Shown here one piece after another: positions 1 through 64,000 of a stretch of DNA of 64,000 nt. Source of the stretch: Terebella lapidaria (taxonomy: Eukaryota > Annelida > Polychaeta > Terebellida > Terebellidae). Position numbers and translations under genes: made by a program. The stretch is taken from positions 73,671,499-73,735,498 of the forward strand of contig OX424555.1 of the NCBI GenBank assembly GCA_949152475.1. Reading direction: 5' to 3'. Every line of letters begins with the position of its first letter. The first letter of the stretch is position 1. Below the pieces are notes generated by a model, which saw nothing but the letters and a program-made list of their open reading frames with translations, was not told the origin of the DNA and did not search any database.

Positions 1-453
1 AAGCATGAAAATTTTTTTTTTGCTTAGAAATGGTCCAAAATGAATAGTAATGCGAAATTTTTTTTTTTCGCCAACTCGTCAAAAATTCAAAATGGCCGCC
101 ACACGGAAACCGGCGATTCAAGGGCAACCAAACTTATACAGATCACAGAGGTACATAAGGGGAATATTTTGAAACAAAAATCTCAAAATTGTCTGAACAG
201 TTTTTGAGAAAATGGCCGTCAAAGTCCAAAATTGGACATTTTTCACGAAAATGGCTGCCATTTTGAGGAAAATGCGAAAATCAAAAATGAAAAAAAAACC
301 TTCTGGGAATATTTTTAGCTATTTTTGTGCCAAACTTCAGAAAAATTTGACCGTAAACTTTAAAGATAAAAATGTGGACGAGTGCTGGTATGCCCGGACG
401 GCCGGACGCAACGCCATGCCAATAGGTTATCGGACCATAGGTCCGGTAACCTA
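1..453 (+). repeat. 3' part of the dispersed GGTTATCGGACC repeat family
   Basis: This is the right-hand end of a long interspersed repeat that recurs at 19.0-21.6, 24.5-26.7, 27.4-28.1 and 35.2-36.0 kb, with a fragment at 60.6-60.8 kb. Shared landmarks in order are a T-run after AATGCGA, CAAAATGGCCGCCA, CTTTAAAGATAAAAATGT, a GGAC-rich stretch, and the terminus ATAGGTTATCGGACC then GGTCCGGTAACCT. The last 13 bases are the reverse complement of the AGGTTACCGGAC at the 5' end of fuller copies, so the family has short terminal inverted repeats. The left part lies outside the window. I see no coding capacity. Confidence 0.75.
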
Positions 454-1561
454 AAAATGGCCCAAGAGCCAAGGAAGGTTATCAGAGAAATGTTTACTTT
501 GTTAAGCCACAGAAACCTTTTTTTCCACTAATGTTGCCGTATTAACCTTTCAATATCATGGAAGGCCACCATTGAAACTGCCATATATAAGACTCCATGT
601 AAGTGTGCCAATATTTGAGCTCTATCTTAAGGCCAAGCTCAAGGTCACCAACATATCCATCATGCCTGATTTCCCATATATATACTGAAAAAGCATACCA
701 AAGCTCTATCTACAAGAGTAAGGTTTGCAAAGCCAATTTACATATAACAAAATATTATCTTGAGATTTACCAGACGATGTCTTTCCAAGAACAATTTCAA
801 GGTCATAAAAAGATCGGTCATATATACGATTTCCTGTATGCTCTTTACCGATATACATAAACCTTCCTAACCTCACTCTACACATGTTCGGTCCCTGGAG
901 GTCAAATTGTCCATGTCGGGTCTTTCAGGGGGTTCAATACCCACCCTATCTATACATATTACGAATTGCCAAAAAAAGTGTACACAGTAGTTGTACAGAA
1001 GTAGGCAAGAGTTATTAGGCGGATACTGAGATAAATACATTTTGAAGTTAGCCACCAAATACATTTTGTTTCATAAAATTCCTAAGAAATCAAATTGGAA
1101 TTTTTTGGCACCAATTTTCACCTCAACACGCACCTCCAATGAAATGTGCCTATCCATGTGCCTATATTTAAATATACACATATCCATAACCTGATCAAAG
1201 GGTCATGTATCTACATGCTGTTCCTGTGGTCACCACTCTTCTTTCAGTATATTAACTAGATGTCTATAGTAATAGTACACACAAATAAATAGCCAGTATA
1301 ACCACAATATAGAACAATCTATTTGATACAAATTCGATCAGGTGAGTCTATTAATGAACATTGCCTGTATGAGAATAATGGCTATACGTGTGTAAGTGAA
1401 TATCAAGCTATAGGAGCATGTGCGCATTATGTAAAATGCTGTGGAGCCACCAAAAAATAAACATTATTTCACACATAGCTTTTATATAGCTGGTCATTTA
1501 GGATATACAAGTAGAACAGTACCATCCAGCAGGTAGAACCACATGGTTATAGGTGCTACCT
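454..1561. other. AT-rich spacer without a recognisable gene
   Basis: No convincing exon is visible on either strand. Bases about 600-700 and 780-860 contain phrases such as GCTCTATCTTAAGGCC and TCAAGGTCA that resemble the interior of the dispersed AGGTCA-rich family, so this is probably decayed repeat. It lies beyond the 3' end of MOSMO. Confidence 0.5.
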
Positions 1562-1980
1562 AAAGTCGGTATCATTACCTGAACTCTGACTCATTGTCTT
1601 TTCGCAATACCGTAATTTAACTAATTTTTAAGATAGCCGAAGAAATTTTCACAGCTTCCATAACTGGCCTAATTTGGTACAAAATTTCTGAAAGATTTGA
1701 CAGTAAACAAAAAATTAGCCCATTTGGCCTATACATAACAAAAAAGGAAAACATCACAACGTTATCTATATGAATGCTACGGCAGCAGTCCAAGACAAAA
1801 TTTCACCAGAAATTTACTATAGGCCAAAAAGGCCAATTTTTTTTATTATCCAAACTCTTCCAAATTTTGTAACAAATAAACCACTAAACTTGATGAACGC
1901 TGTTGAAGTTTTAGAAAGGTAACTTAAAATTTGAAGAAATTATCGTGAAAAAACAGTGGGTCAGAGTTCGCCGACTTCAG
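1562..1980. mobile_element. Possible TIR mini-element (about 420 bp)
   Basis: The left end reads AAGTCGGTATC then AACTCTGACTCATTG. The right end, reverse-complemented, reads GAAGTCGGCG then AACTCTGACCCACTG. The two ends therefore form imperfect inverted repeats of roughly 35 bases around a non-coding AT-rich core. No target-site duplication is obvious, so the boundaries are approximate. It lies downstream of MOSMO. Confidence 0.5.
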
Positions 1981-2363
1981 AACAGGGACAGTAAAAGGGT
2001 CAACAGGTCAAACATACAAACAAAGCTTTAATAAAAAGCCAAATCAGGCCACAAAAAGTATAGTAATAGATAGTTTGTCCCCTTTCGATCTTTTTGGAAG
2101 CTGGGTAGGAGCGGCCAGTTTCAGCAAAGTAAGAGGAGACAAGAAACAATTATTCAATTCGTGACAGACTTAGTTCAGCAATTCGGCATTCTGCCTCTTT
2201 GCATGTTCACAACAATTTACACACTAATAAATATATAAACAATGAAAATGCAGATCATGTAAGTCTCAGCAGTGGTGAACCAGTGCAGATGAAATTTTTT
2301 GCTGTTGATTCACTAGGTCTAGCAGTTCTCTAACGTCAGTTCCCGGTGTTCGGGCATCCGCCA

Positions 2364-5300
2364 TCAGAAATGCGGCAAACAAACTTTTCCAGCGAACAGT
2401 TCTGACACCACAGTAATCCAAAGTGCGAGAACGAAGAAAATGTACGAGATTCCAACTTGGTAACTGTTCGGGAGTTGGTATGGTTCACCGCCAATCTGAT
2501 CCATATCAAAACCGATGGGAAACGTCACAGCAGCAACGCAGAACAAGATCACTGCAACAGAGAATACACATGGATACAGGTCAATAAATGCCAGTACTCA
2601 GAAAGTCTCAGCGAATTACATGTATACATACAATGTGACACTTAGTCAAATTTATATCAATACATACAATGAAATAATAAGATGAATCTAGATTTATTGA
2701 TGCTACATGTGTAGTCAGTGATAATTGCTCAGCTTGCTATCCATGCCCATTGCAGCCCAAGCGACACGGAGGCTGTGCCCATTGTTACATGCAACCTCTT
2801 CAAGAAAACTGAACAATTATACCAGTACTTACTGGTAAATTGGGCAATGCAGCATAATCGATTACAGAAACTCACTTGCGGTGAATCCGAGCCACCTCGT
2901 GTATTTCATGACTCGGTGTTTCCAGTACGAGACGATGAGCAGAGCGATAGTGCCGCAGACACACAGGATCCCAGCCAGGACGCACAGGAAGGTGATGCCC
3001 CACTCTGGCCGGATATTATCTGGAGTGTAACACGTTGTATCTCGGCCATGGACGGTGATACAGGTCTGCAGCAAACCAATCCTCATGCTTCCTGCACAAG
3101 TTAAGAGAAAATGAAAAAGTCTGAAATGTTGAAACATCAGTACCCGGATCAGCCATTTGCTGGCCTTTCGCTTGCAAATTCGCTGAACTTGAAGTCACCA
3201 TATCTATTGGGCCCGGGTACCCGTTTGGTCTGACCTGACCCGCCCTGGGTAACCCGTCCAAATATATATCAACGTTTGAACGGGACTCCAAGGAGCAATT
3301 TGTAACATAAACACCAGTCATCGATCTTTAACACATATTATTTGTTTCATCTGTGTTTATTTTTCAAGTTTGAAACAGATCTCGTAAAACTACTTTGATT
3401 TTTACCGATGATTTCCTTGTCAATGCAAGAACTATATCTTTATCGTTTTCGGGTACGGGTAACGAAATTCCGACCCGGGTAATTGTATGACCCGCCCCAA
3501 AATAGGGTATCCGTCGACTCGTCCGGGCCCTAATATCTATGCATGCAAATTCGCACGTAAGAATTTTTTCAGGTATACAGGTTATGGCCGCTATGGCTGC
3601 ATACATCAGAAATTTAGTCTCTCCCAAAACCACCATCCACGATTCTCCAAGATATAGAAGTTGGCAGAAATCATTAAAATGGTAACTATAATAATATAAT
3701 ATGTATATAGATATATACAAATACAATATAATAATAATAACTGAACAAGCCTCGTCTTGCTTGATTCCCGCCTCGTCATAATGTAGCGCGGAGCACATGT
3801 ACAATTTAGTGGGCAATCCTGTTTCTCTATGATAATCAATGACAATGACGAGTTTATCAGTGGCACGAAAAGATAAATACAGATAAAAAGAACATCTGGT
3901 GTGTAATAAAGAACACTTTTCTATCATAACCAATTGTCATTCCGGATCCTAAGTATGGGAAATTAGTTGGTAATAAAATTGCCTGAGTTATGACATTATG
4001 TATGAAGCGGATTTACTGACAAAAATACAGGTCGTGTCGTTTTAGTTTGGTTTCGTGTGATGTGTCCGTTCGTACGCTTTTTACTTTGAAATCGCATCGT
4101 GTTGGTTCATGGTTACGTGCTTCATTTTAACATAGGTTCGTGGGCGATGTCCTCTTTTCGTGAGTCACTTTGACACTAATTCGTAGGATATGTCATATCT
4201 TCATAGATCTAGTTGTCGTGAGATACATATAGGCCTAAATATGCCATCTTTTCATTCTTTAAGTCACAATCTCGTAAGTCATTAAGACACTGATCACTGT
4301 TTCGTAAGCAATACCAATCTCCCGTGGTGCATGTCACTTCATAACACTCTCTGTTCGTAAGCGATCTTATCTCGTGGGCTTTGATTTGAACGAAAATGGA
4401 ACGTTCTTTGGGTCATAATTCCCATCCCGTTTGCATTCACTGCTCTTAGATCCGTTATGTGCTGAGCTCTGCTCTATTGTGCAATATGGCTGGTCATTCA
4501 TGCTTTATTAAATCGCGCTGCCTGATTTCTGAATAGTTCATAATTAGCCATTGTTAAAACACGTAGCACATTTCCAAATCAAGTCCCATTAAACTGGTAG
4601 GCCTACGTGATTTGAAAATTTGCAATTCGTGCAGCATCGCCCCCATTTGCAAATCACCCACATCACGCACACAGCAATAGCAGCGCCCATTGGTACCATA
4701 ATCAGTGTGAAACCTTCTAATTGGTCAGACACATTGCATCCGGGGTGGGGTTCTATGGCCAAGTTTTTATGGTGTAGGACTATTGCAGAGGAGTAAAGGG
4801 GGGGGGGGGGGGGGGGGGGGGTTGAAGTGGGGTCATGCTACGTAACATAATTTGTTTGATAAAAAATACAATTAATCCCAAACTCGTACATGTATAAATC
4901 CAATCCATGTGCTGTAGAATTATCTAATATTTGATACTACCGGTATTTGAATGGTACCTACATGTATACTCTAATTTTTCTAACTCGTTTACATTGTTTT
5001 TCGTTGATATTTTTGTGATGCTAAATGGTATCCTTCTATAATTTGGTATACTTCACCTGGGAGTCAAACGGCAATTTTATGCGAAATTTCAGACTTCTAT
5101 CACGAAAATTGAAAAAGGTGGCAATCTACCCCAATGTTAAATTTAGCCGTGTAATTTTTTTTCTGGGTCCTCATAAAATCTTGTACTTGGGCTCGTCTTT
5201 GTAGGGCTAAAAACGTTAGAAATCAACATGTTTGTATCGAATACACCCCACTCTGTCTTCTGGTCCAAAATTACAATAACATTTGAATTCTGATGGATGT

Positions 5301-6134
5301 AAACACGATTAAATCCTCGAATATGCTCAAATTCTCGAGATCCCGTTTTGGCCTGAAATTTGTCATTGGGGTAGATTGCCAACTTCTTAAATTTTTTATA
5401 TAAAAGTCTGAAATTTGGCATAAAATTGCCGTGTGATTCATAGGTGAAGTATGTCAAATTATAGAAAGATGACATTTAACATCGCAAAAATATCGCCAAA
5501 AACTTGTGTAAACAAGTTAGAAAAAAATCATTTTATAGTGCATTATACCATTCATAAAGCCGATAAGCGTGAAAGACCAGACATATATTGCACAATGGAG
5601 CAGAGCTCAGCACATAGCGAGAAATCCAAGAGCAATGAATGCAAATGGAATAGGAATTATGACCCAAAAAACATTCCATAATAAATCAAAGCCCACTAGA
5701 TAAGATCGCTTACGAAGTGACATGCACCACGACATGCAGTGTCAAAGTAACTCACGAAAATATGACATCGCCCACGAACCTATGTTAAAATGAAGCACGT
5801 AACCATGAACCAACACGATGCGACTTCAAAGTAAAACAGCGTACGAAATGTCACATCACACGACAACATGACCCAACACAATACGGCTTTTCAAAAATAA
5901 GCACGATGCGACTTCAAAGTAAAACAGCGTACGAACTGACACAGCTCACGAAACCAGAATAAAACGATACGACCTGTATTTTTGTCACTGAATCCGCTTC
6001 ATACATTATGACTCATGTGTATTCTACTCACCGCCGACATTTGACCGGATCCAGTCTGTAATCCACAAACTGGCAATAGCAAAGAGGGCTGCCGCGAAAA
6101 ACAGCGCTCCAGAAATTATGCTCAGCTTGTCCAT
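2364..6134 (-). CDS. MOSMO: MOSMO, modulator of smoothened (4-TM protein)
   Basis: Three exons on the minus strand, 6134-6032, 3091-2876 and 2551-2364, join in frame with GT-AG junctions to give 168 residues; human MOSMO has 167. The protein starts MDKLSIISG. It has TM1 at about residues 5-27, the IHGRD-like motif here as VHGRDTTC, two central TM segments, then FPIGF, a GGEPYQLPN loop, TM4 and the C-terminal LFAGKVCLP, all hallmarks of the family. In vertebrates MOSMO works with MEGF8 and MGRN1 to lower surface and ciliary Smoothened and so dampens Hedgehog signalling. Its first intron (2.9 kb) carries a hAT-like mini-element and a 2 kb foldback element that ends 16 bases from the exon 1 splice donor. 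Exon 1 is repeated intact at 9290-9188 by a tandem duplication, so which copy is transcribed is uncertain. The assignment is from memory of the family and the identity is strong. Confidence 0.93.
3208..3532. mobile_element. hAT-like mini-element with 8-bp target duplication
   Basis: The ends are inverted repeats, TGGGCCCGGG on the left and, read inward from the right, TAGGGCCCGGAC. They are flanked by identical octamers ATATCTAT at 3200-3207 and 3533-3540. TAGGG-type termini with 8-bp duplications are typical of hAT DNA transposons. The interior repeats GGGTACCCG/TGACCCGCCC motifs and has no transposase. It sits in MOSMO intron 1. Confidence 0.75.
3595..3983 (-). repeat. Dispersed repeat with coding-like stretch; second copy at 55.65-55.87 kb
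   Basis: The minus strand of about 3780-3975 matches the plus strand of about 55665-55860 closely, including ACCAACTAATTTCCCATACT and ATTGCCC next to AAATTGTACATGTGCTCC. In both copies the reading frame LVIVIDY then RETGLP then KLYMCS stays open, and a 6-base length difference keeps the frame. I do not recognise the peptide; it could be a fragment of a transposon or a dispersed gene piece. This copy lies in MOSMO intron 1. Confidence 0.5.
4798..4821 (+). repeat. Homopolymer run of 24 G
   Basis: An uninterrupted guanine tract lies in the core of the foldback element. Such tracts can form G-quadruplexes and are prone to length error in sequencing, so the exact length is not reliable. Confidence 0.9.
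4967..5532. mobile_element. TA-flanked TIR mini-element (TACTC-N-GATTTTTCTAACTCG family)
   Basis: The left end reads TACTCTAATTTTTCTAACTCG. The right end is a diverged inverse containing AACAAGTTAGAAAAAA near 5510. The arms of about 160-190 bases include TATACTTCACCTGGGAGTC on the left and its complement near 5440. The core region near 5260-5350 contains TCGAATATGCTCA and matches the core of the second copy at 18.36-18.45 kb. No coding capacity is present. TA target duplication and long terminal inverted repeats suggest a non-autonomous Tc1/mariner-type element. This copy is uninterrupted and serves as the empty site for the 2.07 kb element found in the other copy. Confidence 0.7.
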
Positions 6135-6420
6135 TTTGGATGATATTATTACTATATTTTCAAGTTATCACTTATCGTGTCATTGTTATATCTACAATGA
6201 CTCCAAAACCACGAAAAAAGATTAGAATCCTTTACATCAAATGATTGAGGACTCCATTTTCAATGTTTACATTTTAGCGCCATCTAGCGAATGCCAACTA
6301 GCAGGTGCTCGTTTTAGCTCACCGAAGTTATATATTTTTTTAAAATCACATATACATGTACAAGGAAACAAAAATCTAAATTTCAGGTTCCTCAATATCA
6401 ACGCAAAAGACTGTAAATTT
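6135..6420. promoter_or_regulatory. MOSMO 5' flank / probable promoter region
   Basis: About 290 bases lie between the MOSMO ATG and the first DIRS-related sequence; the same stretch recurs at 9291-9576. No TATA box is evident in a convincing position. The segment holds AGCGCCATCTAGCG, which resembles a CTCF-type core, though I would not rely on it. That this is the promoter is an inference from position only. Confidence 0.35.
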
Positions 6421-8996
6421 CCCAAATTTTAATTGTAAATTTGCCGTTTATTGTTATTACTCACCTCTAAACTACTACATGCTCCTTTTCGATCCTTTGG
6501 ATCGTTCTGGATAGAAATTCGCGTACTGAAAGCAAGGCACGATCGTCTGCCTGCATGACTCGAGCGCTCCTTTTGCCGCCAAAACCGCCGCGCATATGCG
6601 CGCGCAGCTGCGCAGAAGCTTCACTTTTCTGTCCAAAAAACGACAAAAGGAAGCCCCTAGCACACAACTGGCGGGGATGGATGGGAGGGCCTTTACTGTA
6701 GTAGTTTAGAGGTGAGTAATAACAATAAACGGCAAATTTACAATTAAAATTTGGGAAGTTTATTTTATACATCACCAATCTAAACTACTACATGCTCCTT
6801 AGAATCAAAGGATAGGCGGTGGAGCAGTAGTGCTAGAGAGTCATGAAAACAGACGATAGTCTTGATTTCAAGCGAATCGCTAAAATGCTACATTTTCGAT
6901 ATATCTTTAGTAATATAATAAAGATACTCACCTAGCGGTGCGATCGCTTGCCTCCGACATGCACGAATTTCTTCTTCACCCATCGGTGGAAAACGGAACT
7001 CTACTTGAGACCGTAACATAAAGAAGTCAAACACAAACACAAAGTGTTGCTTATATACACGTGCACGTTAAAACCAAGACTTTTCTGTCCAGCTGGTTCA
7101 AACAACAGCTTGCGCTACGACCAGCGGACCCAGTCTAAATCTGGACGACTGGTCCTGAAGTTCGGCAGCATTGGACAGATAGAACCCGATGAATGTCGTA
7201 GAACTAGTCCACATTCCAGCCCTCACGATATATTCCAACGGAATATTCGACCTGGCCGCCAAAGACATCGAGATGTGTCGGATTTGGTGGGACGATATTT
7301 TGTAAGTGACTCGATCGTCAGCACCTGACTCCGCATAGACAGTCCTCACTACAACCTTCACCCATCGGGATAGTGTAGCTGTGGAGATATCCGTAGCCCT
7401 ATTAGGCTGATAGGAAATAAATAATCGCTTGCGATCTTTCCTGATCGATCTGGTACGATCGATGTAGATTTTCAGCGCTCTTACCGGGCACAATAGAGCG
7501 TCCGGCTCATTCCGTCCTACGTAACCGCCCAGTGACGGAATTACGATAGGGGAGAACGCTTTCCCGCCCTCAACTGCAGCACGTGTTTTAGGCATAAAAT
7601 CACGTACTGGGTATAAGGAAACGGACCCATCCGCGCCAAATGCGACTCGCGATACGTCGATCGCCGCGACATCTGAGCGTCTTCGACCACTTGCTAGCAT
7701 AACTAGCAAGAAAGTCTTAAGAGTTAACCTCTGCAAGGAAACTTCCTTGAGAGGCTCCCAAGGTGCTTTAGTAAGACAATATAGCACAAAAGCCATGTCC
7801 CAATCCGGTAGAGTAGGTACTCCGCGTGGCCTTTGCGTCCTAAAGGACGCCAAGAGATCAGCAAGGATACGATTATTAGTTAAATCGATCCCCCTAGCAC
7901 GGAATACAGGGCCCAGCATGGACCTGTATCCCTCGATCGTAGTAGGCTTCAAATTAAGCCTATCAAAGAGATAGCAGAGAAAGTCTAGCACTGCATTCAG
8001 AGGGGCAGAGAGCGGATCAATGCGCCTTCCGTTACACCAACGTACGAATACTCTCCATTTAGCCTCATACGTTTTTAGAGGAGGATCTCCTATTCTTTCT
8101 CGCGAGATGTACGGACACCTGCTGAGAAAATCCTGCCTCCTGGAAGGATCGCTCGATAGCCTCCACACGTGTAATTTGAGCACGTGGACGGAATCGTCAA
8201 ATATATCCCGCCCCGGTTGCTTCAGCAACCTGTCCTCGATCGAGAGAACCCGTGGTACATCGATCAGGAGGGACAGTAGCAGGGGGAACCACGCCTGCAT
8301 CGGCCAGCATGGCGCCACCAACAGAATCTCGCACTGAGACCTGGCTACTTTGTGCAGCACTTCTGTTAGGAACCGAGTTGGCGGGTACGCATACCCGAAC
8401 ATCCCGTCCCACGACTGAGACATCGCGTCCACAGCCAGTGCCTCGCTCTCTGGCAGAGGTGAGAAGTAGACCGGGAGCTTGTGATTCCGAGAGGTTGCGA
8501 ACAGGTCTATGTTCGGTGTCCCGAACGCCTGACAAACGCGCCGAAACACCCCCGGATGCAGACTCCACTCCGTGCCTATGATCTTGTCCGGTCTCGACAG
8601 AGCGTCCGCTAGGACATTCCTGTGACCCGGCAGGTGCCTCGCCCTGATAAACAGACGGTACTTGAAGGCAAACCTGATCAGACACTCGGCCTCCAAACAA
8701 AGCTGACTCGACCGAGTTCCACCTTGTTTGTTTATGTGCGCCACTACTGTGCTGTTGTCTGTGAAGACCAACCACTTCGTCCCTGGGGGACTCTGAGGCC
8801 CCCAGATCTCGAACGCACGTCTCACCGCCCGCAGCTCTAGGACATTGATGTGCAACGCCCTCTCGCTCGTGTTCCACACAGCAGAGAGTTCGTGCTCGTC
8901 CATATGAGCTCCCCAAGCCAATTCTGACGCATCGGTGAAGAAGGTCCGATCGGGCAGATACTCCGCCAGTGGCATCCCTCGGAAAAGATTCCGATG
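6421..8996 (-). mobile_element. Truncated DIRS-type element (left half, duplicate)
   Basis: This is the portion of the DIRS element carried in the first copy of the tandem duplication. It includes the inverted-repeat end structure near 6421-6800 and the part of the pol region encoding the RNase H and tyrosine recombinase domains. It stops at the duplication junction and is a fragment. It is essentially identical to 9577-12152, so it arose by duplication of the fuller copy and not by a separate insertion. Confidence 0.85.
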
Positions 8997-9187
8997 TGAC
9001 GAAATGTCACATCACACGACAACATGACCCAACACAATACGGCTTTTCAAAAATAAGCACGATGCGACTTCAAAGTAAAACAGCGTACGAACTGACACAG
9101 CTCACGAAACCAGAATAAAACGATACGACCTGTATTTTTGTCACTGAATCCGCTTCATACATTATGACTCATGTGTATTCTACTCAC

Positions 9188-9290
9188 CGCCGACATTTGA
9201 CCGGATCCAGTCTGTAATCCACAAACTGGCAATAGCAAAGAGGGCTGCCGCGAAAAACAGCGCTCCAGAAATTATGCTCAGCTTGTCCAT
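9188..9290 (-). CDS. MOSMO: Duplicated MOSMO exon 1
   Basis: This is a complete second copy of the 103-nt first coding exon, with the same ATG, the same 34 codons plus one base, and the same GTGAGT donor. It lies 3,156 bases upstream of the first copy. If the duplication is real, transcripts starting here would carry two exon 1 copies separated by a DIRS fragment; splicing from this donor straight to exon 2 would give an identical protein. Exon 1 has no acceptor, so the two copies could act as alternative first exons. Confidence 0.8.
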
Positions 9291-10253
9291 TTTGGATGAT
9301 ATTATTACTATATTTTCAAGTTATCACTTATCGTGTCATTGTTATATCTACAATGACTCCAAAACCACGAAAAAAGATTAGAATCCTTTACATCAAATGA
9401 TTGAGGACTCCATTTTCAATGTTTACATTTTAGCGCCATCTAGCGAATGCCAACTAGCAGGTGCTCGTTTTAGCTCACCGAAGTTATATATTTTTTTAAA
9501 ATCACATATACATGTACAAGGAAACAAAAATCTAAATTTCAGGTTCCTCAATATCAACGCAAAAGACTGTAAATTTCCCAAATTTTAATTGTAAATTTGC
9601 CGTTTATTGTTATTACTCACCTCTAAACTACTACATGCTCCTTTTCGATCCTTTGGATCGTTCTGGATAGAAATTCGCGTACTGAAAGCAAGGCACGATC
9701 GTCTGCCTGCATGACTCGAGCGCTCCTTTTGCCGCCAAAACCGCCGCGCATATGCGCGCGCAGCTGCGCAGAAGCTTCACTTTTCTGTCCAAAAAACGAC
9801 AAAAGGAAGCCCCTAGCACACAACTGGCGGGGATGGATGGGAGGGCCTTTACTGTAGTAGTTTAGAGGTGAGTAATAACAATAAACGGCAAATTTACAAT
9901 TAAAATTTGGGAAGTTTATTTTATACATCACCAATCTAAACTACTACATGCTCCTTAGAATCAAAGGATAGGCGGTGGAGCAGTAGTGCTAGAGAGTCAT
10001 GAAAACAGACGATAGTCTTGATTTCAAGCGAATCGCTAAAATGCTACATTTTCGATATATCTTTAGTAATATAATAAAGATACTCACCTAGCGGTGCGAT
10101 CGCTTGCCTCCGACATGCACGAATTTCTTCTTCACCCATCGGTGGAAAACGGAACTCTACTTGAGACCGTAACATAAAGAAGTCAAACACAAACACAAAG
10201 TGTTGCTTATATACACGTGCACGTTAAAACCAAGACTTTTCTGTCCAGCTGGT

Positions 10254-13200
10254 TCAAACAACAGCTTGCGCTACGACCAGCGGACCCAGTCTAAATCTGG
10301 ACGACTGGTCCTGAAGTTCGGCAGCATTGGACAGATAGAACCCGATGAATGTCGTAGAACTAGTCCACATTCCAGCCCTCACGATATATTCCAACGGAAT
10401 ATTCGACCTGGCCGCCAAAGACATCGAGATGTGTCGGATTTGGTGGGACGATATTTTGTAAGTGACTCGATCGTCAGCACCTGACTCCGCATAGACAGTC
10501 CTCACTACAACCTTCACCCATCGGGATAGTGTAGCTGTGGAGATATCCGTAGCCCTATTAGGCTGATAGGAAATAAATAATCGCTTGCGATCTTTCCTGA
10601 TCGATCTGGTACGATCGATGTAGATTTTCAGCGCTCTTACCGGGCACAATAGAGCGTCCGGCTCATTCCGTCCTACGTAACCGCCCAGTGACGGAATTAC
10701 GATAGGGGAGAACGCTTTCCCGCCCTCAACTGCAGCACGTGTTTTAGGCATAAAATCACGTACTGGGTATAAGGAAACGGACCCATCCGCGCCAAATGCG
10801 ACTCGCGATACGTCGATCGCCGCGACATCTGAGCGTCTTCGACCACTTGCTAGCATAACTAGCAAGAAAGTCTTAAGAGTTAACCTCTGCAAGGAAACTT
10901 CCTTGAGAGGCTCCCAAGGTGCTTTAGTAAGACAATATAGCACAAAAGCCATGTCCCAATCCGGTAGAGTAGGTACTCCGCGTGGCCTTTGCGTCCTAAA
11001 GGACGCCAAGAGATCAGCAAGGATACGATTATTAGTTAAATCGATCCCCCTAGCACGGAATACAGGGCCCAGCATGGACCTGTATCCCTCGATCGTAGTA
11101 GGCTTCAAATTAAGCCTATCAAAGAGATAGCAGAGAAAGTCTAGCACTGCATTCAGAGGGGCAGAGAGCGGATCAATGCGCCTTCCGTTACACCAACGTA
11201 CGAATACTCTCCATTTAGCCTCATACGTTTTTAGAGGAGGATCTCCTATTCTTTCTCGCGAGATGTACGGACACCTGCTGAGAAAATCCTGCCTCCTGGA
11301 AGGATCGCTCGATAGCCTCCACACGTGTAATTTGAGCACGTGGACGGAATCGTGAAATATATCCCGCCCCGGTTGCTTCAGCAACCTGTCCTCGATCGGG
11401 AGAACCCGTGGTACATCGATCAGGAGGGACAGTAGCAGGGGGAACCACGCCTGCATCGGCCAGCATGGCGCCACCAACAGAATCTCGCACTGAGACCTGG
11501 CTACTTTGTGCAGCACTTCTGTTAGGAACCGAGTTGGCGGGTACGCATACCCGAACATCCCGTCCCACGACTGAGACATCGCGTCCACAGCCAGTGCCTC
11601 GCTCTCTGGCAGAGGTGAGAAGTAGACCGGGAGCTTGTGATTCCGAGAGGTTGCGAACAGGTCTATGTTCGGTGTCCCGAACGCCTGACAAACGCGCCGA
11701 AACACCCCCGGATGCAGACTCCACTCCGTGCCTATGATCTTGTCCGGTCTCGACAGAGCGTCCGCTAGGACATTCCTGTGACCCGGCAGGTGCCTCGCCC
11801 TGATAAACAGACGGTACTTGAAGGCAAACCTGATCAGACACTCGGCCTCCAAACAAAGCTGACTCGACCGAGTTCCACCTTGTTTGTTTATGTGCGCCAC
11901 TACTGTGCTGTTGTCTGTGAAGACCAACCACTTCGTCCCTGGGGGACTCTGAGGCCCCCAGATCTCGAACGCACGTCTCACCGCTCGCAGCTCTAGGACA
12001 TTGATGTGCAACGCCCTCTCGCTCGTGTTCCACACAGCAGAGAGTTCGTGCTCGTCCATATGAGCTCCCCAAGCCAATTCTGACGCATCGGTGAAGAAGG
12101 TCCGATCGGGCAGATACTCCGCCAGTGGCATCCCTCGGAAAAGATTCCGATGGTCCCGCCACCAATGCATTGCTTCCCGAGCACGATCGTCCACCGATAC
12201 GACTTGGTCTAGTCGATCGGTGAGGATCCGCCATTGCAACGCTAGACACCATTGAATGGGTCTGAGGAAGCACCTGCCGAACGGCACCTGTTTCTCCATC
12301 GACGCCAACAGACCGATGATGGACAAAAACTGTCGAGCTGTGATCGACGACTGCGTCAGCGCGACCTCCATCGCCGCAATCGCCTTGAGAACTCTCTTCC
12401 GCGGAGGAAGAGCTACTCCTCGCTCTAGATCGTAATCTACCCCGACATACTCGAACCTTTGTGTCGGGGACAGATGAGACTTCGCCCAATTGGGGATCCA
12501 GCCGAGGCTGGTCGCCAACCTGAGGACGAACCCGGATTGCTCTATAGCCTGAGACGGGGAGTCGGCTATGATTAACCAATCGTCGATATAATGGTGGAAT
12601 TGAATTCCAACCGATCGAAACCTGGCCGATCGAAAGGGGCGGTGGCTACTCCAAAAGGAAGTACCCTGAACTGATACACCGAACCCTCGAAGGCGAACTT
12701 GAGGTATCGCCGATCGACTGGGTGTATTGGCACATGTAAGTACGCGTCCTTGACGTCGATACTGACTGCCCACTTCCCCTTGGACAAAGCTTTCTGGACG
12801 GAAAGCGCCGACTCCATCTTGAACCTGGGTATGATCAGGAATTTGTTGAGGTTTGACAGATCGAAAACGGGACGCCACCCGCCTGTCTTTTTCGGCACTA
12901 GGAAGATGAGAGAATAGAATCCTCTCTCGTCCTTGACCACCTCGATCGCACGTTTCTCTAGCAACTGCTGCACCTCGTGCTGCAGAAGCTGAAACTTTTC
13001 CCGATCGCCGGGCACAGGGAAGAACCACGCTTTGGGTCTGATCGGTGGTTTTCCAGCCTCCCATCTGAAGGTGAGACCGAACTTCACCCATGCCACGACT
13101 GAATTGTCTGACGACGCCAGATCGCTCCAGTTCTGGACGAACTGAGCCAGACGTCCCCCGACTGGACCAGGTTGTGGAAGATCGAATTCCGACAGAACTG

Positions 13201-13726
13201 AACCTTCCACAGAGCCTACGCTTTCCCGCAACGAGTCACTTCTTACCAGAAGCTTTCCCTTTGCCCTTGAAGCGTCCACCCCCTTTGCCTCCGCGCTTGC
13301 CATCCCCCTGGGGAGGGGGAGGCTGCGCCCCCCGAAAGGGCGGCTGCGTAGAAGCGGGTGCATGTGGTGCCTGAGGTTGGGCAGGCTTCTGACCCTTGGT
13401 CTTCTTGCCTGTCCCAGACCCCGCCGACTTCCCAAGCAAAGCCTTGGCCATAGCCTCATCCCTGAGATGTTCCCGCATGACGGAAATATCCGATCGAGAG
13501 AGGTTGGCGTAGGTATAGCCTGAGAAAAGCGGCCTCCCACGTAGCTCAGCGACGTCCGTAGCGGACACGTCAAGCAGACGGAGATCGGCATCACGCATGG
13601 TGAGATCCAATTGTGCGCCCAGGTGCGCACTGTCACGCTCAGCAGCATGGACCACTCCGGCCAAGACGCCGAGTGCTGCATGAATGTTGGCGCGACTACC
13701 CTCCTCCAGATCCGCCTCGTCCACAA
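10254..13726 (-). CDS. DIRS reverse transcriptase-RNase H-tyrosine recombinase region
   Basis: Recognisable parts in order are the reverse transcriptase (SIDVKDAYLHVPIH and the YIDDW active-site box), RNase H (FTDAS, then DNSTVVAHINKQGG and ADALSRP), and a C-terminal tyrosine recombinase. The last has LASGRRRSDV around the first catalytic Arg, HQIRH as the His-x-x-Arg box, and FYLS with the candidate nucleophile Tyr. The recombinase in place of a DDE integrase defines the order. The region overlaps the end of ORF1, as is usual in this family. This is an element gene, not a host gene. Confidence 0.85.
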
Positions 13727-15341
13727 ACTCCTGAACCAAAGTGGTCAGGTGATCCGTCAACGAGAGCTGCCCCATCAATTGATGAGACAGCGTCTGCCAG
13801 TGAGAAAGGCGAGCCTTTTTCACATAAGCTGACCAGACCGTACCCTGCTTCCGGGAAAGCAGGTGAAGGTTAGGGTCTTCGACCGGGACGGAAGTCTGAT
13901 GTCCACCCTCGGACTCTACAGTCCGATAGGTGTCGATCGACTCAGGTCGAACACGGCTAGTCGGGAATGTCGACTCCGTACGAGCCACATCCTTCTTAGC
14001 CGTAACTCCCTTGTTGATCTTGTCGAAGGACTTGACCAACGCGGGAGCCACAGGGAGCCGGATCGGCTGACGAACTGGCGCCGACGCGAACCTACCGGTT
14101 CCCCGTGAGGGCCCTGGAGCATCGATCGGCAAGTCCATTCGCCTTGCGACCGACTCCAAAGCCCACCGGAAGTTAGAACCCCCGGCCTGATCGGAAGTCT
14201 CATCCTCCGAGGAGGACGACTCCTGATCAGCTTCCACTCGACCCCCCCGATCGTTGGACCTCACAGGTCCGATCGAAGACCTCAATGACCCCAAGGGTAC
14301 ATCAAAGGACGGGCGAGGGAATGCCTGCTCAGCGATCGCGCCCGTCCGGCGACTTACATCCGCGTACACAGGACTTGAGTGGCCCTGAGGAACGACCCCA
14401 GCACCACCCGCCCGATCGTGCCCTGATCGAGGACCAGGAGCACGACCGCCAAGTGAAGACTCCCGATCGCACGAATGATCGAGAGCCTCACCCCCAAACA
14501 AAGGGAACTCTCCCCCCTCGAACCTCGAGACCGAGGACCCGAATGAGCCATCCAAGATGCTCCGCCGATCGAAGCCCGAAGCCTGATCGTCGCCCACCGA
14601 GAGGTCGGACGAAGCCTGAGCCACATCGAAAATCGATATGGTCTCAGCACCACGGCGCTTAGAGGAAGCACGCTTCCTCTTCTTGGAAGGCCCCGGGGAA
14701 GAGACGACGGACCCCTCCACCTCGATCGGCCCCGACTGAGGGACGACGAAGGTGGAGTGCGGTTCCTTGGCTGCTTTCGCCTTGGCAAGAACTGAAACCT
14801 TCTTCTTAGAAGATTTCGACTTCTTGCCAGCAGGGGGAGCAAGCTCTCCCTGCGACGAAGGGGCAGCCGAAGAACCGGCCGGGACTCCCTGTCCAAGCAG
14901 GGAAGAGAGACCCGGCAGTAGGGGACCCTGAAGGGACGATAACGACTGTGCAAAGAAAGATTGCACAGCCGCGTTGACCATGTCCTGTGTTAGCCCCAGG
15001 GGCTGGCTAACACCGGACGTAATCTGTGCCGTCACAGGCGGAGTCTCCACCTCCATGGGCGACTGGCGGACTTGCGGAGCCGAAGCTTCCGCAAGCCTCA
15101 AAGCATCCCGACGAGCCAATGAGGCTTCGGAATACTTTGCAGTCGCCTGCACGAAGGAAGAGGGACGCCAGAAACGACACAGATCACACCTCAAATCCTC
15201 CATAGATACCGGGCCATGGTCTAAACAGTCGAAACACAAACTGTGTTTCTCCCCTCCTCGGAGGGTATTGACCAGACACTTCGGGCATGGACGTTCGTCC
15301 ATGGCACCGGTACCAAGGGAGGATTGTGAAGTCATGATCAC
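13236..15341 (-). CDS. DIRS ORF1 (gag-like) region
   Basis: An open region of about 700 codons opens with a cysteine-rich segment (CPKC, CFDC and CDLC pairs) that looks zinc-binding. A long Ser/Pro/Gly-rich and basic middle follows, including KKSKSSKKK, and the C-terminus is very basic and Gly/Lys-rich (GGRFKGKGKASGKK). Family knowledge places a nucleic-acid-binding gag-like protein at this position in DIRS elements. The assignment rests mainly on position and composition. Confidence 0.7.
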   Translation of the reverse strand: MIMTSQSSLGTGAMDERPCPKCLVNTLRGGEKHSLCFDCLDHGPVSMEDLRCDLCRFWRPSSFVQATAKYSEASLARRDALRLAEASAPQVRQSPMEVETPPVTAQITSGVSQPLGLTQDMVNAAVQSFFAQSLSSLQGPLLPGLSSLLGQGVPAGSSAAPSSQGELAPPAGKKSKSSKKKVSVLAKAKAAKEPHSTFVVPQSGPIEVEGSVVSSPGPSKKRKRASSKRRGAETISIFDVAQASSDLSVGDDQASGFDRRSILDGSFGSSVSRFEGGEFPLFGGEALDHSCDRESSLGGRAPGPRSGHDRAGGAGVVPQGHSSPVYADVSRRTGAIAEQAFPRPSFDVPLGSLRSSIGPVRSNDRGGRVEADQESSSSEDETSDQAGGSNFRWALESVARRMDLPIDAPGPSRGTGRFASAPVRQPIRLPVAPALVKSFDKINKGVTAKKDVARTESTFPTSRVRPESIDTYRTVESEGGHQTSVPVEDPNLHLLSRKQGTVWSAYVKKARLSHWQTLSHQLMGQLSLTDHLTTLVQEFVDEADLEEGSRANIHAALGVLAGVVHAAERDSAHLGAQLDLTMRDADLRLLDVSATDVAELRGRPLFSGYTYANLSRSDISVMREHLRDEAMAKALLGKSAGSGTGKKTKGQKPAQPQAPHAPASTQPPFRGAQPPPPQGDGKRGGKGGGRFKGKGKASGKK

Positions 15342-15993
15342 GAAAGGGAACTAACCACACACAGTAACAGGGCGGGCAAAATACGCAAACCTGAGACCGC
15401 GTTGAAAAAGAACCCTAAGAGGACTACGAATATATAAACTACAGTATACGTATACACAATATATACAGTAGAAAATTAACGTAGAACTATTGATAGATGT
15501 AAACAACAAGTACACTATCAAGTACGACGGATGGACGATAATAGGGTGAACTGGCTATACAAATCGCTGACGATCTAGCAAGTAACAAACTATCGACCAA
15601 TACTTATCCAAATAGACACAAAACGATGTCTATGAACGTGGCAGGTGAAATTCCGTAAGAATATATCGCAAAAGTCTAGTTTGCAGACTAAATTCTACGA
15701 ATTCACCGGGAACCAAAATCCAAAGCTGCCAAGCAAAAATGGCGGTGGACAGAAAAGTGAAGCTTCTGCGCAGCTGCGCGCGCATATGCGCGGCGGTTTT
15801 GGCGGCAAAAGGAGCGCTCGAGTCATGCAGGCAGACGATCGTGCCTTGCTTTCAGTACGCGAATTTCTATCCAGAACGATCCAAAGGATCGAAAAGGAGC
15901 ATGTAGTAGTTTAGATTGGTGATGTATAAAATAAACCTACATTTGCAGTTATATGATTTCACTTGCTTGGTTGCCGCCTACAGCTTGGTACTA

Positions 15994-18639
15994 TACTCGG
16001 ATTTTTCTAACTCACCCCCTGTACGCGGCACAGCGGTAAATCAATTCTTGACGTTATCGGTTTTAAATTCTTGACGTTATGCGCGAAATTCTTGACGATA
16101 TACTTTTGTGTAGCCACAGAAAGGACAATTGAGTACGTTTAATAATTAAATAAACCTGATATGGAACAATTAATATCGTGATAGTTATGCGCACAGTACT
16201 CAGATACTATATATATCTTGGTATGTAGTCCAACTGTGGATTCAAGCACCATTGTAAGTAATATACAATGGGCGTTCGATGGTTGACTCTAAATATTGTT
16301 CTCCAGCTCCTGAAAAGGCGCAAAAGCCGGTCAATAAGTATATATAATGACTATTCGATTCATCAGTAGTTTGTACAATGATGTTACATACGGCAAAAGT
16401 GGTTATTAATAGGGAAACCTACGCATCCCCAATTTTGCACGGCGTTAAATTATTGACGTTATGATTACACAAGGTAATAATTCTTGACGTTATATCACAG
16501 AGAAGTTGACGATATTGGTTTTTATTGATTTAAAGAAAAAACATGTTTATAAAAGAAAGAAAATTGTAATAATAGTATTAAATGTATTATTGATAAGTAT
16601 TTAATATATGTTGACGTTTAACCTGTTATAAGGCGTCATGGTGCTAGTATTTAATATATGTTGACGTTTAACCTGTTATAAAGCGTCATGGTGCTACATA
16701 ACAACTGTGTGCTCATTCCATGGCCTGGAAATCCATTATGTACGCAACAGAAGTTTTTTTCCCAGTGTGAAGAAAGTCCTTTAGGGTATAATGTATTTCT
16801 TTTTGTTTTCCGACTTCTCTGACGACTCTTTTAGATTCAGCATAGGCCTACATTGGTGTAGAATTCTCGACATTGCAATAAAAGCCGAGACATTCCGGTG
16901 ATCTCATCCAATATACTGCTAATATTAATGTCTTAAATTTGGTGACAATTTAAGTGCTGTTTTAAATTAGTTTGCGGCTGGTATGCGACAATTTCTTTAT
17001 GCATTCTCCTGCCAGTTATTTATTTCTGACCTCTCCAAGTATAATCAATTTGCGTTATATAACTACGCCAACAAAGTTACCACTAGAAATGTGTTGTATT
17101 GCAGCGATGGACAGTGAAACATTGGTTTTGAGCATGAATTTAGTAGGATGTTTTTTTTTTTTTGAAAACAGACATGCCGACGGCTACGAAAGCTCAGGGC
17201 CAAAAACCAGTACTGGCGGTCAGGCAGAGATATGGCATGTCTAAATAGACTTTGGGGGAGATAATTTGATTGAGGGTGTTCACAATTTGCCGTGTCATTT
17301 ACTTTGATGTGACTGATCGTATGACGATCTTTATAAACTGTGTAGATATTGGTGTGGCGCTTTCGTATGGGAATAAACTGTGTAACCACGTTTTATGTTT
17401 TATATGACATCTTAAAATGTGTCAGGATGTTTATTTCTTGCATTTTGTAATACGTCATAAGTATTTCCAATTTTGTTTTTACATATTTAGCATCGTATTT
17501 TATCTGCAAGAGGAAACCACTCTTTTATTCAATTTTACTATTTAATTAAATTGCAATCATGCGTCAAAAATAACGACAAAAATTTCTAACATGACTTTCA
17601 ATAACGTCAAGCATGACGAACTAACGTCAATAATACCGAACTTATCATTGTTGGTGGAAAACGACTGACAGGTATGTTTAATTTAACATCTGGGCTTTGA
17701 ACCTTTCAATGCTTAATCATAAATGAGCTGCCAATATGCTAAAGCTCATTTCTAGTACATAGCGGATTCATTGCATGGAAATAAAATGCATTTAGTACAT
17801 TCGGATAAGTGCAAGGCACGATCTTCAACTTTTTTTTACATCTCAGAGCGTGATTGGGAGGCCATACTGCTTCGTCTAACTCATAAATCGAATATATAGT
17901 CACCCTGTTACTAATTACCTGAACACAATTAGATAATTTAAGCTGAGATCGCGATAGAACAAAACATAAACAAAGATATCGTCAAGAATTTCGCACATAA
18001 CGTCAAGAATATTGCGCATCACGTCAAGAATTTAGAACCGATAACGTCAAAAATTTACTTACCGCTGTGCCGCGAACAGGGGGTGTAACTCGTTTACACT
18101 GTTTTTCGCTAATATTTTTGTGATGCTTAACGCTATCGTTCTATAACTTGGCATACTTCACCTGGGAGTCAAACGGCAATTTGCTACCAAATTTCAGACA
18201 GCTATTCCAAAAATTGAAAAAGTTGGCAATCTACCGCAATGTTAAATTTAGCCCTATTATTTAATTTCTGGGCCCGCACACAAATTTGTGCATTTGTTCG
18301 GTTTGGTAGCGGAGTAATGTTTCAAAATCAACATGTTTGTGTAGAGTACACCCCAGTGTATCTTCTGGTTCAAAGGTACAATAATATTTTGAATCCTGAT
18401 GGATGTAAACAGGACCAATTCCTCGAATATGCTGAGATTCTCGAGATCCTGTTTTGGGCTGAAATTTAACATTGAGGTAGATTGCCAACTTTTTCAATTT
18501 TCGCGATAGCAGTCTGAAATTTGGTAGAAAATTGCCGTTTGACTCCTAGGTGAAGTGTGCCAAGTTATAGAACGATAGCATTCACCATCACGAAAATATT
18601 AGCGAAAAACAGTGTAAACGAGTTAGAAAAATCCGAGTA
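15994..18639. mobile_element. TA-flanked TIR mini-element, interrupted by a second element
   Basis: The left end TACTCGGATTTTTCTAACTCG and the right end, CGAGTTAGAAAAATCCGAGTA, are exact inverted copies. TA flanks each end (15992-15993 and 18640-18641). The arms continue inward for about 190 bases (ACTTCACCTGGGAGTCAAAC). Without its 2.07 kb insertion it would be about 570 bases. The related copy in MOSMO intron 1 (4967-5532) is uninterrupted. The flanking sequence joins as GGTAC-TA-GTCC at the empty site preserved in inverse orientation near 21875, which confirms the TA duplication. Confidence 0.85.
16013..18085. mobile_element. 2,073-bp TIR element with TAACT target duplication and GACGTTA repeats
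   Basis: The ends are CACCCCCTGTACGCGGCACA and its inverse TGTGCCGCGAACAGGGGGTG. They are flanked by TAACT at 16008-16012 and 18086-18090. The TIRs extend about 90 bases and are built of repeated AATTCTTGACGTTAT blocks, and the same TTGACGTTA/TAACGTCAA core recurs inside (16440-16510, 17590-17640). The unoccupied sequence TTTTTCTAACTCGTTTACA survives at 4975, which confirms the 5-bp duplication. No ORF resembles a transposase, so it is non-autonomous. A diverged end of the same family is at 34456. Confidence 0.85.
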
Positions 18640-18790
18640 TAGTCCATGCAAAAAAACGGCTACCGAAGGGCCTGAAAACCCGGTGTTGGACCAATATCTC
18701 ATGAAATACTTTTTATACAGTGTGTGTGCGCTATTAAATGTACCAGAGCTATGAAATACCTTCATATCCATTCAATGGAATCATTTGGAT
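18640..18790 (+). repeat. Arm of an inverted repeat pair with 21.73-21.89 kb
   Basis: From GTCCATGCAAAAAAACGG through CAATATCTCATGAAATAC to about CCAGAGCTATG this matches the reverse complement of 21890-21735. The two arms enclose the AGGTCA satellite and the dispersed repeat between them. The stretch TACAGCTTGGTACTA at 15979-15993 is the continuation of this arm on the other side of the nested transposons. I do not know whether this is the end of a larger element. Confidence 0.65.
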
Positions 18791-19036
18791 GGTCTACAGG
18801 TGTATATGTTAAATTATATTTGGTATATTTTGAGTTTACATAGTCAAATCTGGGAGATATCTGGCAACTTCATCATTGTTCATAAATCGGTGGTATAACC
18901 ATCGTCAGTAAATGGGTAAACATTGTTGCAGGTAATATTATTTACCTGAGATAGCTGACCAAATCAACTGTCAGAGGCATATTTACCATCAAGGATACAA
19001 TTTTCCAAAGAAAAAAATTAGCCCAAGGGCTAAGAA

Positions 19037-21597
19037 AGGTTACCGGACAATATACATTTTAGATATTAGCCTTTTGTCCAGTGACCTTGAAAATAAAGTC
19101 ACTGATAAATTCAAGGCCATGAAATTTTCAACAAATATATCACTTCTAGTATGTCCACAATAAATTCATAAGCTGTAAAGTCGATAATAAGTGAGACATT
19201 AGCCATTCTGTGATGTGACCTTGAAAATGAGGTCAAAGTTCAAGTTCAAGGTTATGAAAATATTCAGTATATATCATTCCTCTATATTCGTAATTGATTC
19301 CTATGCTGTAAATGTAAGTACCAATCTATTACCACCAATACAATCAGATTTTGATGATGCCAATAAGAAACGTAAAATACTACACTTTGCCATGGAAACA
19401 AACAAAGCCCGACCAAATAGTTTATCCAAAGACACACTGGCGTCTTCAGGGGCAGACAATGTGTTAAATGTAGTTGTTTCTACTGTACACCAGATGGAAT
19501 TAGTACTATGAAAATAATTTAGAAATCCGAATCTAACCCCATGGAATAGATACATGACAAGTACAAAAGTACCCAATCACAAGCCCGAAGGCTACTGAGT
19601 TGATGGTATCCTCGGGGACAGATTTAACGTCCGCCAGCAGTGACACCGACTCAGTGGTATAAATGTAAGTATCAATCTATCACCACCAATACAATCAAAT
19701 TTTGAAGTTGCCAATAAGGAAAGTAAAATACAACATTTTGCAATAGAAACAAAGCCCGACCAAATAGTTTATCCAAAGACACACTGGCGTCATCAGGGGC
19801 AGATGTAAAGATGATAATAAGGGACATATTAGCCATTTTGTTCTCTGACCTTGAAAATGAGATCAAAGGTCAAATTCTAGATCACCAAAATATTCAGCAT
19901 ACATCATTTCCTATATGTTCACTATGGACCCCTAAGCTGTAAATTTGATAATAAGCGAGATATAAGCCATTTTGTATTTTGACCTTGAAAATAAAATGAC
20001 TAACCTTGAAATTTAGGTCAAGGGTCAAATTCAAGGTCACTAGAATATTCAGCATATATCATTTCCTATATGTTCACAATTGATTCCTAAGCTGCAAAGT
20101 CGCTAATAAGCAAGATATTGGCCATTTTGTCCTGTGACCTTGAAAATGAGGTCAAAGGTCAAATTCAAGGTCACGAGAATATTCAGCATATATCATTTCC
20201 TATATGTTCACAATTGATTCCTAAGCCGTAAAGTCGATAATAAGCGAGATATTAGCAATTTTGTCCTGTGACCTTGGAAATGAGGTCAAAGGTCAAATTC
20301 AAGGTCACGAGAAAATTCAGCATATATCATTTCCTATATGTTCACAATTGATTCCTAAGCTGTAAAGTCGATAATAAGCGAGATATTAGCCATTTTGTCT
20401 TGTGACCTTGAAAATGAGGCCAAAAGTCAAATTCAAGGTCACGAGAATATTCAGCATATATCATTTCCTATATGTTCACAATGGATTCCTAAGCTGTAAA
20501 GTCGATAATAAGCGAGATATTAGCCATTTTGTCCTGTGACCTTGAAAATGAGGTCAAAGGTCAAATTCAAGGTCACGAGAATATTCAGCATATATCATTT
20601 CCTATATGTTCACAATTGATTTCTAAGCTGTAAAGTCGATAATAAGCGAGATATTAGCCATTTTGTCCTGTGACCTTGAAAATGAGGTCAAAGGTCAAAT
20701 TCAAGGTCACGAGAATATTCAGCATATATCATTTCCTATATGTCCACAATTGATTCCTAGTCTCTAATCTCAATATTAAGTGAGATATTAGGCTTGATGT
20801 GTCCCATTATAAAGCATGGGAAAATTTATCATGGGAAAGTCACATCTGGGCCGAGTTTGGGCCCAAAATGGCCCACTTCGAGTGATTCAAGCGCAACGAA
20901 ATTTATACATGTCACAGAAGTACATATGAGGAGTGTTATGCATCAATAAGAAAAAAAGTTACTGAACAGATTTTGAGAAAACGACCATCAAAGTCCAAAA
21001 TTAGCCATTTTCGACGAGAACGGCCGCTATGACCTTGAAACTAAGGTCAGAGGTCAAATTCAAGGTCACGAGAATATTCAGCATATATCATTTCCTATAT
21101 GTCCACAATTGATTCTTAGTCTCTAATTTCAATTTTAAGTGAGATATTAGGCTTAATGTGTCCCATTATAAAGCATAGGAGAATTTAACATGGGAAAGTC
21201 CCATTTGGGCCGAGTTTGGGCCCAAAATGGCCCACTTCGAGCGATTCAAGGGCAACGAAATTTATACATGTCAAAGGGGTACATAGGAGGAGTGTCATGC
21301 ATCAATAAGAAAAAAAGTTACTGAACAGATTTTGAGAAAACGACCGTCAAAGTCCAAAATTGGCCATTTTTCGACGAAAAAGGCCGCCATTTTGAAAAAA
21401 ATGCGAAAATCAAAAAACTAAAAAAAACCTTTCCTGGAAATATTTTTAGGTATTTTTGTGCAAAATTTCAGAAATATTCGACCATAAACTTTAAAGATAA
21501 AAATGTGAACGGACGACGGACGGACGGACGGACGGCTAGACGGACGACGGACGCAACGCCACGGCAATAGGTTATCGGACCAAAGGTCCGGTAACCT
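19037..21597 (+). repeat. Long copy of the dispersed AGGTTACCGGAC repeat family
   Basis: The copy begins AGGTTACCGGACAA (preceded by TTAGCCCAAGGGCTAAG) and ends GGTTATCGGACC-AAA-GGTCCGGTAACCT. It therefore has short inverted termini. The interior holds the AGGTCA satellite array, then two tandem copies of a block containing TGGGCCGAGTTTGGGCCC (about 20760-21020 and 21055-21330), then the common 3' half with GGACGGAC repeats. At 19318-19460 and 19669-19815 a direct repeat of a coding-looking stretch occurs. No transposase or reverse transcriptase is visible. Confidence 0.75.
19070..20765 (+). repeat. About 134-bp satellite carrying DR1 and extended AGGTCA sites
   Basis: From about 19980 to 20765 the unit repeats at spacings of 133-135 bases (GTGACC at 20134, 20269, 20402, 20536 and 20670). 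Earlier, more degenerate units start near 19078, 19206 and 19850. The unit core runs GTGACCTTGAA, then GAGGTCAAAGGTCAAA, then TTCAAGGTCAC: an 11-base inverted repeat flanking a perfect AGGTCA-A-AGGTCA. The rest of the unit is AT-rich (ATTCAGCATATATCATTTCC). The array lies inside the dispersed repeat copy. Confidence 0.85.
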
Positions 21598-21734
21598 AAC
21601 AAGAATTCTAAAAGAAATCATGCTTGAGAGCAGTTTGCTGACCCAGGTACAGGTTGCCAGAAATCTCTCACATATCGATATTAAACTGGAAAATATATCA
21701 ACTGTATCCAACTTAGACTACTCAAAATGTTTCC

Positions 21735-21890
21735 ATAGATTGGCTATGAGGGTCCCCCATGGCTCTGACACATTTATTGGGATATACACACTGCAAAAAG
21801 TGTATTTCATGAGATATTGGCCCAACACGAAAATCCCGGGTTTCAGGCCGTTCGATGACCGTTTTTTTGCATGGACTAGTACCAAGCTGT
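21735..21890 (-). repeat. Inverse arm matching 18.64-18.79 kb; empty site for the TA-flanked element
   Basis: Read on the minus strand this runs ACAGCTTGGTACTAGTCCATGC and on through AAAAAAACGG and CAATATCTCATGAAATAC. It lacks the TACTCGG element that interrupts the other copy at the same point. It therefore documents the pre-insertion state. Confidence 0.7.
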
Positions 21891-22014
21891 AAGCGGGAAT
21901 CAAGCAATGATTTCACAGACATCTATTTTGCACTAATTTTCCTACATGTAAAGCGACGACCGTGACTACTTGTATAATCAGATAATGTACCAGAACTGCA
22001 CCATGTGCGCTATA

Positions 22015-22197
22015 CAGTGGTCCTCCTCAGATAAGACCCCCCCCCCCCTCAACAAAGACTTCCCCCTCTGTAAAGACTTTTTCTTGTGGCGCCAGGATGA
22101 CTTTAACATGTAAATAAACCCCTCTAAAATGACATCCCCTTAGACAAGACCTTGATTTTGTGGCAAAAAGGTAGGTCTTATCTGAAGGGGACCACTG
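22015..22197. mobile_element. 183-bp Tc1/mariner-like mini-element
   Basis: The ends are CAGTGGTCCTCCTCAGATAAG and CTTATCTGAAGGGGACCACTG, flanked by TA. CAGTG-type ends with TA duplication are typical of Tc1/mariner-derived mini-elements. The core contains a 14-C run and CTTCCCCCTCTGTAAAGAC. A second copy follows at 22617. Confidence 0.8.
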
Positions 22198-22616
22198 TAC
22201 ATGTGTGCACTGCTCAGGCAAACCAATAAACAATTTACGAGAGTATTGATTCGTCAAGTTTATTTTGATCCCTGTAACATATCATGTATCACATACTCTT
22301 CACAGTTGGTCAGACTGCAAAAATAAATGTATTGTGGATTAATTGGTATGCTCAATGAACAGAATCTGAAACTGCTCTCTAGCTGTTGCCGAACGTGTGT
22401 GTGTATGGCCCTGGTGCTCCATCATCCCTGTAAATCAGCTGAACTATGTTTGATGTACAGCAGAGTCACCATATAAACTGTTTCTATTATTGTGGTCTAG
22501 AGTTAACCAGTGAAAGTTATGTTAATATCTTCAGCAATAGTGTTCTATTTTCATCAACACTGTCACATGTTTCAAAATATAAGTAAATGAAATAACCACA
22601 TAGTACAAACTAGATA

Positions 22617-22801
22617 CAGTGGCCCCCCTCAGATAATCCCCCCCCCCCCCCCTCATCTATAAAGATTCCCCCTCTGTAAGGACTTTCCTATGGTGCTAGG
22701 ATGACTTAACATGTAAATGCACCCCTCTATTAGGATTCCTCTTAGATAAGACTTCAATTTTGTAGCAAAAAGGTAGGTCTTTTCTGAGGAGGAACACTTT
22801 A
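22617..22801. mobile_element. Second, more diverged copy of the CAGTGGTCC mini-element
   Basis: The left end CAGTGGCCCCCCTCAGATAA and core CCCCCTCTGTAAGGACTTTCC match the copy at 22015. The right end GTCTTTTCTGAGGAGGAACAC is degraded. The 420-base spacing and the divergence suggest two independent old insertions. Confidence 0.7.
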
Positions 22802-22976
22802 TTTCACATTGTTCCATTGTGTGAAAATTAGCTGATATAACTTACATAATATATTAATATTTAATATTTTTCCAAAACATAAAATGTCCTATGGCCTTTC
22901 CAAATTTATTTCCAACATTTTAAAGAAACAGACTAGGTATTGTCTTTTTTCAACAAGCTCCTGTACTCACGTGATG

Positions 22977-23433
22977 CTTTATTGAAAACTTTATGTGGAG
23001 TTTGTTTACAAGCCATGTGTCCTGAACAGGCTAATTCATTATGAAATGTTAGTGTCATAATAATACCACTCATTTTCTGAGCGCTCACAGAAAATTTCTA
23101 CAGATGACGATTGCATTGAATACAAATCCACATATTGTCCCCAACTATGTCTGTAAGATAGATTCCCAAGTAGGTTCAAGATGAAAAGTATTTCTGCAAG
23201 TATCAAGGCATCAATGGCATACATGACTATACACGGGTATGTTTCAGTATTGCTGACAAACAAAGAACGAAGAATACTAACAGACTATACACAACTTTCA
23301 AGAATTCAGCTCGAGTTTTTCAGATCATATGAATACATTTTTATAATTTCCAACCACAACCTTAAACAGAACACAAACAGACTTACACCTCTACATGTAT
23401 TTCTGAAGAGCTTACTATACAGGTAGGCATTTG
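22977..23433 (-). other. Probable 3' UTR of DUS1L
   Basis: Minus-strand sequence after the DUS1L stop contains AATAAA (plus-strand TTTATT) near 22978, about 450 bases downstream. No exon or transposon end interrupts it. Assignment as 3' UTR is an inference from position and signal. Confidence 0.4.
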
Positions 23434-26400
23434 TCATCTCGGTTCGATAGTAGATATTTTGTTGTTATCTGGTGTATCACTGAGGCAGGTGTATGTTTCC
23501 AAATGAACAGTGGACACTGGCGCTGTACATTGCATGGAAAGAGTCCCTAGATCTGTGACACATGAGTTGTGTTTGTCTGACAAGTTGACATCCGCCCGAC
23601 ATTCTGCAGTAATGATATCAGGAGACTGAGTTTTGACCATGCCATCGATGAGATCGGTGGCACTGGAGTGTTCAGAGTTCTCTTGGTTGTGTTGTTGCTT
23701 AGTCCTTGCTAATAGCTTGTGCCCTGAAAGATTTCACCATCATCATATTGAGGATTAAAAGATTTTGAACAAGATTATGTGTATTGTATCATTCACATGA
23801 TAATGATCAGACAGACCTGGACAATCCAAGTTGTCTCTGTTGACAGTTTTCTTGCAGCAAGCCTTGCACAGATTAAACCCACACTTCAGACCCTGCAAAC
23901 AGAAGGCATTGTAAACAGGTGAATCATGAAACTTCTATTATGATATTTTTTTCATCTAGGGCTAATGAAAAACTGTTAAACAATGTAGTTACAGTGCCAT
24001 TATTGATATCAATTTCACCGTTTGTGACCCAGCAATATTTTGATGCACTTACTTTAGGGTTGCCACAAGTGGTACATTTTTCAAATTTCTCTGGACGGTC
24101 CTCAAATTTCTTATGTGGATTTCGCCGAAGTTTCTTGAGTTTGTTGCGGGAGACGGGTTTTTCCTCGAGTGCTCCCCCAGCCTCTCTCAGTGGACGCTTG
24201 ACCTTCTGTCGATCACGCTGCCTCTGTTCCGTTTCTTCTGGACTAATGAGTAATATACAACATCAGACCATTAAGCAAAACTATTATGGTGTACAAAACG
24301 TCTGTGGAAGCGTACAGCAGAACTTTGGTATGTAGTATATCAGGTATATGTACCACAAAAAAATCCAATTTGGCTGATTTTCTGAGGAATTTTCTGATCA
24401 CAAGTTTTGAGATGCCATTTGATTCATACTGTCTAAAATTTTTAAGTTAGGATCTCAAAATTAGGGTCTGGCAGTAGCATGTTACCATCTGTATTTGTAT
24501 TTTGATTTAGGGATTCCCCATTAAAAAAAAATTAGCCCCAGGGCTAAGATAGGTTACCGGACAATTTTGGTTGAAGCACGACAGGTGAGATATGATATTC
24601 AGATCAACCATTCGAGGTCATCTTCGTGAACTTCAATGTCACCATCAAGTGTGCAGCATATAACCTTGTATATGTTCAAAATACAAATACACGGTCTATC
24701 TACAAGTATTTTGTCATTAGACAAAATTTACACATTTCAGTCCAACATTTTTTTCAAAGGGTGAACAATTTATTTTTTTGCCTAGAAATGACCCAAAATG
24801 GATAGTAATGCGATTTGAGGCAAAAAAAATTTTTCCCGTCGACCCGTCAAAAATTCAAAATGGCTGCCACACTGAGACCGGCGATTCAAGGGCAATAAAA
24901 CTTATATACATCACAAGAATCATACCTGGTGCAAAGCACCAGATCTCCCCGGATGACAGAAGTCAATAGGGCGATCATTTCTAGCACTGTTTTCAATTTA
25001 ATTCTGTGCGCATAATATATAGGCCTACGATGTCCATGCCGGACGAATATACCGATGTGAAAGCAATTGGTACCGTATAGTTCGTATGAACACTGATCAA
25101 GTACGCCCATAAAAAAATCGAGTCCCTGATCAAGTACGCCCATAAAAAAATCGAGTCCCTGATCGAGTACGCCCATTAAAAAATTAGCCCAAAGGCTAAG
25201 ATAGGTTACCGGACAATTTTGGTTTGGCCATGGCAGCATTGGCCGGTAACAGACTTTGAGATTTACCAATCAAGGTTTGCAGTGTAAACATATGACCTTG
25301 GGATTTACCAATCAAGGTCATCCGTATGAACTTCGATGTTACCATTACATGTATGTGTGCGGCATTTGATATTCTATATTTTGGGTGGAATCGTTTAGGC
25401 CGCTCAGGTCAATTTACACATTCCAAGTCAGACATTTGGCACTCAAGGTCATCTGACGTCAAGTTCAAGGTCATCATTAGTTGTGCCATATATGTCTTCC
25501 TATATGTTCATAATGCAAACATGAGCTCTATCTGCAAGCATTTCATCTACAGAGGCAAATCTGGGCATTTTTTGACCCCAAAATGGCTGTTTTGACCTTT
25601 CAAGGTCATCGAAGGTCAAATTCAAGGTCACCACACAAGTCGCAATATATGACTTCCCATTTGAAAGTGCCAATTTCTAAGCTCTATCTTCAAGTGTTCT
25701 ATGAGTACAGTCCAGGCAGCTCCCATTAAGGAGGAAAAAAGTGATGAAAATATCTCGTCCAAAATTTTTTTCAAACGGTGAAAATTTTTTTTTGCCTAGA
25801 AATGGCCCAAAATGGATAGTAATGCGATTTGGGGCGAAAATTTTTTTTTTCGCCGACTCGTCAAAAATTCAAAATCGCCACCACACTGAGATCGGCGATT
25901 CAAGGGCAACAAAACTTATACACGTCACAGAGGTATATAAGAGGAGTCTTCTTAAGCAAAAATCTCAAAACTGATCAGACAGTTTTTGAGAAAATACAGA
26001 CCAGGTGCAAATTTGAGCGTTTTTCGACCCAAAAATGGCTGTTTTGACCTTTCAAGGTCATCCAAGGTCAAATTCAAGGTCACCACACAAGTCGCCATAT
26101 ATGACTTCCCATTTGAAAGTGCCAATTTCTAAGCTCTATCTTCAAGCGTTCTATGAGTACAGTCCGGACAGCTCCCATTATGAAGGAAAAAAGTGCTGAA
26201 AATTTTCCAAGTCCAAAATTTTTTTCAAAGGGTGAAAAATTTTTTTTGCCCTAGAAATGGCAAAAAATGGATAGTAATGCGATTTGGGGCGAAAAAATTT
26301 TTTTTCGCCGACCCGCCAAAAATTCAAAATGGCCTCCACACGGAAACCGGCGAATTTAGGGCAACCAAACTTATACATATCACAGAGGTATATGAGGGGA

Positions 26401-29400
26401 ATCTTTTGAAACCAAAAACTCAAAACTGATTAGACAGTTTTTGAGAAAATGGCCGTCAAAGTCCAAAATTGGGCGTTTTTCGACAAAAACGGCCGCCATT
26501 TTGAAAAAAATGCGAAAATCAAAAAACAAAAAAATACCTCCTTCTCAAAATATTTTTAGGCATTTTTGTGCAAAATTTCAGAAAGATTCGATAATTAACT
26601 TTAAAGATAAAAATGTTAACGCCGGACGGACGGACGGACGGCTAGACGGACGGACGGACGGACGACGGACGCAACGCCATGCCAATAGGTTATCGGACCA
26701 AAGGTCCGGTAACCTAAAATAGCAAGGTGTTCATAAAATTCAGCACCGTTTCTATTTGGCCCAAAATTCCATATATTCGTAAAGTTGTTTTTGGTCAATG
26801 GTGTACAAATATGCGACAATATATGCCATATGAGAAGTGTCCAATACATTTGAGTACCGTCGGAATATTTATAAGCACTGAAATATCAATGTTGAAGGCG
26901 GTGGTGTTACACATTGCTAAATACCACGGTAATCAATCTTCCGCACTTTGCGAGCGAAACATTAGCTGTTGTGGGACAGCGAAAAATAAATGCGTATGAG
27001 TGTTAATAGTAAAGATGCAATCAGAAAATGGAACGAAACAAACCGCTAATTTTAATTCTCCAAAACAAGGAAAATTAGGCGCTGATAGAAAGTATAAGCG
27101 TGAGAAGTGAGCGATGGCTCGGCAGTAGGGACAAAAGTGATACCCGGTTGACTGAATACACACCGTGGTGATGTATGTATTCTCAAACCCCGCCGACACG
27201 TAAATGTTGACGTAAATCGTCGATAGTGACGAAAAATTTGCTCCATTCGACGAAAACATTCGCCAGATTATATTAATTAACTGAATTGTTTACGTCCAAC
27301 ACTGTGAAACAAACGTTTCAAGTATTTTCTCCTCGACAGCAGGTTTTTCCCCCAGTCGCAGAGTATTTCCCCCATGGGAATCTCAGTGAGCGTTTAAGAA
27401 GTCTCCCCTGCGGGGAGACAATAAAGGTACATAGGGGGAATCTTTTGAAATCAAAATCTCAAAACTGATCTGACAGTTTTCGAGAAAAGACAGACAAGGT
27501 GCAAAATTGGGCACTTTTCGACCCCAAAATGGCTGTTTTGACCTTTCAAGGTCATCCAAGGTCAAATTCAAGGTCACCACACAAGACGCCATATATGCCA
27601 CACAAGTCCAACATTTTTTTCAAAGGGGGAAAAAAATTTTTTTGTCTAGAAAATGGCCCAAAATGGATAGTATTGCGATTTGGGCCGAAAATTTTTTTTT
27701 TCGTCAACCCGTCGAAAATTCAAAATGGCCGCCATACGCAGACCGGCGATTCAAGGGCAACCAAACTTATACACATCACAGAGGTACATGAGGAGAATCT
27801 TTTGAAACAAAAATCTCAAAACTGATCAGACAGTTTTTGAGAAAATGGCCGCCAAAGTACAAAATTGAGCGTTTTTCGACGAAAACGGCCGCCATTTTGA
27901 GAAAAATTGAAAAATAAAAAAACTATAAATTCTTGAATTATTTTAAGGTATCTTTTCCCAAATTTTCAGAAAGATTGGACCGTACACTTTAAAGATAAAA
28001 ATGTGGACGGACGGACGGAGGGACGACGGATGCAACGTGACGGCAATAGGTTATCGGACCATAGGTCTGGTAGCCTAAAAATCCATACGAGTAAAATCAC
28101 AATTAGATGCTCTCAGATCTCTATCAACAGCATGGGTGAATCCTGATGCTCTATGATCCTTATTATGCAGAACACATAAAGGCATTATTATTTACTCAAT
28201 CTTTCTGCAAAACAGTAGCTTTTGTGTGTCATGATATTGCTACATGCAAGTTCAATGGCACAAGAAATCATACAGCACCAAGAGCATTCAGAAGTCTTTT
28301 AGGTTATAGTAAGCTGGAAAGTGGTGCATCTTATTGCAAGAAGTGTCGTCAATTGACCATTTTGGTCAGAATTACAATAAAAAAATTGATAGATCTTGTG
28401 ACCAGTATTGCTGTCTTTACATAATGATATTGTCATACAGTAAATTATCAAAATCAGGTATGTTTCTGATAATCCGGCAAATTATCAGATCAAGTATATA
28501 ACCTGTAGAACCCGCACAACATAATCTCGTGGTGATTGTAAATCCATAGTATCCACCAAAGACTTTATTAGTAAATACAATTATCTTGTGAACATACGTT
28601 GGTCTGACATAGGGCTGACAGATCCAGTACGGAAACGGGAGGTCCCTCTGTTCAGTCTGCTTGTATTTCTCAGGGTCCTCCCTGTACCTGTCCATATCAG
28701 GCTGAAAAAAGAATTGTACCGGTACATGTACTCATAGATATATTCTGACCATCGACACATTATGATGCAAAGCCAACTTCCTTTGTTTTAATTTTGTTCT
28801 CTCGACTATATTCTGTTGTTTTCAATAATTGGGTTATGTACAGAAGTAACTCACCTGTGATTTACACCTGAGGACCTTGACAAGGGCTACTACTTCAGCC
28901 CGATGCTTACAATTACCTAGAACTTCCCTGCAGCTTGTGTGCACCAACAGCCTACAGACACACATAACCTATCAGGTACATATCTAAATGCAAAGTTGTA
29001 TATTGTAAGAAAATGTTCTGCAAATTTGAAATAAAGGATTTTGTCCATATTCCACAGAGTTTCAGTATCGCTTACACATGATGCAGGAGTTTGAAGATGT
29101 GGCCCCTGATGTATGCCATGGGACAGGGGTATTGCTGTGCTAGGGCCAGGTATTGCTCTGCCATGTCCCAGACGGAACGCTGACCTCCCGCAAACAGACC
29201 TGGGTCGTGTAGGTTACCCTCTACAATAAACACATGACAGTGTGGTGCAATATGCAGGCAATATTACACAAAAGCTAGCCGTGAATACCAATACAGAAAA
29301 GACCTCCCATGATTTCAAGAGTGAAATTCAATGTTTTATAATAACAACAATATATGAGAAAACACAGTGACCATGGTAGCAATTACTACCAAAAAGGTTT

Positions 29401-31886
29401 TACCTGCAGACATGACTCCCTCGACCCCTGTGACTTCCAGACAGCGGTGGACGTCAGAGAGGTACTGGATGTTACCATTGGCATAGACAGGGATACTCAC
29501 AGCTTCCCTGTAACAGTCCAGACATTGTCATCACCTCACATGAATTGCTATGTATATACACATCTGGGTGTGTGAACTAATAGTCTGTTATAAAATCACT
29601 AGAATTGTTTGTTTTCTTTCACAGGTCTTTTGACCTACTTGACAGCCTTGATGTAAGACCAGTCTGCCAGGCCAGTGTTTGCTCCCTTCTGTTCCTTTGT
29701 CCGACCATGCACAGTCAACAGCTTCAACACAAAGCAACACTGTCACCATTATTATGTATCCATGTGGAATGTTCTTTGATACAGAACTGCACACACTGTA
29801 ATATACCTGACAGCCAGCCTTTTCCAGCATCTTTGCGTATCTGACAGTCTTGTCCACCTCAGAGAATATGCGGATTTTACAAGTGATTGGAACACTCAGT
29901 TCTCTCGCACATAAGCTTACTGCCAAAAATATAGCATCATATTAAATTTCACAAAGGAAATATGTATATATAAGTCATACAGAGCTTTGAATTCCACTGC
30001 TTACTCATGTATTCAAACAAATTTGAACATGCGGAATACCCATATCATGAAGAAGTTCCCATTCATCCTGTAGAAATGCCCCATAGTGACCACGCTTAGC
30101 GATAGCTTGGGGACAGCCAAGGTTCAGGTCCACAGCCTCACAATGGCTCTCTGCGTATTTGGCAGCTTGGAGCAAAGTCTTCGGGTCATTAGCACAGAAC
30201 TGAAAATGTAACGATCAGAAATATTCATCACTCAGATATTTCATCGAAGTAAATTAAAGTGCTTTCATAGGGATATCTCAACTATTACCAGTATTACTGA
30301 CAAAAAGTATATCGAAAATTCAAGTATTGTTAAATCAGTTTATTGTGCAACCTGTATAATCAAGGGTCGATCCTCCTCACATGAAGCCAGTGCGTCTCTT
30401 CTGTAGTTAGCGTCCCTGACAAACACCGAGGCATGATACATTGGGGTGTAACATAGCTGTGCCCCATGTCGTCTGCTCAACAGTCGCCATGCCAACTCAC
30501 TCTGATCCACCATTGGCGCCACGACCAGCCGCGCTCCATTCAGCGTCCTCCTCCAGAAGTCAAAACCATACAGCTTCTTTGATTCTCTGTCATTGAATGA
30601 GGTTTAAATTTAGTACCAGTAATGTATGCCGTTTCAAAATCAAAATGTACATTGTATTGAAGGGGCAAATGAACACTACATCAAATTTTGTTTATCATAT
30701 ATTCGAATGCTCTCCAATGAGGAATTATCGTAATCACCAGTCATAATTCACGTCATTACAATGATATTCTTCAGGAAACTCAGGAGTTTGCTCTTCACCA
30801 ACTGAGATATTGGCATGGAGCAACAACATTTTTGCTCAACAAAACTGGAGCTCTCACATCTTACATTTATCTGGCATTTCTATAGTACCTTGATATTTGA
30901 ATGATCAAGATCAATATTCTAGAGATGTAAACCTCAATTTCTTGGGTTACATGTATTCCACAGCCCTTATTGATGGGAATCGGTTTGGATTTTAAAATCA
31001 ATTATCGGTTCAGAATCGGTTTGTCAAACCAACTGATCATCGATTATAATCGGTTCACAGCTTCGACCTGGCTCTATAGTGCTAAACTGCTAATAATTAT
31101 GTAACTTAAGGCAGCCTCACAATGCTAAATAATACATGCTATGATAACTATGGCCATGAAATAATATGTGATTCATTCACATGATGGTGCGCTAAATTCA
31201 CAGCATTAACTTGTGACTCATTCTCGCATCTCATGCCAATTTTTGTTCGATGTTGTTAGGATTTTATTTATAACATTTTTTGTTACGATGAACGATTTTG
31301 GTATTTTCGCGTGCCCGAGATCGAAATTGTTTGTTTAGCAGGAACCCATATGGGTTTCTGATATTAGAGATAGGACTAGTTTGCATGTATAATAGAATAG
31401 ATGGTCAATTTTTGTAATAGTGTCAACTTAGGCTAGCCCCCACCATGGCCAGATAGGTCAGTCTATCGACTGCTTGGCAAACACAGTCGATAGACTGACC
31501 TAATTTGGTCATGGTGGGGGCTAAACTTCTAAGGCATGGTCTGCTTAACCCTGTGCTTAACTGGGTGCATCATGATTTGGCTCTGCTATATTAAACATGA
31601 CGATCAAAATTGCAACTATCCATTCCAGCTAAAGCGACCACGTCTTACCAGTTTGTTCACTATTCCTTTTGTTTGAGCGAAAATTTTGGGGGCGATATGT
31701 TGCATCACTTGCATGTGAGTGCAGGTGCTCGACGTTGACGTTGAAAACAATATAGTTTCTCCTCTATTATCGCCCACGTGTCAGGCATTCATATCGTGTG
31801 GCAAATGTCGTCATATTGTACTACCCACGATATAATAATGAGCCATATGATCGATAGAAAGAAATTACTCACCCATCGGTGTCCAT
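23434..31886 (-). CDS. DUS1L: tRNA-dihydrouridine synthase 1-like (DUS1L), 12 exons
   Basis: Exons on the minus strand are 31886-31873, 30586-30352, 30199-30040, 29919-29807, 29721-29639, 29507-29404, 29220-29076, 28951-28855, 28701-28598, 24242-24053, 23892-23817 and 23723-23434. All junctions are GT-AG and in phase, giving 536 residues against about 473 in human. DUS enzymes reduce uridine to dihydrouridine in tRNA with FMN; DUS1 acts on D-loop positions 16 and 17. Visible family motifs are [20 protein letters not shown], the catalytic-Cys box [35 protein letters not shown] and [10 protein letters not shown]-terminal Cys-rich module follows, with CTTCGNPK and CKACCKK. The extra length is mainly a poorly conserved tail after CPGH. 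Intron 9 (4.36 kb) is filled with dispersed repeats, and intron 1 holds a perfect-looking hairpin. Confidence 0.95.
24551..26715 (+). repeat. Dispersed AGGTTACCGGAC family, two overlapping copies in DUS1L intron 9
   Basis: One 5' end begins at about 24551 (GGGCTAAGATAGGTTACCGG) and breaks off near 24910 in unrelated sequence. A second 5' end begins at 25203 and continues to a complete 3' terminus at 26715 (GGTCCGGTAACCT). The body repeats blocks containing TTTCAAGGTCATC-AAGGTCAAATTCAAGGTCACC and AATGGATAGTAATGCGATTT. The 3' part has GGACGGACGGACGG. The copies are antisense to DUS1L. Confidence 0.75.
25085..25180 (+). repeat. Three tandem units of about 33 bp
   Basis: CTGATCAAGTACGCCCAT followed by AAAAAAATCGAGTCC repeats three times with minor changes, directly before the second 5' end of the dispersed family. 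It is a short local tandem repeat with no evident function. Confidence 0.7.
26716..27419. other. Intronic spacer, nothing recognised
   Basis: About 700 bases lie between two repeat copies in DUS1L intron 9. No exon, RNA gene or element end could be supported here. Confidence 0.4.
27420..28076 (+). repeat. Truncated copy of the dispersed GGTTATCGGACC family
   Basis: The copy contains the TTTCAAGGTCATCCAAGGTC block, AATGGATAGTATTGCGATTT, CAAAATGGCCGCCA and the GGACGGAC stretch, and ends GGTTATCGGACC-ATA-GGTCTGGTAGCCT. The 5' end is missing. It also lies in DUS1L intron 9, antisense to the gene. Confidence 0.7.
31434..31523. repeat. 90-bp near-perfect hairpin in DUS1L intron 1
   Basis: The left arm TAGCCCCCACCATGGCCAGA then TAGGTCAGTCTATCGACTG pairs with a right arm that reverse-complements to TAGCCCCCACCATGACCAAA then TTAGGTCAGTCTATCGACTG. 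The arms are about 40 bases with very few mismatches and a loop of about 12 bases. It could be a minimal palindromic transposon remnant or a precursor-like RNA hairpin. Confidence 0.8.
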
Positions 31887-32237
31887 AACCACTTTATAGC
31901 CAACGCTAGAATACTTTTACTGCGAACAACAACCCAAAAGAAAAGTAAGAACGTATGCTGCCCGCACTGCCCACCAGGTGTCAGCATTGCGCATTTCTCA
32001 TACAACTAGACGCTCTGTCGCGACAAGCGGCAATGACCTCTCTCCAGACCATTTCTTCATCCCGTATTGACCCGTATTCCGACCCAATGACGTCTATTGA
32101 AACACCCGGTGACAAATCAGTCAAGCATAAAAAGAAGTAATCTGTTTTAAACCCATGTATTGCCAACACACATCATGATATTATAGTGACACCGAGCTAG
32201 TGCACTATAAACCAGTCCGTACGTTACAATACTAGCA

Positions 32238-33803
32238 AGGGCGGATCTAGAGGGGGGGGGGGGTCCAGCCGTCCAGGTGGTCCGTACGCCCCACCCCCCC
32301 CCCCCCCCCCCCCTTTCCTGAGCCTGACCCCTCCTTTTTTCCGGACCCCCTTTTTTCACCAGAGGTGATTAATGCATCTAGTCCTTATAATCTATCGCTG
32401 AGCACTGTAGTTTTTCTTTTTCTGAAATAAACGTGATTTTGATGCGTTTGTATACCCATGCATATCTTGTTTTTATTCTAATCCACGTGTTGCCATGACG
32501 GGTTGCCTTATAGTGAACTAAAATAATATCAACTATCCTACATGTAATGATCGCGATTGGAGACTAAAATGTTGGAGAGAAATTGGGCTGATTTAAAGGG
32601 GGGGGGGGGGCTCAAGGGGTGTGCGACTTCTCCCCCCCCCCCCCCCTTTATAATTCCAGAACAAAAATCGGTGATAGCATGACCTAGGTCGAATTTTGTA
32701 TGTGTGTGTTTTGTAAACTTTTGTTTCTATTTTCTCCTGGGATATATTTTTGTATGACATGTAAATGTGCATACGAATATGTTATACCGATTCTGTATAA
32801 TGTATTTCGTGTACATGTACATGTGGCACAGTAATATGTTTGTAAAACCAATATATAACATTTTTGTGTTTGCCCATTTTTCATTCCACATGCTCGCATC
32901 GGCCAAATCCGCCGATTTTGCACCCTGACATTCCATCTCCACATTTTCAATCTCTGAGAGCATCAGAATGCACCACAGAGTATCGGAGTTCGTTGTCTTT
33001 TGGAGACCCTAGGTGGGCCCTAGACTCCATGTATGTTTATTTTATTAATGTAGCAAAAATAAATGCCTCTGTCCTTTCGTTTGTAAAGTATAAATTCATA
33101 TCGTAAAAATACAACATATATGTTGAGTGAAGGGGGGGGGGGGCATTTAAGTAAGTGTGAATTATTTTCTCATAATTAGTTTACAAACGTTTTCACAAGG
33201 AGGATCATACATGTAATGAAAGTGTACACGATGCCATTGATAATATTAGAATGTATATTTTTGCAAATGATTCACATATTCACAATGCAATAAAAAGAAA
33301 ACATCAGATGTCTGGGGAAATGCCATTAGTTGTCATTAAAGGGTACATAGTATATTTTTACTTAAAAGATAATCAACCCCTCCCCACCCCCTCAAATATA
33401 TTTGCGAAGAAGTTGATCATAGGGAGTCTGTGTGGAATGGCCAGGAAGTTACCATGGAACATAAAATGCCTCTGGCTTCTGGCTTTCGATTCTGGGGCCC
33501 CTTCCCCCTAAATCCGCATCTGACATATTCTAAAGTATATAGCAAAAGAAAATTATCACACTTTTAAATAAGGGACGGTTGTTAAGCGGTAAACTATCAT
33601 TAATATATTTAATTTCAATGAATATTCTACTGTATTGTTGAGTTGAAAGTATATGATTTCATATGAAAAAATGTCTGCTCGATAACAACAAACTTTCAAG
33701 CTCGCAGAGTCTCGGAATTCATCACAGAGCATCAAGTGATCGTTGGCTTCTGGGGCCCTAGGCGGGCCCCAGACCCCCCGCCTCTCTCCCTGAATCCGCC
33801 CCT
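32238..33803. repeat. G/C-run-rich repeat block, possible hAT-like ends GGGGCGGATC
   Basis: The block opens GGGCGGATCTAGAGG and closes CCCTGAATCCGCCCCT, which are inverse of one another. It contains long G or C runs at 32255-32270, 32296-32313, 32600, 32630 and 33131. Related phrases recur (TTCTGGGGCCC, GGCGGGCCCCAGACC, ATCCGCATCTGAC), which suggests several nested or tandem copies. Ends of the type AGGGGCGGATCCAG occur in hAT-derived repeats. No transposase is visible. Confidence 0.45.
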
Positions 33804-33859
33804 AACATGCAGTGTATAATGTATGGAAAGAGATATGGAATGTATGGAAAGAGATATTG

Positions 33860-34352
33860 AGTTACTAAGTCATACGTATGAAATTAAAAGTCATACGTAT
33901 GAGATAATAAGTCATACGTATGAGATACCATCTCATACGTATAAGATACTAAGTCATACATATGAGATACTATCTCATATGTATGAGATACTAAGTCATA
34001 TGTATGAGATACTAAGTCATATGTATGAGATAATAAGTCATACGTATGAGATAGTATCTCATACGTATGAGTATGTCATAGTATCTTCTACGTATGAGTT
34101 AGTATCTCCTACGTATGAGTTAGTATCTCCTACGTATGACTTAGTATCTCATACGTATGACTTATTATCACATACGTATGACTTATTATCTCCTACGTAT
34201 GACTTAGTATTTCATACGTATGTGTTAGTATCCCCTACGTATGACTTGTTATCTCATACGTATGTGTTAGTATCTCCTACGTATGACTTGTTATCTCATA
34301 CGTATGTGTTAGCATCTCCTACGTATGACTTTTTATTTCATACGTATGAGAT
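33860..34352. repeat. Palindromic satellite with core CATACGTATG that switches orientation
   Basis: About two dozen units of roughly 21 bases each carry a perfect palindrome TCATACGTATGA or a one-base variant. In the left half most units read AGTCATACGTATGAGATA. In the right half they read TATCTCATACGTATGACTTA, the reverse complement. The change of polarity occurs near 34050-34080. A long open frame crosses the array, but it is only a consequence of the 21-base period. Confidence 0.85.
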
Positions 34353-34455
34353 AAATAAAAAAATAACTTCCCTTTTTGGTGGCACGAACGGGGCGCCATA
34401 AGTAAAGACTGAAGTGTGAAGTGTGAATCATCAGTTTTTGCAAGCGATTAAAAGC

Positions 34456-34500
34456 ACCCCCTGTAAGCGGCACAGCTGTGAAATGGTTTTCAAGCGGTGG
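34456..34500 (+). mobile_element. Diverged end of the CACCCCCTGT element family
   Basis: CACCCCCTGTAAGCGGCACAGC closely matches the terminal repeat of the 2.07 kb element at 16013. No matching second end was found nearby, so it is a solo or truncated end. Confidence 0.5.
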
Positions 34501-34539
34501 GTTTTGCTCGGGCAACACTGCTGATGCTGGGATCAATTA

Positions 34540-35153
34540 CCGGGAACCCGCGTAAATAAGCCCTCCCGATAATTGGCCCATGGGCGTATTAACGGAAGAG
34601 CTTTCCGAAAATACGCCCTGGGCGTATTTTTTGTATGTTTTCGTTCAATGATAAACCGAAAACGTCACTAATAGTTACTTCTGTGGACGTAGATGTACCT
34701 TATACCGTTTTGTATTTCCCATGCAGTGTACCAATAAATAATGTGAGTTAACCGTTTTGCCGAGGACTGCATATAATATATGAGTTTGACATCGTTCCAT
34801 ACCTACATTACGTATGATATTTAGCTGCTATAATATTCTCTCTTCAGTATAATATGCTAACATATTTTCTGAGAAACAAATTTCGCGATTTTCTTCTTTA
34901 CCAAAGCTGTACCGACAGTAATATTTTCCACTATGTGAAGAATGTACATAACACATGTAAGTGCACAGTGCTACTATTAACGATATAATCAGAATTCGAC
35001 AGCGCGGCCTAAAAGATCCATTGTATATTCACAAAAATGTTCATTGTATATTCCCAAAATACGCCCTCGGGCGTATTTTCAATTTCAACTTTATAGTTCT
35101 CTGAGGGCCATCTTCCGTAAATACGCCCGGGGCTTATTTACGGGGGTTCCCGG
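34540..35153. mobile_element. TIR mini-element (about 614 bp) with TA flanks
   Basis: The left end CCGGGAACCCGCGTAAATAA is mirrored by TTATTTACGGGGGTTCCCGG on the right, with TA on both sides. Inside, TACGCCCTGGGCGTATTTT and TACGCCCTCGGGCGTATTTT are further inverted blocks near each end. No coding capacity is present. Confidence 0.75.
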
Positions 35154-35204
35154 TACTCATTCGTTATTCTGTTGCAGTATCACATTTTGAACTTTTTTGT
35201 TGGT

Positions 35205-36020
35205 TTTGCCATCGCGTTGCGTCTGTCTGTTGTCCGTCTGTTAACATTTTTATCTTTAAAGTTTGCAGTGGAATCTTTCTGAAATTTTGCATAAAATACC
35301 TAAATTATTTTAAGAGGGAGGTATTTATTTATTTTTTTGTATTCAAGCTTTTTTCAAAATGGCAGCCATTTTCAACAAAAAACGACCAATTTTTGGACTT
35401 TGGCAGCCATTCTCTCAAAAACTGTCTTGATCAGTTTTAAGATTTTCATTTCAAAAGATTCTCCTCGTGTACCTTTATGATGTGTAGAAGTTTAAGTTTC
35501 GTTGCCTTGGAATCGTCGGTCTGCGCATGGCGGACATGTTGATTTTTTGACGGGTCGGTAAAAAAATGTTCTGTCCCAAATCGCTTTACTATCCAGTTTG
35601 GGCCATTTCCAGCAAAAAAAAAATACCTTTATATGCAACAAAATTTTTGACTTTTTCAGCACTTTCGGACTTTTTCCTTCATAATTGAAGCTGCCACCAC
35701 TGATCGAGCTTAGATATTGGCACTTTCAATGGGAAGTCATACATGTATATGGGGATTTGTGTGGTGACCTTGAATTTGACCTTTGAGGTCAAAACAGCCA
35801 TTTTTGGGCAAAAAAAATGCCCAAATTTGCAATTTGTCTGTTTTTACTTGAAAACCTATCTGATCACTTTTGAGATGTTTTTTTTTTTTCAGAAGATGGT
35901 AGTCGGGGTCCTTTACATTGTGTATAAGGATGGAGTGCCTTGAATTGCTGGAACAGCCCGAAATCTAGGCTCAAAAGTGCCAAAAAAGGCCTTGGTTTGG
36001 CAGACCTTGCCATGGCAGAC
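35205..36020 (-). repeat. Inverted copy of the dispersed repeat family
   Basis: Read on the minus strand the order is that of the family: AGGTCAAATTCAAGGTCACC, CAATTTTTGGTCG-type blocks, CTTTAAAGATAAAAATGTTAAC, then a GGACAACAGACAGAC stretch and CGCAACGCGATGGC. The extreme terminus is lost. It separates the small satellites from the tetraspanin 3' region. Confidence 0.65.
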
Positions 36021-36239
36021 CTCTAGAGCTGAAACACTAACGAGCTAGTTTCATTCAAATACTATTATAGATCACCAGAGATAGTTATGACTGTGAAAAA
36101 GAAGATCGTTTATGATTGTAAAAAACACACATGATCATTCATTCAGAAACGTGTGCATAATATTTGAAGACATATTGACATATTAACTGGCACCGGCACA
36201 TTTTTGTTCACATACATCATCCACTAACAGAAGAAATAT

Positions 36240-39200
36240 CTCACTCAAATATAAAATGTTTATTTTGTGATGTAATTCCAAAATGATATTATTTACAAAT
36301 GGACAATTTTTATAATGAACACTTATGACAAAATACATTTAGCATGAAATACAATACATGTATATTGTACTGTAGTGTTCGAAATTTGCACGCAGACAAC
36401 TCATGAGAAATTCTGGTGTGAACTCATGAACAGCAAGATGCATGCATTCTCCAAAACACACAAAGATACTCATTTACATGTACCAGAACTACATAAACAT
36501 ACCCATAACTCAATCAATCTCTTCTGTTGTAGTCAAAAAGTACTTCATCATGTGCACAGATCAGCAAAGTCTTACACTACTGGTTTCAAACAACAATCAT
36601 GGGTAGTTTTCATGTAAAAACGGGACTCAACACAGAGCTAATGACCTTTGGCCGAATGAAAATAAATCTGGTTTGGCCGAATTAGATTAGCATTCAAAGT
36701 AGGATTTATATTTAAAGTTCTTCTTTGAATGGACCCAGATATTCTTCATATAACATTATTTAATACCATCTACCAGATGATCTAATGAACGTTGTATTTG
36801 TTCAAAATATTTTGGTGTGAATCATTCATTAGTATCGGTTATCAAAATAACAACCTGTACATGTATTCTAATCATGTTGACAGAACCAACAACAGCAATC
36901 TGAGCTCATCGGTGAGTTCAAATATATGAGATTCTGAATCAATACTTCATAAACATCAGAATTGAACAAGAGTATTCTGCTCTCACTGTTTGACAGTCAG
37001 CAAAGACATCAAAATAAGTACTAAGCAATTCTTGCACACTACAATAATACACCTACATGTATAACAACAGGGCAAGCCTAACAAAAGAGTGAGTAACACA
37101 GGACACAAACATTTGCCTGAATATCCAGCATGAATACAATGTTATGGTAAGAGAACAAAATCAACAACGGATAAACCAGAACAGGCCTCCATATCACTTT
37201 CACTGTACATACCATTAATTTTCTTTCCGGACACCATGTGATAACACAGATGAAGACATACATAGATGTACATGTTCGTGAAATTGGGATAGCTCAGAAA
37301 AATAACTGCGGTAGATCACTGTGTATCAAGAGATTACAGATTTTTTGCTATAAAATTACCATATATTGTGTGTAACCAACTCAAACAGCAGTACAATCAT
37401 TATTGATGTGCCCATTTGCAAAAACAGGGCTAGAATTTCGTAAAAATTTGCAAGAATCCTGTTCTCATATACTCCATTATATTTTGCAAGAATCAAAGGC
37501 CATTTTGCGAGAATCTTTGCGAGAATGGAATCTCAGATTCTCGCCGAAATTCTAGCCCAGAAAAACGCTTCGTCACATGAATGGAATAGTGAAATATTTC
37601 ACATACTGGAGCAGTTCTTGTGTGCGTTTGCTAATGTTTACATTTTGCTTCAGCTACATGTACACCAGTAAACACGAGTATGCAAGTTGTGTGAATGTCT
37701 AGCTGGTAGGCTGTTGAATACTAACAAAATACGAAGTGGACACAAACATCACAGGGACTTTAAACTTTAAATCACCTGACAAAGTGACAGCTAGCACACC
37801 ATTGATTCACATGCGCACAACACACACACCAAGGAACATACCTACATGACAAATCACAAAATTATGGGACTAAACGAAGGCCCAAATAAAAATCTGTGAC
37901 CACCATGATATATACTATATGTGTATATTATATTGTAAACATGAATTGTATTCAACAAATCAAGAATCCATTTCTTATAATATTCCCTAATGCATACAAA
38001 TCATGTATGTGCAATATACAATGGACAGACCAGAGGACTTATTTTATGAGACCAGTTCGTCTTATTGTTTGGTTTTCTGTGCAAGAATTTTTCGAGGAGT
38101 TTGCTCTTAAAGCATGCACCAGCTTATAAAGTTTAACTCAAGATACATGTACGAGACAATAAATTATGACAGAATTTGTACAAGAACACTCATTCTCCAT
38201 ACAAACACACATGTACTTCCTATTGGTACAAGTTGAGTAACAATGACTGTGAGGAGCAAAAGTAACACAATACATGAATGTATAGTGATATGAAAAACCA
38301 ACGCCTGGTGTATTTACAAACAGCCCATAATTTTTGTGACTTTTCAGTCAGCATTGGAATTGCTCATAGCAAGCCTGGCAACCAAGAATGTGTTATATTT
38401 ACATGCAGCATTACATGTAGCAATGAAAGTTTTACATAAAATATCCAAGGATAAACGAACACATACATTCCTGGGATGGTTGGAACAATCCATGTGAAAT
38501 ATGACACAATTATCAAACTTCTGCATTAGTTTTGCTCAGCATTTCAAAAGGCACATGTAACATAACCTGCCCTGAAATATAATGAATACATGTTGGTACA
38601 CACATGTACATGTGGGGATAATAAACTAGGCAGATACAAGAATGGATACATGTGTGTTTCAAAGGTAGACCATATTATTACACAAACATAATATTTCAAT
38701 GTATATTACTTTCATCAATGATACTTTTGCTAGCATAAAATTCAAGATATTGCTCCATACATGATTATTATGACATCTGATTTTTACATGTAGACCAACA
38801 TATCTAATACACATGCAGATGTCCTGAAATAATTTTTACCGATTCTTCGAATAGATCACGAGGAAAATTTTAAATACATTATAATTTTTTTTACACAATC
38901 AGATCCCTTCACTGTTCAGATCTAACTCTTTCATGTGTATGGTCACTGAATATTGCACCTCAAAATTTTCTGAGCTGACATTCTCATACAAGTACACAAT
39001 CTTGTTAATGCAGTAAACACATTTACCCTTCATCATCTCACGCAAAAATCGCTGTACTTGTAATCTTTGGGTCACCAAGTGCAAGAGATGAGTTATACAT
39101 GTGGTGATTTCACATACCACAAAATCTCGCTAAATGCACGAAATGATGATATGAAATTAAGACAAATCCGTTCTGGTCTGACTATTAGTATACAAGTATA

Positions 39201-39307
39201 CAATAGTAAACCCTCACTCATTCTAGTTTAGAAAAGGTGACAAGGACACGAATGAATACAACACGATCGCATAGAAAAAATAACAGTGATGTGAGCTGCT
39301 CGTTTTG
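36240..39307 (-). other. Candidate long 3' UTR / downstream region of the tetraspanin gene
   Basis: Three kilobases after the tetraspanin stop contain no exon of another gene. On the minus strand an AATAAA (plus-strand TTTATT) occurs at about 36259. The stretch is AT-rich with many ACATGTA motifs and has one mini-element (37427-37558). Whether it is transcribed cannot be told from sequence; nothing else is recognisable. Confidence 0.35.
37427..37558. mobile_element. 132-bp hAT-like mini-element
   Basis: The ends GGGCTAGAATTTCG and CGAAATTCTAGCCC are exact inverted repeats, preceded by CA on the left and followed by AG on the right. Runs of AAAAA lie on both sides. The inside repeats TTGCAAGAAT and TTTGCGAGAAT. 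Ends of the form CAGGGCTAGAATTT suggest a hAT-derived mini-element. Confidence 0.7.
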
Positions 39308-42300
39308 TCAGTTCCTTCGCCACTTCCCCATCTGGGCAAATATATCACTGCGAAGGTTTTGTGCGAAGCAGATACCAAGGATCTGAAAATCCAACAGGAC
39401 AGATCATCAATCAACAGATAATACTTGTATTGTATGGTATCTATTCATGACTTAGTGGTGGATGTTTTAGTATTGATAATTCTGGGAAATAAACATTTAT
39501 GGGCTCATAAGTTACACAGTTACAGAAAGCAGTATCTCTAGGTTACCATTCCAGTTTTTATCCTGAACACAGACTCAATAGTATCACATATTACATATAT
39601 TAGTACCGTAATACGGTATATCCTTTCACCATCGACTGACCTGAACTAAAGCAATGCCTACAGCTACGCCCGCTATAGGTATCAGGTTACTATTGAACCA
39701 CTCCTCTCCAGCCTTGACACAGCCCTTTGTGTAAATCTCTGTCTCAGCATTTGGTGTCTGGAAACATGCAAGTTTGTTGTTGCGTTACAGCTGTTTGACA
39801 TGTACAGTACTGATTCTGCAAAACCTCATTAGCCATGCGAATGCGACATGCTAATTGCTAGCCCATGCGTTCACGTGTGACCTGTGAGTGCGATGCCAAC
39901 ACATCCGACAGCCATCTTAGTTGAACAGACGAGCACTGTCTCCCACAGATGCCACAGTGCCAATTAGTAATGCTAGCATCAGGGGATGCTCGCACACACA
40001 AGGCCAGCATCAAATCACACGATGCTACGTCAGGCGAAATTAGGCTAGCACGTGCTGAATGCCAGATTCAGCATGCTAGCATTTTGGTGAGGTTTTGCAA
40101 AATCGGTACTGTATTTCAAGTTCTTAAAACATTTACAGACTAGCTACAATGACCTTTTCTGATATTTCTGTTTGTTTCAGGCAGGAATATCAATACAGTC
40201 AATAGAGGACAACAATCAATATATATTGATATCTACATGTAGCAAACTAAGTTTATTTTTCATCATTTTAGACGATATAGTTATGTCAATGATTTTATTT
40301 TGTTGATTGAAACCAAATATCCTGAATGCTTTCCTACATAAATATTCTACATATCGTCACCAACCTTTTCAACATTTCTGGCATCATACCCGCACTGATA
40401 GTTCACAATAGCTTCCTGGCAAAACAAATACATGTAAAATTTGAAATCTCTGGCAGTTGCATGTACATGTTAATTAACATGGTAAATGTTCTGATTCGGT
40501 AATTTATTTACTTTTAATCTAAATGTAAATCAAATGCTTTAATTTGAAATTATAATTAATCTGCGAAGCTACAGAGGGACATCACACGCTACATGTATGC
40601 CCCAGAGCCGACAGTTAGACTTACATCAGACAGGGCAGACTTGGGCAGACAACAGGAGTATGGCACCCCGCACCTCTCTCTGCTTGGTGATGTACAGTTG
40701 AAATACACATTGGCGTCCCAGTCATTGTAACTCTCTACACCGCAACACTTCAACTGTCAAACAAACACCACAGTCAACACGGTACACCAGCGTCAAAGGT
40801 CACCTAAATGTAGCGTATTTTGTGAGTATGAAGTACAGGTACCGTACTTGCACTTACATGTATTCCCATAAGTGCAAGTACGATACCTGGACATACATTT
40901 TGTCATGCAATGGAACGTACATGTTATCTAACAATTAGATAACAATCTAACATTAGATCTGAGATTATTATCCAACTGTTACTAAAGCTTTCTGTAGCTG
41001 TGAAGCTTTCGACTTTAAAACATTTTCTTATCAATATGGATTTCATATTAGGTTGGAATACACGAATACATGTACCTGTTTGACGGGACTTCATAAACAA
41101 CAAATATACATGCTCATTGTATATTCAGGTTAAAAGTGTTACTTGTTCACTCAAACAAAATGTTTTTCATATCCTGCTGACTGTGCACCCACATGTAAAC
41201 TTGTAGCAGGAACTCACCCAGTCTGCCTGGACCCAGTCTATGGGATTCTGCAAGTCACTACAGGAACTCACCCAGTCTATGAGATTCTGCAAGTCACTAC
41301 AGAAACTCACCCAGTCTATGAGATTCTGCAAGTCATTACAGGAACTCACCCAGTCTGCCTGGACCCAGTCTATGAGATTCTGCAAGTCACTACAGGAACT
41401 CACCCAGTCTATGAGATTCTGCAAGTCATTACAGGAACTCACCCAGTCTATGAGATTCTGCAAGTCATTACAGGAACTCACCCAGTCTGCCTGGACCCAG
41501 TCTATGAGATTCTGCAAGTCACTACAGGAACTCACCCAGTCTATGAGATTCTGCAAGTCATTACAGGAACTCACCCAGTCTGCCTGGACCCAGTCTATGA
41601 GATTCTGCAAGTCACTACAGAAACTCACCCAGTCTATGAGATTCTGCAAGTCATTACAGGAACTCACCCAGTCTGCCTGGACCCAGTCTATGAGATTCTG
41701 CAAGTCACTACAGGAACTCACCCAGTCTATGAGATTCTGCAAGTCATTACAGGAACTCACCCAGTCTGCCTGGACCCAGTCTATGAGATTCTGCAAGTCA
41801 CTACAGGAACTCACCCAGTCTATGAGATTCTGCAAGTCACTACAGGAACTCACCCAGTCTATGAGATTCTGCAAGTCATTACAGGAACTCACCCAGTCTG
41901 CCTGGACCCAGTCTATGAGATTTGCAAGTCACTACAGGGGCTCACCCAGTCTATGAGATTCTGCAAGTCATTACAGGAATTCACCCAGTCTATGAGATTC
42001 TGCAAGTCATTACAGGAACTCACCCAGTCTGCCTGGACCCAGTCTATGAGATTCTGCAAGTCATTACAGGATCTCACCCAGTCTGCCTGGACCCAGTCTA
42101 TGAGATTTGCAAGTCACTACAGGGGCTCACCCAGTCTATGAGATTCTGCAAGTCATTACAGGAATTCACCCAGTCTATGAGATTCTGCAAGTCATTACAG
42201 GATCTCACCCAGTCTGCCTGGACCCAGTCTATGAGATTCTGCAAGTCACTACAGGAACTCACCCAGTCTATGAGATTCTGCAAGTCATTACAGGAACTCA

Positions 42301-45300
42301 CCCAGTCTGCCTGGACCCAGTCTATGAGATTCTGCAAGTCACTACAGGAACTCACCCAGTCTATGAGATTCTGCAAGTCACTACAGGAACTCACCCAGTC
42401 TATGAGATTCTGCAAGTCATTACAGGAACTCACCCAGTCTGCCTGGACCCAGTCTATGAGATTTGCAAGTCACTACAGGGGCTCACCCAGTCTATGAGAT
42501 TCTGCAAGTCATTACAGGAATTCACCCAGTCTATGAGATTCTGCAAGTCATTACAGGAACTCACCCAGTCTGCCTGGACCCAGTCTATGAGATTCTGCAA
42601 GTCATTACAGGATCTCACCCAGTCTGCCTGGACCCAGTCTATGAGATTTGCAAGTCACTACAGGGGCTCACCCAGTCTATGAGATTCTGCAAGTCATTAC
42701 AGGAATTCACCCAGTCTATGAGATTCTGCAAGTCATTACAGGATCTCACCCAGTCTGCCTGGACCCAGTCTATGAGATTCTGCAAGTCACTACAGGAACT
42801 CACCCAGTCTATGAGATTCTGCAAGTCATTACAGGAACTCACCCAGTCTGCCTGGACCCAGTCTATGAGATTCTGCAAGTCACTACAGGAACTCACCCAG
42901 TCTATGAGATTCTGCAAGTCACTACAGGAACTCACCCAGTCTATGAGATTCTGCAAGTCATTACAGGAACTCACCCAGTCTGCCTGGACCCAGTCTATGA
43001 GATTTGCAAGTCACTACAGGGGCTCACCCAGTCTATGAGATTCTGCAAGTCATTACAGGAATTCACCCAGTCTATGAGATTCTGCAAGTCATTACAGGAA
43101 CTCACCCAGTCTGCCTGGACCCAGTCTATGAGATTCTGCAAGTCATTACAGGATCTCACCCAGTCTGCCTGGACCCAGTCTATGAGATTTGCAAGTCACT
43201 ACAGGAACTCACCCAGTCTATGAGATTCTGCAAGTCATTACAGGAACTCACCCAGTGTGCCTGGACCCAGTCTATGAGATTTGCAAGTCACTACAGGAAC
43301 TCACCCAGTCTATGAGATTCTGCAAGTCACTACAGGAACTCACCCAGTCTATGAGATTCTGCAAGTCATTACAGGAACTCACCCAGTCTGCCTGGACCCA
43401 GTCTATGAGATTCTGCCAGTCAGTACAGGAACTCACCCAGTCTGCCTGGACCCAGTCTATGAGATTCTGCAAGTCACTACAGGAAATCACCGAGTCTATG
43501 AGATTCTGCCAGTCAGTACAGGAACTCACCCAGTCTGCCTGGACCCAGTCTATGAGATTCTGCAAGTCGCTGTCATCTCTGTAGTTGACGATCATAATCT
43601 TCAGCTGTTTCTGTACTTGGTCAACAACCTGGAATCATTGGTTATAACGAATGAAGTTCATGATTGTTCACTGTCAGAAAATAAGTACATGTATGTTTGA
43701 AAAAATTATTATTATAATACATTGTTTATACTACATTAACAACATAGAAATATATGCAAGTATAGAATTACATACATGTATGTAGTATAGATATACTATT
43801 AAATCTTTGGGTGTTTGCTTAGCCTTTTCTCATTTAGAGACATATTCGAACAAATTAAAAATAGAGGCTAATGTTGCTATAGTGTAGTTTACATGTTCAT
43901 GAACACATTTGAGGCATTGATTAGAATTCGCAGAAAAAGAAACAGATCTTTGAAAACTATCCAAAATATATGAATGGAAATTCAGGGCTTTTACTCTGAA
44001 GGATGCCTGAAACTCATGTACATGCATGTTTTGGAACATGTTGAAACGACTGCATATTGAACACATTTATCCTGGTAGTATAAAATGTAAGCATGGGTAA
44101 TATATTCAGATCATGAGCATCCCCTTGCTGTGTCCACTCAAATTTTACAATCATTGTACGAGTTTTTGTTGGCTCAGATCCAAACTGAATACTGATGTGA
44201 AAGTGATCAGACCAGTAAGCACATCATGACTACATGTACACCGGTCTTTATCGCACAAAAAACAGCACTTGGGTTGAATAAATATCATTTAAATGAACAA
44301 TAGCACAGCTAGATCAATGCTTCCACTTTCTAATCACGCTAAATCCCTAATGTATCAATGTATTTTTTTTCCACGAGTACTTCCTTTACTTTAGACACCC
44401 ACTCCTGCATTACGTACTTCTCTGAAATATTACTACTGGTAATGTAGACATGCATGTACACTATGGTAAAAAAAAGTAGTGTCATCGGCAAGATATTTTG
44501 GAATACAAATGTAACTTGATACATGTACTACAGTAATATAGGAAACTGATATATCAAATTTTAGCAGACCATATTCCTTGAAAAAATGGAGCTCAAATTA
44601 CATGTAACTTATAATGTTCTGGTTAACTTCACTTTACTTTTGCTTGTGTAATGTGTGATTGATACTGTGATTTCCATTCAACAGTGCACTCGAAGTATGA
44701 AGCTACATACTAGTATTCCTGGAAAGTGCAGCATAAACTAGAGAATGTCAGTCTAGACTAGCAAGTCTACATTGGTGAGTCAGGTACATGTACAATACAT
44801 TGTGGGAGGCAATTTACATGTACTATCAATACATAACGATACATACATGTGTACAATTTCTGTGAATTAGGATACAGGATTGATTTTGAGACAGAGTTTT
44901 ACACAGAGAATTCAATGTAATATTAAGCGGCATCATTTGTCAGTCAGATAAACATGTGTGTGATGTGTGTTTATTCAGAAATTCCATTCATCATGTTCAT
45001 TTACAATGAAGTCCTAATCCGGCATAGCGGTACAGGTACATGCAAAAGGAAATGTACATGTAATGATTAATTATCAATAGAACAGTGTGCAATGGTGAGC
45101 TGTTAACAGTCACTAAATTGTAAAGCACTGCAAGTGATATGTTAACTGACAACCAGAACTCTTACTGACTAGTTTTAGCATAGTGTCTAAATTGTTATTG
45201 CTTAGCCTATATTGTCTATATTGTTATTGCATCTTACCCAACTCTTGTAAACAAAGCCTATCACGGCTACGCCAATTTCAGCAAATAAAAGTATGCCTAG

Positions 45301-47994
45301 AAATATGCAGTACTGCAAAGAAAACAAGCAAAGAAAAATAGCATAGCAAAACTTTCAAAACCATCCGTTTGTGCTCATCAATGCTCATAGGACCACTGAT
45401 ATAAAAAGACCAGTGCCTAGAACTCCTATGATTGAAAGCATATGCATGTTATCATGAACCAAGCTGTGCCAATGCACTCAATCACGCACTATTCAGTATG
45501 TTTGGTGCAATCCTGTAAATTGAACATGTTGAATGTCGGCACCAATTTTTTACCATGATGTACATGAGCATGATCCATAATAAACCACATGTTCACACAT
45601 TGTACAGCGACATGTTATAAGTAAAGCAGCTAACACAGCACCTCCGACTTCGACATGCAGCTCAAGCTCCTGACACAGGGAAAAATCACAGCCAGCAGAT
45701 TTCCTTCCACCACCTGAATTAACCAAGCTGATTAATTCTGATTTCTATACCATCCTCAAGTGCTCAAAATTACAAAAAAAAATTCTGACAATCAATACGT
45801 GTAAGCCAAGCAGCTAGGGTCACATGTATACGAATAGATGTATGCACCGGAAAACGATAATTTGGGAACCAATAAATCGAACAACTCTCACTCTCAGAGC
45901 CATGGTGGACACCATCTTGTGCAATACAAAACTGACAATGCTGAAACTGCATTTTAGGATTTATATTTGTACATTGTACTAGTAGGTATTCTCTTTTGTG
46001 GGGTGTGCAGTGGCTGGGGTAATAATACATGTACATTATTGACTAAGGTTGTATACAAAAACATGCATACAGGAAGCTACACGTATATACCAATAAACAT
46101 GTACAGGATTTACATTGTACGGACAAAAATAAGATGTAAAAAGAGTACACAGAAAGGAAACTCACACACCCAGTCAACAGTACCAGAAGCACATTACTGC
46201 ACGTTTCTGTCAGAACATGTATTGCACACGTTTGGGAACACAATAAAATTTTCGACCACATTCGTTTCGCCAATTCTTACCCATTCTTTGTAGACAAAGA
46301 AAATGATTCCGATGGCAAGTTCAGCAAATAGTACAATTCCTACACAGACACAGTACTGGAAGGAGGGAAGAAAACACAAGAGTCTTGATCAATTTCCATC
46401 TAATTCTGAACAAGATAAAAAGCCAATTTTTCACAGAAGAGAAATAACATTGAAATATCTACCTATATGCTTATTGTGAAGCCACAATTGAGTTCCTATT
46501 GAAAGATATTTTTCTCGGATCTGGTATACAGGGACATGATTGGATTTGGAAACATTACTCATGTGACGGCTTTACAAGTATGTTCATTGGGATCAGCAGA
46601 CGTATCAAAAGATACCAATGAAATACATACATGTGTTACTTGTATGTATCATGAGAAAACATCTGGAAAGAGCATGAACCTCAGAACAGGACATAATTGA
46701 GGAGACATGTATACAAAATCTTCCTGCTACCTAGAGGTTCCGCAATTAACTTGATTAAACTATAACAAATATTCTGTAATGAAATGACTCTGAAAAGAAA
46801 TAGCATTAGCATTGTACAAAATGGAACACCATAATATACATGTATGTTCCAATATGTTATCAATGCATCTAAAAAATTATAAATTATGTCTAATACATTA
46901 TGATCAAAGCCATCATTGGTAACTAGTGTTGTTATATTTCTAACATACAGTATTCAGAGATACTAGATACAATTCAATTTGCAGTAATCGCGGTTACACG
47001 TTTATATACTATTTGATAAATTTTATATGGTATTGTATATATGTACTTATACAGGCATTGTCTGTCTTCAACATCACAGTTATAAACCCAAGCAAGTGGC
47101 ACTTACAATGAGAAGCAGGACAGTATTTTCCCGCAGTGCACCCACACATCCCGTGAATCCGATCACGAAGACGACAGCACCGCCAATGATGAATATCAAC
47201 GCTGGATCCAGAGGGATGGACGTCACTTTACCAATGTTTGTGAACATATCCTTCTCTGACCACGCCCAGAGTCCAGTGGCACATATCAATCCTCCAAACA
47301 GCTAACAAAAACAAACAAAAACTTCATACATTTAGATATATAATAATCTTACACTGCATACAATTTTACCATTTATTTATTCATTTATCATTTTTACCCA
47401 GGAAGACATACAACGATAATGATTATGATACATTAAATATTCCTTCACAGTTAATACAATGCTCACAGTAAAATAAAAAAATACCATATTGGTCCTAATA
47501 GTGGCAAGTGCCCTAATAGTAGTGCGCCCCCTTCTTTTCTACAAAAATCTTCCGATATTTGTAACCTTGTATTTCACTTCATATAATTCTAATATACTCT
47601 TGGAGTATTCCAATTCACATTTTTATGTTATTTGAATCATAATCAATGGGGTTGAAGGCTATAGGTATTTGTCCGTACAATGTAAATCTCAACAGAGATT
47701 TTCTTGAAATTTGAACTCAAATTTCACTTCATTTTTGCGTGCGCTACTGCAGGTCTTGCTTTGGCACGCCATGCTATTATTAGGACCAATACGGTATAGT
47801 CATATATATTCAACAACAATGACGACAAAGGGCCATCTGCAAGTACAACAGGTTTATACAAAGCTCTTTAACACTGGTCTTACACTTACCCAAAATATCA
47901 CGTTGAATCCAAAGACGAGGTATTTGATGGCACAGCTAACTTCGGTTGAGTCGCGCCTGCGTACGCCAACATGTGGTGGGTGTGATCGAGCCAT
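39308..47994 (-). CDS. TspanC8-type tetraspanin with alternative third exons
   Basis: Exons are 47994-47890, 47301-47107, third exon 46355-46281 or 45312-45238, then 43628-43530, 40753-40625, 40415-40365, 39757-39641 and 39382-39308. All are in phase zero with GT-AG ends, giving 281 residues with either third exon. TM1 (YLVFGFNVIFW) and TM2 (FIIGGAVVFVIGF then CVGALREN) precede an alternative TM3. The large extracellular loop has DLQNLIDWVQADW, LKCCG, FNC, RCG, YSCC, QCGYD and KGC, eight cysteines in all, which defines the TspanC8 class. TM4 and ILGICFAQNL close the protein. TspanC8 proteins escort ADAM10 from the ER and steer its substrate choice. The sequence resembles TSPAN5/14/17 in my recollection, so I give no exact symbol. 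Intron 4 begins with a 2.4 kb minisatellite of the exon 4 end. Confidence 0.93.
39803..40113. mobile_element. 311-bp TIR mini-element in a tetraspanin intron
   Basis: The left end TACAGTACTGATTCTGCAAAACCTCA and the right end reverse-complemented as TACAGTACCGATTTTGCAAAAC agree at nearly every base. The interior is unlike the AT-rich host, with many GCTAGCA and GATGC motifs. CAGTA ends next to TA suggest a Tc1/mariner-type element. It sits in the intron after exon 6. Confidence 0.75.
40826..40896. repeat. Short hairpin in a tetraspanin intron
   Basis: GTACAGGTACCGTACTTGCA-CTTA pairs with TAAG-TGCAAGTACGATACCTG around a 12-base loop. The two arms of about 24 bases have one or two mismatches. 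It is probably a tiny palindromic repeat. Confidence 0.65.
41209..43575 (-). repeat. Minisatellite of about 52 copies of the tetraspanin exon 4 end plus 5' splice site
   Basis: Units of 39 or 54 bases, with five 53-base variants, run from the end of exon 4 into intron 4. On the minus strand each unit is a coding block (AATCTCATAGACTGG, or twice that length ending GGCAGACTGG). A 24-base block that starts GTGAGTTCCTG and ends GACTTGCAG follows it. The first unit is the true exon 4/intron 4 junction. Every unit therefore repeats a consensus-like 5' splice site, and most keep the frame of exon 4 (DLQNLIDWV then SSC). A twelve-unit superrepeat of 541 bases occurs at 41922, 42463 and, in part, 43004. 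The plus-strand long open frames here are by-products of the period. Confidence 0.9.
43530..43628 (-). CDS. Tetraspanin exon 4, source of the minisatellite
   Basis: This 99-nt exon encodes VVDQVQKQLK to VQADW, the start of the large extracellular loop. Its acceptor is TTCCAG and its nearest donor TGG-GTGAGT. The alignment with TSPAN5-like proteins (RDD, DLQNLID then W before the CCG motif) supports this end as the normal one. Six further donors downstream are in the same frame before the first stop. Confidence 0.85.
43700..45237. other. Tetraspanin intron, no further exon recognised
   Basis: AT-rich intron sequence between exon 4 and the nearer third exon contains many ACATGTA-type motifs. 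I found no additional exon or element end that I can support. Confidence 0.4.
45238..45312 (-). CDS. Alternative tetraspanin exon 3b (TM3 version)
   Basis: A 75-nt phase-zero exon encodes YCIFLGILLFAEIGVAVIGF then VYKSW. It has acceptor TTTGCAG and donor GTAAGA. It has the same length, phase and position as exon 3a, 970 bases upstream on the gene strand, and 12 of 25 residues are changed. Inclusion of both would keep the frame but add a second TM segment and break the four-TM topology, so mutually exclusive use is expected. Confidence 0.85.
46281..46355 (-). CDS. Alternative tetraspanin exon 3a (TM3 version)
   Basis: A 75-nt phase-zero exon encodes YCVCVGIVLFAELAIGIIFF then VYKEW. It has acceptor CTTCCAG and donor GTAAGA. 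It is paired with exon 3b. Differences cluster in the lipid-facing middle of TM3 and in the last residue pair before the extracellular loop (KE against KS), while the start and the LFAE core are shared. Confidence 0.85.
47482..47796. mobile_element. 315-bp TIR mini-element in tetraspanin intron 1
   Basis: The left end TACCATATTGGTCCTAATAGTGGCA is mirrored by TGCTATTATTAGGACCAATACGGTA. The inner sequence has no ORF of note. TA lies at both termini. Confidence 0.75.
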
Positions 47995-48103
47995 TGTGCG
48001 TTGTATTGGTCAGTGCTTTGACTCTGACGAGTTTGTGTCCAATATACTGTACATGTACTGGTTTAAGTCGCCTGATCAGCTCTCAACTGGGAATAACCGT
48101 TAA

Positions 48104-48906
48104 TTACTTTGAATCTAGTTGATGTTTCCCAGTTCAGCCGTTTTCAATGGAACAGCCAAGCTACGCACCATCAATAGTTTGTGACTGAGTCACTGACTAG
48201 ACTGACAATGAACTGAATGACACCTGTAGGGGCCTAGAATAATTTGTTGAGTGTCGTGACTTGAACAGTACAACCTAATTACAAGTCAGCCCGCCACAAT
48301 ATCACTTTCAAACGTTAAACGAAGCAATTAAAATCAATCAGGACTCCATCGCGGTGGATTGAAGAGAACCATTACTGAGTTACTGGCTCACTAATATTGA
48401 GGAAAACACAGTTTCAGTTTTACGCTCAGCTGACTCTCCATTTGTCAACAATATCCTGTGGAGGAAGGAGAAAGATGGGTGCACTTGCACTGGTCCCAGG
48501 ATACGGAGGCCCAAATATGAAGTTATGGACTATTTATGGACTAGACTCTATTTAATTTCCGATGGTAGCACCCATGTGAGTTTATAAAATGAATTTGGAT
48601 GACATATAAACATAATTATAGAGACATTTGTATTTGATTGCATGCTCATAGGCCTACAAAATAACTACAATAAGAAATTGTTGCATGTGGTCGGTTAGCT
48701 ACTTTTCCATGACCTGAATCAGCCACCGTAAAAAAAATTTTTCAGGTAATTTCTAATAAATATTGACATGGAGGTCTACTGTCAATTTTATGAATCATTT
48801 CATTGTAATATATGTTTTTTTTTAATTTTTATTCGAGATTATTCATTTAAAAAAAAAATCTTGGAACGAGATTTTGCACAAGATCACGTGTCTGCGTTTT
48901 CCAAAC
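48104..48906. promoter_or_regulatory. Intergenic region between divergent genes
   Basis: About 900 bases separate the tetraspanin ATG (47994, minus) from the earliest likely ATG of the next gene (48907, plus). The two genes are head to head and may share regulatory sequence. I saw no clear TATA box or other named site, and two A/T-runs lie at 48730 and 48815-48855. Confidence 0.35.
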
Positions 48907-49641
48907 ATGAGACTTGAGGTGAACGTGAAAATGGAGAAACGAGAATCCAGAATGTCTATGACGAACTTGTTTTATACATATATGCCCCTAGCTGGTGGAG
49001 CTAGTGCTCTAGCATTCTCTCTGAATGTGATGAATCCCCCCTTATTCCGAAGGTGGGCTTTCAGACACGCATATGGTTCTCACCATGATCATAGTTGACA
49101 TGATGATCCAGAACTTTCATTCTTTTCATTTACATTGATCCAGATTGTGCCTATTGAATTTAGCTATTATTTCGATTCAATGAAAGTTGACGATCGTTTT
49201 ATCAAGTCATGTCTGAAATAGTTTATCATCCTGAACCTTGGTCACAATACTAATCAATCATGATTATCGACAATATATAATGTGTGTCTATTCTTTTGAT
49301 TTTCTGCTGATTTTAGGGCCTTTGGCGACCACCAGAGTCTGGTGGCCAACTGTCTGTGGTTCAATGCCCACCTGGGGATGGGTCTGTACTTGTACAGTCG
49401 TCAGCACCTGCGTCAAGCCTCGACCTACCAGCGTATCCTCTTCAGCGTCTTCGGGGCCGTCATGTTCAACTTCGGCTCGGTGCTGTTCTGGGCCACGACG
49501 AAGGCACTCGTCCTCAAGAGCGTGTGGATGCGGTCCATGTTTGGACTCGGTACCGGTGTTGTCATGATGATGGTCGGGAAGGAATATCTGAGCTATGTCG
49601 ATAGCAAGGTTCCCCCACTAGAAGATTCCAAGGATGAATAG
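48907..49641 (+). CDS. Small multi-pass membrane protein, not recognised
   Basis: Two exons, 48907-49052 and 49317-49641, join in frame (FRR then AFGDHQSLVANC) across a GT-AG intron. From the first ATG (48907) the protein has 156 residues; from the ATG at 48952, which I find at least as likely, 141. The sequence has hydrophobic segments around YMPLAGGASALAFSLNVM, ILFSVFGAVMFNFGSVLFW and MFGLGTGVVMMMVGKEYL, with a basic stretch SRQHLRQASTYQR between them and an acidic tail PLEDSKDE. No signal peptide is evident. The GC-rich, synonym-tolerant second exon against an AT-rich flank supports real coding. I do not recognise the family and infer only a small integral membrane protein. Confidence 0.7.
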
Positions 49642-52010
49642 CCAACGAAGAGTAGTTAATGACAAGCTATTCAAGACATCTCAATATACATATTTATTAA
49701 ATTAGATGTTTATGTTGCTTGGCTGAATCGCAATATATATTTTTATCATGCTTGTATGTTGCCTTAGCAATGTTCATCAAAATGGTGCTCTATAAGCTAG
49801 CTTTACTTAAATATGCATAACTTTGTTATTATTATGTTGGTGTATTTTGTTGCTCAGTGCTTTTATCAATTAATTAGGTTGTTATGTTGGCATAGATTTG
49901 TGGAGAAGAAATATTGAAAATCGATAGTTTTAACTTGTCAAAGAGAATTATGACTTGTGATCTGTAATTGACTTTTTACGCATGTACTGGTACACATGCA
50001 TTTTGGATTTGTTAAATTGTACAAAAATTGTTTGTTGAACATGTACATTAGCATGATTAATATACGTGTACTGGCAATTAGTCAGTCACATTTTGTTTGT
50101 AGCTGTTCACCCAGTCAATTCTTATGTAGCTTTTCGTTCACCTGCATAATTTGCTTGAAAACATATTTTAATAAGGCCATTATACACGTAATCAAATAAC
50201 AGATATGTACATTAAAACCAGGGACCACACAGCCTTCAATTTGAACTACAAACATGTAGAATACGGGTAGCTGTCCTATTCTGCTTATGATTATTGCTTA
50301 ATGTGATTACTATAGTAATACCCTGGAGTGTGAATGATATTTCTGAACGATTCCCTGCTATGCCTTACAAGATGGAAAACAATTAAAAGTTTCGCACTAT
50401 TTTGCATGCATTTTCTAATGACTAAATTGTGCACTGTACATGTATGTGTCCTGTGAATTTCATTTTGATACAGGGTAGTCCATAAAAAAACCAGGTCCTC
50501 AGGTGCTGAACCAACTTGCATATAAAGTTAGCATGGTTAAGTCAATTCTGATAATGGAATAAGATTCTGGGAACCAGTAAATGGTAATTGAAGTACATGT
50601 ACAAATGTAGACATGGAGAGAGAAGATATTGTCCATGTATGTATTCACTCAACTGTTTTGTCCAGTGTTGGGCTATTTGGTTACATGCTGGGCAATCTGT
50701 TTAATAATATGTGATTGTGACATAAAAGTTTATCATTAACATGGCAAAGCTCATATGTAAAGTATTGAACAAATATGAAGCCTCATTTCCTCAATAGGTT
50801 GTACACTCAGGATTGTAAAGCAGCAGCCCCACATACACAATGCCGGAGGTTACACCATTGTGTCTTATCCAGTGCCTAGATTGCCACTGTCTATTGATAT
50901 TGTGCTACAGTGTAGATCTCAGTTGTCATGGTGACTAGCACTAGAATGTGCCGTGTTCAGGTGTCACTGTCGATGTATCTTGTGTATTCACCAGTGGATT
51001 AAGTACTTAACCCTCTCAACAATCTTGTGTTCATGTATTCCAAAAAGTATGATATTTTTGTTTGCAGTGGTCTATGCACAATAGTATTAGCTTTAGGTGA
51101 GTGATTCCAACATCCCAAATTGTCTGTTTTGTTTTGGTGTGTTGAATGCACATAGTGTTAAATCATATAATAATATTTTATTCCATTGTTCTAGTTCCGG
51201 TAAAGACCAATAGATGTTTTCAATGATTGACCTTTCAGTTCACGCCACAATCACTTTTCTGTGTACTGTGTTTCAATTAGGGAGTTTTGCAGAACCATGC
51301 CAGCAATTGTTGAGATTTGACAAGTTTTGCTGTCCAGTGTGTATAGCATTGTCAAAATTCAATTACATAATTATATCGTACAGAATTCAGATATTATTCA
51401 TGTTTCACAGAAGCAATGACTCATTGGAAGTATATCTTTTGTGATATACATATACAATCCTACAATGAATATACAATGAATTGTTTTGTAAAGGCACTGG
51501 ACAGTGTTGGAGTGCTCTAAAGAACAGAGTTTAGTTTGACAATATCTGATAAATGGCAGCATTTTTGACAGGCATAATTTGAGATTTTCTCAGTCAGTAA
51601 TGATATTTTGATATTTTCTGTGATACTATGTGCTAAAATTGGCAATGTGCATGAACAGTGTATCATATTATGAACTTGTGCCTTTTTGACATGGTATCAA
51701 TGACCTCACTGGGCTTCAAACTCTATACATTGTACATGTGTACACTCTTTTTAATTCTGATGATTAGAAAGAGAAGCAGTGGGTCATTTATAACCAATTA
51801 TAGTCTTTCTGCCTTCAACCACAACTAGAGTCTACCGAATAGTACTGATATTCTGAAAATCTGCCGAAAAATTCCAGATATATATATCTTGTTTTTCCAT
51901 TTTAAATGCATGATTATGGTGGTTATATGATATGATATGCAATTCGGAGTGCCTTCTGTAGATGATAGATTTATATTGGTTTGTTATGATTGAAATAAAT
52001 GTTGCAGTTT
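49642..52010 (+). other. Possible long 3' UTR of the preceding gene
   Basis: No exon, element end or RNA gene is recognisable for 2.3 kb after the stop. AATAAA occurs at 51994-51999, just before the sequence character changes to runs and repeats. Assignment as 3' UTR is an inference from position only. Confidence 0.35.
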
Positions 52011-52142
52011 ATCTATTTTTTGTTCGTGTCATTGGACATACTTATTTGAGCAAAATAATATTTATGGTAGATGGATACATGTACAAACGTAATCAATACT
52101 CATAGTTCACTGGTGGATTCTGAGGACAGAGTGAGAGCTTCT

Positions 52143-52163
52143 GCTCCCCCCCCCCCCCCCCCC
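52143..52163 (+). repeat. Poly-C run
   Basis: A tract of about twenty cytosines within GCTTCTGCTCCCC lies in a short remnant that resembles the G/C-run repeats at 32-33 kb (TGGTGGATTCTGAGGACAGAG context). The length is unreliable. Confidence 0.7.
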
Positions 52164-52352
52164 ATAGTTGAACTTTTTTAGTTGAACTTTCTTTTTGAAG
52201 AACAAATTTCCTGGTCCATACTCTGTCGTGTAAACACCGTTTGTTAATTTAAATTGACCAGAGTCCACCAAAATACACTAAAATTTCAAGCTCCCAGAAC
52301 CCATTGGCATTGTGGTCTCCGGTGGCGAAAGTTACCCTAACTGCTGCTACCA

Positions 52353-53050
52353 ATGAATTGAATTGAATTGAATTGAATTGAATTTATTTCACCAATCAAT
52401 AATACATTCATACAGACAATAGTGGTACAGAATCACAAACATGAAAGGTGAAAAGGGAAATGCTAGAAGCTTGGAGCTTATTAGTTGCATGACCCCAAAA
52501 CAAGAATTATAACAACACTGAAAAAAAAAATAAAATAAAATAAATAAATAAAAAAAAAAAATAAAATAAAACATGATAAAAGGGAGCATTGACAATATAT
52601 GAATACTTTGGTGTGTAACATTGATATACCTCTTTTTAGATTAACAATCATAGTTTGATAAAAATCTATTTTTGATACGTTTTTTGAACATTGAGAGAGT
52701 CTTGCTGTCTCGTATGATGTCATCCAGGTCATTCCATAATTTTACACCTCTTACACTGATATTCATGGATCTTAATTTTGTTCTGCAATATTTAACATCA
52801 AAATTTCCCTTGAAAAACCTGGATCTGCCAGTGTTGTAGTTTACAGAAAACAACATGGAAAATGAAAGGATATTTTCTTGAAAATATGCTGGAAGAAGAA
52901 TGACAGAAATTGGTGTGCAATTTCTCATACATGTATTGCTGAGTTTTTCAGAAGGTCGGCTGATCCACAAAAACCTAAAGATTTTTTTTTGTATAGTAAA
53001 ACCCATAAAACACACAATCGTACTTCAGTTTCAGGTTATTATTGTGGCAT
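52353..53050 (-). mobile_element. 3' end of a LINE with (GAATT)n tail
   Basis: On the minus strand an open stretch (53015-52641) encodes the typical end of a LINE ORF2: a NTGRSRFF segment, then SVRGVKLWNDLDDIIRD, then LSMFKKRIKNRFLSNY. A short 3' UTR and an A/T-rich tract (52520-52572) follow. It ends in five copies of AATTC (plus-strand GAATT), a pentameric tail of the kind seen in several CR1/RTE-like LINEs. The 5' part, including the polymerase core, is missing, so it is a truncated, dead insertion. Confidence 0.75.
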
Positions 53051-53624
53051 ACATTTATTACCATATTTTGATATAAGTAATTCAAATACATTGGTTTTCT
53101 TTTTGTTTTTTGTTTTGTCTGGAAAATCAGAAAATGGGGTCTAATTGACTACCAATAGGTTTAGTTTTCAAATTTCCCGTCAGCTGGCAGCAGCATCGTT
53201 CACTAGGGGGCAGGGCTGACGTTCAAGTTAGTGATCCATCTATTCACCAGGTGGCTACAAGTATAAACAAACCTGAGCATGGTTCCCCGGAAGTAACTTA
53301 TCAACTTGGCATTGATTGGCTCATTCATGATCCATGAAATGTTTAGTTCATTCTGATTGGTTGTATTCAAATAGAGCGGCCATCGATTGTGATACGAATC
53401 TCGAAATTCCTCAACAGCACCAAACTCAGGTGGTATTTCGAATTTTATGCAAACATTATTGTATATGTAGCGTATCATTATTCTAAAAAGGAACCCATGA
53501 CAAGAGGGCTTGATTTTTGGCAACCTGAGTCTTCTTATCTTATTTTATCATACGTTACGTACATAGATCTACGTACGCTCCAGTACAGTAGATCGAAGTT
53601 GATATTCGTCCTTTGGCTTTGCAT
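53051..53624. other. Spacer without recognised features
   Basis: I see no supported exon or element end between the LINE remnant and the next TIR element. Short open frames on both strands look random. Confidence 0.4.
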
Positions 53625-53626
53625 GT

Positions 53627-54808
53627 ACCGTATAATCGCGCATATAAGGACATGTTCTTATATCCGGAATATTGCGTTTTGGGGCTCTCACCAAAAAACC
53701 AAAGTGTCTCGAATATAAGGACATGTTCTTATATTCGAATATAAGGACACTCCGAAAACCCGCATATAAGAACATGGTAGAGTAAACCATATCTAGTTTT
53801 CGGACACTTAAGGCGAAATCTCAATAATAACTGAAGAGAAAAATACCAGATGATTTATTTTACATGCAACAGCATATGCACGTAAATGTGTTAAAAGTTA
53901 TAAAGTCGTATGGAAATATTATTTTGTCCTGACTTCGATATTGGTGAATTATGAACTGTGAGTTCAAGTGACAGTAATCGGACACCCCAGACTGAAATCG
54001 GACACCTTCTGTGTCTTATATATAACTGTAATAACTATATCATTATAATTTAAGGCTATATACATGAAGCTGTCAATCGGTAGTTGTTGCAAGGCTAAAG
54101 ATCAGTTATGAAATAAAATTAAGCAGCCCTGAGGAGAGAAAGATCATATAGCGTACACTAGACAGTTTTCGGACACTAACACAGTAACAGGGAAGCTAAC
54201 TTTGTGGAACCTATCAAACTAGATGCCTCTGCTAACACTTCGCAGAAATTTCTTCAAACCACAAAGACCACAGACACCTGGCTCGTTCCAGTGCTTGAGA
54301 AAATTTGTTTGTGACATAATAACTGACTGAAAAATTGGTGGTAAATCATGAAGTGTCCGATTTCTGGTGGTGTCCGAAAATAGGCTGGATTACTCTAAGC
54401 TAAATTGAATAATAGCCACATTAACCTTCATGTGCAAGTATTCTAGACAAGTCATAACCACCACTGATGTCAAATTACAGTATAAGTGTTGGCTCAGGTA
54501 GGTATTTGAGGCCTATTTTGAATGAGCTCCCAATAACCTCGTGTATATATATTACCGACAGTGGTCGTAAGCCTGGCAGCACGTGATAGCACGTGCAGTG
54601 GGTGCCCTTTTATTCGGGACACTGTTGCGTTTTTGGCGCCAAAACCTGAGTGTCTCGAATATAAGGACATGGGTGTCCTTATAAACGAATATTGCTTTGT
54701 GGCGCGAAAAAAGTCAACCTTCTCGAATATAGGGACATGTTCTTATATTCGAATATAAGGACAGGCTCGAATATAAGGACAGTGTCCTTATATGCACGAT
54801 TATACGGT
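53627..54808. mobile_element. TIR element (about 1.18 kb) with CGTATAATCGCGCATATAAG ends
   Basis: The left end TACCGTATAATCGCGCATAT is mirrored by ATATGCACGATTATACGGTA. Each end continues with clusters of AATATAAGGACATGTTCTTATAT, themselves inverted repeats, and with GCGTTTT-type spacers (ATATTGCGTTTTGGGGC on the left, ATTGCTTTGTGGCGCG on the right). The core (53780-54640) has no transposase. TA borders both ends. Confidence 0.75.
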
Positions 54809-55149
54809 ACTGTAAACTAGCGGTGCGCCTTGCAAGTTGACATGATCCAGTAGATCTACAGATCATTCATCATGATTGACTCTCGGTCTCCTGACATGAG
54901 TGTAGATCTATGATAATAGATATAGAATCTATTATCACTGATCTAATCTAATTTCGCTGTGTTATCAGCTGAACTGTTGATAAATCCAGAATCATGAGAA
55001 TCAAAATTCAGTGAACATAGCCTACCGTACAGATACAAACAGTATGAAAATATACACTGACAAATAGACTAGGTACGAGATGCGGGTGGGGACATCCGAC
55101 ATGGGAACTGAACTGGGTAATGGGAACTCCGCAGTATTAAACCACGGTA

Positions 55150-55645
55150 TGCTGTAAAAACACTTTTTTTCACGGGTATTAAATTTCGCGGTTTTTACCC
55201 CCAGGCAATTTCGCGGGGATTTAATTTCGCGGTTCAGTGATTGCCAGTAATCGCGTAAAGAATTTGCAGTTGATGGACATCACAGTATAGCAATGCAATT
55301 GGTGTGAGAAATGGAAAGTCACAGGAAATCAAATCAGATTTTATTTGAAATTTTAAACACAAACGTCAAACAAGTCCTGCCTAGTCTGCAAAAGCTTGAA
55401 CTTGGTGCAGATGTCATCGGCACCAAGTTCAAGCACGTGCCATGCAGACGCTAGCGACCGGTATCTGGGCACTGTAACTAACGTAATTCTGCGCGTTATG
55501 ATTAGCAACAGCGTATTGTGCTATGGACGGCCACAAACCTCAAAATTAATTTTCGCGGGAGACTTATTTTAGCGAGGTATTTAATTTCGCGGATCTACCC
55601 TTACCGCGAAATAAGTACCGCGCGAAAATTAGTACTTTTACAGTA
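55150..55645. mobile_element. TIR mini-element with ACTGTAAAAGTACT-type ends
   Basis: The right end TACTTTTACAGTA and left end TGCTGTAAAAACAC are diverged inverted repeats. The TTTCGCGG and ATTTAATTTCGCGG motifs recur near both ends (55195-55235 and 55545-55630). It is related to the smaller element at 57181. No coding capacity is present. Confidence 0.65.
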
Positions 55646-55649
55646 CTAC

Positions 55650-55870
55650 GGGGCTAGGATGTACAAAACGTGGGCAATTTTATTACCAACTAATTTCCCA
55701 TACTTACGATCTGGAATGACAATTGGTTATGATAGAAAAGTTTTTCACACTAGATGTTCTTTTTATCTGTATTTAATTTTATCATTTTGTGCCACTGATA
55801 AACTTGTCATTGTCATTGATTATCGTAGAGAAACAGGATTGCCCATGAAATTGTACATGTGCTCCAAGAA
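55650..55870 (+). repeat. Second copy of the dispersed coding-like repeat (see 3.6-3.98 kb)
   Basis: The plus strand here matches the minus strand of MOSMO intron 1 and keeps the frame MTIGYDRKVF, then ATDKLVIVIDY, then RETGLPMKLYMCS. The repeat starts directly at the right end of the TIR element at 55150-55645. Its identity is unknown. Confidence 0.5.
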
Positions 55871-56158
55871 AAAACATGTCATGCTAATGTTTTTTGAAAG
55901 ATTTCGTCGCAATGTCCCCAAGTAACAATCACATTTTAATGACAACCCACATTGTTTCTCGGTCCAGTTCGAAATATGGAATCACATGACTGACGATCAC
56001 ATAACCGCATGAACCCCTGGTGACCATGTGCATTCAACATGTTCAAGAAATCTCCAAAAGGAGGTACGAAATTAGGACCAATCGCCGCCAGGATACATGC
56101 GGTCAAGTGATCGTCGAAAGCTAATGGATAAAAATCTCCAATTTCCATTCCCATTTAA

Positions 56159-57050
56159 AGTACTAGGAACATGAAAATATGATGTGAACTCAAATGAGAG
56201 ACCTGGTTTTGCTGAGTAAAATGTTGTTTACGGCATGCCAATATCTCTATCGGTTAAAAAGTTATGGCCATTTGAATGTCGCATTTTGGCAGGTTATAAC
56301 ATATGCTGGATTGAACACTTCTGGATTTTACGAGAAGCTAATTAGTATGCAAATGAGGTATTCGTGACGTTGAAGGGGGAATATTTTTAATTAGGCAAGT
56401 TTGAGTCTTAATATAATTGTTCTGCTCAGAATTATTGGAAACCTAAACTTTACACATTGATAGGCATGGTCAATAATCAATGTTGCTCAAAGTGTTAATG
56501 TTGCCATGGTTACTATTCACCTGCTGGAGCCTTAGCAACCATTGGTTGCTATGGGTCCTAACTGCCGGAAACATGGGTTTGGACAGATTTTGATTATTGT
56601 GTATTATTTATGCTTGTGGAGTCAATCCATCTTTACCTTTGGTTTTGTTTGTTCATCGATATGACTGTGGACTTGGGCCATAGCAACCCTGGTTGCTAGG
56701 GACCTTGTATCAATACTGGTGACCTTGGCAACTATCCGGATGTGAAATTCATTGACTATCAATTATGGAGAGCATGTGGAATAAACTTTGTTGAATAATT
56801 GCAATTTCTAAAGACTTAATATGCCGATAAAACCAGCTAATTAAAAAATGTTCCCCCTGTGACGTCATGCATACAAATTTGCATATTAATGAGCTATTTG
56901 ATTTTTCAAATTGTACTTTGGGCAATTTGAACTTTGAAGCTCTTTAACTTTTGAAGTAATTGAGATATTCACGTTCTGTAAGAACCGTTCTGATCAGCTC
57001 ACATGGTGCTTTAATCTGAGCTCACATCATATTTTCATGTTCCTAGTACT
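56159..57050. mobile_element. 892-bp TIR element flanked by TTAA
   Basis: AGTACTAGGAACATGAAAAT at the left and ATTTTCATGTTCCTAGTACT at the right are exact inverse copies. The match continues with ATGATGTGAACTCA against TGAGCTCACATCAT. TTAA lies on both sides (56155-56158 and 57051-57054). TTAA target sites are characteristic of piggyBac elements, though the terminus does not begin with the usual C run. No transposase is visible. It lies upstream of CDK1. Confidence 0.8.
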
Positions 57051-57180
57051 TTAAAATACATGTTATGCTAAATTTGAACATTGAACTTGCATTTCACCTT
57101 TCAAAAAAAAAATTAGAGGCTTAGCAGTTGATATGGTACGATAGTAAAATCATAGTCATTTGATAAAATCTATATCACTA

Positions 57181-57296
57181 TACTGTAAACATACTTAATT
57201 TTGCGGGTATTCAATTTGCGGTTTTACCTTCGTTTTACTTCGTTCTCCCGTATGGACAAATTTTTGCACAAAAATTAGTACGTTAACTTTACAGTA
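57181..57296. mobile_element. 116-bp TIR mini-element
   Basis: TACTGTAAACATACTTAATTTT is mirrored by AAATTAGTACGTTAACTTTACAGTA. The core has GCGGGTATTCAATTTGCGG. It is a short relative of the 55150 element, about 500 bases upstream of the CDK1 start codon. Confidence 0.7.
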
Positions 57297-57799
57297 TAGC
57301 ATGACAGTGCCAGTTTTTTCACAAAATGAAGCTGAACAGTGTCACAAATACACAATCCTGTGAGCAAGATAGCATTTACCATGTTTTAATATTGATAAAT
57401 CCGTTATTGGTTTAGTGCACGCTGATGAACTACACAGCAGTTGAACCTCCCATGTCCTTCCAACTTACGAATAAATTTAAATTGTTGTCACAAGTTTAAA
57501 ACTACTAGTAACATGATTTCCAAAAAGTGTCTGCCCTAGCAGTGATCTCAGTCGCTGCTCGATCCTTAGACCGGTATGCATCGAATTCATTAAGCTTTTA
57601 CTTGAGGGACAATGCCTGTTTAATAACTAGTCCAAACCCAGTTGAACTGTCATTTTAATACTTTTTTTTTTAATCTAATTTTGTTGTGTGTAGAATGTAG
57701 ATCCACTGTTTGTATGTTCAAGTTAGGCTAGAAGTTTGAGAAATTATGCATGTTTGTTCAGCAAAGTATAATAAGTTTTTTTTTCTGTCAGGTCACAAA

Positions 57800-59641
57800 A
57801 TGGATGACTACATCAAAATTGAAAAAATTGGAGAAGGTACGTAGTCCAATGTACCACTGAAATTTGTACTTGAGATATATCTGTCACCATAGAATTCCAT
57901 GTGGATGAATTTGGAAATAAACTTGCAATGTGAAATATCATGCATACATGTATATATTCACTTCATCAACAAAAGTTATTTATTTGCACCAGGAACGTAT
58001 GGAGTCGTCTACAAAGGCAAGAACAAGAAAACGAACAAGACGGTTGCGCTGAAGAAAATTCGGCTGGAGAGCGAGGAGGAGGGAGTTCCTTCCACGGCCA
58101 TCCGTGAGATCTCCCTGCTCAAGGAGCTACAGCACCCTAATGTCGTCTGGTCAGTGGCGTCCACCGTGGCAGCCCAAGACACAGCGTTTTCATCTAGTAC
58201 TTGCTTTCTGACTTTCTTAAAGAATGTGGCTGTCTAATACCATATTCTCCTGACTATTTCAGCCTTGAAGATGTGCTGATGCAGGAGAACAAACTGTACC
58301 TCGTGTTCGAGTTCTTGTCCATGGACCTCAAGAAATACATGGACACTATTCCCAGTGGCCAGTATATGGACAAAATGCTCGTCAAGGTACTTTAACTGGG
58401 TCATAGTTGTCTTTCACTATGATCATACTTGTACGCAACTAAAGTTGCATATTTATGCAACCCAATTAAATCTGTGATGAAAGGTCATTGTTGAGATGTA
58501 AGTAGCAGCTGGTAATAAAATACAGCTGTATTGAATTTTACCTAAATGGAAAGACTCAAGCTCAGGCTGTTTCCTTGAATTTCAGAGTTACACATACCAG
58601 ATCCTGCAGAGCATCTTGTTCTGTCACCAGCGCCGAGTATTACACAGAGATCTCAAACCTCAAAACCTGCTCATTGACAGCAAAGGTGTCATCAAGCTGG
58701 CCGACTTTGGTCTGGCGAGAGCATTCGGCATCCCAGTACGAGTGTACACACATGAGGTGAGCTATAGTGCCCTGGGGGCTGAAACTGTCACAGGAAAATC
58801 ACTAATTCCCAGCTGGCAGCAATGTTTCAGCGGTTATAGAATACTATTATGTTGGTGATAACTGATTATCTCCGTAATAATTGGGGTGGGAAGAAAGTTA
58901 TTTATCCTGTTGCCTATTCTAAGACCACTGTATGTGTGGATTATCTCTGTCTGACAGGTTGTAACCTTGTGGTATCGAGCACCAGAAGTACTTCTCGGTT
59001 CCCCTCGATACTCAACGCCAGTCGATCTCTGGTCCATCGGCTGTATCTTCGCAGAAATGGTCACGAAGAGGCCTCTCTTCCATGGAGATTCCGAGATTGA
59101 CCAACTTTTCCGTATATTCAGGCAAGTAGCAAATGAATTCTTTATATCCTCAAACTTTTCCTGAAATCATTTCGCTGTGAGGTAATGGATTTACAACGTA
59201 TGTTGTGCCCAGGACCCTGACCACGCCCACAGAGGAGACTTGGCCAGGTGTCACTAGTCTCCCGGACTACAAGGCCACCTTCCCCAACTGGAAAACCAAT
59301 ACTCTAGCACAGTCTGTCAAGCAGCTTGATCCACAGGGTCTCGCATTACTGCAGGTAATGAGCATCTTGTCATACCATAAAAAGCATTATATACTTTTAC
59401 TTATTACATTGTGTACCATTTTATTGGCGGTTATGAATCGTTAGTCTCAGAGATCGTCGCCTTCATTGGAAAAAAAGCCCAGTTGACATATGTATATTTG
59501 CTTAGGTTTGTAACCGGATGTGTTCATTTCCAGAAAACGTTGATATACGACCCAGCAGTTCGCATATCTGCCAAGGCTGCTCTACAACACCCCTACTTCG
59601 CAGATCTCGACAAAAGCTCCCTTCCAGCCTCCAACTGCTAG
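57800..59641 (+). CDS. CDK1: Cyclin-dependent kinase 1 (CDK1/Cdc2)
   Basis: Seven coding exons, 57800-57836, 57993-58149, 58263-58386, 58586-58756, 58958-59121, 59213-59354 and 59534-59641, join in phase to give 300 residues. CDK1 is the cyclin B-dependent serine/threonine kinase that drives entry into mitosis. Numbering matches human: glycine loop GEGTYG with inhibitory Thr14 and Tyr15, [12 protein letters not shown] (the CDK1/2 PSTAIRE helix; the EEE favours CDK1), catalytic HRDLKPQN with Asp128, DFG Asp146 and activating Thr161 in [15 protein letters not shown]. The ATG is preceded by a splice acceptor (TTCTGTCAG eight bases upstream), so there is a non-coding first exon. Intron 5 has a GC donor (AG-GCAAGT). 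The usually conserved LGTP after IFR reads LTTP here. Confidence 0.96.
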
Positions 59642-60255
59642 TAGTGACTGCATGCGTTCACACTAATACACACTACAATAGCTGTCAGAATGAAACTTGT
59701 GTCCGTAACATCTACCTGAATAATCACCAAATGTATATATAAATATATATTGCCACCTCAACAAGTTCTGTAAAACTGAGCGTGTAATCCGTGTATTTTG
59801 GTATTTTCGTAGATACATGATGTTATGCAATACCGAGAGAATGGTGCTGAAATTGAAGCATTTTTTACTGGCAAGTGTTGCCAAGCAACCACATTTCATA
59901 CATGTACATGAGTGAGTGTGACCTCTGATGTTTCGCATGAATGCTGGTTGGTTGAAAATATCACTTTTTTTGTCACAATCGAGCTGGTATGAACCTTGTT
60001 TGCTCGATGTTTTATGAGCGGTGAAGATGATAGTATAATTGAAGCAATCAACAATACAAATCAACAGTTGTTATTGCTAAGGTTTTATTTGAATATGAAT
60101 ATTGGATAGACTGGATTACGAATAATAAGCACTAAAATTGTCCCTCAAAGTTTTGATTGCCAGTATATTATTTAAGTGCTATATAACTATTGACATCACT
60201 TGATATGCTCAAGATATATTTATATTTGTAATAAAATACTGTTAATCTTTCAGTG
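59642..60255 (+). other. CDK1 3' UTR with poly(A) signal
   Basis: AATAAA occurs at 60230-60235, about 590 bases after the stop. The preceding stretch is AT-rich and lacks element ends. It is a reasonable 3' UTR length for CDK1, inferred from the signal. Confidence 0.55.
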
Positions 60256-60566
60256 GTTCTATTTTATCTCAACCTTGAATTCCACAGGATCACTATAAAG
60301 GAGTTCTACTGTACCCACAAAGTATGGGCGCTCTAGTCTGAACCAGTTAGTAGATATGCTTTAGGTTGTTTAGCGTCCATCAGATTTCAAAAACGTATCG
60401 GGTAGCACGAAATAACACACAAATTTTAACACGAGGTAATATACAACACGCAACTCATAAATTCTTGTGCACATTTCAAGTGAAAACCTGCCTTGCTTCA
60501 GTGACACAACAATTTGCAGAAGTTTGGTGTTCAATGAAAGAGCAGAAATCCCTACTTTCGTCCTGT

Positions 60567-60805
60567 GGTAGGTAACCTAAATATGCGGATGGACGGATGC
60601 CCTAACATTTCAGGCTTGGGGGGCTTTTCCGGTGTTAAATTTGCTGTCTAATTTTCCAAAAATAGCCCCTAAAGCAACATGTTGATCTAAAACATGGTTA
60701 GGGTTTATTTTGCAGCCCCTAAACCCTCGTTGTTTGCCAGGCTAGACGGACTGATGCCGGATGCAAAGCCATGCCAATAGGTTATCGGACCAAAAGTCAG
60801 ATTAC
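60567..60805 (+). repeat. Decayed fragment of the dispersed GGTTATCGGACC family
   Basis: The fragment contains GGTAACCTAAAT, GGATGGACGGATGCC, CTAGACGGAC, GCCATGCCAATAGGTTATCGGACC and AAAAGTCAGATTAC. Only the 3' part of the family is represented and the terminus is damaged. It lies between the converging 3' ends of CDK1 and RPTOR. Confidence 0.6.
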
Positions 60806-60836
60806 AGAAAATACATAACTCGTATACATTCAATAT

Positions 60837-62645
60837 TTTATTTGACCATTTCTCATTAGCTGACATGAAATAAACCAACAACTCGACAACCTGTACATTG
60901 CTACGTGGATAATTACACAACATGCGAATACACAGTGTATAATAATATTTACAGCAAACCGGAAAACAACAGGCACTGGCTTGATGGTGAACATAGTATC
61001 AACTCGCTAAACACTGCTATCAGTGTTACAACTCTGTTAAACGTATGGCAAACATCACAGATGTTTGTGCACTATTTACAAAATGCTCGTGGATGACAGA
61101 AGCTCTACCCTAATCACAGACTAATCTCGCCTCATACACGACACGTGTAGCTGGTCACACACTGTAAGTCTCACTACAAATACTGCTGATGTGAAAGCAC
61201 TTTACCATCGCAATAACTGGTTGAATGGTGGTTATCACTTAATGTACATTTATACACATTGTTGAACACACACTTGTGCATAAAGCAGTTATCTGAAGAC
61301 ATCCTTGTCCACTGAAGTGTCACTGATACATGTATTGCAAGTCTGGAAAGTGAAGTTCCAACCTTCTTCATTTGTACGTATTAACAGCGATAAATTGGCT
61401 TTAAAATGTTAACATAAATATTTCACTGGATATTTACATAATCTGAATTTACAGCTTGTGATACACAACTACCCTTTATTCCAGAACAATAACTGAACTA
61501 ACAAAATACAATAACAAGATAAAAGAACATTTTGCGCAAGTGTAAAAAGCATTTCTGGCAATGTGTACTGCAATGAATTCCAGTACATTTGCTGCATGCA
61601 AGCTAACATCAATAACTGTAACACTTGTACGTTGTATTATGAAACATAAATGACTAGTATATAAACAAATATCAACATCCGTACTTTGTTAGACCTGTGA
61701 CAGTTGTACAATAATTATAGTAGTTAGTTCTGATGAAACATGAAACCCCCCAATTCCATATTCACCAGCCAATCAAAGAATGTCAAATATTGCTCTAAAA
61801 CGCAGTGACGCGTTTCAAGTCACACAAACAAACCATCCCATGGGACAGAATTGTTGTATTTTGTGGGACTTTCCAAGATTGCCAAGGGGGCGTAGCCTGT
61901 TGCTATGACGTTAGTACATGTGCTATGAATCTATCTACACCCCACGATCATGGACATGAATTGAGTGGAAAACCAAAGTTTGTTACCAGAATGTCCTACT
62001 TGTATAGCACTAGTCATCCCTGTCATGTGGTCAACAAGTCACACAGTGGTGGACTAGGATTGAGGTTATTAGTCTATTGCCAATACAACCGTTTCAAATT
62101 TTCAGCCAATTCTCAACATCGTAGTCAGGGAATTCACCAGAACGATGTAATAATTTCTGGTACACGAAATATACGAAATGGAAAAGTTTGTTACGGATTG
62201 ACTGTAGACCAAGAATTTTACAGAATCTGAAACGTGTACCATGTCACATGTGTTTGTCAATATTATGCATTACCCTGCATGCGTGGCTTGTTTGCAAAAC
62301 AAAATCGTGAACGTCATAACCACACTCCACATATTTAACACATGCAACATTTTTCAACAACAGAGAACTAACAATATCTTCAGTGTTATATGGCACTGGC
62401 ATCCATTGTATTTGAACAGCAGCGAAAATATTTCTAGCACCAAGACGGTATGTGAATAAGACAACACTGTACAACACTGGCAACCATTTATATATGAGAC
62501 CCCATGAGGAGCCACACATACGCATGCACACATACAGACAGACAAGGACGAGCACACACCGATCAGTCACACATCACGAGCCAATGCTCTGATAGAGAGC
62601 GGAGTAACCCTCGGTCATCCACGCTCCCGTCTGCACCAGCGAGTG
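60837..62645 (-). other. Probable RPTOR 3' UTR
   Basis: The region after the RPTOR stop has no other exon. AATAAA on the minus strand (plus-strand TTTATT) lies near 60838, next to the repeat fragment. A 1.8 kb 3' UTR is plausible but unproven. Confidence 0.4.
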
Positions 62646-64000
62646 TCACCTCTTTCTGTAGTCAGGGTTCGAATACACCGAGATAAAGCTGTCCGTGGTC
62701 CCGACAGCTAGCTTCACCTGGGCCAAGTCACAAAAAAGAGGTCTTAATGTAAGCCATGCCTCATCATAGGCATTAGGTACATCATGATACTGAGTTGGTT
62801 CGAAAATTTGAGAGTAGGTGCTTCTGAACACATTCACCATTACTCAACAAGGGTGGCCCTGAATGAACAAGACTACCAGAAATCAGGACAGTATATGACT
62901 TTACTGAAATACTGAGTGACACATGGATAGTTGCATACCTTGAAGGGGTGGAATGCCAAACAGTTGACTGGAGCTATTCGCTGTCCCATGAAACCATCGT
63001 AGTATTTGATTGTACTCAGGCTGTCACCGGACTGGTTCAACACGGACACAAACTGCTGTTGTGAACCACTGCCAAATAGAAAGATGACAAAAGTTACTTT
63101 ACAGGAAGTCCTGAGATGAACACTATCTGCATGAGTGCTCTGTCTGGAAGTAAGACTCACCAGGCCAGCACATCCGCATGCGCATGTACATCGAACGATG
63201 TCAGACCCCCGGGCATCGCTTGTATCGTGTTGATACATTCACCCTTTCTCAGGTCCCAGAACCGAATGTCACCCGCCATACTGACAACATAAAGTAAAGT
63301 ACACTCAGGAATTTGCATCAGACATTACAAACTCAAGAGAGGACTGAAAAGCATCTTTGACATGATCTAAATGACTGGTATTATTGGAACCAGCCAAGAA
63401 AGCGTCTGTACAGACCTGGCACTGACTAGTCGATCCATGCCGGCGTGCTGGGGATGAACCTTGACTACCCAACCACTGTGTTCCCGCAATGTCATCACCC
63501 GACTGCACCAAACAAACAAGATGATAAATAGCATTTTAAAACACATCAAGTAGACACTATATGAATTTCTCGATTTTGCCAATGTAGAGAAATAATGTAA
63601 TGTTCACCATTCATGTGGAGCAGCCCGTCGGTCGAAGACTCTCAGAGATCCATCAGCACAGCTTGCGACGAGAGTAGACTTGCCCATGGAGTCACAGGCC
63701 AGACTCGTCACACAAGTGTTGGCTCCGGTCGGCAGGTCCTGCATGCACACAGCCAATAGTTCATGTTTATCAGTAGATCTAAAACCTTGGATACATTCGC
63801 AGGTACTTACTTTATTCCTCGTCATTAGGATACCCATTGATCTCAACTTTTACTACAATATGCGACTGCTATGTGATGATCAGCCACAGACCTGGACTTT
63901 CTGCTCTCGCTGTATGTCCCAGATCCGTACAACTCTCGAGTCCCCGGAGGTGAAGAGTGTACCCGTGACCTGCTCCCAGTTCATCACCAGTCCTGAGCCT
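62646..64000 (-). CDS. RPTOR: RPTOR (Raptor), C-terminal WD40 exons, partial
   Basis: Six exons on the minus strand, (64000)-63892, 63738-63608, 63502-63416, 63280-63161, 63068-62939 and 62717-62646, join in frame and end in a TGA. Raptor is the scaffold of mTORC1 that recruits TOS-motif substrates and anchors the complex to Rag GTPases. The segment encodes the C-terminal beta-propeller: MNWEQVTGTLFTSGDSRVVR then IWD; DLPTGANTCVTSLACDS then DGSLRVFDRR; CRVMTLREHSGWVVK; IRFWDLRKGE; INTIQAMPGGLTSFDVHAHA; and the highly conserved IKYYDGFMGQR and CLAFHPFK, ending SVYSNPDYRKR. The N-terminal caspase-like and HEAT domains lie beyond the window. The gene converges on CDK1. Confidence 0.95.

Follow-up and report, generated by a model that had tools for sequence, protein, structure and literature searches.

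A tandem array built from the boundary of exon 4 and intron 4 lies, in place, within what its sequence identifies as a TspanC8-like tetraspanin gene, in the window, the 64,000-nt stretch of DNA analysed here. We think it probable that this array is a minisatellite of the mirage type, normally spliced out by way of the first donor (D1), mostly neutral and variable in copy number. It is a large new example of a kind of array already published from lancelets.

The host gene, on the minus strand, is intact. Joined, its exons give an open frame of 281 codons whichever version of exon 3 is chosen, and in the gene model the lengths of all nine candidate exons are multiples of three (Table 1). The translation matches Pfam PF00335 (tetraspanin; E 4.3e-52), its best PDB match is TSPAN15 (8esv_B; E 6e-47), and its large extracellular loop, as counted on the translation, holds eight cysteines in the order CC, C, C, CC, C, C. 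Eight cysteines in this loop are what we take to be the hallmark of the TspanC8 proteins, by which ADAM10 is regulated. A TspanC8 host had been proposed in an earlier note on this DNA and is borne out by the domain match, the structural match and the cysteine count. A search of the literature by titles and abstract openings found no precedent for a boundary array in a tetraspanin, which is not to say that the literature contains none.

Table 1. The tetraspanin gene and its boundary array: positions in the window.
Feature	Position	Strand	Detail
Whole tetraspanin coding region	39308..47994	-	eight exon positions, exon 3 twice (3a, 3b); 281 aa
Exon 4	43530..43628	-	99 nt; exonic part of the repeat stems from its final 42 nt
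Donor D1 (TGG/GTGAGT)	43524..43529	-	expected normal 5' splice site
Tandem array	41218..43529	-	2312 nt; 51 full units; directly after exon 4; motif scan, Tandem Repeats Finder
Donors D2-D6	43299..43490	-	first bases 43490, 43436, 43382, 43343, 43304; D2 is GTGATT
Unit 6	43252..43304	-	first unit with a 1-nt deletion; contains the stop met by donors beyond D6
Two adjacent copies of 12-unit, 541-bp higher-order repeat	41893..42974	-	541/541 identical
Native start of intron 4	41206..41217	-	52nd donor, GTGAGTTCCTGC; array stops here
Exon 5	40625..40753	-	starts LKCCG; 3' partner of exon 4 (gene model)

The units of the array run head to tail in three lengths, 39 nt (29 units), 54 nt (15) and 53 nt (7), and together with the native intron start at 41217 they present 52 donor-like sites. 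A 24-nt motif, sought over the whole window with up to three mismatches, has 51 matches, all of them within the array, whereas 100 shuffled versions of the window gave no match. In-place amplification of the boundary, the central claim of the earlier note, is thus upheld, with 51 units at 43529-41218 and 52 donor copies; position 43530, which had been given as the donor, does mark the boundary but is the last base of exon 4, the first G of the intron being 43529. Every unit had been said to split exactly into a coding block of 15 or 30 nt and a 24-nt block running from GTGAGT to TTGCAG. Of the 51 units, 44 retain the CAG that precedes the coding block, which in them is 15 or 30 nt long, whereas in seven one G is missing, giving TTGCAAATC, and the block ends in TGGCAG in two. 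Similarly, GTGAGT begins 36 of the 52 donors but not the remaining 16, which are GTGAGA, GTGAGC and GTGAAT (five each) and GTGATT (one). Long open frames are present on both strands across the array, because of the repeat.

The 54-nt unit corresponds to the closing 42 nt of exon 4 joined to the opening 12 nt of intron 4, and when the fifteen units of this length are compared with the exon tail and native intron they are identical at 50-52 of the 54 positions. The commonest 39-mer is the commonest 54-mer less 15 nt. With one mismatch tolerated, there are 10 neighbouring places at which these 15 nt can be taken out, the pattern that a loss between the two copies of a 9-nt repeat would give; since the one is derived from the other in this way, neither the coding blocks of 15 and 30 nt nor the kept frame needs selection. 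Towards the centre lie the identical higher-order blocks. The run identical at an offset of 541 extends to 1002 nt (identity over the whole array at that offset is 0.706), and the unit types that occur only once sit towards the ends of the array (T0-T2, T5 and T6 in units 1-8; T12-T14 in units 43-51). Judged from the identical 541-bp blocks and the once-only units towards the ends, turnover of the array appears recent, and because the blocks agree at every position its length is likely to be unstable. The array probably started with head-to-tail duplication of a 54-bp segment (42 nt of exon 4 and 12 nt of intron 4). The 39-bp variant would then have come from a 15-nt loss at the internal 9-nt repeat, and the spread of blocks of units to 51 copies from slippage or unequal exchange; the units and blocks are read from the sequence and the process is our reconstruction. 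A mobile-element or foreign origin was rejected, the 24-nt motif having no exact match in viral_contigs or genome_contigs, which are weak tests as neither collection is meant for animal genomes. A tRNA search gave no hit, and the Pfam matches of the nine neighbouring ORFs that were scanned point to no particular taxon.

With the array now lying within intron 4, the choice of donor decides what becomes of it. Scored with splice-site tables and a U1 5' end, on which all table scores and U1 duplex energies given here rest, D1 is second among the eight donors of the gene both in table score (9.20, after 9.30 for E7) and in duplex energy (-10.4 kcal/mol, after -12.2 for E1). However, one 11-nt context is common to 34 of the 52 array donors, D1 included, and so strength cannot single out D1. 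Predicted accessibility is also no help to it, as the 9-nt site of D1 has a predicted unpaired probability of 0.0001, compared to an array median of 0.0011, a range of 0.0043-0.0307 for the seven other donors of the gene and a median of 0.0092 for 81 other GTRAG sites; D1 is thus among the least accessible sites in the folding model, which counts against a preference for it. Folding of the array region in general is not distinctive, with three stretches folding no better than their shuffles (z -0.20, -0.22 and +1.46), and an RNA structure module was rejected on these grounds. In a single 39-nt unit the donor is paired within a modest hairpin (z -1.86; 11 of 200 shuffles did as well), the fold of the 54-nt unit is unremarkable (z -0.02), and so are the DNA folds (z -0.73 and +0.39).

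What does favour D1 is its position. Exon 4 is flanked by introns of 1609 nt (measured from exon 3b, and longer when 3a is the partner) and 2776 nt, which suggests that the exon is recognised by exon definition. Splicing of five human minigenes designed for exon definition, each carrying a pair of identical donors, went exclusively through the upstream copy (PMC9225289). In the same study 60% of human events whose donors are nearly equal preferred the upstream one, whereas before the filter for equal strength about 60% of events preferred the downstream donor. Given the long flanking introns and this upstream preference, and provided human rules apply, D1 is the donor that we expect, by inference, to be in use. 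Exon definition would then pick D1, the whole array would be removed with intron 4, and the protein product would be an ordinary TspanC8 protein. Under this reading the array would be mostly neutral and its copy number would be expected to vary.

The donors immediately beyond D1 deserve separate consideration. The frame is kept by D1-D6 only and not by the other 46 of the 52 donors, and extension of exon 4 to D2, D3, D4, D5 or D6 would add 13, 31, 49, 62 or 75 residues, respectively, with no stop before exon 5 ends. For D7-D9 and D50-D52 a stop was read out, located in unit 6, and since all extensions beyond D6 contain this unit the stop applies to every later donor. The earlier note had the first seven or so donors sharing a frame; the number is six, of which D2 is weak (4.56 as against 9.20 for D1), and the stop in unit 6 closes the series. 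The same note expected each unit to add 13 or 18 residues with one extra cysteine in the motif WVSSC, which holds for the steps D2-D6, except that unit 2 reads VISC. A coding array was rejected, as unit 6 breaks the frame and the same 1-nt loss recurs in six more units. Rare in-frame isoforms may nevertheless accompany the D1 product, occasional use of D3-D6 adding 31-75 residues, while use of D7 onward would lead to the stop and probably to decay of the mRNA.

The human IFI6 (6-16) minisatellite, which is reportedly made of 12-bp units in about 26 copies, offers a parallel for more than occasional use. It is described as a source of multiple splice donors (Turri 1995, as described in PMC4526556; also cited in PMC2572611), two downstream repeat units acting as donors to yield three mRNAs (PMC4526556). 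The tetraspanin minisatellite likewise supplies multiple candidate donors, but its units are of 39 and 54 bp and the distal ones lead to a stop. Appreciable splicing at D3-D6, and weakly at D2, would produce TspanC8 isoforms with 31-75 more residues and 2-5 extra cysteines immediately before the CCG motif, and would be consistent with D3-D6 having the same score as D1, with the kept frame and with the resulting exon 4 length of 192-324 nt. On the other hand, the minigenes with two equal donors used the upstream one exclusively, and the changes in units 1-3 alter residues relative to other units (L to W, W to S, S to I), which does not point to constraint on the protein. Folding would also be expected to suffer from additional cysteines next to the disulfide core, and we regard such appreciable use as unlikely.

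A further reading is that the array acts in cis as a donor decoy or U1-recruiting element, its 36 strong U1 sites in 2.3 kb either enhancing splicing from within the intron, slowing the removal of intron 4 or guarding against premature polyadenylation. Consistent with this, 36 of the 52 donors equal or exceed the score of D1, compared to a density of 0.33 per kb per strand in the rest of the window (40 sites among 7315 GT), and in one substrate a 5' splice site appended downstream increased splicing beyond what a strong ESE in two copies achieved (PMC8724738). However, duplication alone accounts for the high donor density, and the donor hexamers do not appear to be preferentially kept. The 13 distinct changes from the consensus over 54 columns comprise four in the 6 donor columns, six in the rest of the 24-nt block (18 columns) and three in the 30 exon-like columns. 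If anything they are enriched in the hexamer (4/13 in 6/54 columns; one-sided binomial 0.048, with equal weight given to every column although only 22 of the 51 units include columns 40-54, with few events and units that are not independent), which is the reverse of the pattern expected from constraint. This sequence comparison gives no sign of constraint; selection on the donors was rejected, the distinct changes not being depleted in the hexamer, and a decoy or U1-recruiting role seems to us improbable.

We hold it more doubtful still that proximal in-frame donors are used such that an unstable minisatellite varies the TspanC8 ectodomain between individuals or cells, with the distal donors tuning output through nonsense-mediated decay. 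In a variable-length protein of this kind the ectodomain would change in steps of 13 or 18 residues, with one cysteine each. The idea of a maintained splice-slippage or decoy module is not supported, given that the hexamers are not preferentially kept and that there are only five extra in-frame donors, one of them weak; the proposed splicing-module mechanism is possible, and weakly supported.

Splicing from D1 to an internal TTGCAG acceptor is conceivable too, and would insert microexons of 5 or 10 residues (NLIDW or NLIDWVQADW), an initial stage in the gain of introns and exons. The CAG kept in 44 of the 51 units, with blocks of 15 or 30 nt, would allow it, and there are published parallels, intron and exon gain by tandem duplication having been proposed for lancelet globins (PMC3087553) and a new intron in potato having arisen from a boundary duplication (PMC4974935). 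The array acceptors, however, score 2.42-3.57 as against 3.77-11.65 for the gene's own, and among 6519 other AG sites 26% and 19% equal or beat the two commonest. With 3.77, the acceptor of exon 4 itself ranks last in the gene and hardly exceeds those of the array, and weak acceptors alone are thus a poor argument, but such exons would also be very short and we consider them very unlikely. Least credible of all is that the array length is partly an assembly artefact, with identical 541-bp blocks collapsed or inflated, since the 1002-nt run identical at offset 541 and the misassembly of one lancelet mirage in a genome draft (PMC3087553) are set against distinct end unit types and exact exon and intron edges, which show a boundary array to be present however long it may be.

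We return to the reading that we prefer, a mirage-type minisatellite removed by way of D1. Lancelet mirages are known in Adh3, the globins BflGb6 and BflGb9, troponin C and PGBD5, and are reported not to disturb splicing (PMC3087553; PMC3902484); the troponin C mirage is without aberrant mRNAs, and PGBD5 is also a case (PMC3902484). Their units measure 10-72 bp in Adh3, 60 and 108 bp in PGBD5 and 150-160 bp in the globins (PMC3087553; PMC3902484). Like these, the tetraspanin units span an exon-intron boundary and carry the exon end and the splice site, and their lengths of 39, 53 and 54 bp fall within the published 10-160 bp (PMC3087553). The end units of BflGb6 are excluded from homogenisation (PMC3087553; PMC3902484), and the tetraspanin array similarly has a homogenised centre (identical 12-unit blocks) and diverged end units. 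Lancelet mirages are also marked by length and somatic instability, with which the identical blocks in the one sequence analysed are compatible. In contrast to BflGb6, which copies the acceptor side and has 6 and 3 units in two haplotypes, the present array copies the donor side and has 51 full units. The host gene is also different, and the lancelet parallel is one of likeness. In the potato case (PMC4974935), duplication across a boundary likewise gave new splice signals, but there intron 1/exon 2 was duplicated and the new intron is spliced, whereas here the donor side has been amplified many times.

The array is a natural experiment on donor choice, as a single exon in an intact gene is followed by a series of 36 GTGAGT donors. 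If D1 alone is used, this would support exon-proximal donor choice in vivo, and if other donors are used, repeat number would set protein length. The array also details the birth and spread of a boundary duplication, a step proposed for intron gain, and if the host is not a lancelet it would widen the known range of boundary arrays relative to the cited papers.

The tetraspanin gene that hosts the array carries two versions of exon 3, 75 nt each, which are likely to be alternative exons. They agree at 14 of 25 amino acid positions and at 49 of 75 nucleotide positions, the splice sites are good at both, and each probably encodes a transmembrane segment. The pair may perhaps be mutually exclusive; the reading frame by itself permits both in one transcript.

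At the exon 4/5 junction (43530 / 40753, minus strand) the host protein aligns with one residue more than TSPAN15, its best PDB match (VQADWLKCCG versus VQKK-FKCCG). The exon 6 donor has a table score (a measure of splice-site strength) of 5.91, the second lowest among the gene's eight donors, that of exon 2 scoring 5.64.

Features in and around the tetraspanin gene (window positions)
Feature	Position	Strand	Remark
Exon 3, two versions	46281-46355 and 45238-45312	-	75 nt each
Exon 6 donor	40359-40364	-	GTTGGT
Stop-to-stop frame	41134-42138	+	335 residues; passes through array
Tandem array	19804-21387		period about 134-402 bp
Tandem array	25093-25184		period about 33 bp
Tandem array	33818-34353		period about 21/42 bp
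Retroelement-like long ORFs	7101-15350	-	weak matches to reverse transcriptase and to tyrosine recombinase (phage integrase)
ORF with protein kinase match	57893-58234	+	Pfam Pkinase, E 9.7e-13

The plus-strand frame exists because the array's repeat units are stop-free, and it does not indicate a gene. Tandem repeats are abundant in the window. The kinase ORF, judged by eye, appears CDK-like. Both matches of the retroelement-like ORFs, which we take to be DIRS-like, fall under Pfam cut-offs; an identical 149 residues come from plus-strand ORFs at 7525-7971 and 10681-11127, and part of this region is therefore duplicated.
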